Source: Limonium bicolor (lineage: Eukaryota > Streptophyta > Magnoliopsida > Caryophyllales > Plumbaginaceae). From it: a stretch of DNA of 64,000 nt. The notes below the pieces were generated by a model. It saw only the letters and a program-made list of their open reading frames with translations, searched no databases and had not been told where the DNA came from. Location of the stretch: contig CM041783.1 in the NCBI GenBank assembly GCA_023374045.1, positions 120,033,503 to 120,097,502 of the forward strand. The letters run 5' to 3'. Each line of letters begins with the position of its first letter. Within the stretch, counting starts at the first letter, position 1. Positions 1 through 64,000 of this stretch are shown here, piece by piece. Position numbers and translations under genes: made by a program.

Positions 1-1230
1 ATGTACCCAGCCATCTCACCATTTCACCAAACAAAAAAATTCTGCTGTCACAAGATCACCCCATCATCATTTACCATACAATCACCTTCCATGAATAAAA
101 TGGGTATTCAAAAAGGTTGTCAAAAGACCCCAAAACAATAGTGGGGGCAATTTGAGCTAAGGATCGATAACGTTTATTTCTTTTGTTTAAAGCGCGCAAA
201 TAAGTCTTCGAGTGAACACTTCACGAGAGTGCCTTGAGTGGTAAAACCAAGAGTGAACGAGCGTGTCATTTTTGCACGATTCCAGAGAGATCACATTCAA
301 AAGTGAGGTAAACAACATAACTCCGACCAAAGGAGATACTTTGTAAATTTACGCTTAAACCTGTGAAAAGTAACAAAGAACGGATACACAACTGTTAGGG
401 ATGATGAAGCACCTAGGTATAGCACCACACAGCCAAAAGTTTGAGAAGCCTGACATTACACCCTAGGCACCCCCGCTAAGCTTTTCACATATCCCCTCTT
501 TTGCAACAATACAAACTCCACAAAATAAGCTAGCCAATGATGAATAACTGACTCGGTGACCAAAGGAAGCAAGGAGCCCGACTCTTGGACAGCAACTTCA
601 CAAGTTCAAAGAAGCAATGCCGCTACCAAGACGTTGAAGTGTTCTGAAAATGGTCCCAAATCGACACAGGATCCAAAGAGCTCACATAAAAAACAGCTCT
701 CGAAGTTCAAAAAGGAGAACCACAAGAACCCCAAAAAGGAAAAGGATGGAAGGAAAATCTGAAAAGCCTAAAAGAAATCCCAATCCAAAAGAAGAGAGAG
801 ATGATGACTTCAAAGTCCCAAGTCCAACGTCCAAAAGCAAGATCAACACGAAGTAGCCAAACGGCTTCAAGACAAAGAAGGCAAATCCAAGAGAAGGCGC
901 AAGTTGCAGCTTCGGTCACCCTTATAGCTCCATATATCCCAAACATTCCTCCACGGTCCTGTTGTCATTCACCACACTCCACAGCCACATTATAAGCTTT
1001 AAAGACTTCCTACTTTGTAGTTATGTATCCAATCACGTGAAAGTAATAGGTTGAACGCGTAAATCTAACATATGTCAAATTCCATGGTTGAGACGTTTTG
1101 ACCGAAAGGATAGCATGAGTGCAAACACTAAACACTTTGAGTGTAGGATAGAAAGCACCACATCAAATTAAACCTCGACCCTTTAAGAACGAGACTTGTT
1201 TTCGCGTAACTAATCAAGGAAAATACTCGG

Positions 1231-1324
1231 GGCAATCGATCGTCACGATCGATTGCCACAAATCTTAAGACTCAGATTGCCTTAAGGAAGAATACTGGGG
1301 GCAATTGTTGGTTCCAAAAATTGC
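1231..1324. repeat. Two consecutive inverted repeats after PPT-like G runs (T1)
   Basis: Positions 1231-1242 and 1246-1257 form perfect 12-bp arms (GGCAATCGATCG and its complement) around a 3-nt loop. Positions 1301-1324 form 11-bp arms around TT, with one mismatch in this copy. Each is preceded by a G run in a context like the genuine polypurine tract. The same pair occurs in T3 at 45853-45879 and 45922-45945, where both are perfect. Confidence 0.7.
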
Positions 1325-1369
1325 AAGAACAATGCCTATTGAAATCCCAAAAGCTCAAGCACCAATACC

Positions 1370-2060
1370 ACCACAGAAAAAAATACCTCTGGCACACATA
1401 AGCCCATCCACCACAAAGACACCATCTCATGCACACATAAGCCCTTCCACCACAAAGACACCATCTCAGGCACATGTAAGCCCTTCCACCACAAAAACGT
1501 CTTCTCGAGCACAGATAAGCCCTTTCACTACAAAGAAATCCTCTTAGGCGCACATAAGCCCTACCATCACAAAAAAATTCCTCCCAGGCACACATAAGCA
1601 TTTCCACTACCAAAAGACAATACCACAGGCTCCCATAAGTCCTGCCATACCTCTCATTTTCATTAGGCACACATAAGCCCTTCCTTACATTAAAACACCA
1701 TCATTAGGCATACATAAGCCCTTCCTTGCAAGAAATCATCCATAGGCATATATAAGCCCTTCCATGCATAAGAACATCATCATTAGGCACACATAAACCC
1801 TTCCTTACATAAAAACACCATCATTAGGCAGACATAAGCCCTTCCTTGCATAAGAACATCATCATTTGGCACACATAAGTCCTACCTTACACTTCCTACC
1901 TCTCATAGAACCATCATTAGGCACACATAAGCCCTACCTTGCATTTCCAACCGTAGAGTCATCCTCAGGCACGCATAAGCCCTACCTTGCATACTACATC
2001 ATCAAACATTCCATACCATTTGCATAACCCAGGCTCGTATAAGCCCTAGCTATAGAAGTT
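1370..2060 (+). repeat. Degenerate tandem field of CACATAAGCCCTTCC units
   Basis: The phrase CACATAAGCCCT or close variants recurs about every 40-60 bases, separated by variable ACCATCATTAGG-type spacers. A shorter version with the same CATAAGCCCT core stands at about 46010-46060 in T3. It is a minisatellite-like field in the region before the 3' LTR, where Ogre-type elements often carry tandem repeats. No coding frame survives through it. Confidence 0.7.
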
Positions 2061-2530
2061 GACGAGGTGATGGCATTAAATCCTCCTTAGTTATGTTAGC
2101 TTATTTGAGATCAACAGATTGTGGGCAAAGGCAATAAGTCCCCAGGGTTTATTCCAGGAGTTATCCCTGTACATGGGTTTGTGAGGCAATGGCAATAAGT
2201 CCACATAGGGTCCAACCAGGAGCATTGGCACAGGTTTCGGTCCATAAATGCACCGGGCATCATTTACATATCATTTTCATTCACATATCATATGCATAAT
2301 CATATCCAATAGCATGTCATATCTGCATTCTTAGTTTTTAACACCTTCAATACACAGTCCGTCACACCTTTTTTCTCAGCTCAACTCATCTCTCAAGTAG
2401 CTAGCGCCTCATAATAGCACAGCATAGACATTTAGACTTTCAGCATAAATCTAATTTATTATTCATTACTGGTCAAAATTTTGGGCATCACTCAGGCATC
2501 AACTAGTCTTTTCACTTTCATTACAAAGAA

Positions 2531-2547
2531 GTTGACGGGGGGTAATC
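2531..2547 (+). other. Polypurine tract of T1
   Basis: GTTGACGGGGGGTAATC sits directly before the LTR start TGTTATACCC. The same tract is at 47096-47112 in T3. It would prime plus-strand DNA synthesis. Confidence 0.75.
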
Positions 2548-4340
2548 TGTTATACCCAAAATTTTAACCCCCGGAAGAGAGTTTTGAGAGACACAAGTAC
2601 TAGAAGGGAGCTTGGTCAAGTAGCAACAATTCTCAGTTCAATCAGCACCTTCTGGAGTGCTAGGGGTAATCTGGTCATCTTCCAGGGCATTTCTGTAATT
2701 TTTTAGGGCTTCTAAGCCCTTCGTGAGCTTTCTCTCTCCCCTGAAAATGACCCAAATCAGTTCAAAATGCTTTGAAATTTAAAACCATGATAGAGCTTGT
2801 TATTTTGAGCATAACGGCATTGGAATTTTGATTTTTTGAATTTCCAATAATTTTCTAGCAATTTCTGATTGAATCTGACGAGAAATTGAATTTAAAAATG
2901 TTCCAATATTTTAAAAATTTGATTCCACCTTAGAAAAATCATAATTGTCATCCTTGACACGTGGCTAAAATTTTACAGCAAAATTCCTTAGGTAAGTCAC
3001 TTAATTAAAAAATCCAAGAAATCTAGTTTTCACTATATTTTCTTTATCCTTAAGAATGTCTATATAAAGGAGCAAATCAATTGATAAAAACACAATCTAA
3101 CAAGCTTTAGAACCCTAAGGAATCAGAAAACACAGCCTTATCTCTCTCTCTCACGTTTTTTAACACCCGGCCACCAAAATCATACCGAAATTCCCCCGAA
3201 ATCACCACTTAAACTTGTTTTCTAACTCCCAAAGCATCAACAATCATCAAAACCCCACAAAACACCACCAAGACGTGAAGAACATCAAGAACAATCAGTG
3301 ACCAGAAGCCCGGTTTGATGTCTGTTCGAATCTGCCATCAACGGAGCTCTGGGTGAATCCTGGCGTGAAGAATAGTTGTGAATCTGAAGGTAAAACAGGT
3401 GGGAATTTTACTTTCCTAACTCCCTACGACTTTATTAGTCTTATCTCAAATTTTGGGTTCAAACTGACTCTATTCGGCTACTGTATTGCTAATTGTTTTC
3501 GCTTTTGCCTTGTTACTTGTTTGTTAAGTTTCGTGCAAAATTTGACTTCAATTTGGAAACTTTCAATCACTAACGTCTTGTACATCTTTCACGCTACACG
3601 TCCATAAAATTAAGCTTAAAACACCACCGGGAACCACCCAAAACCTACCATCCAAGGGTCGTCCGTAGCCCCGAACTCTGTGTCCCGGCCCACGGACCGG
3701 TAGTCCGTGGCCTCGGACACTCTTGGATGGTGGTGGAATTTTAATTTTTCAAAATTTAGGTTTTTTCCAAATAGTGCCTGGGCCCACGGACATGCTGTCC
3801 ATGACCCCGGACTTTTCAAATTTTTGTTTTCTTTTAAATTCGACTTTTCTGCAAAATTGAGTTAAATGGGGTCCGTGGGTTTGGACAGTAGGTTCGTGGC
3901 CACGGACAGAAACAAAATTTGACCTAATTCTGCTTCTGAAACCCTAGTTTAGGTAATTTCACTTTTCACTCTTAATTTCTGTCAAAAAATGTTAAAAATC
4001 CAAAAAAATCAGAAGTTTGCGCACTTAGGTTAAAACAACTCGTAATAAGCCATAATTAAACTAAGTAGAGGAAAAACGACTTCTGAGGTAATGAAAGTAA
4101 TTGAACCCTAATTAAGCCGAATATCAAGCCCCCGAACCCGATCTCTACCTTTCCTAATATACCCTAGGTTAAAATTAGGTGGCGACTCGTAATAGGTTCC
4201 AGTGAGCTAGCTTAGGTTTTTAATAATTAATGGTGTATGACATAGTTATTAAACTTAGGTTATAAGTGGACCTAAAACCCGATTAGATCCTAACCAACTC
4301 TAATCAACATAGGATAAGGGTTAAAAAATTGAGGCTCACA
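2548..4340 (+). mobile_element. 3' LTR of T1 (family T)
   Basis: The LTR runs from TGTTATACCCAAAATTT to GAGGCTCACA, the same ends as the other three family-T LTRs (9186-10946, 41117-42871, 47113-48896). It is the most diverged of the four. A TATA-like TATATAAAGG is at 3061. Palindromic GTCCGTGG/CCACGGAC motifs cluster at 3655-3905. The five bases after it, ACAGG (4341-4345), would be one target duplication; its partner is outside the window. Confidence 0.85.
3390..3592 (+). other. Intron-like 203-nt segment in LTR leader (T1, acceptor mutated)
   Basis: It starts GTAAAACAGG after GAAG and ends about 20 nt past a branch-like CACTAAC. The final AG of the other three copies reads AC here (TTTCAC), so the acceptor is lost. 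Length is identical to the other three copies. Confidence 0.45.
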
Positions 4341-4345
4341 ACAGG

Positions 4346-5222
4346 AAGTTTAACATCACATGACCACATCTCTCATACATCAGATTTAAAACAAGGACAA
4401 AACACTACAAGAGAATCGACAAACCTATGCAGACCTTCACATCCACATAAGCAACTAGCTCACGACAAAAGCATAACTCATTAATGTGCGAGGCAACAAG
4501 ATAATTCATGGGCTATTAATACACATTATCACGTAGCCATAATGAAGTTTGAAGAGAGCATTTATAAGCATTAATGAGCCAGACAAGATCAGACAAGTTG
4601 AGCACACAAGTGGTGTTCGAACAATCGAAGGAACTGCCGCCGACGTGTTTAATCACAAGGCGACACCTGTTCTTGGCTTCAGATCTAGTTGAGGCTCAAT
4701 CTACAATTGAGTTGGCTGTTATGCTAAAGGGAAAAGTAGTAATTGACCGCTAAAGCCTAGGTGATCATAAGCTGTTAGATATATCTTAACTAACATGTAT
4801 AAATACATGCATTTATGTCATATGTACGGAGCTTGACATATTGAGAAAAGGTAGAGATAATGGAGCAAGTGTGAGTCAGACTAAAGTGTGTGTAAGGGCT
4901 AGAGAGTTGGTGAGCTAGGTAGGACTGGGGTAAAGTGACAATACGTTGTGTAACTGATAGACTAACGAGTCGGGGAACGGTTGGGGAACTGTAGGCCGAC
5001 TGTTAGGAGAGGGTAGAGGACTTAGGGATAAAGTCCTAAACTGTCCCGGAGTCTGTGGCTAGGGCGAGGGAGATTGAGTGAATTACTAGGTGTAAATTCT
5101 CAATTGAAATGGAGTTTCTAGTTTAAGTTTATCTAGTGTTTTCCCCTAACTATCACGTACATCACTTAGAACAATACGTCCACGGTCGATCGGGGTCGCA
5201 TCTGGAGCATCTGTCAGTTTCA
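4346..5222 (+). mobile_element. Copia 5' LTR (5' boundary unresolved)
   Basis: The sequence directly precedes a tRNA-iMet primer-binding site. I place the LTR end at CA 5221-5222, two bases before the site. A TATA-like TATAAATA is at 4798-4805. I cannot fix the start: T1 ends at 4340 and may have landed inside this LTR or just outside it. I found no matching 3' LTR downstream of the copia pol, so the copy is incomplete or rearranged. Confidence 0.5.
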
Positions 5223-5224
5223 AT

Positions 5225-5236
5225 TGGTATCAGAGC
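5225..5236 (+). other. Primer-binding site, tRNA-iMet type (copia)
   Basis: TGGTATCAGAGC is the complement of the 3' end of plant initiator-methionine tRNA, the usual primer of copia elements. Confidence 0.9.
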
Positions 5237-5278
5237 GGGTCTCTTCTAGAAAGCTAATTGCTTTGGAAGACAATCAAA

Positions 5279-6600
5279 ATGTCTCACGCAAGCCTACTAG
5301 CATCATAAGAAGGTTCTACACCAAATCGACCACCACTCTTTAATGAAGATAACTACACTCAATAGAAAAACAAAATGAAGTTTCACATCAAGTCTGATGA
5401 TCCAAGGATGTGGAGGGTTATATCACACGGTGAATACACCTTCCGAGATGCTCGGGGACAAGACATATCAGTCGACAACATGATCAGATCAAAAAGACTC
5501 GCATTGAGTTGCTACTCACTCATTGGGAGCTATTCAAGAAGGGAGAAAAGTAGAGCATTTCTGAAATGCATACAAGGTTCCCCAAACTGGTCAACGAAAT
5601 GCTGGTTCTTGGAAGAACTATCTCAAATCAGGGTCAAATTCAGAAGTTCCTGAGATCTCTTCCTGCCTCCTTCGACAGCAAAGTTAATGTCATGCAAGAG
5701 GTTCATGATCTATCTAAGATGTCCTTAGCAGACATATTAGGTTCCCTAATGGCATTTGAGTTAAAACTACAACAACAAAACTTAGAAAATTCAACAAAAT
5801 AAATAGGAAAAGGCATATCCCTTCAAGTAGTTAAAAACTCCGAGACATGAGAAGACAATGATGAGATGGTCCTCTATGCTAAGTGGTACTTTCGGAAGTT
5901 CATAAGAAACAACATGAGGAATGGTAAAGAGTCCAAGGAGACTGACGATCTTCAAAAGAAGAACAATGACAAGTGTTTCGGGTGCTCAAAGCGTGGGCAT
6001 CACATTAAAGACTATCCTCAACGATCCCGAGAGGACAACGACAAGGTTAGGCAGCCTATCCCAAGATCGTTCAACAAGGGGCCAAGGAAAGAAGTGTTTG
6101 TTGCTCCTTGGGGAGACTCAGAACTAAGCGACAACAATCAAACCTCACATAGTGATCTCTCGGAATATGAGAAGGCTCACATATGCCTTGAGGAAGTTTG
6201 CTTGATGGCACAAGACAAGGACACGTCAGAATCAGAGGAAGAAGAATAAAACAAGGTAAACTACTCTAAATTAGAAAGAAAATTTTAAAGGCTAAACTTC
6301 TAATACTTAGAAAGTTTTCTCTCATACTAGTTGATCAATAAAAGGCATTGGAAAATGAAAACAAAGAATTCTTATTGGAAAATGAAAAATTAGAGGAAAA
6401 TTAAGACAAGGATAAGGTAGTAAACCTTTCAAATGCACTCAAGAAATTGTAAACCGACTATAGTGAAATTCTTGTCATTCATGAAAAGATGAAGCTAGAA
6501 AAACAACCTAAAATCGATGAGTTGATTGCTGCTCTTAACATAAAAGAGAATGAACTAGTTCTAACCAAAGAAAAACATGCAAAACTTGAAGCTGTTTCTA
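5279..6600 (+). pseudogene. gag: Copia Gag, broken (SIRE-like features)
   Basis: Gag is the nucleocapsid polyprotein. The frame starts at ATG 5279 but has stops within about 10 codons, so only fragments stay open (5375-5653, 5566-5802, 5866-6249). A CCHC knuckle is recognisable near 5972 (CFGCSKRGHHIKDY), but its last cysteine reads tyrosine. An acidic tail ending in a run of glutamates closes at 6249. Beyond the stop, 6330-6600 still spells a charged, coiled-coil-like stretch in shifted frames. The long Gag with acidic and coiled-coil tail resembles SIRE/Maximus-lineage copia elements; lineage is inferred, not proven. Confidence 0.75.
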
Positions 6601-6844
6601 GGACACCAATATGGAGAAACATACGACTGGGCAGGTATTAATCAGGGACCAGTCATAGAGGTATCTGCCACCTATGAAGACAACCCGGTCATCATGAAGC
6701 CAGATGCTATAGGACACAATTCATGAGGCATTGACAACTCAAGATAATAGGAATAAAATGGGTAGTAAAAAATAATCCTAGAATAATGATTGTTGGCGGA
6801 AATGGATACAAACATTCTGAGGACCCTAACCCCACACTACTAAC

Positions 6845-8742
6845 ATGCTAAGTGCAGCATCGAGTGGGAAAGGACCCCTGCTGGTACATCGACAGTGGGT
6901 GCTTTATACACATGACAGGAGACAAAATGAAGTTCCTCTCACTCGAACAAGGAAGCCAAGGAACCGTTTCCTTTGGCGACAACAAGAAAGGAAAAATTAT
7001 AGGTGTAGGTACGGTTGGTTTTACCTCAGATTATGTCATTGATAATGTTAATCTAGTTAATGGGATAAAATTCAATTTGTTGAGTGTTTCTCAAATTTGT
7101 AACAAAGGCAACTCAGTCCACTTCTATTCTACACATTGTATCATAGTAAGTCAAAGTAATGGTAAGGAGTTGTGAAAAGGAAAAAGGTGGAAAAATTTAT
7201 GTAACTAGTTTGGAAGATATTGATAGTATAAACTCCAGTCACACTTCTATTCTACACATTGTATCATAGTAAGTCAAAGTAATGGTAAGGAGTTGTGAAA
7301 AGGAAAAAGGTGGAAAAATGTTTATGTAACTAGTTTGGAGGATATTGATAGTCTAAACCTTCCATGCTTGACTGCATCAATAGATGACTCCACATTATGG
7401 CACAAAATACTAGGGCATGTTAGCGTATCATTGATAAGAAAACTTGTCAAGAAACAATTGGTGAGAGGTCTCCCTGAGATTAAGAAATCTGAGACCAATC
7501 TTCGTAATGCGTGTGTTAGAAGCAAACAAACTAAGACTTCCTTTAAATCAAAGAACATGACAAGTACATTCAAGCCACTTGAATTACTTCACATGGACTT
7601 ATGTGGGCCTATGAGGACCAGATGTTTTGGAGGAAATTGGTATGTATTTGTACTTGTTGATGACTACTCACGATTTGTTTGGACATTTTTTATTGCTTCC
7701 GAAGATGAAGTCTTTGAGAAATTTCAAGCCTTTGCATGAATAGTCCAAGTACAACTCAACCACAAGATCAAGGTGCTTCGGTCTGATCATGGGTCATAAT
7801 TTGAAAATCAACAATTCATGAAGATGTGTAAGCGACATGGAATCAATTTCACATACTCAACACCAAGAACCCTACAACAAAATGGGGTAGTTGAGCGTAA
7901 GAATATAACACTACAAGAAGTAGCAAGAGCCATGCTATTGAGGAGCAGTCTCCCTCAGGTTTTTTGGGCAGAAGCAGTGGCGATTGTATGCTACATCACA
8001 AATAGATTGCTCATACGACCAATCCTCAACAAAAAACCCTATGAGATAATCAAGGGAAGAAAACCAAACATAAGTCACTTCAGGATCTTGGGCTGTAGGT
8101 GTTATGTCCATAACAATGAAAATAATTCCCTAGGAAAATTTGATGCCAGAAGTGATGTGGCCATCTTCCTCGGGTACTCAGAAAAAAGCCGGGCATACAA
8201 AATCTACAACAAAAGAACAATGAAGGTAGAAGAAAGTGTGCATGTAGTCTTTGATGAGTTTGAAGTTCATAAGGTCAAAGAATCTGAAGGAGATGAAGAA
8301 TTTGGATTTGATCTAGCTGAGAAAGATCACACAGACAATCCCAAGGATGAATCACCGACCAAAGAAAACTTGCCCGACAGATCAGCGACAGGTTAACAAC
8401 AAGTCAATGAAGAAAATAATGATGTCGAAAGTACTCCATCTCCATCAGCCATTCATCAATCTCATAATCAGTATACGGATCATCCATTGGAAAACATCAT
8501 ATCAGATATCTCCAAAGGAATCCAAACCAGAGCACAAGCTCGTAATGTCTTAGCCTTCTCGACAACAGTTTCACTTATCGAACCGAAGAATATCAAAGAA
8601 GCTCTACAAGACTCAGACTAGATTAAAACAATGCAAGAAGAATCAAATCAGTTTGAAAGATGCAAAGTCTAGCATCTTGTGCCCAGTCTAACACATCAAG
8701 GAGTACTTGGCACAAAGTGGGTCTTTAGAAACAAGTTAAATG
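6845..8742 (+). pseudogene. pol: Copia Pol part 1: protease, integrase, start of reverse transcriptase
   Basis: The protease segment (6852-7175) shows the aspartic motif in CWYIDSGCFIH. The GAG-pre-integrase/zinc region follows (WHKILGH at about 7400). The integrase core shows its acidic residues in HMDLCGP (about 7590), RSDHG (about 7780) and QQNGVVERKN (about 7880). Stops interrupt it at 7737 and 7797. After 8396 the frame decays, but the first RT block (GTKWVFRNKLN, up to 8742) is readable. There the frame is cut by an insertion and resumes at 15905. The gene order PR-INT-RT-RH defines copia. Confidence 0.85.
7121..7366 (+). repeat. Tandem duplication of about 123 bp in copia protease/integrase linker
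   Basis: The sequence from CTTCTATTCTACACATTG (7121) through the GGTGGAAAAAT region recurs from 7244 with few changes. The unit length is about 41 codons, and the downstream open frame starts inside the second unit. A local duplication specific to this copy is the simplest reading. Confidence 0.75.
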
Positions 8743-8856
8743 TGTAACACCCCTATTCTATAATCCGGATAATCTAACGCGCCTAACAGAAATAAATGTT
8801 CGTGTCGCAGTGGAAATAAAAACCTATAATAAACTTAAACGGGTGTTACTCGCCAT

Positions 8857-8874
8857 TACTCACCCATGTGAGTA
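8857..8874 (-). other. Stem-loop near LTR 3' end (family B variant)
   Basis: TACTCAC-CCAT-GTGAGTA has 7-bp arms around 4 nt. It lies where the other family A/B LTRs carry GTTAGTCAC-loop-GTGACTAAC. Relative to those, one G-C pair has become C-G on both arms, which supports a conserved structure. Confidence 0.5.
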
Positions 8875-9185
8875 TGAAGCATTACTAACAATTCAATCTT
8901 ACAAATCCGCAGTGATGATAGAGACAATTACAAACCAAGGTTTACAATAATCCAAAAGAGATAAGTAGTCTAACTGAGCCAAATTCATAAAGTTCGGGTG
9001 TAGTTTATCAAAGTCTAACTATCCCAAAGCCCGCTCTCGCACGTCGGTCTTCAATCAGGTACCTGTAATATGTTGCCATAGAGGCTCAGCATGACGGCTG
9101 GTATGCTTCTCATATGAACCTCTTGGACCTTTGAACTACTCAGATTAATTAGCCCAATTGTTAACATGCAGATCCGGTTTCATGC

Positions 9186-10946
9186 TGTTATACCCAAAAT
9201 TTCAACCCCCCCGGAAGAGAGTCTCTACTAATAGGCTAGTAGCGAGGGTTCCCAGTTTGATCGGCACATTTCAGAGTACTAGGAACCACTTAGTCATCTC
9301 CAGGGGCATTTTCATAAGTTTTCAAGGCTCATAGGCCCTCTACAGGCTTTCTCTCTCCTCCAAATAAGGGTCAAATCAATTCAAAATGCTTTGAAATTTT
9401 AACCCATGATAGAGGATGACATTTGAAGCACAATGGCGATGGAATTTTGATTTTTCGAATTTCCAATAATTTTCTAGCAATTTCTGATTGAATCTGACGA
9501 GAAATTGAATTTAAAAATATTCCAATATCCAAAAAATTCGATTCCACTTTAGAAAAATCAGAAATATCATCCTTTACCCATATGTAAAATTTCATAATCA
9601 AATTCCTTTTGGAAGCTCTTGGCCTAAAACGTCGGTAAATCTCGGTTTTTACCAGATTTTTCTATCTTTAAGGAAGCCCATATAAGGAACCTTATCCCAT
9701 GATAAAATCAGAACCTCAAGAACCCTAGACTCTCAAAGAAGGCAGCCGTCTCATTCTCTTCACGTTTTTACACATCCAAGCACCAAAATCCCATCAAAAA
9801 TCCCCTGAAATCACCATCTAAACACATTTTTCAACTCCCAACACATCAACAATCATTAAACATAAACCAAACCACCTCCAAAACATGAAGAACACCTTCA
9901 ACAATCAACAACCAGAAGCTTGGGTCGAACTCAATCTGGAACCGGCACCATCGGAGCCTCCGAAGAATCCCGACGTGAAGAATCCTCTTGAATTCGAAGG
10001 TAAAACAGGTTGCAATTCAACTTTTCTAACTCTCCATGACCTTATTAACTCTCTGTCAAATTTTGGGTTCAAACTAACCTTTTTACGCTTCTGTATTGCT
10101 AATTGTTTTTCCTTCTACCTTGGTACATGTTTGTCAAGTTTCGTGGTTAATTAGATTTCAAACTGCAATCTTTCAATTACTAACGTATTGTATATCTTTC
10201 AGGCTACACGTGCATAATTTTTTAGCCGAAAACACCGTCAGGAACCACCAGAAAACCCCTGTACGTGGGTGGTCCGGGACCTCGGACCCATGGTCCAGGA
10301 CCACGGACGGGTTGTCCGTGGCCACGGACACCCACGGACGGCGGCAGATTTTTAAAATTTTAAAATTAAGGTTTTTTCTAAATAATGTCCAGGCCCACTG
10401 ACAGCTTGTCCATGGCCCCGGACTGTTCAAATTTTCATTTTTTCTTAAATTCGACTTTTCTGTATAATTAGGTTAACTAGGGTCCGTGGTCTCGGACATG
10501 GGGTCCGTGGCTACGGACATACACAAAATATGACCTAATTCTGCCTCTGAAACCCTAGTTTAGGTAATTTCAACTTTCACTTTTATTTTCTGTCAAAAAA
10601 TGCAAAAAAACACAAAAAACAGAAGCTCACGCACTTAGGTTAAAACGACTCGTTGTAAGCCGTAAATAAACTAAGTAGAGGAAAAACGACTTCTTGGGGT
10701 AATGAAAGTAATTGAACCCTAATTAAGTCAAATATCAAGCCCCCGAACCCGAACTCTCCTTTCCTAATTTGATCTAGGTTAAAATTAGGTGGCGACTCAT
10801 AATAGGTTCCAGTGAGCTAGCTTAGGATTTAATAATTATTGTTATATGACATAGTTATTAATCTTAGGTTATAAGTGGACCTAAAACCCGACTAGATCCT
10901 AATCACTTTAAACAACATAGGATAGGGTTTAAAATCGAGGCTCACA
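9186..10946 (+). mobile_element. Solo LTR of family T (T2)
   Basis: It runs TGTTATACCC...GGCTCACA and is flanked by CATGC at 9181-9185 and 10947-10951. No internal region is present, so recombination between two LTRs has removed it. A TATA-like CATATAAGG is at 9679. GTCCGTGG/CCACGGAC palindromes lie at 10260-10525. It is the only copy with an ATG at 9885 opening an 89-codon frame; the T3 LTRs have GTG there, so I do not call a gene. Confidence 0.9.
10000..10202 (+). other. Intron-like 203-nt segment in LTR leader (T2)
   Basis: Donor GAAG|GTAAAA, branch-like ATTACTAACG about 23 nt before the acceptor TTTCAG|GC. Same length in all four LTRs. Confidence 0.5.
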
Positions 10947-11227
10947 CATGCTATTCTGTTTTACAACATATCAACTGTAAAAAGCAATAATAAAGCAAGC
11001 AACAATTCATCCAAATCACATAGTTCATACCATTCCACAACCAGCATATAACATTCAACGCATAAGAAAATGAGGTAACGTAACGAGAGTTAGTCATATT
11101 GGTTCTCGTGTTAGGGCCTCTAGGGCTGTTGTTCGTTCTTCAAGGGTAGACAAGTTCTCAACTTATTCCTTGTTCCATTTCACTCCTTATCTTTTCCACT
11201 TTTCCACCACACTCTCACTTAGCTTAC

Positions 11228-11411
11228 AAATCCTGGGCCCAAATGCCCTTACTCAGTTTACAATTTCTGGGCCCAAATGCCCTTACACCAGCGGTGGTGC
11301 CTCCGTCCAACAAAGTTTGCATTTGTTGGAAATCCACAACTTAAGGTTGTAGGATATAAAGTTATTGGGGCCCAAATGCCCTTACACCAGCGGCGGTGCC
11401 TCCGTCCAAGC
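11228..11411. repeat. Local direct repeats (GGGCCCAAATGCCCTTAC units)
   Basis: GGGCCCAAATGCCCTTACACC followed by AGCGG(T/C)GGTGCCTCCGTCC occurs at about 11268 and again at about 11370, with a partial third unit at about 11236. It is a small tandem duplication inside the family-B solo LTR. Confidence 0.65.
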
Positions 11412-14400
11412 AGCCATACGATACTTGGAGTTTCCTTGAGCGGACCAATTGTCAGTTGTCTCCTCTGTGATCACAATGCGCAAGTAGGCGGTCCTGGATT
11501 CCTCACCATCTTCAATCTTCCGCCATAGCCAACCTTTCACTGAATTGTTTAAGTTCTCTTGACTAATGCCTAAGATTCAATCTTAGGTTATTCACTATTT
11601 AATTTCTTGAGTGTATGTGGACCTTGTAGGTCTTTTATGTATGCCTAGAAGTCATCTAGTGTAAATTCGTACCCGAGTTCATTTCTTATTGAGTGGTGTT
11701 CCTCTATCACTACTCATATATGTTTAATATCTGTCTTGGTTCGAATAACTAACGCGTACAAATAATGGCGCACGTATTCGATAGATAAATCATATAACAT
11801 AAATTCATTCAAGCATGCATATCTTCTTAGCAAACATTTCACACATCCAAACCCGAGGAAGTCCTCAGGCACAATCAGAACATACAATAACATACCGTTC
11901 GCCGCTGAACAACGCTAGCGTGACGTTTCACGCTTTTCCCCTAAGCTCGTACTGCTCGTACCTCCTAGTGTGTATCTCTGGAACATATCACTAGGTATTA
12001 ATTCTTGTGGTTCGATCAAGTCGGTATTCTAATAATTACTAGCCCTCTCGTTATTAATCCCGTGATTAATCTCTTAAATGGTTGTCGTATTTATTCGGGT
12101 TTTACAGTGTAGTCAGGACTCGTTCAATTCGTACTTTACTCGTGTCGTATGTATATATATATATAGCATGTGGTATTAGTTCAATACTCACGACATCTAA
12201 ACCTTAGGATATCCCGCTTATATGTAGGTCGTTATTCCTTATCATGTTCTTACATTCGTACACCGTTGTATACATAACAGTATAATCTATTTCGTACGTT
12301 CTAATTTATTGTATAGTTGTTTATCTCGAACTCTTCCATAAGTTGCGGGCTGGTCAACTTGACCCTCTATTGTCAATTAGGTTGACTTGGTCAATTTTGG
12401 TTGACTTGGTCAATGTTTCCTAGTCCAGAAGTCTAGGTAATCTCTATTATACTCTTTTAATTACATGTTTCATTTGCTTGTTCAATTTTTTTTTTTACAT
12501 TAGTCCATATAGCTAATGTTGTATAATTTAAATCTTCCACTTTAAATGGTATTTCATCATCCTCCATGTACTCACTACATCTTATTGTATAAACCCCCTT
12601 GTTCATTATATTTATTTTGGTTTGCATGAATTAAAGTCTCCTTATATAATTGTTGTTTCCTTATCATTTCATGTGAGACTCTTAGGTCTTTTATTTTTGC
12701 TACTATTTACAATTAAGTATCAAGACCATACCCTCAACTTTTATAATGTTATACAGCATATCATATTAAGTTTCCCAACTTTATTTTATTTCCCAAACAA
12801 TATTATAATTTCCATCCCTCATAGTATTCCCATTGTTTTATGTTAATCTTATAACTCCTCACCTTATGTTTGTTATCCCTTAAATATCTCTTGAACTCTA
12901 GAATAGTGTAATATTTATAACCCCTTCAACCATATGTTAAACATTATTTATTATCCTATCACATTTTCACAACAGCCCACATAATTTTATTAATTACAAA
13001 GTTCCCACACTAGTTTTCTAAACTCACAATCTTACTCCTCACACCTTATGTTATAACATTACTACTCCTAGCTAGTTTTAACCTATAGTTCTCAACCATA
13101 TATTATAAAATAGGAACAGACCCCTTGCTGTCACGTCTTATTCACCTCATCCTCTAACTTTCCTTTATTTACCCTTTGACCCACTTTATTTTATAATCCT
13201 TACAATTTCATCCTTAAACTATATATTATACAATGTCACCAACTAAATTCCAAATTTAACTCCAAAAATTATAGTAAATTCCTTACAGCCCCTATACTGT
13301 TTCTAAATGCCGTTTCAGCCCTTAACTTTCATAAATTACATTTTGACCCCAATATTTTTATAAACTTTTCAATTAACTCCTAAACTTGTTTAAACTCTTA
13401 ATTTAATTATTTAACTTACCCCATTTGGTCAACACTTCCTATATGGTCAAGGTTGACCACCACCCTACTGCCTTGACCATAACTTTTCCATAATTACAGA
13501 TTTGACCCCAAATTTTCCTAGAATTACCATTTAGGCCCAAAAGTTTACAAAAACCTAGATTTTTCATCTATACTCCAACCAAGGCCCAACTTTTGGTCAT
13601 ATTAACTTTTGACACTCTAAATTTAATTTATTTACACTTAACCACCTATGTTTTACCCTTTTGCCCATAAAAACAATATTTAAGTTCATAATTGCTTTTA
13701 AACTTAATTTTAACCTTATATTTGAACCGACTTCCACTCAAATTCGTAGGTATTTTTCCTAGATAATTTTATGTGGTTTTTAACTCACTAAACAGCCCAT
13801 AGTAACCAGATTTCCTCACTACATTTTATACTAAACAAATACATAACTTATAAAGCATAAAAACCCTTAAATATTACGTAGAAATGGCCTAAACACTTGA
13901 CCTTATTACAAACTTCAAATATAACATTTAATGACATAAAAATTCTTAATAAAATAGATAAGCCTCAGCTTTTTACACTTAGGACCAGAAACTTTTAGTT
14001 TTTTTGCATTTTAAGCCCTTTTTGTTACTTTAAAGCTATTATAAGTCATTATTTGTCTAAGAAACTTAGCTAAACAAGTTACCATAATGTTTAGGTACAT
14101 TTTCCAGTCAAAATCACCTATATAACCTACTGCATTCTCGGCCCTAATTGTTTGGACAAGGTATTTCACTTTAAAGCTTAAAAATGTGTTTTAAGATACC
14201 TTACTTGTTTCAAGTCTTCAAAACTCCTTGGAATCCTCTTGCATTTTCCACACTACATTAGTAACAGGTTTTGGTCAGATTATACATTATACAAAAGCTT
14301 AGACCTTAGTTCAAAACCTTAAGACTTGATTAAGTAACTTACCCCTTGAAAGTTGATATTTCTCCACCATTCACCCCTTGTATTTTCGGCCAAGAACTCC

Positions 14401-15904
14401 CACCGCTATCACTCCAGTTCGTCCATGGTTCATAGGAGGAAAGATAAGTGAATTTAGAGCCATAAAACTTCATAAACAAGATCTAGAGTTTAAGGTCTTA
14501 AAATAGGTTTTTGGGTTGGATTTTTACCTTATGGTTCTTGAGGGCTGATTTTTCTCTTCCGAGCTCTTACTCAACACTAGGAAAAGAGTTGGGAAGTGAG
14601 TATAAGTTCAGATCTAAAGAAAAATAAGATTTAAGCACTAAAACCCAACTTTAGGAGATTTTACCTTAGGAGAAACCCTTGCCTTATTTTCGGCCATGAG
14701 TGTGGGTGGGAGACATCAATGTTCCACTAGAATATAAGTGAAGAAAAGTGTGTTAAAGATGAGGGAAAATTCGGCCATATAAAGATCTAGAACAAGGATG
14801 GAAGTTAAAGCACATTTTTACCTTGTTTTTGTTCTTCTTGCTTAGATCTTGGTACCCACGGTTTTGGGTGGGGTTTTTGAGCTTCCCAACCTTTAAATTC
14901 GGCCATGGACAGAGGGGAGTAAGTGGTTGAAGTTCCAAGTTCAAAGATGGAAGGAAATAGAGCTTTTGGAGTTTTTCTTACCTTGTCTTTGCTTGAACTT
15001 TAGCTAGACTTCTTCCCTTGGTTTCCCACGAGATTATTGGCCCATTATCAGCTTATTTCGTGCATAGATGGTTATGAGGGGTTGTAGTATTCTTTTGAGC
15101 AAGAAAAATGGAGTTTAAGACATAAAAGGAGGAAAAGAAGCTTAAAACACCATTGTTGTCTTATGGAGCTCAAGGTAGAAGATGGTGGTGCTGGGGATGG
15201 GTTGGAGACAGCTGGGAAGGATGGGAAATGTCTTATTTTGTGGGTGAGATCATGGGAAAAGTGAAAGAGAGAGAAAAGTAAGGTATTATTAATGAAATGA
15301 GATAATAGTCAATGTGTGTGTAAGGAGGGAAAGTGAGCTTGTCTTCTTTCCTCTTTGGGCTTGTCTTATCCTAGACATGTGAGGGCTGTCGTTTTTGGCT
15401 CTTTATTGAGGGGAAAATTCAGATTTTTTTTTTAGACTAAATGTTGTTACACCTTAAAGTTGTACATTACGACTAGGTTTATGTGGTAGGTTGTGACACA
15501 TATTATTTCCTTGTTCTTATGAGTATATGTAAGTGATTATTGCACTTATAATTTGGTTTGACTATATAAAATGATTTATATAATATTATAACATTGTTTA
15601 TATTATTAATACATGTATCAATATGGTACATGTTGTATTATCTATCAGAGTTGTTTTCTCCTTATTAATGTAACCTCTTTAGTTCATGATTTTATACGAG
15701 GTTAATTCATGATTTTATGTGTGGGTTGATGTACATCTTGGACTATACATATTTATTTGTATATATGTATTTATAGGTTACAATATCCTTTAATGAATAT
15801 TGCTCATTAGTCATTATTCTTTGGTGACTAATCATTATTAATCTCCCCTCATTAATTAATCCCTTGTTAATCAGGGTAATTAATGTTTGAGGTATTTCAA
15901 AATG

Positions 15905-17273
15905 AAATGGGAGAGGTCGTTAGGAACAAAGCTCGTCTGATAGCACAAGGAATCATCAATAAGAAGGGATAGACTTCCAAGTAACCTTTTCTCTAGTAGC
16001 AAGGATGGAGTCCATCTGATTACTGATTGCATTTGCTGCACATAAAGGAACCAAGCTCTACCAACTAGACATCAAGAGTGTTTTCCTAAATGGATACGTC
16101 AAAGAAGAAGTGTATGTTGAACAACCTCCAGGTTTTGAGACACAAGAAGGAAAAAACATGGTGCTCAAGCTTGACAAAGATCTCTGTGGGCTTAAATAAG
16201 CTCTAAGATCATGGTATGACCACTTGTCCTCCTATTTGTTAGATAAACACTTCAAAATATGTAAGGTAGACAAAACCTTGTTTGTTTACAACAACAAAAG
16301 TGACTTCTTAATTGTGCAAGTATATGTTGATGATATAATCTTTGGAGCTTCTGATGAGAAGTATTGCAAGAAATTTGAGACATTGATGAAAAAGGAATTT
16401 GAGATAAGTGATCTAGGAGCATTGAAGTTCTTCTTAGGACGTCAAGTCGAGCAGGATAATAAGAGGATAATCATATGCCAGCAAAAGTACGTAAAGGATT
16501 TACTGAAGAGATTAGGAATGGAGGCATGTAAATCGTTTGACACACCTATGGCAATTGGCACAAAAATGGATATCACGACTGGTGTCCAACCGGTCTACCA
16601 GCGATCATACAGAGAGATGATCGGTTCTCTACTATATCTAACTGCTAGTAGACCTGACATTATGTATAGTGTTTGCTTATGTGCTAGGTTTCAAGCAGAT
16701 CCAAGAGAGAGTCATCTCACAGCTGTGAAAAGAATTTTACGTTACCTAAAAGGGTCAATGAATCTTGGTCTCTTTTATCTAAAATTTACAAACTGTAATA
16801 TTGTAGGTTTTTTAGATGCAGACTGTAAGGGATCTATCACCGATAGAAAGAGTACGTCAGGGACAACATTCTTTGTTGGATCATGTTTGATAGCATGGGG
16901 ATCAAAGAAACAACAAAGTGTGGCAATCTCAACTATTGAATCTGAATACATAGCTGCAACAAGCTGTTGTGCTCAACTTTTGTGGCTCAAACAACATATT
17001 ATTGATTATGGTGTCAAAATAGGTATGTTGCCAATTATGTGTGATAATACTAGTGCCATATATATTTCCAAAAATCCTGTACATCATTCTCGTACCAAGC
17101 ATGTTGACATTAGACATCATTTTCTTAGAGATTATTGTGAAAAGGAATTAGTTGGTTTAAAGTACATTTCAATCGAAAATCAACTAGCAGACATTTTTAC
17201 CAAACCCCTATGTAGAGAAAGGTTCAACAATATTGTTCATGATCTTGGAATGATAGTCATTAATCACGATTAG
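15905..17273 (+). pseudogene. pol: Copia Pol part 2: reverse transcriptase and RNase H
   Basis: After the insertion the frame resumes with the RT block ending in RNKARLIAQG and continues through QLDIKSVFLNG and YVEQPPGF, with three stops before 16224. From 16224 a 349-codon frame is open. The RT catalytic YVDD is at residues 34-37 (about 16323), followed by FFLGRQVEQ. The copia RNase H shows DADCKGS (about 16818), STIESEYIA (about 16929) and CDNTSAI (about 17040). It ends with the usual LADIFTKPL block and stops at 17271. This C-terminal half is the best-preserved part of the element. Confidence 0.9.
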
Positions 17274-17566
17274 GCTATCTTTTGATTCCCACGATCGGTC
17301 ACCGACACATGAGCAACACGTCCAGTACATCGTTTAAATAGTCAACGTTTAGTTTAATGCATGGAAATTATGTCAAATGACTACTTGAAATAGATATGTC
17401 AGCATCTCACAAGAAATAAGGATAGAATAGGGAGAGTGCAACGATTCAAAACGGGAAAAACTCCAATGGACCGATGGCAACCTTCACGACCACTACCTGT
17501 TGTTAATAGTACCATTGGGACATGTCAGCGAGTGGACGAGGAACGGTCACTGACCGTTACTTGATA

Positions 17567-17577
17567 TCTATAAAAGG
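17567..17577 (+). promoter_or_regulatory. Possible internal TATA box downstream of copia pol
   Basis: TCTATAAAAGG is followed by a CT-rich leader and the frame at 17765. Some SIRE-type elements carry an extra frame after pol; an internal promoter here is inference only. Confidence 0.3.
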
Positions 17578-17764
17578 GTGATGTGAGTTTTTCTCTCGTC
17601 ATGCTATTTGCCCTCACTTTCTCTAAATCTCAAAGCATTCAAGCAACTTCTTTTCTCCCTAACAACACTCTAGTAAGCTTTGTGCAAAAAATCCCTTGCC
17701 TTACAGCAGCTAAAGAACTCTTGATAAAAAATTTAGTAAATTCTAGCTACTCCCTTGATAAAAA

Positions 17765-18120
17765 TGGTACCAAAGTCTGCTCTTCGCTCCAAGACAAAGG
17801 CCATCCTCAAGGATGTTTCACCAGAACAAGTGGCTGACATACAGCAGACAAAATCTATCAGAACGTCGCCACCACCTCGTCTTTCTTAGCAAAAGGAAGA
17901 CCAACTTGTTCGAAGGGTAATAGATGATGGCAAACTACTACAAGAAGAGGTGATCTATATAAGCCACCATCTACCTAAAGTTCACCACCTCATTCAATCC
18001 AAAATTCTCAAACCCAAAGTTCTACCTACTCCAACTCCCACAGAAAAACCAGCCATGACTTCTACCGCTTCATCCCCAAAAATCACCACCAAATAATCCA
18101 AAGCTAAAAATCCTAAGATC
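17765..18120 (+). pseudogene. Extra frame downstream of copia pol, broken
   Basis: ATG 17765 opens a basic reading frame (starts MVPKSALRSKTKAILKD) that meets a stop at 17888 but remains readable as a proline/serine/threonine-rich stretch to about 18095. I do not recognise a domain. Its place after RNase H fits the additional (env-like) frame reported in SIRE-lineage copia elements, but there is no visible signal peptide or membrane segment. It could equally belong to unrelated flanking DNA. Confidence 0.3.
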
Positions 18121-18162
18121 TCAAAATGTTAAAGCCATTCTTGAAATTGCAACTGATCCCAC

Positions 18163-18186
18163 TTCTCTCTCTCTATCTCTCTCTCT
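18163..18186. repeat. (CT)n microsatellite
   Basis: An almost pure CT run, broken by single A residues. Confidence 0.8.
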
Positions 18187-18840
18187 TACATAGCAATGAA
18201 AGGAATATCGACAAGTATATTAATGTAAGCGTGCCTTTTTACACAGCCAATGGTCCCTATTTATAGACTTACTGTGGAGTCTAACTGCCTCTGTGGGCCT
18301 ACATTATTCTGGAATGTTCTATAGTACATGAGACTTTTTTTATAGTTTATTCTTTATTACTAACTGTCGAACACTTCAGCGCTACCGGTATACCTTTGCC
18401 TTATTATTACCGGTTGGAATGCCCATAAGGCTTTTTTCTCTTCGCAACCGTGGTGAGCAACCCTTTCGATCATGCCTTTGCCCATCTGCCGGTAGGAGGT
18501 TTCGTCGTTGCTTTCAGTAGAAGCCACGCTGTTTCATCCGGCAGCACCCTACTTCGTTAGTCATACAAGATCTTTCCTTCGCTCCAAGGGAAGATCTTCT
18601 TTTATTGTAAGTTTATTTTTGTGTTTTCTGCTCCGTCCATCCTTTCCTAGTCCCACAAGACCGTTCTTTTTAAAGGAAAAGGTCTTTCAGCTGTTTTTCT
18701 GAATTGTTTGCCATTCATGGCCTCCCGGTGGCGTGCTCCTTTCTGATCGTTGCCTCCTCGTCTTCTGAGGCTACTTTTTGTCTAACAGGGCTGCAGAAGT
18801 AGGTCATGATTGCCTTCGACATAGCACGTCCCCTCACAAC

Positions 18841-18850
18841 CTATTTAAAG
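18841..18850 (+). promoter_or_regulatory. Possible TATA box of the gag/transposon-like gene
   Basis: CTATTTAAAG lies 139 bases before ATG 18989 and is followed by a pyrimidine-rich leader typical of plant 5' UTRs. Confidence 0.35.
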
Positions 18851-18988
18851 GGATCCTCCTCCTTCCATTATTCATTCCCCTCTCTTCTACTTTCGAACTC
18901 TCTACATTCTGCTCTTGTGTTTTCACGCTCTCACTCTCTCTTTGCTTCTTCGTCCTTCGAACTTCCGTTTCTTTTTACCCTCTCTTCA

Positions 18989-20119
18989 ATGGCGTCTACA
19001 AATCCTAATTTTTCTGCCCCGGCGTTGGAGAACGCCATGATCCTTGTTGATGCTGAGAACTGTGTCCAGAATACTATTGCAACCCCAGTAGCAGACATAA
19101 GGCAGGAGTTTCCGCGAGCAGGCACTGGTTCTAGTCTTTCCGCCAAGGATTTGAAGAAGGCGATGAAGGGCATTCGAGTCCCAATGGGGACGAAAATCCA
19201 CCTGCCGACGCCAGCGGCGTACCCATTCGACTGCTTCGGCTGCGGGTTTGTGGTGTACCGGGAGCACTTCCACCGTGGATTAAGTTTCCTCCTCACCCCT
19301 TCATCCTAGGCTTTCTGTCGCGTCGCCAGTGTACACTCGCCCACTTAAACCCTAACGCTTTGGGGTGTCTGCACGCTTTCCTGGTTGTGTGTGCCAACGG
19401 TGGGATTACTCCTGACACTCACGAATTCGTGAATTTTTTCATAACCAGGGTGAACTCTACAGCTACCGAAGAGGATATATATATATTGGCGACACCTGGA
19501 TATGCCTTCTTCAAAAGTGTAAACCTAGAGGGTGGTTGGTCTTCCAATTGGTTTGATGTTTACCCACCACCCGGAAGAGTCATCGGGGTTGCGCATATCG
19601 GGGACATAGTGAAGGGGCAACTAGTCGCTCAAATGCCCCCTTCCGATAACGTGATAGAGGTCGGCGATGTTCTTAAGGATTTAAGTTCATCCAAGTTGTA
19701 CCCCATCACCCACAATCTGACCGAAGAGGACTGGCCAGGATCCGAAGCAACATTGACCGTATGTGTCTTTTTGTTTTTGTCTTTCCCGTACACTGTTTTT
19801 AGTTTTTGACTCCTTATTTCCTTTGTTGTAGAGTTTCTCTTTTCAAGTGATAAATTATCTCTCCGGTACAACTGGGAATCTGTCAAGTACCGGTTTACTG
19901 ACAAGAAGAAGGTTGTACCATCCGCTCCTTCTGGTGTTAAAGCCCGGAGTCCCACTGGCCCTAAATGTGCTGGTACTAAGAGAAAGGCCCTATAAGGGCA
20001 CAAAAAGTCAGAAGGGTAGAAATTCAAGCTGGCGAAAAAGGGGGAAAACGTTACCAGTACTGATCCTGCCGGTCCCTTCGATATTGTTTCCACCCAGACA
20101 GGTACTCTTCTTGTGTCTA
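18989..20119 (+). pseudogene. Plant 'putative gypsy-type transposon' (PF04195-like) gene, broken; 5' part
   Basis: ATG 18989 opens a frame through 19309 that includes TKIHLPTPAAYPFDCFGC. After a frameshift and stop it continues at 19360-19809 with LNPNALGCLHAFLVVCANGG and a segment rich in aromatics (NWFDVYPP). This pattern (asparagine-alanine, then a hydrophobic helix, then a tryptophan-rich block) resembles the plant domain catalogued as a putative gypsy-type transposon protein; I recognise it by eye only. A likely intron spans about 19760-19831 (GTATGT...TTGTAG). The next exon reads to 20119 with two in-frame stops near 19994 and 20019. The gene is then interrupted by the family-B element and resumes in frame at 63647. 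Confidence 0.55.
20115..20119. other. Target-site duplication GTCTA, left end of the 43.5-kb nest
   Basis: GTCTA directly precedes the family-B LTR start TGAAATACCCC. It is repeated at 63642-63646 directly after the LTR end GGGGTGTTATA. Confidence 0.8.
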
Positions 20120-23100
20120 TGAAATACCCCTGACTTAAAAATGGTGATTAATTACTCTAATATGATGTTTAAAGGCCTAATGATACCTAAAGAATATTGG
20201 TGAAGAAAGTAAATCCAAAAGAAAGAGGAAAATGCTTAAACAGCACAGAACGTAAAAACGTGTGTTGCGCAACCTTAGGAGGCATATGACCTTGACTAGG
20301 GTCCTAGACGGATTCCTAGGACTTAGTTATACACTAATAACATGTGGGAACAATTCTCGAAGAAAACGAATCCGTATATTGGGTTACTCTTGGTTTCAGC
20401 CTTTAATGTTGCACTCTTTTTTTCTTTGTATGAGCATTTGTTCAAGCTTCAAGAGTGTAATTGGAACCCCTCCTTGGTTGTTGACCAAAATCCTATTCTA
20501 GGGTTTCAAAGGCAATGCCTAATTCTAGTGCTTTAAGCACTTCCTTGCATCCTTAAGTTAATTAATGAGTCTAAGTATGCTACTTAGTTCTTATTTCCCA
20601 CATTTGAATGTTGGTCTAGAGTTTTGGCAATGGTATTGCCCCATGAACGAAAATCAAGAGAGAAAAGAGAAGAGGAGAAGAGAATAAAAACACTTGGAAG
20701 CTTAAGGTAAATAATCTACCTTAATGACTATCCTAAATGTTTTTAGAATTTTGGGATGGGTAAATAAAAGAATGAACTAAAATTTGTCCTGGAAGAGTAT
20801 TGATTGATATGAGAAGGAATTATGATTATGCTTAAGGCAATGGTTAAGTGTTGTTGATTTAAGGGCCTAAGTGCCAAACAATTTAAGGTTTATGCATTAT
20901 ATTGTGATAGATGAAATTTTGGATGAGATTAGGTGAACTTGTGTGCTGGTAGAATCCACTAAGGATTTGGTTAGCTTGTGTTGAATTATGAATGTCTTAG
21001 ATTAGGTGATGCAGACAATGGAAAGTAATGCATTTTGGCATGCTAGAATTGTAGATGAGCTATGGCAAAATTTCTATAGAAACCTAAGGAGTTTAGGTGA
21101 CTTTATGAGTTAACATGACTTAGGGTCAACTATGAGTTAATAGGGATTAATATGGATAGTTAATCACCCTAGAATGTGAGTTGAAGGATGGAATTGGATT
21201 GAGTAAAAATCTGTAGTAACTGTGGTGTAGTAGTGTCTTGGATTTGCTAGAGATGAACTGAGGTATAGAACCTTGAAAGTAATGAATGAACTTGAGTAAT
21301 AGAGATGAATATGCGTAAGAAGCAATTGGTATGGTTATAATGGTTGAGAGAAAGATGCAAACTGTCATCGGAATGTTGGTAATCCACTAGTGTGCATAAT
21401 GTGCAGAAAATGAAAGTGGGAATTTGTGTAATTGAGCAAGGAAGTAATGGGTTTGATCAAAGGACTAGGGAGGTTCAATGTGTGTTTATGGTGTTAGAAA
21501 ATGTTTGTGTGCATGTGGAAAGATGGGAAAAGAAATGGGTAAGAAATGAAGTTGGAATAGAGATAGAAACTGTCAAAATGTAGCAGCTTATGGTAGGGTC
21601 TGGGACCTAGTCCTTGTATAAGGTCCTGGACCACACAAGAAAATGCCCCGAGAGTTCGTTGTATGTATTGGTCCGGGACTTAAGTTAGGGACAATGTCCC
21701 GGACCACCCCAAATAATCCACTCAGAGTAATGACCATGAATTGGTCCAGGACCTAGTGTAAGTATAAAGGCCCGGGCCATAGTAAATTTCCTCCAGAGAA
21801 TTTCCACATTGTATTGGTCCGGGAGTTAGGACCCGGACAAGGTCCCGGACCAAGGGGATTTTACAACCATGAGTTCGTATATGAAATAAAATGATAGGGA
21901 TTGATTAGTGATGTTATTAGAAGATGTTTAGGACTTGTGTGGTGACATGTAAAGGTCATTAGAAGGGTGAAAAGGTAGAAGATAGAATGTGGAGTTAAGA
22001 ATTATACGGTTAATGTTAATGATTACTTTAGGAACTTATAATCACAAGTGTAATGATTGAGATACCTTGAGATAAGGTGGGTTGATAATTAGGAGATTAA
22101 AGAAATGTAAGAGATGATAAGTGAGTGTCGTAAGTAAAAACAAATAGTCGAGGTTAGTGAAGAAAATTAACCGTTCGACTGAATGAATGATAGGAACGAG
22201 ATTTAGATGGAACAGAAGCCGGACTAAGAGATCGTCGTATTAGGCTAGCCATCATCAAGGTGACAGGTATGGTTATCTTGCAATTTGTGTCCTGCCGAGT
22301 TATGCTTGGTTTGTGTGCAATTTGTTTATGTGTGCCGACCTAACAAGATAAAAGCACGAAAATGTTTATTGCATTTGATGTATATCTTGATGCCTGTTGT
22401 ATGTGCTAACCATCATTGTTTGAGTTCATGGTCTAACTGAGTGTTGTCGATCGACTCGTAATTGAATAACATTTGGTTAACGACTCGTAGAAAGTGTCGA
22501 ATTGTAAAATATCTAAACGTGGAGAAACACATAAGAACCCTCAATTAGAGAACGATGATAGTTCAACCTAATAACTCACATGAACGTGAAAAGAGATATA
22601 CCGGGTTAATGAACTCCCCTTAATGGTTAGTCGACCCCCTATTTGAGGATTCGACCCAACATGAGAATACAACCAAAACTTCTAAGTATTGGAAGTGTAG
22701 AGGCAACCCTTAAATCTGTTAAAACAATGACTTAGGAAAACACCCTAAGATTGTTAGATGACATCAAGAGAGACGTCTCGAACTAGTATATATTATCACT
22801 AACCCTGAGAGTGGGTTAAGGGATTTTGAGTCACGCGTGCAAGGAAGAGGAAACAATAGAGTGATTGTTTCTGATTCCGTGGTCGAACTCCCTTGTCAGG
22901 GGCCGTGAGCCACATGGTGGTGCCGGTAGGGCCGTGAGCCACGTAGTGGTGCCCGTTGGAGTAAAACTGGTAGAGCTTATCTGTCAAAAGAGATAAGCTG
23001 GGTATTACGGGATATGATAAAGAGGAATCAAGAGAGTGGTTCCGGTTAAAAGCCCGGTGGTGAGATCTATATGTGTCTCTGCCTGGAGGCCTAAGAGGCT

Positions 23101-24900
23101 TAACTTAAGAATAATTCAAGGTAGAATAATTAAGAAAACTAGATCGAGACCGAGAGTGTCTATAGATCTAAAAGAACAAGTCAAAACTATTCGATTAAGA
23201 TAGATAAGTTATTGATTAATGAGAATGAGGCATTATTGAGGAAGAAACCCTCAATGCCTAAAGAACAAGGTAATGTAAACTAACAAACTTAATGTGTTAT
23301 CCTTGTTGATTGTATTCCATTGTTTGAATACTTGTTGAATGCGAGCATGTTGCGTGTTTAGAGCATTTCATGTATGATTTAAATAAAATCAGTTGCATGT
23401 TTAGATGACAATTAGTTGGGTGTGACCCGGTTGTAGCGGGTTGCACGACTACCATACCGGCAAAGGTGTTGAGCCCCTTTCCACCCATTATTTTTCACGT
23501 ACAATGGAGATTATTATCGTTCGAGAGTAGGACTGGGATTGCTGCTAAGCATGGGTAGTTTATTTAATTACATTTGAAATTGTTGTATAGTAAGTCTGAA
23601 ATTCTTATCGGCAATAGAATGTAATAGACTCGGTATAGTTGATTTGTACTTGACTCCGTTTAGAAATGGGAAAAGGATTGTATTGTATAAATACTCGGGA
23701 ATTCTGGTCCATCAGACCGTTACTGTATTGAATTAGGCCTTGTTAGTCACGTGGATGGCTAACGGCATTGTTTCACCCACCGATGGATTTGGATGTTCCG
23801 CTGCGAAGGTAATGATGTACGAGACATACTAGTACGAAAAGCGCCTATTTCGGCGCCCCTATTTTGGCGGTTTTAGATAAAACCATCGAAATAGGGCTCC
23901 AAGATTTCTGTAGTCTGGAAAAAGACACCTATTTCGGTGGTTCCTAGCTAGTAACCGCCGAAATAGGTGTCTTTTTTTCAGAAGATGAGCTTTATTTAGG
24001 CGGTTGTCACTACAACCGCCGAAATAGGTTCATTTCCCAGGATTTTGTTTCTGAAATTTTCAAAATGCCGCTTAAATTTTAGTCTATTACGGTGGCTGTT
24101 AGTAACAACCGCCGAAATAGACATTATTTTATTACATATTTGTTCGCCCGCCTAATCACTTCATCTTCTCTTCTCTCTAATTTCGCATCCCTAACTAGCG
24201 AACATGGTCTACGCCTCTCTTCTTCACTTGCTCTCATGGTGATTTCACAACCGAAACCGGTGGCTCTCTCTTCATCCTCTTCTCTCACGGTAAATTCGAA
24301 ACCCTAACTGGCAAACAAACATGCTCTGTACACCTTTCTTCATCCGCTAATCTCACGGTAATTTTGCAGGCGAACTTACATGCTCTGCGCCTGTGTTCAT
24401 TTTCTTATCTCGTGGTAATATACTCGAACTTATCTTATTCTCTCCGGGGAACCGGTAATATACTCGAACTTACATGCTCTGTGCATGTGTTCTTTTTTTC
24501 TCTCGTGGAGAACTTACATGCTCTGTGGCTTCATTCTCGTGGCTACGCCTCTTGAAAATCACTGGAACTACTACTGAGAGGTTGAAGACGACGTGGAAAT
24601 TGATTTTTTTTTAAAAAAGGACCTATTTCGGCGATTGTTAGCTAGGAACCGCCAAAATTGTTGTTTTTTTTATTTTAAAACGCTACTATCTCAGCGGTTT
24701 TTAGCTAACAACCGCCGAAATAGATTACCTATTTCAGCGGTTATACAACCGCCGAGATAGGATTGTACACCTATCTCGGCGCACTCCATTTCGGCGGTTC
24801 ACAACCACCGAAATAAGCTATTTGGAACCGCCGAAATAGGCATTTTTTGTACTAATGATAGTTAGGAGATAATGACGCGATTAGCAGTAGGAGTGTTCCA
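20120..24900 (+). mobile_element. 5' LTR of gypsy family B (B1)
   Basis: It runs from TGAAATACCCC to GAGTGTTCCA and is followed at once by an initiator-methionine primer-binding site. The first 100 bases match the reverse complement of the right end of the solo LTR 51679-56265. Palindromic GTCCGGGAC/GTCCCGGACC motifs lie at 21596-21865. An imperfect stem-loop with a G-box (GTTAGTCACGTG) is at 23742-23763. A CACTA-like element occupies 23827-24857; without it the LTR is about 3.75 kb. No supportable gene in 20120-23820. Confidence 0.85.
23827..24857. mobile_element. CACTA-like non-autonomous DNA transposon with CCTATTTCGGCGGTT subterminal repeats
   Basis: The ends are imperfect inverted repeats: TACTAGTACGAAAAGCGCC on the left and, read inwards on the other strand, CATTAGTACAAAAAATGCC on the right. 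Both then run into CTATTTCGGCG. The flanking 3-mers are ACA and ATA, an imperfect duplication. Inside are many direct and inverted copies of CCTATTTCGGCGGTT and AACCGCCGAAATAGG at both ends, as in CACTA subterminal regions. The core 24120-24560 is different: a CT-rich stretch and repeated CGAACTTACATGCTCTG phrases, possibly captured DNA. No transposase is present. Confidence 0.65.
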
Positions 24901-24905
24901 AAAAG

Positions 24906-24917
24906 TGGTATCAGAGC
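24906..24917 (+). other. Primer-binding site, tRNA-iMet type (B1)
   Basis: TGGTATCAGAGC begins five bases after the LTR end. Confidence 0.9.
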
Positions 24918-26168
24918 GGAGTACCACTCTGATGACTGGAATTACCGAGCTTAGGAAGTACCGAGTTAGGAATTAGAGGCTTTGGGTTAAGGGTGAGCGA
25001 TAGCGTGAGATATACACTAGATAGGAATTCCCAGTGTGTACTGGATACCTATAATATCCAACCCGCCCTCTACATCCCCTGTTTTATCAACTCGGAAAAG
25101 AACGCCAAAGAGACGGAAAGTCCTCTCTTACTTAGGAAAATCTGATCTGGTAGTTATGAAATAATCCTGAAAGAACAAGAACCTGTCATACGGTAGATTC
25201 CAAGAAATGGAAATCCCGGAGACGGTTCCTATTTGAATGACATTACCCGCACTTAATAGTAGAAGATCGAGAATCCTACCTATAGGAGATTGAAATTTCC
25301 TGCAGCATGGGTCGACATGCTTAGCAGTCGAGAGAACCATGCCTAGCCAGCAAGAAGAAAGCACTAACCATGCGACAAAGCGGAAAAAGCAGTAGTAACG
25401 AAAACCCGAGACACATGTCTACGAGACCACAACAGTTAGATAATACCACCAACGGTATACTAACCGACTAAGGAACTAGTAAGGAGTGGATAACTCCGAA
25501 CCTACAAGACTAAAAGGTTATAGTACCTGATAGACATAGCTCAGGCAACTATGAGAACATCAACAAAATTTTTGCCAAGAGGACTATAGATGTAGTGCCT
25601 AAACAAGAGTCCAGCCTCGGTAACCACGGTAAATGTGTGGGAACGAGCAATAAGGAGAGACACAGAACTAAGTAAATAGGGGTCTCCCAAAACAGAGAAG
25701 CGCCCTGATTAATAACTACTATGTCAGACAAAGGACAAGCTGCAGAAGATTGGTCATCAAGACTAGAAGATCAAAGGAAGAGCCAACAAGGCTACCGAGT
25801 ACGGTGCGGATGGAAGCAATACCGTAACCGGTATATGAAGAACCGATAGCCAGCCTGCATGGCGCAATTGCCATGGCAATTGCTGTAATAACAGGGATAT
25901 TCAAAGAAACTTTTAAATGACAAGGAAGTAGTTATTAAAGTACCACGATGGCGAATGAAGCAATTATAGGATCACAAATCCTAAGAACGCGAAGAAAAAA
26001 ACCTTGGAAAGGCTTAACGGCCCAACCATTATATTAGGGAACATACCAGTCAGCGGGAAGCTCGACTCGGTCAAGACTACCAAACGTTGCAATAACATAA
26101 AAATTTTCCTTCAAACTCAACATTTTCCTTCAAACTCAAAATTTTCTTTCAAGACCACCAGACGTTGG
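24918..26168 (+). mobile_element. Internal remnant of family-B element
   Basis: The leader (GACTGGAATTACCGAGC, ACCGAGTTAGGAATTAG) parallels the leader of family A after its primer-binding site at 29782, so the two families are related. No Gag or Pol domain can be read, in any frame, over about 1.2 kb. Near the right end, AAGACTACCAAACGTTG and AAGACCACCAGACGTTG are repeated around ATTTTCCTTCAAACTCAA units, a filler-like pattern next to the truncated family-A LTR. The rest of the internal region is missing. Confidence 0.6.
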
Positions 26169-28196
26169 AAATGTACTAAGAACACATTTAAACTAGCCAA
26201 AACAAATTGCAGCATCAATGTGAACCCGGAAGCACATAAAATGTATTTTAAGGCATTTTTGGCCTTGTAACATACCTATAACATGGTATAAGTCATTAGG
26301 AACGAGTTCAATACATAAAATGTTAAATTAATACAAGGTAAAACAAAAAAAAATCAGATCAAAGGAGGGGAGGAGCTGCCGACATGAAGGAGTGACTCAC
26401 CAAGGCTATTTTGCTTTTAAAACTTACTATTTCAACAACTAAGACTTATTTGACGTGCCAAATCACCTTGTACCCTTAATGAATCATTAATAAGACTCTT
26501 ACCTGTCAAATTAGAGCTTCCAAGGTCGTAGCCAATCCTCCCTTTGAAGAAACAACACAAAACAAAGCCAAAGTTCTTAGTTTTGAACCTTAAAGAACAC
26601 CCTTCCTTGTAGGAATCATAACATTCTCGTCCTAGCTCCAAATCACAAGCTTGATAGCTCGTTGGAATCCTCTTTTCAAGAGCTTTGCAACCATAGCTCA
26701 TGATCCCCCAGATTCGCAGGAAAAAGCACTGAGAAGTGCCTTTGATTCTCGAGGTAAAACATTGTCTTCTTGAAAACTTCTTATTCTTTGGTTTTTGTTA
26801 CAGCCGATTGGCATAGGATACTAACCCATCTTATTCTTCATCTTATTGTATAATTTTGGGGACAATCACTTTAGCAAATTTCTGGTGAAATTTCTAAGGA
26901 ATTCAAGCTTAAATATTAAGCTAAAAGTTTAATATACAAGGTAAATCCTACAACTACCTATTTCTTGGTTCTAAATATTGATCTATATATGATCTAACAT
27001 ATTGTATACCTTGTTTGTTATTACCTAATTTAGTTGGTGTTAGATTTAATTTTTAGCACCAAAATGTTAATATTTTGTAATTATAAAATTAGATTTACAA
27101 CCCTTATGATATAAACTTTAATATAAGCTATCATAATATATAAGAAAAGTTCATATACTAGAATTTAGTGTGTGGCCGAAAATTAAGGGAACTTAGGTGA
27201 GATAGAAAAATTATATAACTAAGTTAAATTAAAGGAACTAGTATAATTAAGTGTAATATGTAAAATTTGTGAAGTTTTGGTCACATATTATAATTGTCAA
27301 AAATATATATGAATTATTATGAAATTTATGAAGTTTAGATGATGGGAAAATAATTGTAGAATTAAGGTTACAATTTATAAAGAGTTTATAAGTATTACTA
27401 GAATTTATAATGTTTTTGGTGTATTTAAAGCTAATAAAAGATAGTATATGTATACTACAACTTTAGGTAATTAAATCTGGTGATTTAGAGATGTTTAAAA
27501 TGAGTTTTGATGTTCAAATATCTTTAGGAAAATTAGTTACGAAATTAGAAAATAATTAGAGTTAATTTGGTTAATAAATGAGTTAGGATAAAAGAAAAGA
27601 CCACAAGGGTAAAATGGTAATTTCCCTGGTCAAACTTGGTCAATGGCAGTTTATAAAATGTTTAAGGAGTTAGAATAAAATTTGTAGCAAACGATTAGAT
27701 ATTAAAAGGATAAAGGAATAAAAAGTTAAGTTAAATTAACTTTAGGGGTAACATTGTAAATAATGGAAAGTTAGGGGGTTTGACCATAAAGGCTGGTCAA
27801 ACTTGGGTATATTTTGGTAATTGACCAAAGGTATAAAAGAAATTTATTAAGTAAGACTTTGGAAGGAATTAGAAATAAAAATAACAAGTTTAGAACTTAT
27901 TATGATTAAAATAGAGATTAAGAGAAAACTATGGGTAAGTAATGTAAATAACACATTTTATATGTGTTTAAAAGGTTAAGGAAATTAAATTAAGAATTTA
28001 GAAACAAGTTGTAAAAGAAACAGAGTTAAGACGGGGTTAAACGAGACCCGTATATAATTTAAGGTATACGAGGGGTATACCCGTAATTTAATAAGTACAG
28101 GAGAAATCATTACTTAAGGTATTTTTAATGAAAATACAAGTTATATTGGGAAAAGAAATAAATACGTATGATACGGACGTATACGAAAAATTTTAG

Positions 28197-28445
28197 TGTA
28201 CATGAATAGTACTCATATACGTGAATAGTATACGTATACATGAATAGTAAATACGTATACATGAATAATAAATACGTATAAATGAATAGTAAATACGTAT
28301 ACATGAATAGTAACTACGTATATAGGAATAGTCAAATACGAGATGTATACGTGAATAGTAAAATACGTATATGTGAATAGTAATATACGTATACGTGAAT
28401 AGTAGAATACGTATACGTGAATAGTAAATACGGTGAATAGTGAAA
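28197..28445 (+). repeat. 21-bp minisatellite in LTR A1
   Basis: Units of AATACGTATACATGAATAGT(A) repeat about twelve times with small changes. The core ACGTATACGT is itself palindromic. The field is present in all three family-A LTRs with different unit counts. Confidence 0.9.
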
Positions 28446-29656
28446 ATACGAAAATTAAGTTATTTAACCACGCTGTCCTAATGAACTATAGGAGCGGTGT
28501 AAGGGGACCAGAATAGTCGAGACGTCATCTGGGAGTGGACGAACGACGATAGGCTAAGGTATGGGATTCTTGTAGCTTGTTTGCTAACGAGGTCTACCTC
28601 GGTTTGGTGCTATGTGTTATTGTGATACGACCAAGCAAGATTAAACATGAAACCGATTTATTGTATTAGTATTGTGTGTCCATTGCACACTAACACGACT
28701 TGATGCAGAGCTAGTTCATTAACTATGTTTAGTAACAATTGTATAAGGTTATAAATACTCCCTGTTGTTAGTTGGTTAATACTAAGAGAGGTTTAACAAA
28801 TAAATTGTCAATGAGACTTCAGCTAACTGAAACTTGGGAGGAGAGGAATCCGGGACTGACTCCGGTCATGCATGTTCAGGTTAGGAGGTTGGCATCTGTA
28901 TCAGATCTGTCTTCCGCCTAGGGTCGACAAACTGACCTGACAATCTCGAGTGAACAGTTCGAGATGGGAGGAAAATTCAGGAGGCGCAGGAGGGTCAAGC
29001 CTACACCCCTCATCACTTAAGAATTAATGTTTATTGAACCAATGGAGCTAATAACTCATTGGCTAGGGTTACTTCGACCCAACAAAAATAAACATTTCAG
29101 TTAGAGAACAACTAGTTCTATTAGGAGGATGGTTGACACTTATAAGGTATGGTCAAACACGAGAATTAAACAATTCTCAGGCCTCAGGATTTAGGAATCT
29201 AACTTACTCATTAATGGGCGTCTATTACGACGTTTGATTTATTTGAGCTGTGAATGTTTCACATAAATGTGTTGTTGTTATTGTACTTCTTATTATTGTT
29301 GTATGAATAATCAACTTCATGTATACGACAAGTAGTCGTGTGTAGCCCTGGGTAGCTTGTGGGCTGCACGTTTTCTGTACCAGCCATGTGCTGAGCCCCT
29401 TGGGGCCTGTGATTTAAACTTTGCAGGTAGGTGCCAGACGAGGACCCAGCCTGAGAGTAGGAGTGGGTAGAGCATTAAGGGTTTTATTTGCATTACGAGT
29501 GTGCCTGTACACTCGCTTTATAAACTGTGGTAGTAAGTTGTAATAATAGGAGAGATACTTGAGATTTTGTATTGTATTTTGTTTTAAGACTTGTACGCAC
29601 TTATGTTCGGTACACTCGGGTCCGTCAGACCGTAGCTTGAGACTGGAATAAGCCTA

Positions 29657-29678
29657 GTTAGTCACGTGGGTGACTAAC
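29657..29678 (+). other. Conserved stem-loop with G-box near the LTR end (A1)
   Basis: GTTAGTCAC and GTGACTAAC form perfect 9-bp arms around GTGG. CACGTG overlaps the loop edge. The stem starts 120 bases before the LTR end and recurs at the same place in A2 (39999-40020), A3 (62677-62698) and the family-B LTRs. Confidence 0.7.
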
Positions 29679-29781
29679 GGCGGTAACACCAACTTTTAGT
29701 ATTTTCATCCGCTGTGTTGTAATATTTTTGCAGGTTTGTGGTGTGATGGTTCAGGTATAGCAGTTGGGGTGTTACAAAAAG

Positions 29782-29793
29782 TGGTATCATAGC
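29782..29793 (+). other. Primer-binding site (A, copy 1)
   Basis: TGGTATCATAGC, one mismatch to the tRNA-iMet complement; copy 2 at 40124 is perfect. Confidence 0.8.
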
Positions 29794-30644
29794 GTAGTTA
29801 CGCCCTGATGACTAGAGTAACCGAAGTAGAGTAGGTACCGAGTTAGAGTAATAGTCATGGGTTTGGGTGTGAGATAGTAGTGTGAGCTGAGTCAGATAAC
29901 CACTAATAAGAGTGGAATATCTTACTGTTTAGAAGATGTTATAAACGCTTAGACCAAAGCCTTTGTAATCACGAGCTTACTGTGTATTTATACTTATTTA
30001 GATGTCAGGAAGAAGAGGACGAGGCCGAGGCCGTGGCAAAGAAGGAGATCAGGCTGCTGAGATTCCGGGTGGGCAGACGATAGCTGAGATCGTTGCTGCC
30101 GCCCTGGGGCACATGGGCTATCAGCCCGGTGCGGGACCGCCTGCTCCACCACCACAGCCCCGGGAGCCAAACTGGGTGAAGAGTCTCGCTGACCTTCGAC
30201 CCCCACCGTTTAGAGGGGAGACAGACCCCACCAAACTTGAGGTGTACATCTCAGATCTGGAGACCGCCTTCGAGACTCTAGATATACCTGCAGGAGCCAA
30301 GGTAAGACTTGTTGTGTTCTACCTGAAGGATGCGGCGGGCGATTAGTGGCAGCTAGTTAGGGCCATACATGTGGCCAACCCCAACTCGGCTGGGAGCAGT
30401 ACGCGGCCTTGCTGAGAGCCAAGTACTACCCCACCCATGTCCAGACTAAGAAGCATTTAGTGTTGGACACGCTGAAGCAGACTGACAAGATGACGGTGGA
30501 CGACTACTACTCTCAGTTCACCGCTCTTATTCGTCTTCTACCAGGATTAGGATATTCAGACCAGATTCTGGTCGACCGCTTCTATGGCGGGCTGAGTCAC
30601 TGCCTACGCTATGGCATGGGCCGACAAGCTACACTACCTTGCAG

Positions 30645-30721
30645 GTAAAGAAAGTTGAGATTAGTTGAAATGAATGAACGTTATATGAGAATGAATGTGA
30701 GACTAATATTTTTAAGAGCAG
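30645..30721 (+). other. Candidate intron 1 in gag, copy 1 (77 nt)
   Basis: Donor CAG|GTAAAG, acceptor AGAGCAG|GA. Stops lie within. Removal joins the YGMG...LQ segment to ECYHATAKVE. Copy 2 has the same 77-nt segment at 40989-41065. Confidence 0.65.
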
Positions 30722-30845
30722 GAGTGTTATCATGCCACTGCTAAAGTTGAATTCACCGTCCATTTGAGGGACCAAGATCAGGCGCTGAAGAGAAAAGTTG
30801 CTGGAAATAGTTCTGACAATCAGGGGCAGGGAGGACAGAAGAAAG

Positions 30846-31044
30846 GTAAGTACCAGCCCCCACCCCAGAAAGGCTCAAAGGGTAACCAACCTAAGGCTAC
30901 TGAAGAGCCACTAAAGCTAACCTACGGCGTAGCAGCGAAGCCTCTGCGCTCGCCTGCACCAAAGGGAAACAAGTAACTCTTTAAATTAAGTTAACAGATA
31001 GATATCAACCTTGAAGTTCAATTACTAATGTTGTAAGCAAACAG
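30846..31044 (+). other. Candidate intron 2 in gag, copy 1 (199 nt)
   Basis: Perfect donor AAAG|GTAAGT, branch-like ATTACTAATG at 31021, acceptor AAACAG|GT. Phase-1 splicing gives an open frame straight into the zinc knuckles. Its first 126 nt are also open, so retention would give a Gag ending at TAA 30973. Copy 2 carries a TAG in this part, which fits intron rather than exon. Confidence 0.7.
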
Positions 31045-31395
31045 GTACTGAGACCGGCAAGGGGACCGACGGGGGATATAAGCGCCGCTACAACTGTCAC
31101 AGGTGCAACCAAGACCACCCTAGAGTTTATTGTGAAGGCAATAAGGTGGAGTGTAATTTCTGTGGTGTGTTCGGACACCGAGCTTTCGAATGTTTCAGAA
31201 ACCCAGAGAGTAAAGCCTATAGGCCTGGGTGGAAGGCCAAGGGCAAGGGCGTGGCCACTCCGAATCCTGGAACCGACGGTCCTAAGGCGACACAGCCAGC
31301 TGCTAACAGGGGACCCCGGGTTGTCCAACGATCAGGGCCGCCTGCACTACACATGGTGGACCGGGAAGACGAGGCTGAACCCTCATCGATACCAG

Positions 31396-31528
31396 GTACC
31401 ACTACAACCTATTAGGGAGAAAACTGTATGCTTCTCGCATTTCATGCATGAATCAGTGACTATATGTTTTGAGTGAGTTTCTAGTTAGTTAAGTAGAACT
31501 CATGTAAGATAAATTATTACCACCTTAG
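31396..31528 (+). other. Candidate intron 3 between Gag and AlkB, copy 1 (133 nt)
   Basis: Donor ACCAG|GTACCA, acceptor ACCTTAG|GA. Phase-1 removal joins the knuckle exon to the AlkB exon in frame. The unspliced frame stops at 31413. Copy 2 has the same length at 49524-49656. Confidence 0.65.
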
Positions 31529-32267
31529 GAAACGTCAATATATGTTATCCAATACCTTCATCACCTAGCCTAGAAGAGACCGACCAAAAGATTCACGAAT
31601 TTCCAAGGGAGCAGTGTCAGGTCATCCGGCCAGGTATGATCTTATTAAAGGGATACCTGTCACCAAAGGCACAAATCGCCATCATCAGGAGATGTATCCA
31701 GCAAGGAGTGGGACCGGGAGGTTTCTATACACCGGAATACCCTGGAGGATCGAGAATGAAGCTAAGAATGATGTGCTTGGGTAAAAACTGGAACCCTTAC
31801 ACAACACTTACCAAAAGACGAGAGAATTGGATGGAACAACACCACCAGAGATACCTGAGGAGTATCATACGGTTAATACACAAGCCGTAGAGATTGCTCA
31901 ACAACTTGAGGCGGATCCAATCCCAAACCTTGAAGCAGACCTCTACATTATTAACTTCTACGAAAAGGAGGGACGACTTGGACTACACCAAGATAAGGAC
32001 GAGACAGTGGAGTCTCTTAACCGAGGGATACCCGTAGTGTCTTGGTCCATTGGAGACGACGCCGAATTCCTATATGGCGAGCAGAAGCGTGTGGACCTTG
32101 CCCAGAAAGTGGTACTTAAGTCAGGAGATATTCTAATCATGGGTGGAAAATCGAGAATGCTGTATCGCGGTATCAAGAAGATTAAGTTGAATACGGCACC
32201 ATCAACAGTAATCAATGCCACACACATGAGACCAGGACGCTTGAACCTAACCTTTAGGAAGTACTAG
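31529..32267 (+). pseudogene. AlkB-type 2OG/Fe(II) dioxygenase domain captured in a gypsy element, copy 1 (broken)
   Basis: AlkB proteins oxidatively remove methyl groups from nucleic-acid bases using Fe(II) and 2-oxoglutarate. After a linker (31529-31635) the domain spans 31636-32267. Recognisable blocks in order: GPGGFYTPEY, LRMMCLGKNW, YIINFYEKEGRLGLHQDKDE, PVVSWSIGDDAEFLYG, SGDILIMGGKSRMLY and RPGRLNLTFR. The proximal iron ligands (HxD) are intact at 31986-31994. The distal histidine is arginine (CGC 32166-32168), which should abolish iron binding. A one-base deletion near 31800 splits the frame. The RxNxTxR 2-oxoglutarate site is intact. The blocks are closest, by eye, to plant ALKBH1-type proteins. 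It lies between the Gag knuckles and the protease, on the same strand, with a stop (TAG 32265) 112 nt before the pol ATG. Confidence 0.9.
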
Positions 32268-32378
32268 CCATGTAATACACTGAAGTGTTGTAATAGAAAA
32301 CTCATAATGTAAAAGGATGGTTTAAATAATATCAGTGCTGATTACTCGTTTTCGACTCGTATTATACCATCAGTACTT

Positions 32379-32867
32379 ATGATCCTTAAGAAATACATAG
32401 GTTGTGGATTCGGTTCGGAAGGTGCGTTGAGCTTACTCACTGAGGCATAGGCCGAAGAGAGCGGCACTATCCTCACGGGTACCTTTCCGATCAATGGCGT
32501 TGATGCATCAGTACTCTTCAACTCAGGGGCCTCGCATACCTTCGTCTCATCATCATTTGCAAGGAGGTTAGGGCTAGACGCTGACGAGCTGCCAGACTTC
32601 ACGGTTACGCTCTCGTCTTAGGAGAAGGTTCGATGCACTCGCTATTACCGAGCAGCCACTATCCGAATTAGAGGAGAAGACTTTCCTATCACCTTGATTG
32701 AGTTCAGAGATTTAGGGTTTGATGTTATATTCGGGATGAACTGGTTGGAGCGGCACAAGGGTCGTATCCTCTGCGCCGAGCACCGACTGCTACTCAGGAG
32801 TCCGTTTGGGGTTACTATATCATACCGCTAGAGACCTAGAGAGCCTTCAACCAAGATCATCACCGCT
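32379..32867 (+). pseudogene. pol: Family-A aspartic protease, copy 1
   Basis: ATG 32379 opens the pol frame, which meets TAG at 32448 (present in both copies) just before AEESGTILTGTFPING. The catalytic motif reads LFNSGASHTFV: the aspartate is asparagine (32520-32522), so this copy is inactive. A second stop lies at 32619, where copy 2 has lysine. The end of the domain reads DVIFGMNWLERHKG, the usual Tekay/Del-type protease tail. Confidence 0.85.
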
Positions 32868-33960
32868 ATGGCCATGTATCGAGAGCTAAGAAAGAAGAAA
32901 GAAGTGTACCTCTGCTATGTTCAGGACATCGAGAGAGATTCAGAGTTCGACCCCAAAGTACTAGTGGTGTCGGAGTTTCCCGACCTCTTTCCAAGGGAAC
33001 TACCCGGCATGCCACCACCATGGGAGGTAGAGTTCACCATCGAGCTGCTACCAGGAATCGGACCGATAGCCAAGGCGCCTTACCGCATGGCTCCAGCTGA
33101 GATGAATGAATTGAAAGAACAGTTGAGAGACCTGCTCGACAAAGGGTTTGTGCGGCCTAGTGTATCACTATGGGGAGCGCCAGTACTCTTCGTGAAGAAG
33201 AAGGATGGCAGTCTCCGCCTCTGCATCGACTACAGGGAGTTGAATACTGTTACAATAAAGACCAAGTATCCACTACCACGCATAGATGATTTATTTGATC
33301 AATTGAAAGGGGCATCTGTGTTCTCCAAGATTGATCTCAGATCAGGGTATCATCAGATTCCACTTAGAGAGAAGGATATTGTGAAAACGGCATTCCGGAC
33401 GAGATATGGCCACTACGAGTTTACAGTGATGCCGTTTGGTTTGTCGAACGCACCGGCGATATTTATGGATTTGATGAACCGTTTGTTCAGGGAACAGTTG
33501 GACAAGTCAGTTGTGGTCTTTATGATGATATACTCATATATTCAGGGTCGAGAGGTGAACATGAAAGTCACTTGAGACAAGTTTTAGAGATACTAAGGGA
33601 GAACCTGCTTTATGCTAAGTTCTCCAAGTGTGAGTTTTGGCTTGACCAGGTCTCTTTCCTTGGTCATGTCATCTCAGATGCTGGGATCTCAGTGGATCCA
33701 GCAAAGATTGACGCCGTGCGCACCTGGCCAAGGCCGAAGTCAGTTACCGACATCAGGAGTTTCCTCGGCTTGGCAGGTTATTACAGGAGATTTGTTAAGG
33801 ACTTTTCTAAGGTCAGCAAGCCAATGACCAGTTTGATGAAGAAGGATGCACCGTTTGCATGGACATATGACTGTGAGAGTTCATTTCAGAGCTTGAAGGA
33901 CTCATTGACTTCTGCACCTGTTCTGACTATCCCAGACGGTACAGAGGGATTTGAGGTATA
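32868..33960 (+). pseudogene. pol: Family-A reverse transcriptase, copy 1
   Basis: Blocks: [45 protein letters not shown] and [13 protein letters not shown] one-base deletion at about 33522 destroys the FIDDIL catalytic block that copy 2 retains. The thumb region continues in another frame (33572-33961) with [14 protein letters not shown] and [16 protein letters not shown]. The polymerase is dead in this copy. Confidence 0.9.
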
Positions 33961-34316
33961 GTTGTGAAGCATCAGGTAGAGGATTGGGTTGTGTACTCAT
34001 ACAGCATGGCAAGGTAGTTGCTTATGCCTCTCGCCAGCTGAAGAAACATGAGGAAAACTACCCCACGCATGATCTTGAGTTGAGAGCTATAGTCTTCGCC
34101 TTGAAGATATGGCGCCATTACTTATACAGAGTTAGTTTAATAGTCTACACCGACCATAAAAGCTTGAAGTACATATTCACTCAGAAGGAGTTGAATATGA
34201 GACAGAGAAGATGGTTAGAGTTCTTGAAGGACTATGACATTGACCTCTAGTACAAAGAAGGGAAGGCCAATGTTGTAGCTGATGCTCTGAGTCGTCGAGC
34301 ACACTCGCTTCATGCC
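33951..34316 (+). pseudogene. pol: Family-A RNase H, copy 1
   Basis: The first catalytic block reads CEASGRGLG rather than CDASG, next to a frameshift at about 33960. [30 protein letters not shown] and ADALSRRA are readable. A TAG stands at 34248, where copy 2 has glutamine. Confidence 0.9.
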
Positions 34317-35615
34317 ATGGTTGCTAGTTCCAGCTTGATTGACGAGGTGGGAGAGGCTCAGCAGAGCGATCCTTATATGATGGAGATCAAGAAGAAGCTG
34401 ATAGAGGGTACATTCGAGAGCCAAAAATATGACTTCGAATTACATGATGACGATCTGATCAGATTGAGGGGCCGATTATGCATTCCTCGCAGCAGCACTG
34501 AGCTGAAGGAGCACATTCTACGAGAGTCACACTGTTCTTCTGTTTCTATCCATCCGGGAGCTTCGAAAATGTATAAAGACATGAAGCGTTACTTCTGGTG
34601 GACTGGGATGAAGAGTGACGTTACTGAGTTTGTAGTGAGGTGCCTAACTTGCCAGAAGGTAAAGTTCGAGCACAGGCGACCTGGAGGCATGGTTCAATCG
34701 ATGCCAGTTCCAGAGTGGAAGTTTCATGATATCTCCATGGATTTCGTGGTTGGACTCCCACCTACCAGGGGAGGTCTGAACATGATATGGGTTGTGTTGA
34801 TCCTGACCAAGGTAGCCTGATTCATACCGATGAAGGACACTTGGAAGGTAACGAAGCTTGCTGAACTGTTCGATAAGGAGATCATGAGACACCATGGAGT
34901 ACCTAAGACCATAGTATCTGACAGAGACACCAGATTCCTTTCAAGATATTGGAAAACTACACGGGAAGCATTGGGTACAGAATTGAAGCTAAGTACCGCG
35001 TTCCACCCTCAGACAGATGGTCAGACTGAGCGTACGATTCAGACACTTGACGACATGTTACGAGCATGTGCCTTGGACTTCTAGAGAAGTTGGATCGATA
35101 AGTTGCATTTGATCGAGTTCTCAAACAACAATAGCTATCATGCTACGATCAAGATGGCACCTTTCCAAGCATTGTACGGCAGACCATGTCGCACACCACT
35201 CTGTTGGGATGAGTCAAGTGAAGCGGTTATCATAGGACCGGAGTATTTAGAGCAAGTTCAGGCTGAGGTTCAGCAGATTCAGGAGAATATAAAGGCAGCG
35301 CAGGATAGACAGAAGTCGTATGCTAATGTGCGACGACGAGACTTAGAGTTCTCTGTGAATGACCAGGTATTTCTGTGGGTTTCGCCGATGAAAGGAATAT
35401 TCAGATTTGGACAAAAGGGCAAGCTGAGCCCAAAGTTTGTAGGTCGTTATACCATTACAGAGCGGGTGGGCCCAGTTGCTTACAGGTTAAACCTAACCGG
35501 TGAGCTGGGTAAAGTGCATGATGTTTTCCACGTCTCACAGCTTAAGAAGTACATGCACCATCCCTCCCATGTTTTGCAGGCCGAACGGCTAACCATAGAG
35601 CCAACCATGAGATAA
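34317..35615 (+). pseudogene. pol: Family-A integrase, copy 1
   Basis: The HHCC zinc finger (ESHCSSVSIHPG...CLTCQKVK), the core aspartates (ISMDFVVGLP; IVSDRDTRFL) and glutamate (DGQTERTIQTL) are all visible. TGA at 34818 and TAG at 35082 interrupt it, and three bases of the VVDRLTKVAR block are missing. The C-terminal GPY-like stretch (GPVAYRLNLTGELGKVHDVF) is present. Confidence 0.9.
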
Positions 35616-35777
35616 GTAGAGACCCCTCAGAGGATTCTGGATACGAAGACTAGGGACACTCGCCACAAGTCAATGAGACTGGCTAAACTTCTCTGGTACA
35701 ACCTGGACGTCGAGGAGGCTACTTGGGAATTAGAGGATAAGATGCGGGCGAAGTACCCTTCGCTCTTTTCAGACTAG
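35616..35777 (+). pseudogene. pol: Chromodomain-like C-terminus of family-A Pol, copy 1
   Basis: After a stop at 35616 the frame reads ETPQRILDTKTRD, KLLWYNLDVEEATWELED and KYPSLFSD before TAG 35775. The WExxEEATWE-type block is the truncated chromodomain typical of Tekay/Del chromoviruses and may guide integration into particular chromatin. This assigns family A to the chromovirus branch. Confidence 0.75.
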
Positions 35778-36062
35778 ATTCTTGTATAGGGTACGGGGCG
35801 TACCCCTTTTAAGGGGGTAGAGCCTTTCGCTTTTAAGTGTAAGCAAACAATCACATAATGTGGATTGTTGTTTGTTGCTTACTTAGTGTTAAGTATGTAT
35901 CGTACTTTATGACAGACCTTATGAGTCTGAACCTTAATGAATGTGGCAGACATTGTGGGTCAGAAAGCGTATATACTATTGTGAGATCTATGTGATTTTG
36001 TATGTGAACTTTCCTGTGTTCTAAGAGATATTAGATGCATAGGAACTTTGGGGACAAAGTTC

Positions 36063-36079
36063 TTTTAAGGGGGGTAGAT
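36063..36079 (+). other. Polypurine tract (A, copy 1)
   Basis: TTTTAAGGGGGGTAGAT directly precedes the LTR start TGACATACCCC. Confidence 0.75.
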
Positions 36080-39000
36080 TGACATACCCCAAACCTTAGT
36101 ATATTGATGAACTATCTAATTATAATATATTAAGGATATAATATGCCATATAAACATTATAAAAGTGTTAAACAACAATGTACACAAAAAAACATACCTT
36201 AAGCGTTTAAACCGAAAACGCACCTTAGAGCACGAAAATGTGCTTTAAGGGAAAATGTGCCTTAAGCATTTATACATGGAACTAAAGGCTAATGAGCCCA
36301 AATACCAATAAAATTAAGGGAACAACAATAAAATGGTCATAGGAACCATTACGTGTACACACAGATTAAGTATACAAGTCCACACAAAAACCGGTACTAA
36401 ACTAACGAAAGTCAAGGAGAAACCACTAAACGGCTTGGTTTAAATTGGAATGAGCAACATGCTACTTCACGAACAAAGTTTCTAAAGGTTTTAAATGTAC
36501 TAAGAACACATTTAAACTAGCCCAAACAAATTGCAACATCAATGTGAACCCGGAAGCACAAAAAATGTGTTTTAAGGCATTTTTGGCCTTGTAACATACC
36601 TATAACATGGTATAAGTCATTAGGAACGAGTTTAATACATAAAATGTTACATTAATACAAGGTAAAACAAAAAAAATCATATCAAAGGAGGGGAGGAGCT
36701 GCCGACATGAAGGAGTGACTCACCAAGTCTATTTTGCTTTTAAAACTTACTATTTCAACAACTAAGACTTATTTGACTTGCAAAATCACCTTGTCCCCTT
36801 AATGAATCATTAATCAGACTCTTATCTGTCAAATGAGAGCTTCCAAGGTCGTAGCCAATCCTCTCTTTGAAGATACAACACAAAACAAAGCCAAAGTTCT
36901 TAGTTTTGAACCTTAAAGAACACCCTTCCTTGTAGGAATCATAACTTTCTCGTCCTAGCTCTAAATCTCAAGCTTGATAGCTCGTTGGAATCCTCTTTTC
37001 AAGAGATTTGCAACCATAGCTCATGAGCCCCCAGATTCTCAGGAAACACCACTGAGAAGTGCCTTTGATTCTCAAGGTAAAACATTGCCTTCTTGAAAAC
37101 TTCTTATTCTTGGTTTTTGTTACAGCCGATTGGCATGGGATTCTAACCCATCTTATTCTTCATCTTATTGTATAATTTTGGGGACAATCCTTTTAGCAAA
37201 TTGCTGGTGAAATTTCTAAGGAATTCAAGCTTAAATATTAAGCTAAAAGTTTAATATACAACGTAAATCCTACAACTACCTATTTCTTGGTTCTAAATAT
37301 TGATCTATATATGATCTAACATATTGTATACCTTGTTTATTATTACCGAATTTAGTAGGTGTTAGATTTAATTTTTAGCACCTAAAATGTTAATATGTTG
37401 TAAATCTAAAATTAGATTTACAACCCTTATGATATAAACTTTAATATAAGCTATCATAATATATAAGAATAGTTCATATACTAGAATTTAGTGTGTGGCT
37501 GAAAATTAAGGGAACCTAGGTGAGATAGAAAAATTATATAACTAAGTTAAATTAAAGGAACTAGTAATTAAGTAATATGTAAAATTTGTGAAGTTTTGGT
37601 CACATATTATAATTGCCGAAAATATATATGAATTATTATGAAATTTATGAAGGTTAGATGATGGGAAAATAATTGTAGAATTAAGTTTACATTTTATAAA
37701 GAGTTTATAAGTATTACTAGAATTTATAAGGTTTTTGGTGTATTTAAAGCTAATAATAGATAGTATATGTATACTACAACTTTAAGTAATTAAATCTGGT
37801 GATTTAGAGATGTTTAAAATGATTTTTGATGTTCAAAAATCTGTAGGAAAATTAGTTACGAAAATTAGAAATTAATTAGAGTTAATTTGGATAAATGAGT
37901 TAGGATAAAAGAAAAGACACAAGGGTAAAATGGTAATTTCCCTGGTCAAACTTGGTCAATGGCATTTTAAAATGTTTAAGGAGTTAGAATAAAATTTGTT
38001 GCAAAAGATTAGATATTAAAAGGATAAAGGAATAAAAAGTTAAGTTAAATTAACTTTAGGGGTAACATTGTAAATAATGTAAAGTTAGGGGGTTTGACCA
38101 TAAAGGCTGGTCAAACTTGGGTATATTTTGGTAATTGACCAAAGTATAAAAGAAATTATTAAGTAAGACTTTGGAAGGAATTAGAAATAAAAATAACAAG
38201 TTTAGAACTTATTATGATAAAATAGAGATTAAGAGAAACTATGGGTAAGTAATGTAAATAACACATTTTTATGTGTTTAAAAGGTTAAGGAAATTAAATA
38301 AGAATTTAGAAACAAGTTGTAAAAGAAAAGAGTTAAGACGGGGTTAAACGAGACCCGTATATAATTTAAGGTATACGAGGGGTATACCCGTAATTTAATA
38401 AGTACAGGAGAAATCATTACTTAAGGTATTTTTAATGAAAATACAAGTTATATTGGGAAAAGAAATAAATACGTATGATACAGAGTATCATACGGACGTA
38501 TACGAAAAATTTTAGTGTACATGAATAGTACTCATATACGTGAATAGTACATGTATACATGAATAGTAAATACGTATACATGAATTGTAAATATGTATAA
38601 ATGAATAGTAAATACGTATAAATGAATAGTAAATACGTATACACGAATAGTAACTACATATATAGGAATAGTCAAATACGAGATGTATACATGAATAGTA
38701 AAATACGTATACGTGAATAGTAAAATACGTATACGTGAATAGTATAATACGTATACATGAATAGTAAAATATGATGAATAGTGAAAATAAGAAAATTAAG
38801 TTATTTAACCACGCCGTCCTAATGAACTATAGGAGCGGAGTAAGGGGACCAGAATAGTCGAGATGTCATCTGGGAGTGGACGAACGACGATAGGCTAAGG
38901 TATGGGATTCTTGTAGCTTGTTTGCTAACGAGGTCTACCTCGTTTTGTGTGCTATGTGTTATTGTGATACGACCAAGCTAGATTAAACACGAAACCGATT

Positions 39001-40118
39001 TATTGTATTGTTATTGTGTGTCCATTGCACACTAACACAACTTGATTCAGAGCTTGTTCATTAACTATGTTTAGTAACAATTGTATGAGGTTATAAATAC
39101 TCCCTGTTGTTAGTTGGTTAATACCAAGAGAGGTTTAACTAATAAATTGTCAATGAGACTTCATCTAACTGGAACTTGGGAGGAGAGGAATCCGGGACTG
39201 ACTTCAGTCATGCATGTTCAGGTTAGGAGGTCGGCATCTGTATCCGATCTGTCTTCCGCCTAGGGTCGACAAACTGACCCGACCATCTCGAGTGAACAGT
39301 TTGAGATGGGAGGCAAATTCAGGAGGCGTAGGAGGGTCAAGCCTACACCCCTCATAACTTAAGAGTTAATGTTTATTAAACCAATGGAGCTAATAACTCA
39401 TTGGCTAGTGTTACTTCCACCCGACAAAAATAAACATTTCAGTTAGAGAACAACCAGTTCTATTAGGAGGATGGTTGACACTTATAAGGTATGGTCAAAC
39501 ACGAGAACTAAACAATTCTCATGCCTCAGGATTTAGGAATCTAACTTACTCATTAATGGTCATCCATTACGACGTTTGATTTATTTGAGCTGTGAATGTT
39601 TCACATAAATGTGTTGTTGTTATTGTACTTCTTATTATTGTTGTATGAATAATCAACTGCATGTATACGACAAGTAGTCGTGTGTAGCCCTGGGTAGCTT
39701 GTGGGCTGCACGTTTTCTATACCAGCCATGTGCTGAGCCCCTTGGGGCCTGTGATTTAAACTTTGCAGGTAGGTGCCAGACGAGGACCCAGCCTGAGAGT
39801 AGGAGTGGGTAGAGCATTAAGGGTTTTATTTGCATTACGAGTGTGCCTGTACACTCGTTTTATAAACTGTGGTAGTAAGTTGTAATAATAGGAGCGATAC
39901 TTGAGATTCAGTATTGTATTTTGTTTTAAGACTTGTACGCACTTATGTTCGGTACACTCGGGTTCGTCAGACCGTAGCTTGAGACTGGAATAAGCCTAGT
40001 TAGTCACGTGGGTGACTAACGGCGGTAACACCAACTTTTAGTATTTTCTTCCGCTGTGTTGGAATATTTTGGCAGGTTTGTGGTGTGATGGTTCAGGTTT
40101 AGAAGTTGGGGTGTTACA
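36080..40118 (+). mobile_element. Family-A LTR A2, shared by both internal regions
   Basis: TGACATACCCCAAACC...TTGGGGTGTTACA, 4039 bases. It follows a polypurine tract and precedes a primer-binding site, so it serves as 3' LTR of copy 1 and 5' LTR of copy 2. It contains the minisatellite (38517-38785) and stem-loop (39999-40020). No gene is supportable inside; small frames in the minisatellite are repeats only. Confidence 0.92.
38517..38785 (+). repeat. 21-bp minisatellite in LTR A2
   Basis: AATACGTATACATGAATAGT-type units, about twelve copies, with a unit order slightly different from A1. Confidence 0.9.
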
Positions 40119-40123
40119 AAAAG

Positions 40124-40135
40124 TGGTATCAGAGC
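40124..40135 (+). other. Primer-binding site, tRNA-iMet type (A, copy 2)
   Basis: TGGTATCAGAGC five bases after the LTR end. Confidence 0.92.
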
Positions 40136-40343
40136 GTAGTTACGCTCTGACGACTAGAGTTACCGAACTAGAGTAGGTACCGAGTTAGAGTAATAGTCAT
40201 GGTTTTGGGTGTGAGATAGTAGTGTGAGCTGAGTCAGATAACCACTAATAAAAGTGGAGTATCTTACTGTTTAGAAGATGTTATAAACGCTTAGACCAAA
40301 GCCTTTGTAATCACGAGCTTACTGTGTATTTATACTTATTCAG

Positions 40344-41116
40344 ATGTCAGGAAGAAGAGGACAAGGCCGAGGCCGTGGCGAAGAAGGAGATCAGGCTGCT
40401 GAGATTCCGGGTGGGCAGACGATTGCTGAGATTGTTGCTACAGCCCTGGGGCACATAGGCTGTCAGCCCGGTACGGGACCGCCTGCTCCACCACCACAGC
40501 CCCAGGAGCCAAACTGGGTGAAGAGTCTCGCTGACCTTCGACCCCCACCGTTTAGAGGGGAGACAGACCCCACCAAACTTGAGGCGTACATCTCAGAGCT
40601 GGAGACCGCCATCGAGAATCTTGATATACCTACGGGAGCCAAGGTAAGACTTGCTGCGTTCTACCTGAAGGATGCGGCGGGCGATTGGTGGAAGCTAGTT
40701 AGGGCCGAACATGTGGCCAACCCCAACTTCGGCTGGGAGCAGTACGCGGCCTTGCTGAGAGCCAAGTACTACCGTACCCATCTCCAGACTAAGAAGCTTT
40801 TAGAGTTGGACGCGCTGAAGCAGACTGACAAGATGACGGTGGACGACTACTACTCTCAGTTCACCGCTCGTATCCGTCTTCTACCAGGATTGGGATATTC
40901 AGACCAGATTCTGGTCGACCGCTTCTATGGCGGGCTGAGTCACCGACTACGCTATGGCATGGGCCCGACAAGCTACACTACCTTGCAGGTAAAGAAAGTT
41001 GAGATTAGTTGAAATGAATGAACGTTATATGAGAATGAATGTGAGACTGATATTTTTAAGAGCAGGAGTGTTATCATGCCACTGCTAAAGTTGAAATCAC
41101 CGTCCAGTTGAGGGAC
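40344..41116 (+). pseudogene. gag: Family-A Gag, copy 2, 5' part (interrupted by T3)
   Basis: A 215-codon exon is open from ATG 40344 to the candidate donor at 40988. It has the Arg/Gly-rich start, LADLRPPPFRGETDPTKLEA, AGDWWKLVRAEHVANPNF and GLGYSDQILVDRFYGGL. Unlike copy 1 it lacks stops, so the Gag core is intact. Candidate intron 1 is 40989-41065. The next exon is cut after GGGAC (41112-41116) by the family-T element and resumes at 48902. Confidence 0.9.
40989..41065 (+). other. Candidate intron 1 in gag, copy 2 (77 nt)
   Basis: Donor CAG|GTAAAG, acceptor AGCAG|GA, same length as in copy 1. Confidence 0.65.
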
Positions 41117-42871
41117 TGTTATACCCAAAATTTCAACCCCCCCGGAAGAGATTCTCTACTAATATGCTAATAGCGAGGGCTCCCAGTTCTATCGGCACAT
41201 TTCAGTGTACTAGGGACAGCTTAGTCATCTCCAGGGGCATTTTCGTAATTTTTCAAGGCTCTTAAGCCCCTTATAGGCTTTCTCTCTCCTCCAAATAAGG
41301 GCCAAATCAATTCAAAATGCTTTGAAATTTTAACCCACGATAGAGGATGACCTCTGAAGCATAATGGCGTTGGAATTTTGATATTTCGAATTTCCAATAA
41401 TTTTCTAGCAATTTCTGATTGAATCTGACGAGAAATTGAATTTAAAAATATTCCAATGTCCAAAAAATTCGATTCCACTTTAGAAAATTCGGAAATATCA
41501 TCCTTTACCCATGTGTAAAATTTCATAATCAAATTCCTTTTGGAAGCCCTTAAGCTAAAACGTCGGTAAATCTCGGTTTTTACCGGATTTTTCTATCTTT
41601 ATGGAAGCCTATATAAGAAACCTTATCCCATGATCAAAGAAGAACCTCAAGAACCCTAGACCCTCAAAGAAGGCAGCCGTCTCATTCTCTTCACGTTTTT
41701 GCACATCCAAGCACCAAAATCACATCAAAAATCCCCCAAAATCACCATCTAAACACATTTTCAACTCCCAACACATCAACAATCATCAAACATCAACCAA
41801 ACCACCTCCAAAACGTGAAGAACACCTTCAACAATCAACAACCAGAAGCTCGGGTCGAACTCAATCTGGAACCGGCACCACTGGAGCCTCCGAAGAATCC
41901 CGACGTGAAGAATCCTCCTGAATTCGAAGGTAAAACAGGTTGCAATTCTACTTTTCTAACTCTCCACGACCCTATTAACTCTCTGTCAAATTTTGGGTTG
42001 AAACTAACCTTTTTACGCTTCTGTATTGCTAATTACTTTTGTTTCTGCCTTGTTACTTGTTCGTCAAGTTTCGTACATAATTCGACTTCAAACTGCAATC
42101 TTTCAATTACTAACGAATTTTATACCTTTCAGGCTACACGTGCATAAATTTGAGCCGAAAACACCTTCGGGAACCACCATAAAACCCCTGTCCGTGGGTG
42201 GTCCGGGATCTCGGACCTATAGTCCGGGACCACGGACGGGTTGTCCGTGGCCACGGACACCCACGGACGGTGGCGGGATTTGAAAATTTTAAAAATTTAG
42301 GTTTTACTAAAGTATGTCCGGGCCTACGGACGTCCTGTCCGTGGCCCCGGACTTTTCAAATTTTTGTTTTCTGTTTAATTCGACTTTTATTTTCACATAG
42401 ATTCACTAGGGTCAGTGGTTACGGACATTAGGTCCGTGGCTACGGACGGAAACAAAATTTGACCAAATTCTGCCTCTGAAACCCTAGTTTAGGTAATTTC
42501 AACTTTCACTTTTATTTTCAATCAAAAAATGCTAAAAAAAAAAAAAGAAGCTCGCGCACTTAGGTTAAAACGACTCGTAATAAGCCGTAATTAAACTAAG
42601 TAGAGGAAAAACGACATCTAGTGGTAATGAAAGTAATTGAACCCTAATTAAGTCGAATATCAAGCCCCCGAACCCGAACTCTACCTTTCCTAATTTACTC
42701 TAGGTAAAAATTAGGTGGTGACTCACAATAGGTTCAGTGAGCAAGCATAGGTTTTAACAATTATTGTTATATGACATAGTTATTAACCTTAGGTTATAAG
42801 TGGACCTAAAACCCGACTAGATCCCAATCAACTTAATCAACATAGGATAGGGTTTAAAATCGAGGCTCACA
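41117..42871 (+). mobile_element. 5' LTR of T3
   Basis: TGTTATACCC...GGCTCACA, 1755 bases. TATA box CTATATAAG at 41610-41618. Palindromic GTCCGTGG/CCACGGAC and GTCCGGG motifs at 42190-42450. It lacks a roughly 21-bp repeat unit that the 3' LTR has. Confidence 0.92.
41930..42132 (+). other. Intron-like 203-nt segment in LTR leader (T3, 5' LTR)
   Basis: Donor GAAG|GTAAAA, branch-like ATTACTAACG at about 42107, acceptor CTTTCAG|GC. It lies about 310 bases after the TATA box, in the presumed transcribed leader. Confidence 0.55.
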
Positions 42872-42874
42872 GAC

Positions 42875-42892
42875 TGGCGACTCTGCTGGGGA
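42875..42892 (+). other. Primer-binding site, Arg-tRNA-like (T3)
   Basis: TGGCGACTCTGCTGGGGA starts three bases after the LTR end. It fits the complement of a plant arginine tRNA 3' end, as used by Ogre/TAT elements; the tRNA assignment is from memory of the family. Confidence 0.7.
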
Positions 42893-43309
42893 CAACTTCT
42901 TAATTTTAACTTGTTTAATTCTAAGAAAGAGGGCTTAACTCGAAATTGTTTATTTATGGCTTTATTACATTGTTTGTTTACTTTTGTGCACAATTTAACT
43001 TTACGCACCTTTGCATCATATGAGAGCGAGGGTCCACTTAAACCGATTTCACCCCGGGACCCGTTTGAGGGTCCCCTGTCAGGAACTCACACCTTTTAGG
43101 TGATGTGAATAAGCGGGGGAAAAGAGGAGGATGTCGTCTAACCACATCCCCTTAATACCTGGGCTTTAGCCCCAAGCGTTTTCCTGGCAGTGTCCTTACC
43201 TAGCCCAATGTTTGGTCAGTCAAAGACCGACCGTAGACGCACACCTTCAGGTGATGTGAAAAAAGTGGGGAAGCCCAAAGAGAATAGCGTGCAAGCCCTA
43301 TTCCTTTGT

Positions 43310-44130
43310 GGTGACCTGGGCCCGCACCCCTAGCACCTCTCCGGATCGATCCATACCCGGTTCTATCTAAACGTCTAGTGAGGACATGTTGAATTTGTGT
43401 GGGCCTTGTTTGCTTGTATGATCGGCCCACTACCCAGCCTAGAGATTGATAGGAACTTCTCCTACATCAACCTAGCCCAAAACGAATTCGCAGCTCTATT
43501 TGCCTGCGGCCTAGAGGCCCTGTTTGGTTTAACATGTGAGTCGTTCGGGCCTCGGCCCAAAAGCATAGACTTAGGTGATTTCTCTTCTGGCCCAATTTGA
43601 ATTATCCAATAATTAGTTCTAGGCCCATAAAAAAGAAATCCACCTGAACTTGAAATAAAATCCTTTTCGGCTTAGCAACCATCTTCTCTGGCCCGAAGAA
43701 AGTTAGGCCCATTTGTGTTTAGGGACCATTCCAGCTCATGTGCTTTACTTCAGGCCCAAACACATTCCGGCCCAAGGGCACATTCTAGTCTAGGTAGACT
43801 TCTTATCATGACCCTAACCCAAAACCCTAGATCTAGGTGTCATCTGTTAAAGCCAACCAAAATCACTCGGCCCAAATTCCAGTTCACATATAGAGCAATC
43901 ATTCTGGCCCAAGTACCACACTCATAACTCATTCCATTTGAGCCCATAAACCAATTCATAGTTTTGGCCCAGGATCTTCGCTCTCAATCTAGAATTTCGG
44001 CCCATAAAACATTTGAATCCAAGATAGTTTGCATAATTCGTTCATTCCAGTTTTCGGCTTCAAGGCCCAACAAGAGCATCAAACGAATCTCGACTTCAAG
44101 GCTATCCTCGGCCGAGTGGCCCATTCAGGT
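43310..44130 (+). promoter_or_regulatory. GGCCCA-rich stretch in T3 internal region
   Basis: About fifteen copies of GGCCCA or its complement occur in 800 bases, many as CGGCCCAAA or AGGCCCATA. GGCCCA is the core of plant site-II/TCP-binding elements. Whether these act as enhancer sites or are just repeat debris cannot be told from sequence. Confidence 0.45.
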
Positions 44131-45852
44131 CATGTGATTTTTTCAGCTTGTTTGCTCATTCTGGATTCAGGCCTACATGTACGTTCTAGCTAGGAATCAC
44201 TCTAATATATGCACTTCACTCTCAGTTTGGCGAAAACTCAGGCCAGTTACTTCCTACAAACTATCGGCATTCCTAGTTCAGACATTTTACAGGGCCTACC
44301 GAAGTTGGAAGGAGACAATCAGGTCAATGGCGCCCCGACGGTCAACAGCTCCAGTTTAACACGTTGGCACATACTGTTCAATCCCTATTTCAGAAGATTT
44401 CTCGATTTAGTAGTTTTCTTTTCAAAATCATTCTTCTAACTTTTATGGTAGTTAGCTTCCTTTATCATTTTAGATTACAACTTTTGATGTTATCTTTCCA
44501 TTCGTGAATTAGAGCATAGTTCTATTTTCGTAATTTTTTGTGTGCATTCATTCAACAAAACAAAAACACAAAAATTTGTTTTTAAGGGATCACAGAGTAA
44601 TCATTTCCCAACTATGGAACAGAATGACTTGTCTTTTGTTTCTAAAAGGGTGAACATGTCCGTCCTCACACCATAGACTATCCCATAATATCCACGAAGC
44701 ATTCCAAAATCCGCACCTGTTTAAGTGTTGTCATAAACCCCAGGTCAATACTGGGGGGAATCTGAGTTCAGGATCATCATCTTTAATCTTTCGTTTAAGC
44801 GTGTGAACTAGTCTCTAAGTGAAATTCACGAGAGTGTCTTGAACGGAAAAACCATGAGTGAACGAGTGTGTCATTTTTACACGACTCTGGTGAGACCACA
44901 TTCAAAGGTGAGGTAAACGGCATAACTCTGACCGAAGGAGATAATTTGTAAATTTACTCTTAGACCTGCGAAAAGTAACAAAGAACGGATACACAACTAT
45001 CAGGAATGACGAAGCACCTAGGTACAGCACCACATAGCCAAAAGCTTGTAAACCCTGTCATTAAACCCTAGGCACCCCCGCTGAGCCTTTCATATATCCC
45101 TTTTCGATATTATGAACTCCACAGAATCACCCAGCCAATGATGAATTACCGACCCGGTGACCAAAGGAAGCGAGGAGCCCGACTCTCAGATAACAATCTA
45201 ATCAGTCCAAAGAAGCGATGCCGCTATCAGCATGACGAAGTGATCCTTAAATGGTCCCAAAGTGGCATAGGATCCAGAGAGCTCACATCAAACCAACTCT
45301 CATAACTCAAACCCGGGAAACACAAGAACCCCGAAGGCAAAGTCAAGGAAGGATAAAACAAAAAGGCAAACCCGAAGTGCCTCTAAGAAGTCCAAAGGAC
45401 AAAAAAGAGAAATGGTGTAAAGGACAACTTCAAAAGTCCAGGTCCAGAAGCTCGAAAACAACGTCAACATGAAGCAGCCAGATGACTTCAAGACGAGGAA
45501 GATGAATCTGAGAGAAGACGCAAGTTGCAGCTTTGGTCACCCATTTAAGCTCCACATACCTCAAATATCCCTCCATGATCCCGTCGTCTTTCATCACATC
45601 CTATGGCCACGTTATAAGCTCTAAAGACTTCTGACTTGATAGTTGTGTGTCCAATCACGTGAAAGTAACAGATCAAATGCGTAAATCCATCAAATATCGA
45701 ATTCAATGGTCTAGAAGTTGTGACTGTAGGTGAGGAACGAGTGCAAGCACCAAACACGCCGAGTGTAGGTTAGGAAGCACCACATAAAAACATAAGCCCT
45801 GACCCTGTGAGGACGAGACTCGTTCGCACGTTTAATAAAAGAAAATACTGGG

Positions 45853-45945
45853 GGCAATCGATCGGAACGATCGATTGCCACGAACTCTAGCTCAGATTGT
45901 CTTAAGGGAAAAATACTGGGGGCAATTGTTGGTTCCAACAATTGC
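45853..45945. repeat. Two consecutive perfect inverted repeats after PPT-like G runs (T3)
   Basis: 45853-45864 pairs with 45868-45879 (12 bp, loop GAA). 45922-45932 pairs with 45935-45945 (11 bp, loop TT). Both follow AATACTGGGGGCAAT-type runs. T1 has the same pair at 1231-1324 with the first loop changed to TCA while the stem is unchanged. Confidence 0.75.
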
Positions 45946-46361
45946 TATGACAACACCAATTGGAACCCAGAGCTTAAACATCACCACCACCATCACACAC
46001 CACCGGCCCGCATAAGCCCTTACCTCCACACCAAACACCACAGGCCCACATAAGCCCTTACCTTTACATCATACACCATACCCCACCGATGGCATGTTCA
46101 TCTTCTAGGAGATAAATTACAAGTTCGAAGTCTATGGTTAGGAAATGATAATTTCGCTTTCCTTTTCATTAAACAGATTATTCTTCAAACACTACCACGT
46201 TTGGCACCTCTTTCAGCAATTTCTTGTTTTGGACAAATTTCCTACATACACTTTGATCGTATTTTGACATGCACATCCTCATTGCCACGTTTGGCACTTT
46301 CAAAATTAACTTTCATCATGACCATTGCATCTATTCGTATGAGACTCCTCGTCATAATTCA

Positions 46362-46650
46362 GGGATACAGATTCTCAGCTGAAGATACAGATTCTTCAGG
46401 GATACAGATTCTCAGCCGAAGGTACAGATTCTTCAGGGATACAGATTCTCAGCCGAAGATACAGATTCTTCAGGGATACAGATTCTCAGCCGAAGGTACA
46501 GATTCTTCAAGGAAACAGATTCTCAGCCGAAGATACAGATTCTTCAGGGATAGAGATTCTCAGCCGAAGGTACAGATTCTTCAGGGATACAGATTCTCAG
46601 CCGAAGGTATAGACTCTTCAGAGATACAAATTCTCAGCCAAGGATTCAGA
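46362..46650 (+). repeat. Tandem repeat, units of GATTCTCAGCCGAAGGTACA and GATTCTTCAGGGATACA
   Basis: Two related sub-units of about 20-26 bases alternate to give a roughly 50-bp period repeated five to six times. The 177-codon frame over this stretch only reads the repeats and is not called as a gene. Confidence 0.85.
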
Positions 46651-46737
46651 TTCACCAGAGCAGCAGAACTCACTAGAGCAGAAGAACTCACCCGAATAGA
46701 AGAACTCGACCCAACACCAATTTTCAATCACTGATAT

Positions 46738-47010
46738 GTAGTCAACGCCTCAGAATAGCTTGACATCATCTCATTCATTATAGGTAGTCAACGCCTTAGA
46801 ATAGCTTGACATCATCTCATTCATTATAGGTAGTCAATGCCTTAGAATAGCTTGACATCATATCATCCTTATAGGTAGTCGGCGCCTTAGAATTGTCTGA
46901 CATTACTTCATTATTTCCTTTAGGTGGTCGACGCCTTAGAACCGCTCGACACCCTTCCACTTTACTCATAGGTAGTCAGCGCCTTAGAATAGCTCGACGC
47001 AACTTGTCGG
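46738..47010 (+). repeat. Tandem repeat, units of AGGTAGTCAACGCCTTAGAATAGCTTGAC
   Basis: Five to six units of about 47 bases. Each has GTC(A/G)ACGCC at its start and GCT(T/C)GAC at its end, so units can fold. It lies just before the polypurine tract, as tandem arrays do in Ogre-type elements. Confidence 0.8.
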
Positions 47011-47095
47011 ATTGCACGTGTGGTCTTTTAAGATCCAAAATTTTGGGGTATCACTCAAGCATCAACTAGCCTTTTCATTTCCATTACAAAGTCTA

Positions 47096-47112
47096 GTTGA
47101 CGGGGGGCAATC
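47096..47112 (+). other. Polypurine tract of T3
   Basis: GTTGACGGGGGGCAATC directly precedes the 3' LTR. Confidence 0.8.
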
Positions 47113-48896
47113 TGTTATACCCAAAATTTCAACCCCCCCGGAAGAGAGTCTCTACTAATATGCTAATAGCGAGGGCTCCCAGTTCGATCGGCACATTTCA
47201 GTGTACTAGGGACAGCTTAGTCATCTCCAGGGGCATTTTCGTAATTTTTCAAGGCTCTTAAGCCCCCTATAGGCTTTCTCTCTCGTCCAAATAAGGGTCA
47301 ATTCAATTCAAAATGCTTTGAAATTTTAACCCACCATAGAGGATGACATCTGAAGCATAATGGCGTTGGAATTTTGATTTTTCGAATTTCCAATAATTTT
47401 CTAGCAATTTCTGATTGAATCTGACGAGAAATTGAATTTAAAAATATTCCAATGTCCAAAAAATTCGATTCCACTTTTGAAAATTCGGAAATATCATCCT
47501 TTACCCATGTGTAAAATTTCATAATCAAATTCCTTTTGGAAGCCCTTAAGCTAAAACGTCGGTAAATCTCAGTTTTTACCGGATTTTTCTATCTTTAAGG
47601 AAGCCTATATAAGGAACCTTATCCCATGATCAAAGAAGAACCTCAAGAACCCTAGACCCTCAAAGAAGGCAGCCGTCTCATTCTCTTCACGTTTTTGCAC
47701 ATCCAAGCACCAAAATCACATCAAAAATCCCCCGAAATCACCATCTAAACACATTTTTCAACTCCCAACACATCAACAATCATCAAACATCAACCAAACC
47801 ACCTCCAAAACGTGAAGAACACCTTCAACAATCAACAACCAGAAGCTCGGGTCGAACTCAATCTGGAACCGGCACCATTGGAGCCTCCGAAGAATCCCGA
47901 CGTGAAGAATCCTCCTGAATTCGAAGGTAAAACAGGTTGCAATTCTACTTTTCTCACTCTCCACGACCTTATTAACTCTCTGTCAAATTTTGGGTTCAAA
48001 CTAACCTTTTTACGCTTCTGTTTTGCTAATTACTTTTGTTTCTGCCTTGTTACTTGTTCGTCAAGTTTCGTACATAATTCGACTTCAAACTGCAATCTTT
48101 CAATTACTAACGAATTGTATATATTTCAGGCTACACGTGCATAAATTTTGAGCCGAAAACATCTTCGGGAACCACCATAAAACCCCTGTCCGTGGGTGGT
48201 CCGGGATCTCGGACCTATAGTCCGGGACCACGGACGGGTTGTCCGTGGCCACGGACGGGTTGTCCGTGGCCACGGACACCCACGGACGGCGGCGGGATTT
48301 TAAAATTTTAAAAATTTAGGTTTTGCTAAAGTATGTCCGGGCCTACGGACGTCCTGTCCGTGGCCCCGGACTTTTCAAATTTTTGTTTTCTGTTTAATTC
48401 GACTTTTATTTTCACATAGATTAACTAGGGTCCGTGGTTATGGACATTAGGTCCGTGGCTACGGACGGAAACAAAATTTGACCTAATTCTGCCTCCGAAA
48501 CCCTAGTTTAGGTAATTTCAACTTTCACTTTTATTTTCAGTCAAAAAATGCTAAAAAACAAAAAAAAACAGAAGCTCGCGCACTTAGGTTAAAACGACTC
48601 GTAATAAGCCGTAATTAAACTAAGTAGAGGAAAAACGACTTCTAGGGGTAATGAAAGTAATTGAACCCTAATTAAGTCGAATATCAAGCCCCCGAACCCG
48701 AACTCTACCTTTCCTAATTTACTCTAGGTAAAAATTAGGTGGCGACTCACAATAGGTTCCAGTGAGCTAGCATAGGTTTTAATAATTATTGTTATATGAC
48801 ATAGTTATTAACCTTAGGTTATAAGTGGACCTAAAACCCGACTAGATCCCAATCAACTTAATCAACATAGGATAGGGTTTAAAATCGAGGCTCACA
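47113..48896 (+). mobile_element. 3' LTR of T3
   Basis: 1784 bases, same ends as the 5' LTR. It has one extra tandem unit of about 21 bases (CGGACGGGTTGTCCGTGGCC) near 48235. TATA box at 47605-47613. Intron-like segment at 47927-48129. Confidence 0.92.
47927..48129 (+). other. Intron-like 203-nt segment in LTR leader (T3, 3' LTR)
   Basis: Donor GAAG|GTAAAA, branch-like ATTACTAACG, acceptor ATTTCAG|GC; same length as in the other LTRs. Confidence 0.5.
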
Positions 48897-48901
48897 GGGA
48901 C

Positions 48902-49523
48902 GAAGATCAGGCACTGAAGAGAAAAGTTGCTGGAAATAGTTCTGACAATCAGGGGCAGGGAGGACAGAAGAAAGGTAAGTACCAGCCCCCACCGTAGAAA
49001 GGCTCAAAGGGTAACCAACCTAAGGCTACTGAAGAGCCACTAAAGCAAACCTACGGCGTAGCAGCGAAGCCTCTACGCTCGCCTGCACCAAAGGGTAACA
49101 AGTAACTCTTTAAATTGAGTTAACCGACAAATATCAACCTTGAAGTTCAATTACTAATGTTATAAGCAAACAGGTACTGAGACCGGCAAGGGGACCGACG
49201 GGGGATATAAGCGCCGCTACAACTATCGTAGGTGCAACCAAGACCACCCTAGAGTTGATTGTGAAGGCAATAAGGTGGAGTGCTATTTCTGTGGTGTGTT
49301 CGGACACCGAGCTTTCGAATGTTTCAGAAACTCCGAGAGTAAAGCCTATAGGCCTGGGTGGAAGGCCAAGGGCAAGGGTGTGGCCACTCCGAATCCTGGA
49401 ACCGACGGTCCAAAGGCGACACAGCCAGCTGCTAACAGGGGACCCCGGGTTGTCCAGCGATCAGGGCCGCTAGCACTACACATGGTGGACCGGGAAGACG
49501 AGGCTGAACCTCATCGATACCAG
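48902..49523 (+). pseudogene. gag: Family-A Gag, copy 2, 3' part with zinc knuckles
   Basis: The interrupted exon resumes (EDQALKRKVAGNSSDNQG-type stretch) to the candidate donor at 48974. Candidate intron 2 is 48975-49173. The knuckle exon 49174-49523 has CNFC-type block CYFCGVFGHRAFEC intact, while the first knuckle reads YRRCN (lost cysteine). A one-base deletion near 49510 shifts the frame just before intron 3, so here the splice phase to AlkB no longer matches. Confidence 0.85.
48975..49173 (+). other. Candidate intron 2 in gag, copy 2 (199 nt)
   Basis: Donor AAAG|GTAAGT, branch-like ATTACTAATG, acceptor AAACAG|GT. It contains an in-frame TAG (CCGTAG) absent from copy 1. Confidence 0.7.
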
Positions 49524-49656
49524 GTACCACTACAACCTATTAGGGAGAAAACTGTATGCTTATCTCATTTCATGCATGAATCAGTGATTATATGTTTTGA
49601 GTGAGTTTCTAGTTAGTTAAGTAGAACTCATGTAAGATAAATTATTACCACCTTAG
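49524..49656 (+). other. Candidate intron 3, copy 2 (133 nt)
   Basis: Donor ACCAG|GTACCA, acceptor CCTTAG|GA; same length as copy 1. Confidence 0.65.
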
Positions 49657-50396
49657 GAAACTTCAACATCTGTTATCCAATACCTTCAACACCTAGCCTA
49701 GAAGAGACCGACCTAAAGATTCATGAATTTCCAAGGGAGCAGTGTCAGGTCATCCGGCCAGGTATGATCTTATTAAAGGGATACCTGTCACCAAAGGCAA
49801 AAATCGCCATTATCAGGAGAGGTAGCCAGCTAGGAGTGGGACCGGGAGGTTTCTATACACTGGAATACCCTGGAGGATCGAGATTGAAGCTAAGAATGAT
49901 GTGCTTGGGTAAAAAATGGAACCCTTACACCAACACTTACCAAAAGACGAGAGAATTGGATGGAACAACACCACCAGAGATACCTGAGGAGTATCATACG
50001 GTTAATACACAAGCTGTAGAGATTGCTCAACAACTTGAGGCGGATCCAATCCCGAACCTTGAAGTAGACCTCTACATTATCAACTTCTACGAAAAGGAGG
50101 GACGACTTGGACTACACCAACATAAGGACGAGACAGTGGAGTCTCTAAACCGAGGGATGCCCGTAGTGTCTTGGTCCATTGGACACAACGCCGAATTCCT
50201 ATATGGCAAGCAGAAGCGTGTGGACCTTGCCCAGAAAGTGGTACTGAAGTCAGGAGATATTCTAATCATGGGTGGAAAATCAAGAATGTTGTATCACGGT
50301 ATCAAGAAGATTAAGTTGAATACGACACCATCGATAGTAATCAATGCCACACACATGAGACCTGGACGCTTGAACCTAACCTTTAGGAAGTACTAG
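49657..50396 (+). CDS. AlkB-type 2OG/Fe(II) dioxygenase domain captured in a gypsy element, copy 2 (open frame, one ligand lost)
   Basis: The domain is fully open for 210 codons from ATG 49764; the exon probably begins at 49657 with a short linker. Residue numbers from ATG 49764: GPGGFY 26-31, LRMMCLGK 43-50, NFYEKEGRLGLH 107-118, SWSIG 136-140, SGDILIMGGKSRMLYH 163-178 and RLNLTFR 202-208. The RxNxTxR arginines (R202, R208) that hold 2-oxoglutarate and the distal iron ligand H178 are intact. The aspartate of HxD is histidine (H120, CAT 50121-50123), so activity is doubtful. The length equals a complete AlkB fold. Similarity by eye is to plant ALKBH1-type proteins, which act on methylated nucleic acids. 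In this element it could act on element RNA or DNA; that role is inference. Confidence 0.92.
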
Positions 50397-50516
50397 CCAT
50401 GTAATACAATGAAGTGTTGTAATAGAAAAATCATAATGTAAAAGGATGGTTTAAATAATATCAGTGCTGATTACTCGTTTTCGACTCGTATTATACCATC
50501 AGTACTTGTGATTCTT

Positions 50517-50996
50517 ATGAAATACATAGGTTGTGGATTCAGTTCGGAAGGTGTGTTAAGCTTACTCACTGAGGCATAGGCTGAAGAGAGCGGCACTATC
50601 CTCACGGGTACCTTTCCGATCAATGACGTTGATGCATCAGTACTCTTCGACTCAGGGGCCTCACATACCTTTGTCTCATCATCATTTACAAGGAGGTTGG
50701 GGCTAGACGCTGACGAGCTGCCAGACTTCACGGTTACGCTCCCGTCTAAGGAGAAGGTTCGATGCACTCGTTATTACCGAGCAGCCACTATCCGAATTAG
50801 AGGAGAAGACTTTCCTATCACCTTGATTGAGTTCAGAGATTTAGGGTTTGATGTTATATTCGGGATGAACTGGTTGGAGCGGCATAAGGGTCGTATCCTC
50901 TGCACCGAGCACCGACTGTAACTCAGGAGTCCGTCTGGGGTTACTATATCATACCGTCAGAGACCTAGAGAGCCTTCAACCAAGATCATCACCGCT
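50517..50996 (+). pseudogene. pol: Family-A aspartic protease, copy 2
   Basis: The frame from ATG 50517 meets TAG 50577, the same stop as in copy 1. After it the domain is intact, with LFDSGASHTFV (aspartate at 50649-50651) and DVIFGMNWLERHKG. A TAA replaces a leucine codon near 50919. Confidence 0.85.
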
Positions 50997-51678
50997 ATGG
51001 CCATGTATCGAGAGCTGAGAAAGAACAAAGAAGTGTACCTCTGCTATGTTCAGGACATAGAGAGAGATTCAGAGTTTGACCCCAAAGTACCAGTGGTGTC
51101 GGACTTTCCCAACCTCTTTCCAAGGGAACTACCCGGCATGCCACCACCACGGGAGGTAGAGTTCACCATCGAGCTGCTACCAGGAACTGGACCGATAGCC
51201 AAGGCGCCTTACCGAATGGCTCCAGCTGAGATGAATGAATTGAAAGAACAGTTGAGAGACCTGCTTGACAAAGGGTTTGTGCGGCCTAGTGTATCACCAT
51301 GGGGAGCGCCAGTACTCTTCGTAAAGAAGAAGGATGGCATTCCCTGCCTCTGCATCGACTACAGGGAGTTGAATACTGTTACAATAAAGAACAAGTATCC
51401 ACTACCACACATAGATGATTTATTTGATCAATTGAAAGGGGCATCTGTGTTCTCCAAGATTGATCTCAGATCAGGGTATCATCAGATTCCAGTTAGAGTG
51501 AAGGATATTGAGAAAACTGCATTCCGGACGAGATATGGCCACTACGAGTTTACAGTGATGTCGTTTGGTTTGTCCAACGCACCGGCGATATTTATGGATT
51601 TGATGAACCGTTTATTCAGAGAACAGTTGGACAAGTCAGTTGTGGTCTTTATTGATGATATACTCATATATTCAGGGT
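50997..51678 (+). pseudogene. pol: Family-A reverse transcriptase, copy 2, first part
   Basis: The frame is open through [46 protein letters not shown] and the catalytic [10 protein letters not shown], right up to the insertion at 51678. It resumes at 56271. The catalytic aspartates are intact here but missing in copy 1. Confidence 0.9.
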
Positions 51679-51768
51679 TGTAACACCCCTACCGCTAAAA
51701 CCGTCATTACTGTACAATACTTACCTTCGCAGCGGATACTCCATACACAACGGCGGGTGTACAATGCC

Positions 51769-51790
51769 GTTAGTCACCCACGTGACTAAC
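51769..51790 (-). other. Conserved stem-loop with G-box near LTR end (B2)
   Basis: GTTAGTCAC-CCAC-GTGACTAAC; same 9-bp stem as in family A, 90 bases from the LTR end. Confidence 0.65.
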
Positions 51791-52309
51791 AAGGCGAGTT
51801 ACAATACTACATACTATCGGTCTGATGAATTGAATATACCAAGTACTCTACACAATACATTTCTTTCCCTTGCATACTCAACCATAATTCAAACACAACT
51901 CCAATACAATACTATACCGAGTCTACTACAATCCTTAAATTACTGATACAGTTTGGAACTTCCCATTTCACAATACATTACAAATACAAACCCTATTATA
52001 CAACTACCCAGGCTTACATAGCAGTCCCCGTCCTACTCTCTCGAACGGTGGTCAGCTTCGAGTACCTGCACACTAAAAACGTTCCCCCTAGGGGGTCAGC
52101 TTACGCTGTATATGAATTTCGCATATACCGCGTGCTAACCGCGGTACGCTGACTACTTTGGGTCAGATATACATGGAGTTCATTTCACATGCATACATAC
52201 ATACTCATGCTACAACAATACAATAAACAATGCCTACATACACATACAAGGTTCAATACTTACCAAGGAAGACAATTCGATAGTCAACCGTTCGTATTAG
52301 TTATTTATT

Positions 52310-52640
52310 CATTACTCTTTTGTTGCATTACTCACTACTCTGTTCGTACTATGTTTAATATTCGCTACTCTACTCATACTCACTCCTTACTCTTGCATAC
52401 TCATCACTCCATGTTCAATACCTTACTCGCACACGATCCTTACTCTGTACTCGTTACTATACTTGTGCGTACTCACTACTCAATACTCCATACTTACTCA
52501 TACATACTCAATACTCAGTACTTACTCATACATACTCAATACTCGGTACTCATTACATACTCATACTCACTTCTTAATCAGTACTCATTACTTTACTCAT
52601 ACATACACAATACTCATTACTCATTACTTTGGCCTCTGGG
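52310..52640. repeat. Degenerate tandem field of ATACTCATACATACTC units
   Basis: TACTCA is repeated at short, irregular intervals, densest at 52460-52630. The overlapping frames simply read the repeat. Confidence 0.8.
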
Positions 52641-53744
52641 CGGAGTCATACACAAGACTTGCCACCGGACCTACAACACGAGGGCTATACGCTTAGATCC
52701 TCAAATACTCAAATGTCCGTTTTTACCGGACTACTCAAATTCCCAACACTCTTCTCTCAGAGTATATTACAATCTCATGGATTAGCCTTGAAGTATCTCT
52801 CTTGATAACCTCCATTAGCTTAGGGAATTACCACCGTCTAGTATCCTCAGATTTAAGGGTTTCCCCAACGTATCGAATACTCTCATGTTCGGGACATTAC
52901 TTACATCAGTCGGGTCCTCTCATAATGGGTCGACTAATTGCTAAGGGGTTTGGAGTTCCCTCATCATTCTTTACTACTCTCATGGTTCATGTCTTGCACC
53001 AAGATTAATTCCTCTAATAGAGGTTACTTATATACTTCCACTACTTATTATTTGTGTATTATTCATTTCGATTCTCCTACCATTATCGAAAGGTTATTAC
53101 TCCCGTACACTCTCTCACATTCTAGTGAGTTCATCAGTTTGCGTTATCATTTATTGATCCATTAGTTTAGTGCGTTGCTACTGTTCCATTAGTTTACAAC
53201 ATGACTCTTACTACGAGTCGCTACACAACAAGACTCATCTATGAGTCAGTCTACGCACTAAGTGAAGCCACACAATCAGTCAAAAGGGATAGCTCATACA
53301 ACATACAGCAAGACATACAATGAAAGGCAATAAACCGATTTCATGCTTTAGTCTTGATTAGCCGGCATACAGCGCACAAATCAACGTAACTCGGTTAGCA
53401 TACGGGGCATGAGAAAATCATACCTTTCACCGGGGTTAGCTTTACCATGTGTTCCCTTGTTCCTTGATTCACACTTGTTCCACTGATAATGTTTCAAACA
53501 TTGTTATTAATGCTAAGCATTACCATGCATGCTTAATTACTACTCCCGTATTTACCCCGTTGTCCCGTTAGTTCGGTTTAACTTAATGTTCATATACTTA
53601 CAACTTTCTTACTTACTTCTCAGACTTGTTTATACCTTTCATGACCCTTAAACATCATTAATTAAGTACCAATTATCTTATACTATCATTACCTTTCACT
53701 TCCTTACCTTAAAAGCCATTTAATAAGCTTAATTTTACAATTTT

Positions 53745-54080
53745 TGGTTGGTCCGGGACCTTGTTCGGGTCTTAAGTCCCGGACCAACATGTGGTTGTAA
53801 TCCTCGGCCTGTTTTCAAATATGGTCCGGGACCTCATATATAAGGTAAGTCCCGGACCCAAGGCTTTGTAACTCTCGAATGGATTTTTGGTACTGGTCCG
53901 GGTCTTCATGCTTGACCCAAGTCCCGGACCTTGAACTTACAAAACTCACGGCCATTTTTCAAGGGGTGGTCCGGGTCCTTGTATGGGACCTAAGTCCCGG
54001 ACCACCCACTGCTATCTACTCTCGGTCAGTTTTTACATGTTGGTCCGGGACTTAGTCCTGGACTTAAGTCCCGGACCCTA
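53745..54080. repeat. Array of GGTCCGGGAC / GTCCCGGACC inverted motifs (B2)
   Basis: Five pairs of GGTCCGGG-type and CCCGGACC-type motifs alternate at about 60-70-base intervals, each pair able to form a short stem. The corresponding array in B1 is at 21596-21865. Confidence 0.8.
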
Positions 54081-56270
54081 CTACAATTTCTACAGATTTT
54101 GACATTTTCAAAATCTGTTACAATCCTCACTTTGCCTAAATAATTCCCAAATGTTCCTACCCTTAATCCCACATGTTTAAGCACCTAATTAAACTTCTAA
54201 ACATGTCTAAATCCATTACCAATTCATTACTCCTCTTCATACTAATTCACACATACATTTTCTACATCTTCCTTTCAACACTTATACACATCCTTCCTAG
54301 TTTTGTTTTGCTACAGATTTTAGTTCCAATTTCACCCATGCATATTCTCATCTCCTAATGCCATTTCCAAGGCCTACAATGCATTACCTTACCTCTTCAA
54401 GTTCAACACTCATTCACTAGGTCTTGTACATAAGTTCTCCTAGTCTCTCCATTGCATTTTTAACACTCTTTGCTTCAGCTTTTACATTCTTTCATTCTCA
54501 TACTATAACTACTACTCCATGGTCATTAAACATCCCTACAATCCCCAATACACACCTTGGTTCTCCCATTTACCAAGTCATCCATAAATGCACAATTCCT
54601 ACCAAAATTTTGCCATAGTTCACCTACTTTCCTTACTTCCTCAAATACACATTCTCTCATCAAATTCAACCTAAAGCTAGCCACACCCAACATGGGTCCT
54701 ACCAGCACACAAGGTTCATACGAAATTTCCTCCAATGCATATACACAATTCCCCAAACCCAATACAATGCACTAACATAAATACATGTCACTTTGGCCCT
54801 TACTTTGCAATTCAACTTCACAATTTCCCCCAATATCAACCAAGCAAATTTCCTCACATGTTTTGGGTTCATGATTCATTTACCCATCCCATTATCCTAA
54901 TACATATAGATAGTGCATTAAGATAGGTTTTCCTTACCTTGAGATCACAATTCTTCTTTTAAGTTCTTCACCTCTCCTCTTCTTCATTCTCGGTCAAGTT
55001 GAGCAATGGGGTTACCAAACCCCAAGCCAACATTCAAGAACACAAAATAGATACAATTAAACTCTTTAACCCATTGGATAACTCTAATTCAATGAAAGGG
55101 CTTAAATGCCATTAGTTAGGGTTTTACCTTTGAGCTTCAAGAGAGGTTTTTAGGCCTTGAATACAAAGGAGAGTTCCTCCACCATTGGAGAGTTGAACCA
55201 AGCTCAAATCAAGAAGAAGGCAAGGCATTACAAAAGGGGGCAAAATCGACCACTATAGAGAGTGAAGAAAAATGGATTTTTCTTGAAACTTTTACCTTAT
55301 GAGGAAGAGGAGACTCCAAGCTTCGATTTGGTACCATTTCCTCTTCAAATGGGCAAAACCCATGGAGATGAAGTTACTCATTTTCGGATATTGAAAAGAT
55401 AGAAATGTAGAGCTTGAAGAGGGGAGTTCAAATATGTATTTTATTTCAAATTTGGAGCTCAAATGGAGCTAGAGCATTGAGGGAAATAAGGGAAGCCATG
55501 GAAGCCATGGAGGAGCTTCCAAAATCGGCTGCAATCAGAGAAGGGAGGAAGGAGAGGAGTGTGCTGCAGAGAGGGGGATTCCACCGTGAGAGAGGGAAGG
55601 GAATTGGAGAGAGAGTAGAGAAATGAGAGAATAAGAGGAGTGAGGGTGTTATTTACTTTTGTACTTTTTGCTTTTTGCTTTACTTATTTGTTACTTGTGT
55701 GTGTGAGAGAGGGATGTTTACACCAGTAAAACCCGGCCCCCACTGTTATACTAGCTGAAGCGTTTTTCGTCTTTTACAGAAAACGCTCGTTATTTTACCC
55801 AGTTTAGTTACTATTCACTAACCGGGCCCGTTTCCGGAATTTTCTCGTTTCTTTATTTTTATTGGTTATTAAGCTTCCGTTAGTGCTTAATAATAGTTAC
55901 TTAATGATTTATAATTTTTACGGGTTCGTTTGACCACTTAAAATCACGTTTTTTTGGGTTTTCTCGAAAAACGTGCGCTAAAGCTATATTAGCGTTTTAA
56001 TACATTATTTGGTTCCGTTTCCTTCGGGAATCATTCCCGTATACTAATTAGGCATGATTAAGCCTCATGAATCCTTATAATACTCTAACCGAGGTCTCGC
56101 ACCTCCTATGGTTATTTAACGCGTATTTTAGCGGTTTCCGCTTTCCAAGCGTTTTCTCATTTCTTTTGGATTTATTTTCTTTACCAAAATTACTTAGGCA
56201 CTACTAGGCCCTTAAATACCATATTAAAATAATCTAATCACCATATTTAAGTTCGGCGTATTTCAAGGGT

Positions 56271-57676
56271 CGAGAGGTGAACATGAAAGTCACTTGAGAC
56301 AAGTTTTCGAGATACTAAGGGAGAACCAACTTTATGCTAAGTTCTCCAAGTGTGAGTTTTGGCTTGACCACGTCTCTTTCATTGGTCATGCCATCTCAGA
56401 TGCTAGGATCTCAGTGGATCCAGCAATGATTGACGCCGTGCGCACCTGGCCAAGGCCGAAGTCAGTTACCGACATCAAGAGTTTCCTCGGCTTGGTAGGT
56501 TATTACAGGAGATTTGTTAAGGACTTTTCTAAGGTCAGCAAGCAAATGACCAGTTTGATGAAGAAGGATGCACCGTTTGCATGGACAGATGACTGTGAGA
56601 GTTCATTTCAGAGCTTGAAGGACTCATTGACTTCTACACCTGTTCTGACTATCCCAGACGGTACAGAGGGATTTGAGGTATATTGTGACGCATCAGGTAG
56701 AGGATTGGGTTGTGTACTCATGCATCATGGCAAGGTAGTTACTTATGCCTCTCGCCAGCTGAAGAAACATGAGGAAAACTACCCCACACACGATCTTGAG
56801 TTGGGAGCTGTAGTCTTCGCCTTGAAGATATGGCGCCATTACTTATACGGAGTTAGTTTGATAGTCTTCACCGACCATAAAAGCTTGAAGTACATATTCA
56901 CTCAGAAGGAGTTGAATATGAGACAGAGAAGATGGTTAGAGTTCCTGAAGGACTATGACATTGACCTCCAGTACAAAGAAGGGAAGACCAATGTTGTAGT
57001 TGATGCTCTGAGTCGTCGAGCACACTCGCTTCATGCCATGGTTGCTAGTTCCAGCTTGATTGACGAGGTGCGAGAGGCTCAGCAGAGCGATCCTTATATG
57101 ATGGAGATCAGACAGAAGCTGATAGAGGGTACATTCGAGAGCCAGAAATATGACTTTGAATTACATGATGATGATCTGATCAGATTGAGGGGCCGATTAT
57201 GCATTCCTCGCAGCAGCACTGAGCTGAAGCAGCACATTTTACGAGAGTCACACTGTTCTTCGGTTTCTATCCATTCGGGAGCTTCAAAAATGTATAAAGA
57301 CATGCAGCGTTACTTCTGGTGGACTGGGATGAAGAGTGACGTTACTGAGTTTGTAGTGAGGTGCCTAACTTGCCAGAAGGTAAAGTTCGAGCACAGGCGA
57401 CCTGGAGGCATGGTTCAATTGATGCCAGTTCTAGAGTGGAAGTTTCTTGATATCTCCATGGATTTCGTGGTTGGACTCCCACCTACCAGGGGAGGTCTGA
57501 ACATGATATGGGTTGTGGTTGATCGCCTGACCAAGGTAGCCCGATTCATACCGATGAAGGACACTTGGAAAGTAACGAAGCTTGCTGAACTGTTCGATAA
57601 GGAGATCATGAGACACCATGGAGTACCTAAGACCATAGTATCTGACAGAGACACCAGATTCCTTTCAAGATACTAG
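56271..57676 (+). pseudogene. pol: Family-A RT end, RNase H and integrase start, copy 2
   Basis: The frame resumes directly after the second AGGGT and is open for 460 codons from 56294. It has RT thumb ([16 protein letters not shown]), RNase H ([41 protein letters not shown]), integrase zinc finger (ESHCSSVSIHSG...CLTCQKVK) and the first two core aspartates (ISMDFVVGLP, VSDRDTRFL). It stops at TAG 57674, where copy 1 has tryptophan. All RNase H acidic residues are present, unlike copy 1. Confidence 0.92.
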
Positions 57677-58312
57677 AAAACTACATGGGAAGTGCTGGAT
57701 ACAGAATTGAAGCTAAGTACCACGTTCCACCCTCAGACAGATGGTCAGACTGAGCGTACGATTCAGACACTTGAGGACATGTTACGAGCATGTGCCTTGG
57801 ACTTCCAGAGCAGTTGGATCGATAAGTTTCACTTGATCGAGTTCTCATACAACAATAGCTATCATGCTATGATCAAGATGGCACCTTTCCAAGCATTGTA
57901 CGGCAGACCATGTCGCACACCACTCTGTTGGGATGAGTCAAGTGAAGCGGTTATCATAGGACCGGAGTATTTAGAGCAAGTTCAGGCTGAGGTTCAACAG
58001 ATTCGGGAGAATATGAAGGCAGCCCAGGATAGACAGAAGTCGTATGCTGATGTGCGACGATGAGACTTAGAGTTCTCTGTGAACGACCAGGTATTTCTGC
58101 GGGTTTCACCGATGAAAGGAATATTCAGATTTGGACAAAAGGGCAAGCCGAACCCAAAGTTTGTAGGTCTTTATAGCATTACAGAGCGGGTGGGCCCAGT
58201 TGCTTACAGGTTAAACCTACCCGGTGAGCTGGGTAAAGTGCATGACGTTTTCCACGTCTCACAGCTTAAGAAGTACATGCACCATCCCTCCCATGTTTTA
58301 CAGGCCGAATGA
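57677..58312 (+). pseudogene. pol: Family-A integrase end, copy 2
   Basis: The core glutamate block (DGQTERTIQTLEDMLRAC) and the C-terminal GPVAYRLNLPGELGKVHDVF stretch are readable. TGA at 58061 and at 58310 replace arginine codons. Confidence 0.88.
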
Positions 58313-58501
58313 CTAACCATAGAGCCAACCATGAGATCAGTAGAGACCCCTTAGAGGATTCTGGATACGAAGACTAGGGACACTCGCCACAAGTCAATGA
58401 GACTGGTGAAAGTTCTCTGGTCCAACCAGGACGTCGAGGAGGCTACTTGGGAATTAGAGGATAAGATGCGGGCGAAGTACCCTTCGCTCTTTTCAGATTA
58501 G
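58313..58501 (+). pseudogene. pol: Chromodomain-like C-terminus, copy 2
   Basis: The frame reads TIEPTMRSVETP, one stop, then RILDTKTRD, EEATWELEDKMRAKYPSLFSD and TAG 58499. Same layout as copy 1. Confidence 0.75.
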
Positions 58502-58792
58502 ACTTCTTGTATAGGGTACTGGGCGTACCCCTTTTTAAGGGGGGTAGAGCCTTTTCGCTTTTAAGTGTGTAAGCAAACAATCACATAGTGTGAAATGTTG
58601 TTAGTTGCTTACTTAGTGTTAAGTGTGTATCGTACTTTATGACAGACCTTATGAGTCTGAACCTTAATAAATGTGGCAGACATTGTGAGTCAGAAAGCGT
58701 ATATACTGTTGTGAGATCTATGTGATTTTGTATGTGAAGTTACCTGTGTTCTAAGTGATATTAGATGCATAGGAACTTTGAGGACAAAGTTC

Positions 58793-58809
58793 TTTTAAGG
58801 GGGGTTGAT
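58793..58809 (+). other. Polypurine tract (A, copy 2)
   Basis: TTTTAAGGGGGGTTGAT directly before LTR A3. Confidence 0.75.
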
Positions 58810-61800
58810 TGAAATACCCCAAACCTTAGTATATTGATGAACTATCTAATTATAATATATTAAGGCTATAATATGCCTTAGAAACATTAGAAAAGAGTTA
58901 AACAACAATGTACACAAAAAAACATACCTTAAGCGTTTAAACCGAAAAAGCACCTTAGAGCACGAAAATGTGTTTTAAGGGAAAATATGCCTTAAGCATT
59001 TATACATGGAACTAAAGGCTAATGAGCCTAAATACCAATAATAAATAAGGGAACAACAGTAAAATGGTCATAGGAACCATTACGCGTACACACAGATTAA
59101 GTATACAACTCCATACAAAAACCGGTACTAAACTGACGAAAGTCAAGGAGAAACCACTAAACAACCTAGTTTAAATTGGAATGAGCAACATGCTATTTCA
59201 CGAACAAAGTTTATAAAGGTTGTAAATTACTAAGAACACATTTAAACTAGCCAAAACAAATTGCAACATCAATGTGAACCCGGAAGCACATAAAATGTGT
59301 TTTAAGGCATTTTTGGCCTTGTAACATACCTGTAACATGGTATAAGTCATTAGGAACAAGTTTAATACATAAAATGTTACATTAATACAAGGTAAAACAA
59401 AAAAAAATCAGATCAAAGGAGGGGAGGAGCTGCCGACATGAAGGAGTGACTCACCAAGGCTATTTTGCTTTTAAAACTTACTATTTCAACAACTAAGACT
59501 TATTTGACTTTCCAAATCACCTTGTCCCCTTAATGAATCATTACTCAGACTCTTACCTGTCAAATGAGAGCTTCCAAGGTCGTAGCCAATCCTCTCTTTG
59601 AAGAAACAACACAAAACAAAGCCAAAGTTCTTAGTTTTGAACCTTAAAGAACACCCCTCCTTGTAGGAATCATAACTTTCTCGTCCTAGCTCCAAATCAC
59701 AAGCTTGATAGCTCTTGTAAACCTCTTATCAAGAGCTTTGCAACCATAGCTCATGAAAAACCACTGAGAAGTGCCTTTGATTCTCGAGGTAAAACATTGC
59801 CTTCTTGAAAACTTCTTATTCTTTGGTTTTTGTTACAGCCCATTGGCATGGGATACTAACCCATCTTATTCTTCATCTCATTGTATAATTTTGGGGGCAA
59901 TCCTTTTAGCAAATTGCTGGTGAAATTTCTAAGGAATTCAAGCTTAAATATTAAGCTAAAAGTTTAATATACAAGGTAAATCCTACAACTACCTATTTCT
60001 TGGTTCTAAATATTGATCTATATATGATCTAACATATTGTATACCTTGTTTATTATTACCGAATTTAGTAGGTGTTATATTTAATTTTTAGCACCTAAAA
60101 TGTTAATATTTTGTAAATCTAAAATTAGATTTACAACCCTTATGATATAAACTTTAATATAAGCTATCATAATATATAATAATAGTTCATATACTAGAAT
60201 TTAGTGTGTGGCTGAAAATTAAGGGAACCTAGGTGAGATAGAAAAATTATATTACAAAGTTAAATTAAAGGAACTAGTATAATTAAGTGTAATATGTAAA
60301 ATTTGTGATGTTTTGGTCACATATTATAATTGCCGAAAATATATCTGAACTTTTCCTTTCTTCCGTTTCGCTGATGGGCCCCTCCTTGTCGCCTTCCTTT
60401 CCCCTTCTCTCCCGCTTTCTCCGTCTTCCTCCTTTCCTAAGGTTTTGGTGTATTTACCGCACTCCCAAGAGTTATTTATCTACAACTTTAGGTAATAACT
60501 CTGGTGATTAGAGATGTTTAAAATGATTTTTGATTTCAAATCTGTAGAAAATTAGTTACGAAAATTAGAAATTATTAGAGTTAATTTGGTTTCAATAAAT
60601 GAGTTAGGGTAAAAGAACAGACCACAAGGGTAAATGGTAATTTCCCTGGTCAAACATGGTTATAATGGCAGTTTATCAAATGTTTAAGGAGTTAGAATAA
60701 CTTTGTAGCAAAAGATTAGAATTAAAAAGATAAAGGAATAAAGTAAGTTAAATTAACTTTAGGGTAACCATTGTAACTAATGGAAGTTAGGGGTATGACC
60801 ATAAAGGCTGGTCAAACTTGGGTATATTTTTGGTAATTGACCAAAGGTATAAAAGAAATTTTTAAGTAGAATTGGAAGGAATCAGAAATAAAATAACAAG
60901 TTTAGAACTTATTATGAATAAAATAGAGATTAAGAGAAAACTATGGTAAGTAATGTAAATACCATTTTATATGTGTTTAAAAAGGTTAAGGAAATTAAAT
61001 TAAGAATTTAGAAAACAGTTGTAAAGAACAGAGTTAAGACGGGGTTAAACGAGACCCGTATATAATTTAAGATATACGAGGGGTATACCCGTAATTTAAT
61101 AAGTATAGGAGAAGTCATTACTTAAGGTATTTTTAATGGAAATACAAGTTATATTGGGAAAAGAAATAAATACGTATGATACGGAGTATCATACGGACGT
61201 ATATGAAAAATTTTAGTGTACATGAATAGTACCCGTATACGTGAATAGTATACGTATACATGAATAGTAAATACGTATACATGAATAGTAAATACGTATA
61301 AATTAATAGTAAATACGTATAAATGAATAGTAAATATGTATACACGAATGGTAACTACGTATATAGGAATAGTCAAATACGAGATGTATATGTGAATAGT
61401 AAAATACGTATACATGAATAGTAGAATACGTATACGTGAATAGTAAAATACGGTGAATAGTGAAAATACGAAAATTAAGTTATTTAACCACGCCATCCTA
61501 ATGAACTATAGGAGCGGAGTAAGGGGACCAGAATAGTCGAGACGTCATCTGGGAGTGGACGAACAACGATAGGCTAAGGTATAGGATTCTTGTAGCTTGT
61601 TTGCTAACGAGGTCTACCTCGGTTTGTGTGCTATGTGTTATTGTGATACGACCAAGCAAGATTAAACATGAAACCGATTTATTGTATTTTTATTGTGTGT
61701 CCATTGCACACTAACACGACTTGATTCAGAGCTTGTTCATTAACTATGTTTAGTAACAATTATATAAGGTTATAAATGCTCCCTGTTGTTAGTTGGTTAA

Positions 61801-62796
61801 TACCAAGAGTGGTTTAACTAATAAATTGTCAATGAGACTTCAGCTAACTGGAACTTGGGAGGAGTGGAATCCGGGACTGACTCCGGTCATGCATGTTCAG
61901 GTTAGGAGGTCGGCATCTGTATCAAATCTGTCTTCCGCCTAGGGTCGACAAACTGACCCAACCATCTCGAGTGAACAGTTCGAGATGGGAGGCAAATTCA
62001 GGAGGCGCAGGAGGGTCAAGCCTACACCCCTCATAACTTAAGAATTAATGTTTATTTAACAAATGGAGCTAATAACTCATTAGCTAGGGTTACTTCAACC
62101 CGACAAAAATAAACATTTCAGTTAGAGAACAACCAGTTCTATTAGGAGGATGGTTGACACTTATAAGGTATGGTCAAACACGAGAACTAAACAATTCTCA
62201 GGCCTCAGGATTTAGGAATCTAACTTACTCATTAATGGGCGTCCATTACGACGTTTGATTTATTTGAGCTGTGAATGTTTCACATAAATGTGTTGTTGTT
62301 ATTGTACTTCTTATTATTTTTGTATGAATAATAAACTACATGTATGCGACAAGTAGTCGTGTGTAGCCCTGGGTAGCTTGTGGGCTGCACGTTTTCTCTA
62401 CCAGCATGTGCTGAGCCCCTTGGGGCCTGTGATTTAAAATTTGCAGGTAGGTGACAGACGAGGACCCAGCCTGAGAGTAGGAGTGGGTAGAGCATTAAGG
62501 GTTTTATTTGCATTACGAGTGTGCCTGTACACTCGCTTTATAAACTGTGGTAGTAAGTTGTAATAATAGGGGGGATACTTGAGATTCGGTATTGTATTTT
62601 GTTTTAAGACTTGTACACACTTATGTTCGGTACACTCGGGTCCGTCAGACCGTAGCTTGAGACTGGAATAAGCCTAGTTAGTCACGTGGGTGACTAACGG
62701 CGGTAACACCAACTTTTAGTACTTTCTTCCGCTGTGTTGTAATATTTTTGCTGGTTTGTGGTGTGATGGTTCAGGTTTAGCAGTTGGGGTGTTACA
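58810..62796 (+). mobile_element. Family-A LTR A3
   Basis: TGAAATACCCCAAACC...TTGGGGTGTTACA, 3987 bases. It contains the minisatellite (61218-61470) and stem-loop (62677-62698). Segment 60345-60480 is unlike A1 and A2, and 60480-61030 carries many one-base losses relative to them. The five bases after it, GAATG, would be the target duplication; the left copy is lost. Confidence 0.9.
61218..61470 (+). repeat. 21-bp minisatellite in LTR A3
   Basis: AATACGTATACATGAATAGT-type units, about eleven copies. Confidence 0.9.
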
Positions 62797-63641
62797 GAAT
62801 GATTGATTGAATGAGTTTCATAATTTGGAAATGTATTGCATTGTGATTATGACTAGAAAGATAGAAAACGTAAAATGATTGAATTATTTGACTGTGCGAA
62901 ACTGAGGTGGGAAGTCGAACTAGATTTGCTAGAGATCAAGGGAAACTGAACACAAATTGGGGTGGAAGGATAGTTCAACACTGATGCTGATCACATCAGG
63001 GTTGAATGATTCTCGAAGCTCCCCGTAAGTGGTCACAAGTAATCACGTTAAGAATAGAGGCAGTTAGCATAATTGGATTTGGAGTTGTATTGTGTTTTCA
63101 AAAAAAGGATTTTCAACTGGTATTTGCAAAAAGGATTTTCTTTCAAACCTAAAAATGAGGACTAGTTTGAAACCACTACCACCTATCCAAGGGTTGCGGC
63201 CCATTGTCTAGATGATCGGTAGAAGGTGGCAGTGTGTGTTTTATTTTTTCCAAGGGCAGTGGGAGATAGTGAAGTCATGTGTCTGGATGACCTAGAGTGC
63301 CTGAGAATATCTATATGTACGAAAGTTTTGATCAAGACAACCAAAGGAACCGTGGGTCAGAGAGCATAAGTGCCCATTAGTCATGAAACGGCCTTGAACC
63401 AGAAAGCGTAAGTGTTCAGCATGACCGGTACCTGGGGGATCATAGAGAGTATTACTCGATATGGGATTCGGGGACTGAAAGAGTATTCAGACCAATCTGA
63501 TGGAAAGAATGTAAAAGAGTATTTTTGATTGCTATAAAGTGACTGTATCACCCACCATTGTAATTGAATTTTTCCGCTGTGAATGTAATGACGTATGAGG
63601 CGATTAGACTGTAATGATAAGTTTAGCGTAGGGGTGTTATA
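62797..63641 (+). mobile_element. 3' end of family-B 3' LTR
   Basis: The last 110 bases (CCGCTGTGAATGTAATGACG ... GGGGTGTTATA) parallel the end of LTR B1 (CCGCTGCGAAGGTAATGATG ...). The GTCTA duplication follows at 63642. The rest is more diverged from B1 than expected for a pair of LTRs of one element, so the assignment rests on the LTR end, the duplication and restored frame continuity of the interrupted gene. Confidence 0.6.
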
Positions 63642-63646
63642 GTCTA

Positions 63647-64000
63647 CCCTTGTTTGTAGTCCGGAGGGGACTAGAAAAGATATGGAGTCAACTCCCATAT
63701 CGCTTCTCTTCCCTGACATGCATAGCTATTTTTGTGTAGATGAAGTAATAACTCAAAATATAGCTTCCATTTTTCCCACTGGTATCTTCTTTTACAGCCT
63801 TTAACTTGTCTCTTTTTTGTTTTACCTTTGCTGATTCCTTATCGTTCTACTTTCTTTTTAACCGCTGCTACCGACCTTCAAGATCCGGAGCCAGAACAGA
63901 CGCGATGTCCTATGGGATGTGTTGTCATAAGTGAAGCTAGCGCTCCAGAGAGGAGAGCTGGCTCCAAAGTCCCTTCCGGTAAGTTTAAAGGTGTGGCTGA
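63647..64000 (+). pseudogene. Plant gag/transposon-like gene, 3' continuation
   Basis: Directly after the duplicated GTCTA the reading frame of the gene interrupted at 20119 continues without shift (PEGTRKDMESTP, DMHSYFCVDEVITQN) to about 63780, where GT at 63782 may be a donor. No domain is recognisable in this part. Beyond, a frame near 63880-64000 contains CPMGCVVISEASAPERRAG and runs off the window. Confidence 0.45.

What the first reader, a model, noticed from the sequence alone, without database searches (positions are those of the whole stretch)
31529..32267. An LTR retrotransposon carrying an AlkB nucleic-acid demethylase domain between Gag and protease
Both internal copies of this Tekay-like gypsy element hold a complete AlkB domain (31636-32267 and 49764-50396) on the sense strand, after the Gag zinc knuckles and before the protease. 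Visible: the HxD block, the distal histidine block, and the RxNxTxR 2-oxoglutarate motif, in the right order and spacing. Presence at the same place in two copies means it was there before they diverged, so it is not a chance insertion in one copy. Known: AlkB enzymes remove methyl groups from RNA or DNA bases, and AlkB domains occur in some plant RNA viruses. Inference: the element captured a host ALKBH1-type gene and may use it to erase methyl marks on its own RNA or DNA, or to repair alkylated RNA. I do not know of a described element of this kind but could not search.
Basis: partly seen in the sequence, partly recalled or inferred. Interest (0 to 1): 0.95.

Follow-up and report, generated by a model that had tools for sequence, protein, structure and literature searches.

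The report
Plant jumping gene carrying a demethylase
A family of plant jumping genes, with well over a hundred copies in one genome, carries inside its coat-protein gene a captured plant enzyme of the kind that strips methyl groups from DNA or RNA, and selection appears to have kept that enzyme's sequence across the family.

Summary
The AlkB domain is real (Pfam E=1.3e-38) and sits between Gag zinc knuckle and protease in both tandem copies of a Ty3/gypsy element. Neither window copy is intact: copy 1 has a frameshift and lacks the distal iron-binding His, copy 2 lacks the HxD Asp. They look like a tandem duplication of one insertion, so alone they prove little. The host genome does: 48 of 48 AlkB-selected loci hold AlkB before protease/RT, and 20 of 20 loci selected by protease-RT hold it. 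AlkB omega is 0.11-0.14 in two subfamilies, near RT. Element AlkBs form one clade beside plant ALKBH1. Gag has three predicted introns conserved across subfamilies; AlkB is an exon in phase with the zinc-knuckle exon, and a second acceptor before protease has the same phase, so alternative splicing should give Gag-AlkB or Gag-Pro-Pol. Precedent: an orchid Ogre/Tat element with an ALKBH5-like ORF (PMC9289625); this differs in lineage, enzyme class, position and likely expression. New variant of a known kind. Splicing, packaging and substrate are untested.

The parts
26172..29776 (+). LTR 1 (TG...CA), 5' end of the tandem array
   Evidence: self-BLAST and end sequences; 96.7% to LTR2, 93.5% to LTR3
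29782..29793 (+). primer binding site, TGGTATCAGAGC type (initiator tRNA-Met, motif recalled), one mismatch here
   Evidence: exact in 34 and with one mismatch in 3 of 40 AlkB-selected loci reaching that far
30002..30644 (+). unit 1 gag exon 1 (capsid), frameshifted
   Evidence: unit 2 equivalent 40344-40988 lies in an ORF that hits PF03732 E=2e-13
30645..30721 (+). unit 1 predicted intron 1 (GT...AG, phase 0)
30722..30965 (+). unit 1 gag exon 2
30966..31044 (+). unit 1 predicted intron 2 (donor GT absent here, present in unit 2 at 49095)
31045..31395 (+). unit 1 gag exon 3 with CCHC zinc knuckle
   Evidence: zf-CCHC E=0.0002 (21.7 bits, cut-off 20.8) in the unit 2 equivalent; E=0.0057, under cut-off, in unit 1
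31396..31528 (+). unit 1 predicted intron 3 (GT...AG, phase 1) between zinc-knuckle exon and AlkB exon
31529..32267 (+). unit 1 exon 4, AlkB (ALKBH1-type); 1-nt deletion, H178R
   Evidence: PF13532 in both halves, the first half under cut-off
32268..32400 (+). non-coding spacer ending in a conserved AG (predicted acceptor of exon 5)
32401..35774 (+). unit 1 exon 5: protease, RT, RNase H, integrase, chromodomain-like end; broken by frameshifts and stops
36496..40118 (+). LTR 2, shared by the two units
40344..40988 (+). unit 2 gag exon 1 (PF03732)
41117..48896 (+). later nested LTR element that splits unit 2 gag exon 2; not part of the AlkB element
   Evidence: GGGAC on both sides; its LTR pair 96.3%
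49174..49523 (+). unit 2 gag exon 3 with zinc knuckle
49524..49656 (+). unit 2 predicted intron 3
49657..50396 (+). unit 2 exon 4, AlkB, open frame 49764-50396, D120H
   Evidence: PF13532 E=1.3e-38
50530..51678 (+). unit 2 exon 5, first part (protease PF08284, RT)
51679..56265 (+). second later insertion (TG...CA, AGGGT on both sides); not part of the AlkB element
   Evidence: end sequences; no terminal repeats over 150 nt in its self-BLAST
56271..58500 (+). unit 2 exon 5, second part (RT end, RNase H, integrase, chromodomain-like end)
59228..62796 (+). LTR 3, 3' end of the array; outer flanks GGAAA / GAATG do not match as a target duplication

Best explanation
A Ty3/gypsy family of a plant, probably a chromovirus, captured an ALKBH1-type 2-oxoglutarate/Fe(II) dioxygenase once, long ago, and has kept it under purifying selection while splitting into at least four subfamilies. 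AlkB is the fourth exon of a gag gene with three introns. Splicing the zinc-knuckle exon to the AlkB acceptor gives a Gag-nucleocapsid-AlkB fusion ending at the AlkB stop; splicing the same donor to a second acceptor of the same phase in front of protease gives Gag-Pro-Pol. The unspliced RNA, which keeps the introns, is the genome. Shown: position, one clade, selection on AlkB, conserved splice letters and phases. Inferred: that this splicing occurs; that Gag carries the enzyme into the particle; that it acts there on unpaired element RNA or first-strand cDNA (methyl-adenine or methyl-cytosine that would stall reverse transcription or mark the RNA for sequestration).
For: Position: AlkB before PR and RT in 48 of 48 AlkB-selected loci (upstream, gag not detected in 3 and zinc knuckle in 1); AlkB present in 20 of 20 PR-RT-selected loci; also in both loci read of a fourth subfamily. 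One clade: support 100/99 with 19 rows, 99/99 with 14 rows. Selection: AlkB median omega 0.140 (859 of 861 pairs) and 0.111 (15 of 15), RT 0.101 (860 of 861) and 0.165 (15 of 15) (pair tallies). Residues N107, Y109, H118, D120, H178, R202, R208 kept in all 47 open frames of 48 loci. Splicing: donor 1 GT 46/48, acceptor 1 AG 45/48, donor 3 GT 47/48, AlkB acceptor AG 46/48, PR acceptor AG 48/48; in window, L103 and L083 compared, 10 of 10 of these splice letters are identical where intron interiors and spacer are 16-25% identical and exons 32-71%; intron GC 0.27-0.34, exon GC 0.46-0.57; from the PR acceptor to PR, phase 1 and open in 34 of 48 and 18 of 20; AlkB-to-PR frame offset spread 14/21/13 over the three classes in 48, which speaks against read-through. 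Fold: AlphaFold model of P0001, pLDDT 95.5; best PDB match OsALKBH1, TM 0.93.
Against: No transcript, protein or enzyme data. The 48 loci came from the 150 best-scoring AlkB matches, which favours intact copies. In the PR-RT sample (20 best-ranked of the 38 outside the window) only 4 of 20 AlkB frames are uninterrupted and omega is 0.39 for AlkB (120 of 210 pairs) and 0.25 for PR (198 of 210). PR omega is 0.487 in group 1 (15 pairs). Between-subfamily dS is 1.1-2.4, near saturation; 32 AlkB pairs were dropped for it. In 14 of 48 loci the PR acceptor is out of phase or followed by a stop. Both window copies have lost an iron ligand. No gag-AlkB fusion was seen among the 120 listed of 342 proteins of about 430-1370 aa. 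Whether AlkB-free sister families exist was not tested.
Confidence: 0.72

Rival explanations
1. Hitch-hiking gene fragment: AlkB was inserted by chance into one element and merely copied with it.
For: Both window copies are broken and probably derive from one insertion.
Against: AlkB in 48 of 48 and 20 of 20 loci, four subfamilies, omega 0.11-0.14, cofactor residues kept in 47 of 47 open frames.
Confidence: 0.03
2. AlkB is kept for a non-enzymatic role, as a folded tail of Gag or an RNA-binding module.
For: It is predicted to be fused to the nucleocapsid part of Gag; rice ALKBH1 impairs PRC2 binding, an effect that may not need demethylation (PMC10469495, passages).
Against: Iron and 2OG ligands are kept in 47 of 47 open genomic frames, and D120 and H178 in 6 of 6 external relatives (read in the sequences).
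Confidence: 0.1
3. The enzyme acts away from the particle, on host chromatin, tRNA or defence transcripts, to weaken silencing of the element.
For: Rice ALKBH1 is nuclear, acts on 6mA in single-stranded DNA and R-loops and antagonises PRC2 (PMC10469495, passages); host ALKBH9B frees ONSEN RNA from stress granules (PMC12786077, passages).
Against: The predicted fusion to Gag would place it in the particle; no targeting signal was looked for.
Confidence: 0.25
4. AlkB is a separate small ORF translated on its own from its ATG, and the intron-like gaps are decay.
For: An ATG opens the conserved domain in the window; the orchid enzyme is a separate ORF (PMC9289625).
Against: The frame is open back to a conserved AG acceptor and includes the ALKBH1-like NIC/FDIC motif in most of the loci printed (stops or a shift in L105, L109 and L117); three group 1 loci looked at have Leu in place of that Met (L081, L103, L105); gaps sit at the same places with the same phases in three subfamilies.
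Confidence: 0.12

Closest known systems
Gypsy_Pa_2799 family of Phalaenopsis orchids (Ogre/Tat) with paALKBH5-like ORF2 (PMC9289625)
   Same: Plant Ty3/gypsy element that carries a captured AlkB-family 2OG dioxygenase with all cofactor residues; the orchid enzyme removes m6A from ssRNA in vitro.
   Different: Orchid: Ogre/Tat, 25.5 kb, 6.4 kb LTRs, tRNA-Arg PBS, ALKBH5 class, separate ORF2. Here: probable chromovirus, 3.6 kb LTRs, PBS of initiator-Met type, ALKBH1 class, exon between zinc knuckle and protease. Their screen of 121 angiosperm genomes found the domain only in two Phalaenopsis species.
Plant ALKBH1 (OsALKBH1, PDB 5xeg/5xoi; ALKBH1C/D)
   Same: Same fold and motifs; 52% identity in the structural alignment of P0001.
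   Different: Host genes are separate genes; element AlkBs form their own clade and lack about 10 residues that many host rows have in the middle of the domain.
Ogre, EVADE and BARE1 splicing
   Same: Plant LTR elements whose transcripts are spliced (PMC12786077, PMC3735527, passages).
   Different: None of the passages seen describes three gag introns or a captured enzyme exon that alternates with protease-polymerase.
AlkB domains of plant RNA viruses (Alpha-/Betaflexiviridae, Closteroviridae)
   Same: Parasitic element with its own AlkB (PMC9289625 discussion).
   Different: RNA viruses, AlkB in the replicase (recalled); not compared here by sequence.

Membership tests
AlkB-like 2OG-Fe(II) dioxygenase | Profile match over curated cut-off | tested here: met
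   PF13532 133.7 bits vs 31.2 in copy 2; all 150 scored genome matches over cut-off
AlkB-like 2OG-Fe(II) dioxygenase | HxD...H and RxNxTxR ligands | tested here: met
   Met in the 47 open frames of 48 loci for the seven ligands listed; position 204 is N in 42 and S in 5 of them. Not met in either window copy
AlkB-like 2OG-Fe(II) dioxygenase | Double-stranded beta-helix fold | tested here: met
   Model of P0001, a relative, not of the window copy: pLDDT 95.5, best match 5xeg TM 0.93
Plant ALKBH1 subfamily | Groups with plant ALKBH1 rather than other ALKBH classes | tested here: met
   Best PDB sequence hit OsALKBH1, no ALKBH5 among the 22 hits at E<=1; structure ranks 1-2 OsALKBH1, ALKBH5 from rank 41. 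The trees held plant ALKBH1 and bacterial rows only, no ALKBH5/9/10
Plant ALKBH1 subfamily | Demethylase activity | not testable with these tools
   needs protein
Ty3/gypsy LTR retrotransposon | LTRs, PBS and order Gag-PR-RT-RH-IN | tested here: met
Chromovirus | Chromodomain after integrase | tested here: inconclusive
   PF00385 E=3.7e-4, 20.8 bits, under the cut-off of 25.1, at the expected place
Tekay clade | RT/RH/IN phylogeny with Tekay references | not tested
Orchid ALKBH5-like Ogre/Tat family | ALKBH5-class enzyme in a separate ORF2, tRNA-Arg PBS, 6.4 kb LTRs | tested here: not met
   ALKBH1 class, initiator-Met-type PBS, 3.6 kb LTRs, exon between zinc knuckle and PR
Orchid ALKBH5-like Ogre/Tat family | Second RNase H domain | not tested
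   not searched for

The most novel reading that the evidence does not exclude
An LTR retrotransposon that alternates by splicing between Gag-demethylase and Gag-Pro-Pol, so that Gag carries a nucleic-acid demethylase into the particle, where it protects or edits the element's own RNA or cDNA; captured once, before or near the radiation of the sampled angiosperm ALKBH1 genes, and now present in well over a hundred copies in one 2.9-Gb plant genome.
Probability: 0.45. Interest if true: 0.92.

Novelty: new variant of a known kind. Interest (0 to 1): 0.8.

Why it matters
It would be a second capture of an AlkB enzyme by plant LTR retrotransposons, in a different element lineage and from a different AlkB class than the orchid case. 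Convergence suggests that base methylation of retrotransposon RNA or cDNA is a real pressure in plants. The predicted Gag fusion points to the particle as the place of action, and the two acceptors give a concrete, testable switch between Gag-AlkB and Gag-Pro-Pol. Because many copies in a living genome keep an open AlkB frame, substrate and splicing are directly testable.

Tried and rejected
Viral contigs: two scans (P0001 and alignment A2) gave no relative. Bacterial/archaeal genome contigs: 80 loci kept, the best 47% identical, from bacterial records; two were used as outgroup. A search for longer proteins (about 430-1370 aa) gave 342 hits; the 120 listed are 55% or less identical to P0001, so no element-type gag-AlkB fusion was seen there. 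A search for the host's own ALKBH1 gene with coconut P0012 returned 139 scored matches, 51-58% identical; two were read and both are elements; the host gene was not recognised. Read-through from AlkB into protease was considered and rejected because the frame offset is spread over all three classes. The intron 2 acceptor was misaligned in group 2; I looked at it by eye in L083 and L103 only and quote no count for it; its index was off by one and is not used. One search failed by a wrong option and was redone; the 'saturated' column printed is wrong (those pairs had been dropped before), so the tallies are used.

Full report
What is in the window. Three LTRs of about 3.6 kb (26172-29776, 36496-40118, 59228-62796) enclose two internal regions, an LTR-internal-LTR-internal-LTR array. 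Unit 2 is interrupted by two later insertions, one an LTR element with GGGAC on both sides, the other of unknown type with AGGGT on both sides. The PBS has the TGGTATCAGAGC form (initiator tRNA-Met type, recalled). Pfam finds Gag, zinc knuckle, AlkB, aspartic protease, RT, RNase H and integrase parts; the chromodomain hit is under its cut-off (20.8 against 25.1 bits) but at the expected place. The Tekay label was not tested.

The AlkB domain. Copy 2 matches PF13532 over its whole length, E=1.3e-38. The best solved relative is rice OsALKBH1, E=3.2e-63; E. coli AlkB follows at about 1e-16 and ALKBH1 of other organisms at about 1e-9. Copy 1 has a 1-nt deletion and Arg at 178 for His; copy 2 has His at 120 for Asp. 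Each copy has thus lost one iron ligand that the other copy keeps. omega between the two copies is 0.45 (10 synonymous, 16 non-synonymous changes over 204 codons).

Two copies, probably one insertion. The internals are 95.6-97.7% identical in each of seven regions compared, AlkB included; LTR1-LTR2 differ by 3.3%, LTR1-LTR3 by 6.5%, LTR2-LTR3 by 6.2%. The outer flanks show no matching target duplication. A stop just before protease is shared by both units and absent at that place in 20 of 20 other copies of the subfamily. I read this as one insertion, later duplicated by unequal recombination.

The host genome. The window lies in a 2.92-Gb assembly. A search for PF13532 scored 150 of 38,325 loose candidates; the 150 listed match over the cut-off and over the whole profile, one with a stop inside. 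Forty-eight loci were read (8 with the search, 40 by request), chosen from those 150, so biased to intact copies. In 48 of 48 AlkB lies before PR and RT; upstream, gag was not detected in 3 and the zinc knuckle in 1. In 47 of 48 the AlkB frame is open (208-216 aa; 43 of them exactly 210), and N107, Y109, H118, D120, H178, R202 and R208 are kept in all 47. By AlkB they fall into group 1 (6 loci) and group 2 (42 loci), besides the window type. AlkB is present in 20 of 20, clearly partial in 3; the frame is uninterrupted in 4 and all seven residues are found in 10. A third search, with a coconut ALKBH1, scored 139 of 46,892 candidates; two were read (L149, L150) and show a fourth subfamily with zinc knuckle, open 210-aa AlkB, PR and RT. 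The matches share no place on contigs C5, C7 and C8, which I compared by eye; other contigs were not compared. True copy number was not measured.

Selection. Median omega (Nei-Gojobori) of AlkB is 0.140 in group 2 (859 of 861 pairs; two with dS 0) and 0.111 in group 1 (15 of 15); protease 0.121 (856 of 861) and 0.487 (15 of 15); RT 0.101 (860 of 861) and 0.165 (15 of 15). Between groups omega is 0.08-0.13 but dS is 1.1-2.4 and many pairs are saturated and dropped (AlkB 6 of 6 window-group 1 and 26 of 252 group 1-2; RT 6 of 6, 38 of 42 window-group 2 and 244 of 252; protease 52 of 252 group 1-2). In the PR-RT-selected sample with the window copy omega is 0.39 for AlkB (120 of 210 pairs long enough) and 0.25 for PR (198 of 210), as expected of older, partly neutral copies. 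Among the 40 loci L089-L128 the closest copies on different contigs are 98.1% identical over 4.8 kb (L117-L124), so spread has been fairly recent.

Origin. Six database proteins from unnamed sources join the element clade (P0001, P0002, P0003, P0022, P0064, P0231); their genomic context could not be read. Named plant ALKBH1 proteins in the lists are 57% or less identical to P0001 (capped lists). Trees put all element AlkBs in one clade: 97/99 with 8 rows, 100/99 with 19, 99/99 with 14. The clade lies beside the sampled angiosperm ALKBH1 genes, with Cryptomeria outside both (93/81, 97/80 and 90/81). This suggests one old capture; the element branch is long (about 0.6), so the depth is uncertain, and the host's own gene was not found. 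The AlphaFold model of P0001 has pLDDT 95.5; the best PDB match is OsALKBH1 (TM 0.93, 52% identity), E. coli AlkB next, ALKBH5 from rank 41.

Gene structure. In the window, gag and AlkB occupy three frames separated by gaps of 77-133 bases with GT-AG ends (the donor of the second is lost in unit 1, present in unit 2) and low GC (0.27-0.34 against 0.46-0.57 in exons). The same gaps, with other sequences, occur at the same places in L083 and L103, one locus of each other group, and AlkB and protease acceptors in phase 1 are seen again in the fourth subfamily. Counts over 48 loci: donor 1 GT 46, acceptor 1 AG 45, donor 3 GT 47, AlkB acceptor AG 46, protease acceptor AG 48. In the PR-RT sample, of those aligned: donor 1 15 of 15, acceptor 1 15 of 15, donor 2 14 of 16, donor 3 16 of 16, AlkB acceptor 16 of 17, protease acceptor 20 of 20. 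In a three-row comparison (window, L103, L083) intron interiors are identical in 16-24% of columns, the spacer after AlkB in 25%, exons in 32-71%, and the 10 splice letters examined in 10 of 10. Donor 3, the AlkB acceptor and the protease acceptor are all phase 1. The stretch from the protease acceptor to protease is in phase and open in 34 of 48 and 18 of 20. The offset between AlkB and protease frames is spread (14, 21, 13 of 48), so the stop after AlkB is unlikely to be read through. The simplest model is alternative use of two acceptors from one donor.

How it may work. Shown: position, one clade, selection, conserved signals. Inferred from sequence: Gag-AlkB and Gag-Pro-Pol by splicing, with the unspliced RNA as genome, since the intron ends persist in the loci aligned. 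Inferred from knowledge: Gag assembles the particle, so a Gag-AlkB fusion would be packaged. ALKBH1 of rice acts on 6mA in single-stranded DNA and R-loops (PMC10469495, passages), and an Arabidopsis element is freed from stress granules by host ALKBH9B (PMC12786077, passages). In a particle the unpaired element RNA and first-strand cDNA are natural substrates. Which base is acted on is unknown.

What is known. PMC9289625 (parts 1-4 of 7 of the text and the discussion read) reports a 25.5-kb Ogre/Tat element of Phalaenopsis with a separate ALKBH5-like ORF, active on m6A in vitro, and found no such domain in the other genomes of its 121. Searches for AlkB or dioxygenase with retrotransposon, LTR, gag, gypsy, Tekay, chromovirus or ALKBH1 (20 of 28, 20 of 292, 1 of 1, 20 of 37, 1 of 1 and 10 of 50 papers listed) showed no other report of an AlkB-bearing retrotransposon in the titles and abstract openings listed; only open-licence PMC papers were searched. 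Splicing of plant LTR element RNA is known for Ogre, EVADE, BARE1, Bagy2 and CRR (PMC12786077 and PMC3735527, passages). A review of additional ORFs in plant LTR elements does not mention AlkB or oxygenase (PMC7264820, term search of the text). I therefore call this a new variant of a known kind: apparently an independent capture, of another enzyme class, in another element lineage, Gag-linked and apparently splice-switched.

Noticed in passing
G000:C1:497439466-497470353: Four AlkB matches in a row at about 10.1-kb spacing, 99.9% identical in the two that were read (L112, L113): probably another tandem array of the element, like the window's.
   Followed up: partly
28199-28432, 38518-38768, 61219-61452: A 21-bp tandem repeat (about 8-12 units) inside each LTR, varying in number between the three LTRs.
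   Followed up: no
41117-48896: Nested LTR element with GGGAC on both sides; its LTRs are related to stretches at 2474-4340 and 9185-10946, and a 37-bp minisatellite lies at 46358-46653 inside an ORF.
   Followed up: no
51679-56265: Second insertion in unit 2 RT, TG...CA with AGGGT on both sides, of unknown type; no long terminal repeats found by self-BLAST.
   Followed up: partly
database proteins P0018, P0041, P0051, P0296: A tight grass-like ALKBH1 clade (100/99) from contigs without a named record; could be a second element-borne or a paralogous lineage.
   Followed up: no
intron 3, e.g. 31396-31528: The stretch GCATTTCATGCATG is shared between the window and L083 introns although most of the intron has diverged; possible splicing or packaging signal.
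   Followed up: no
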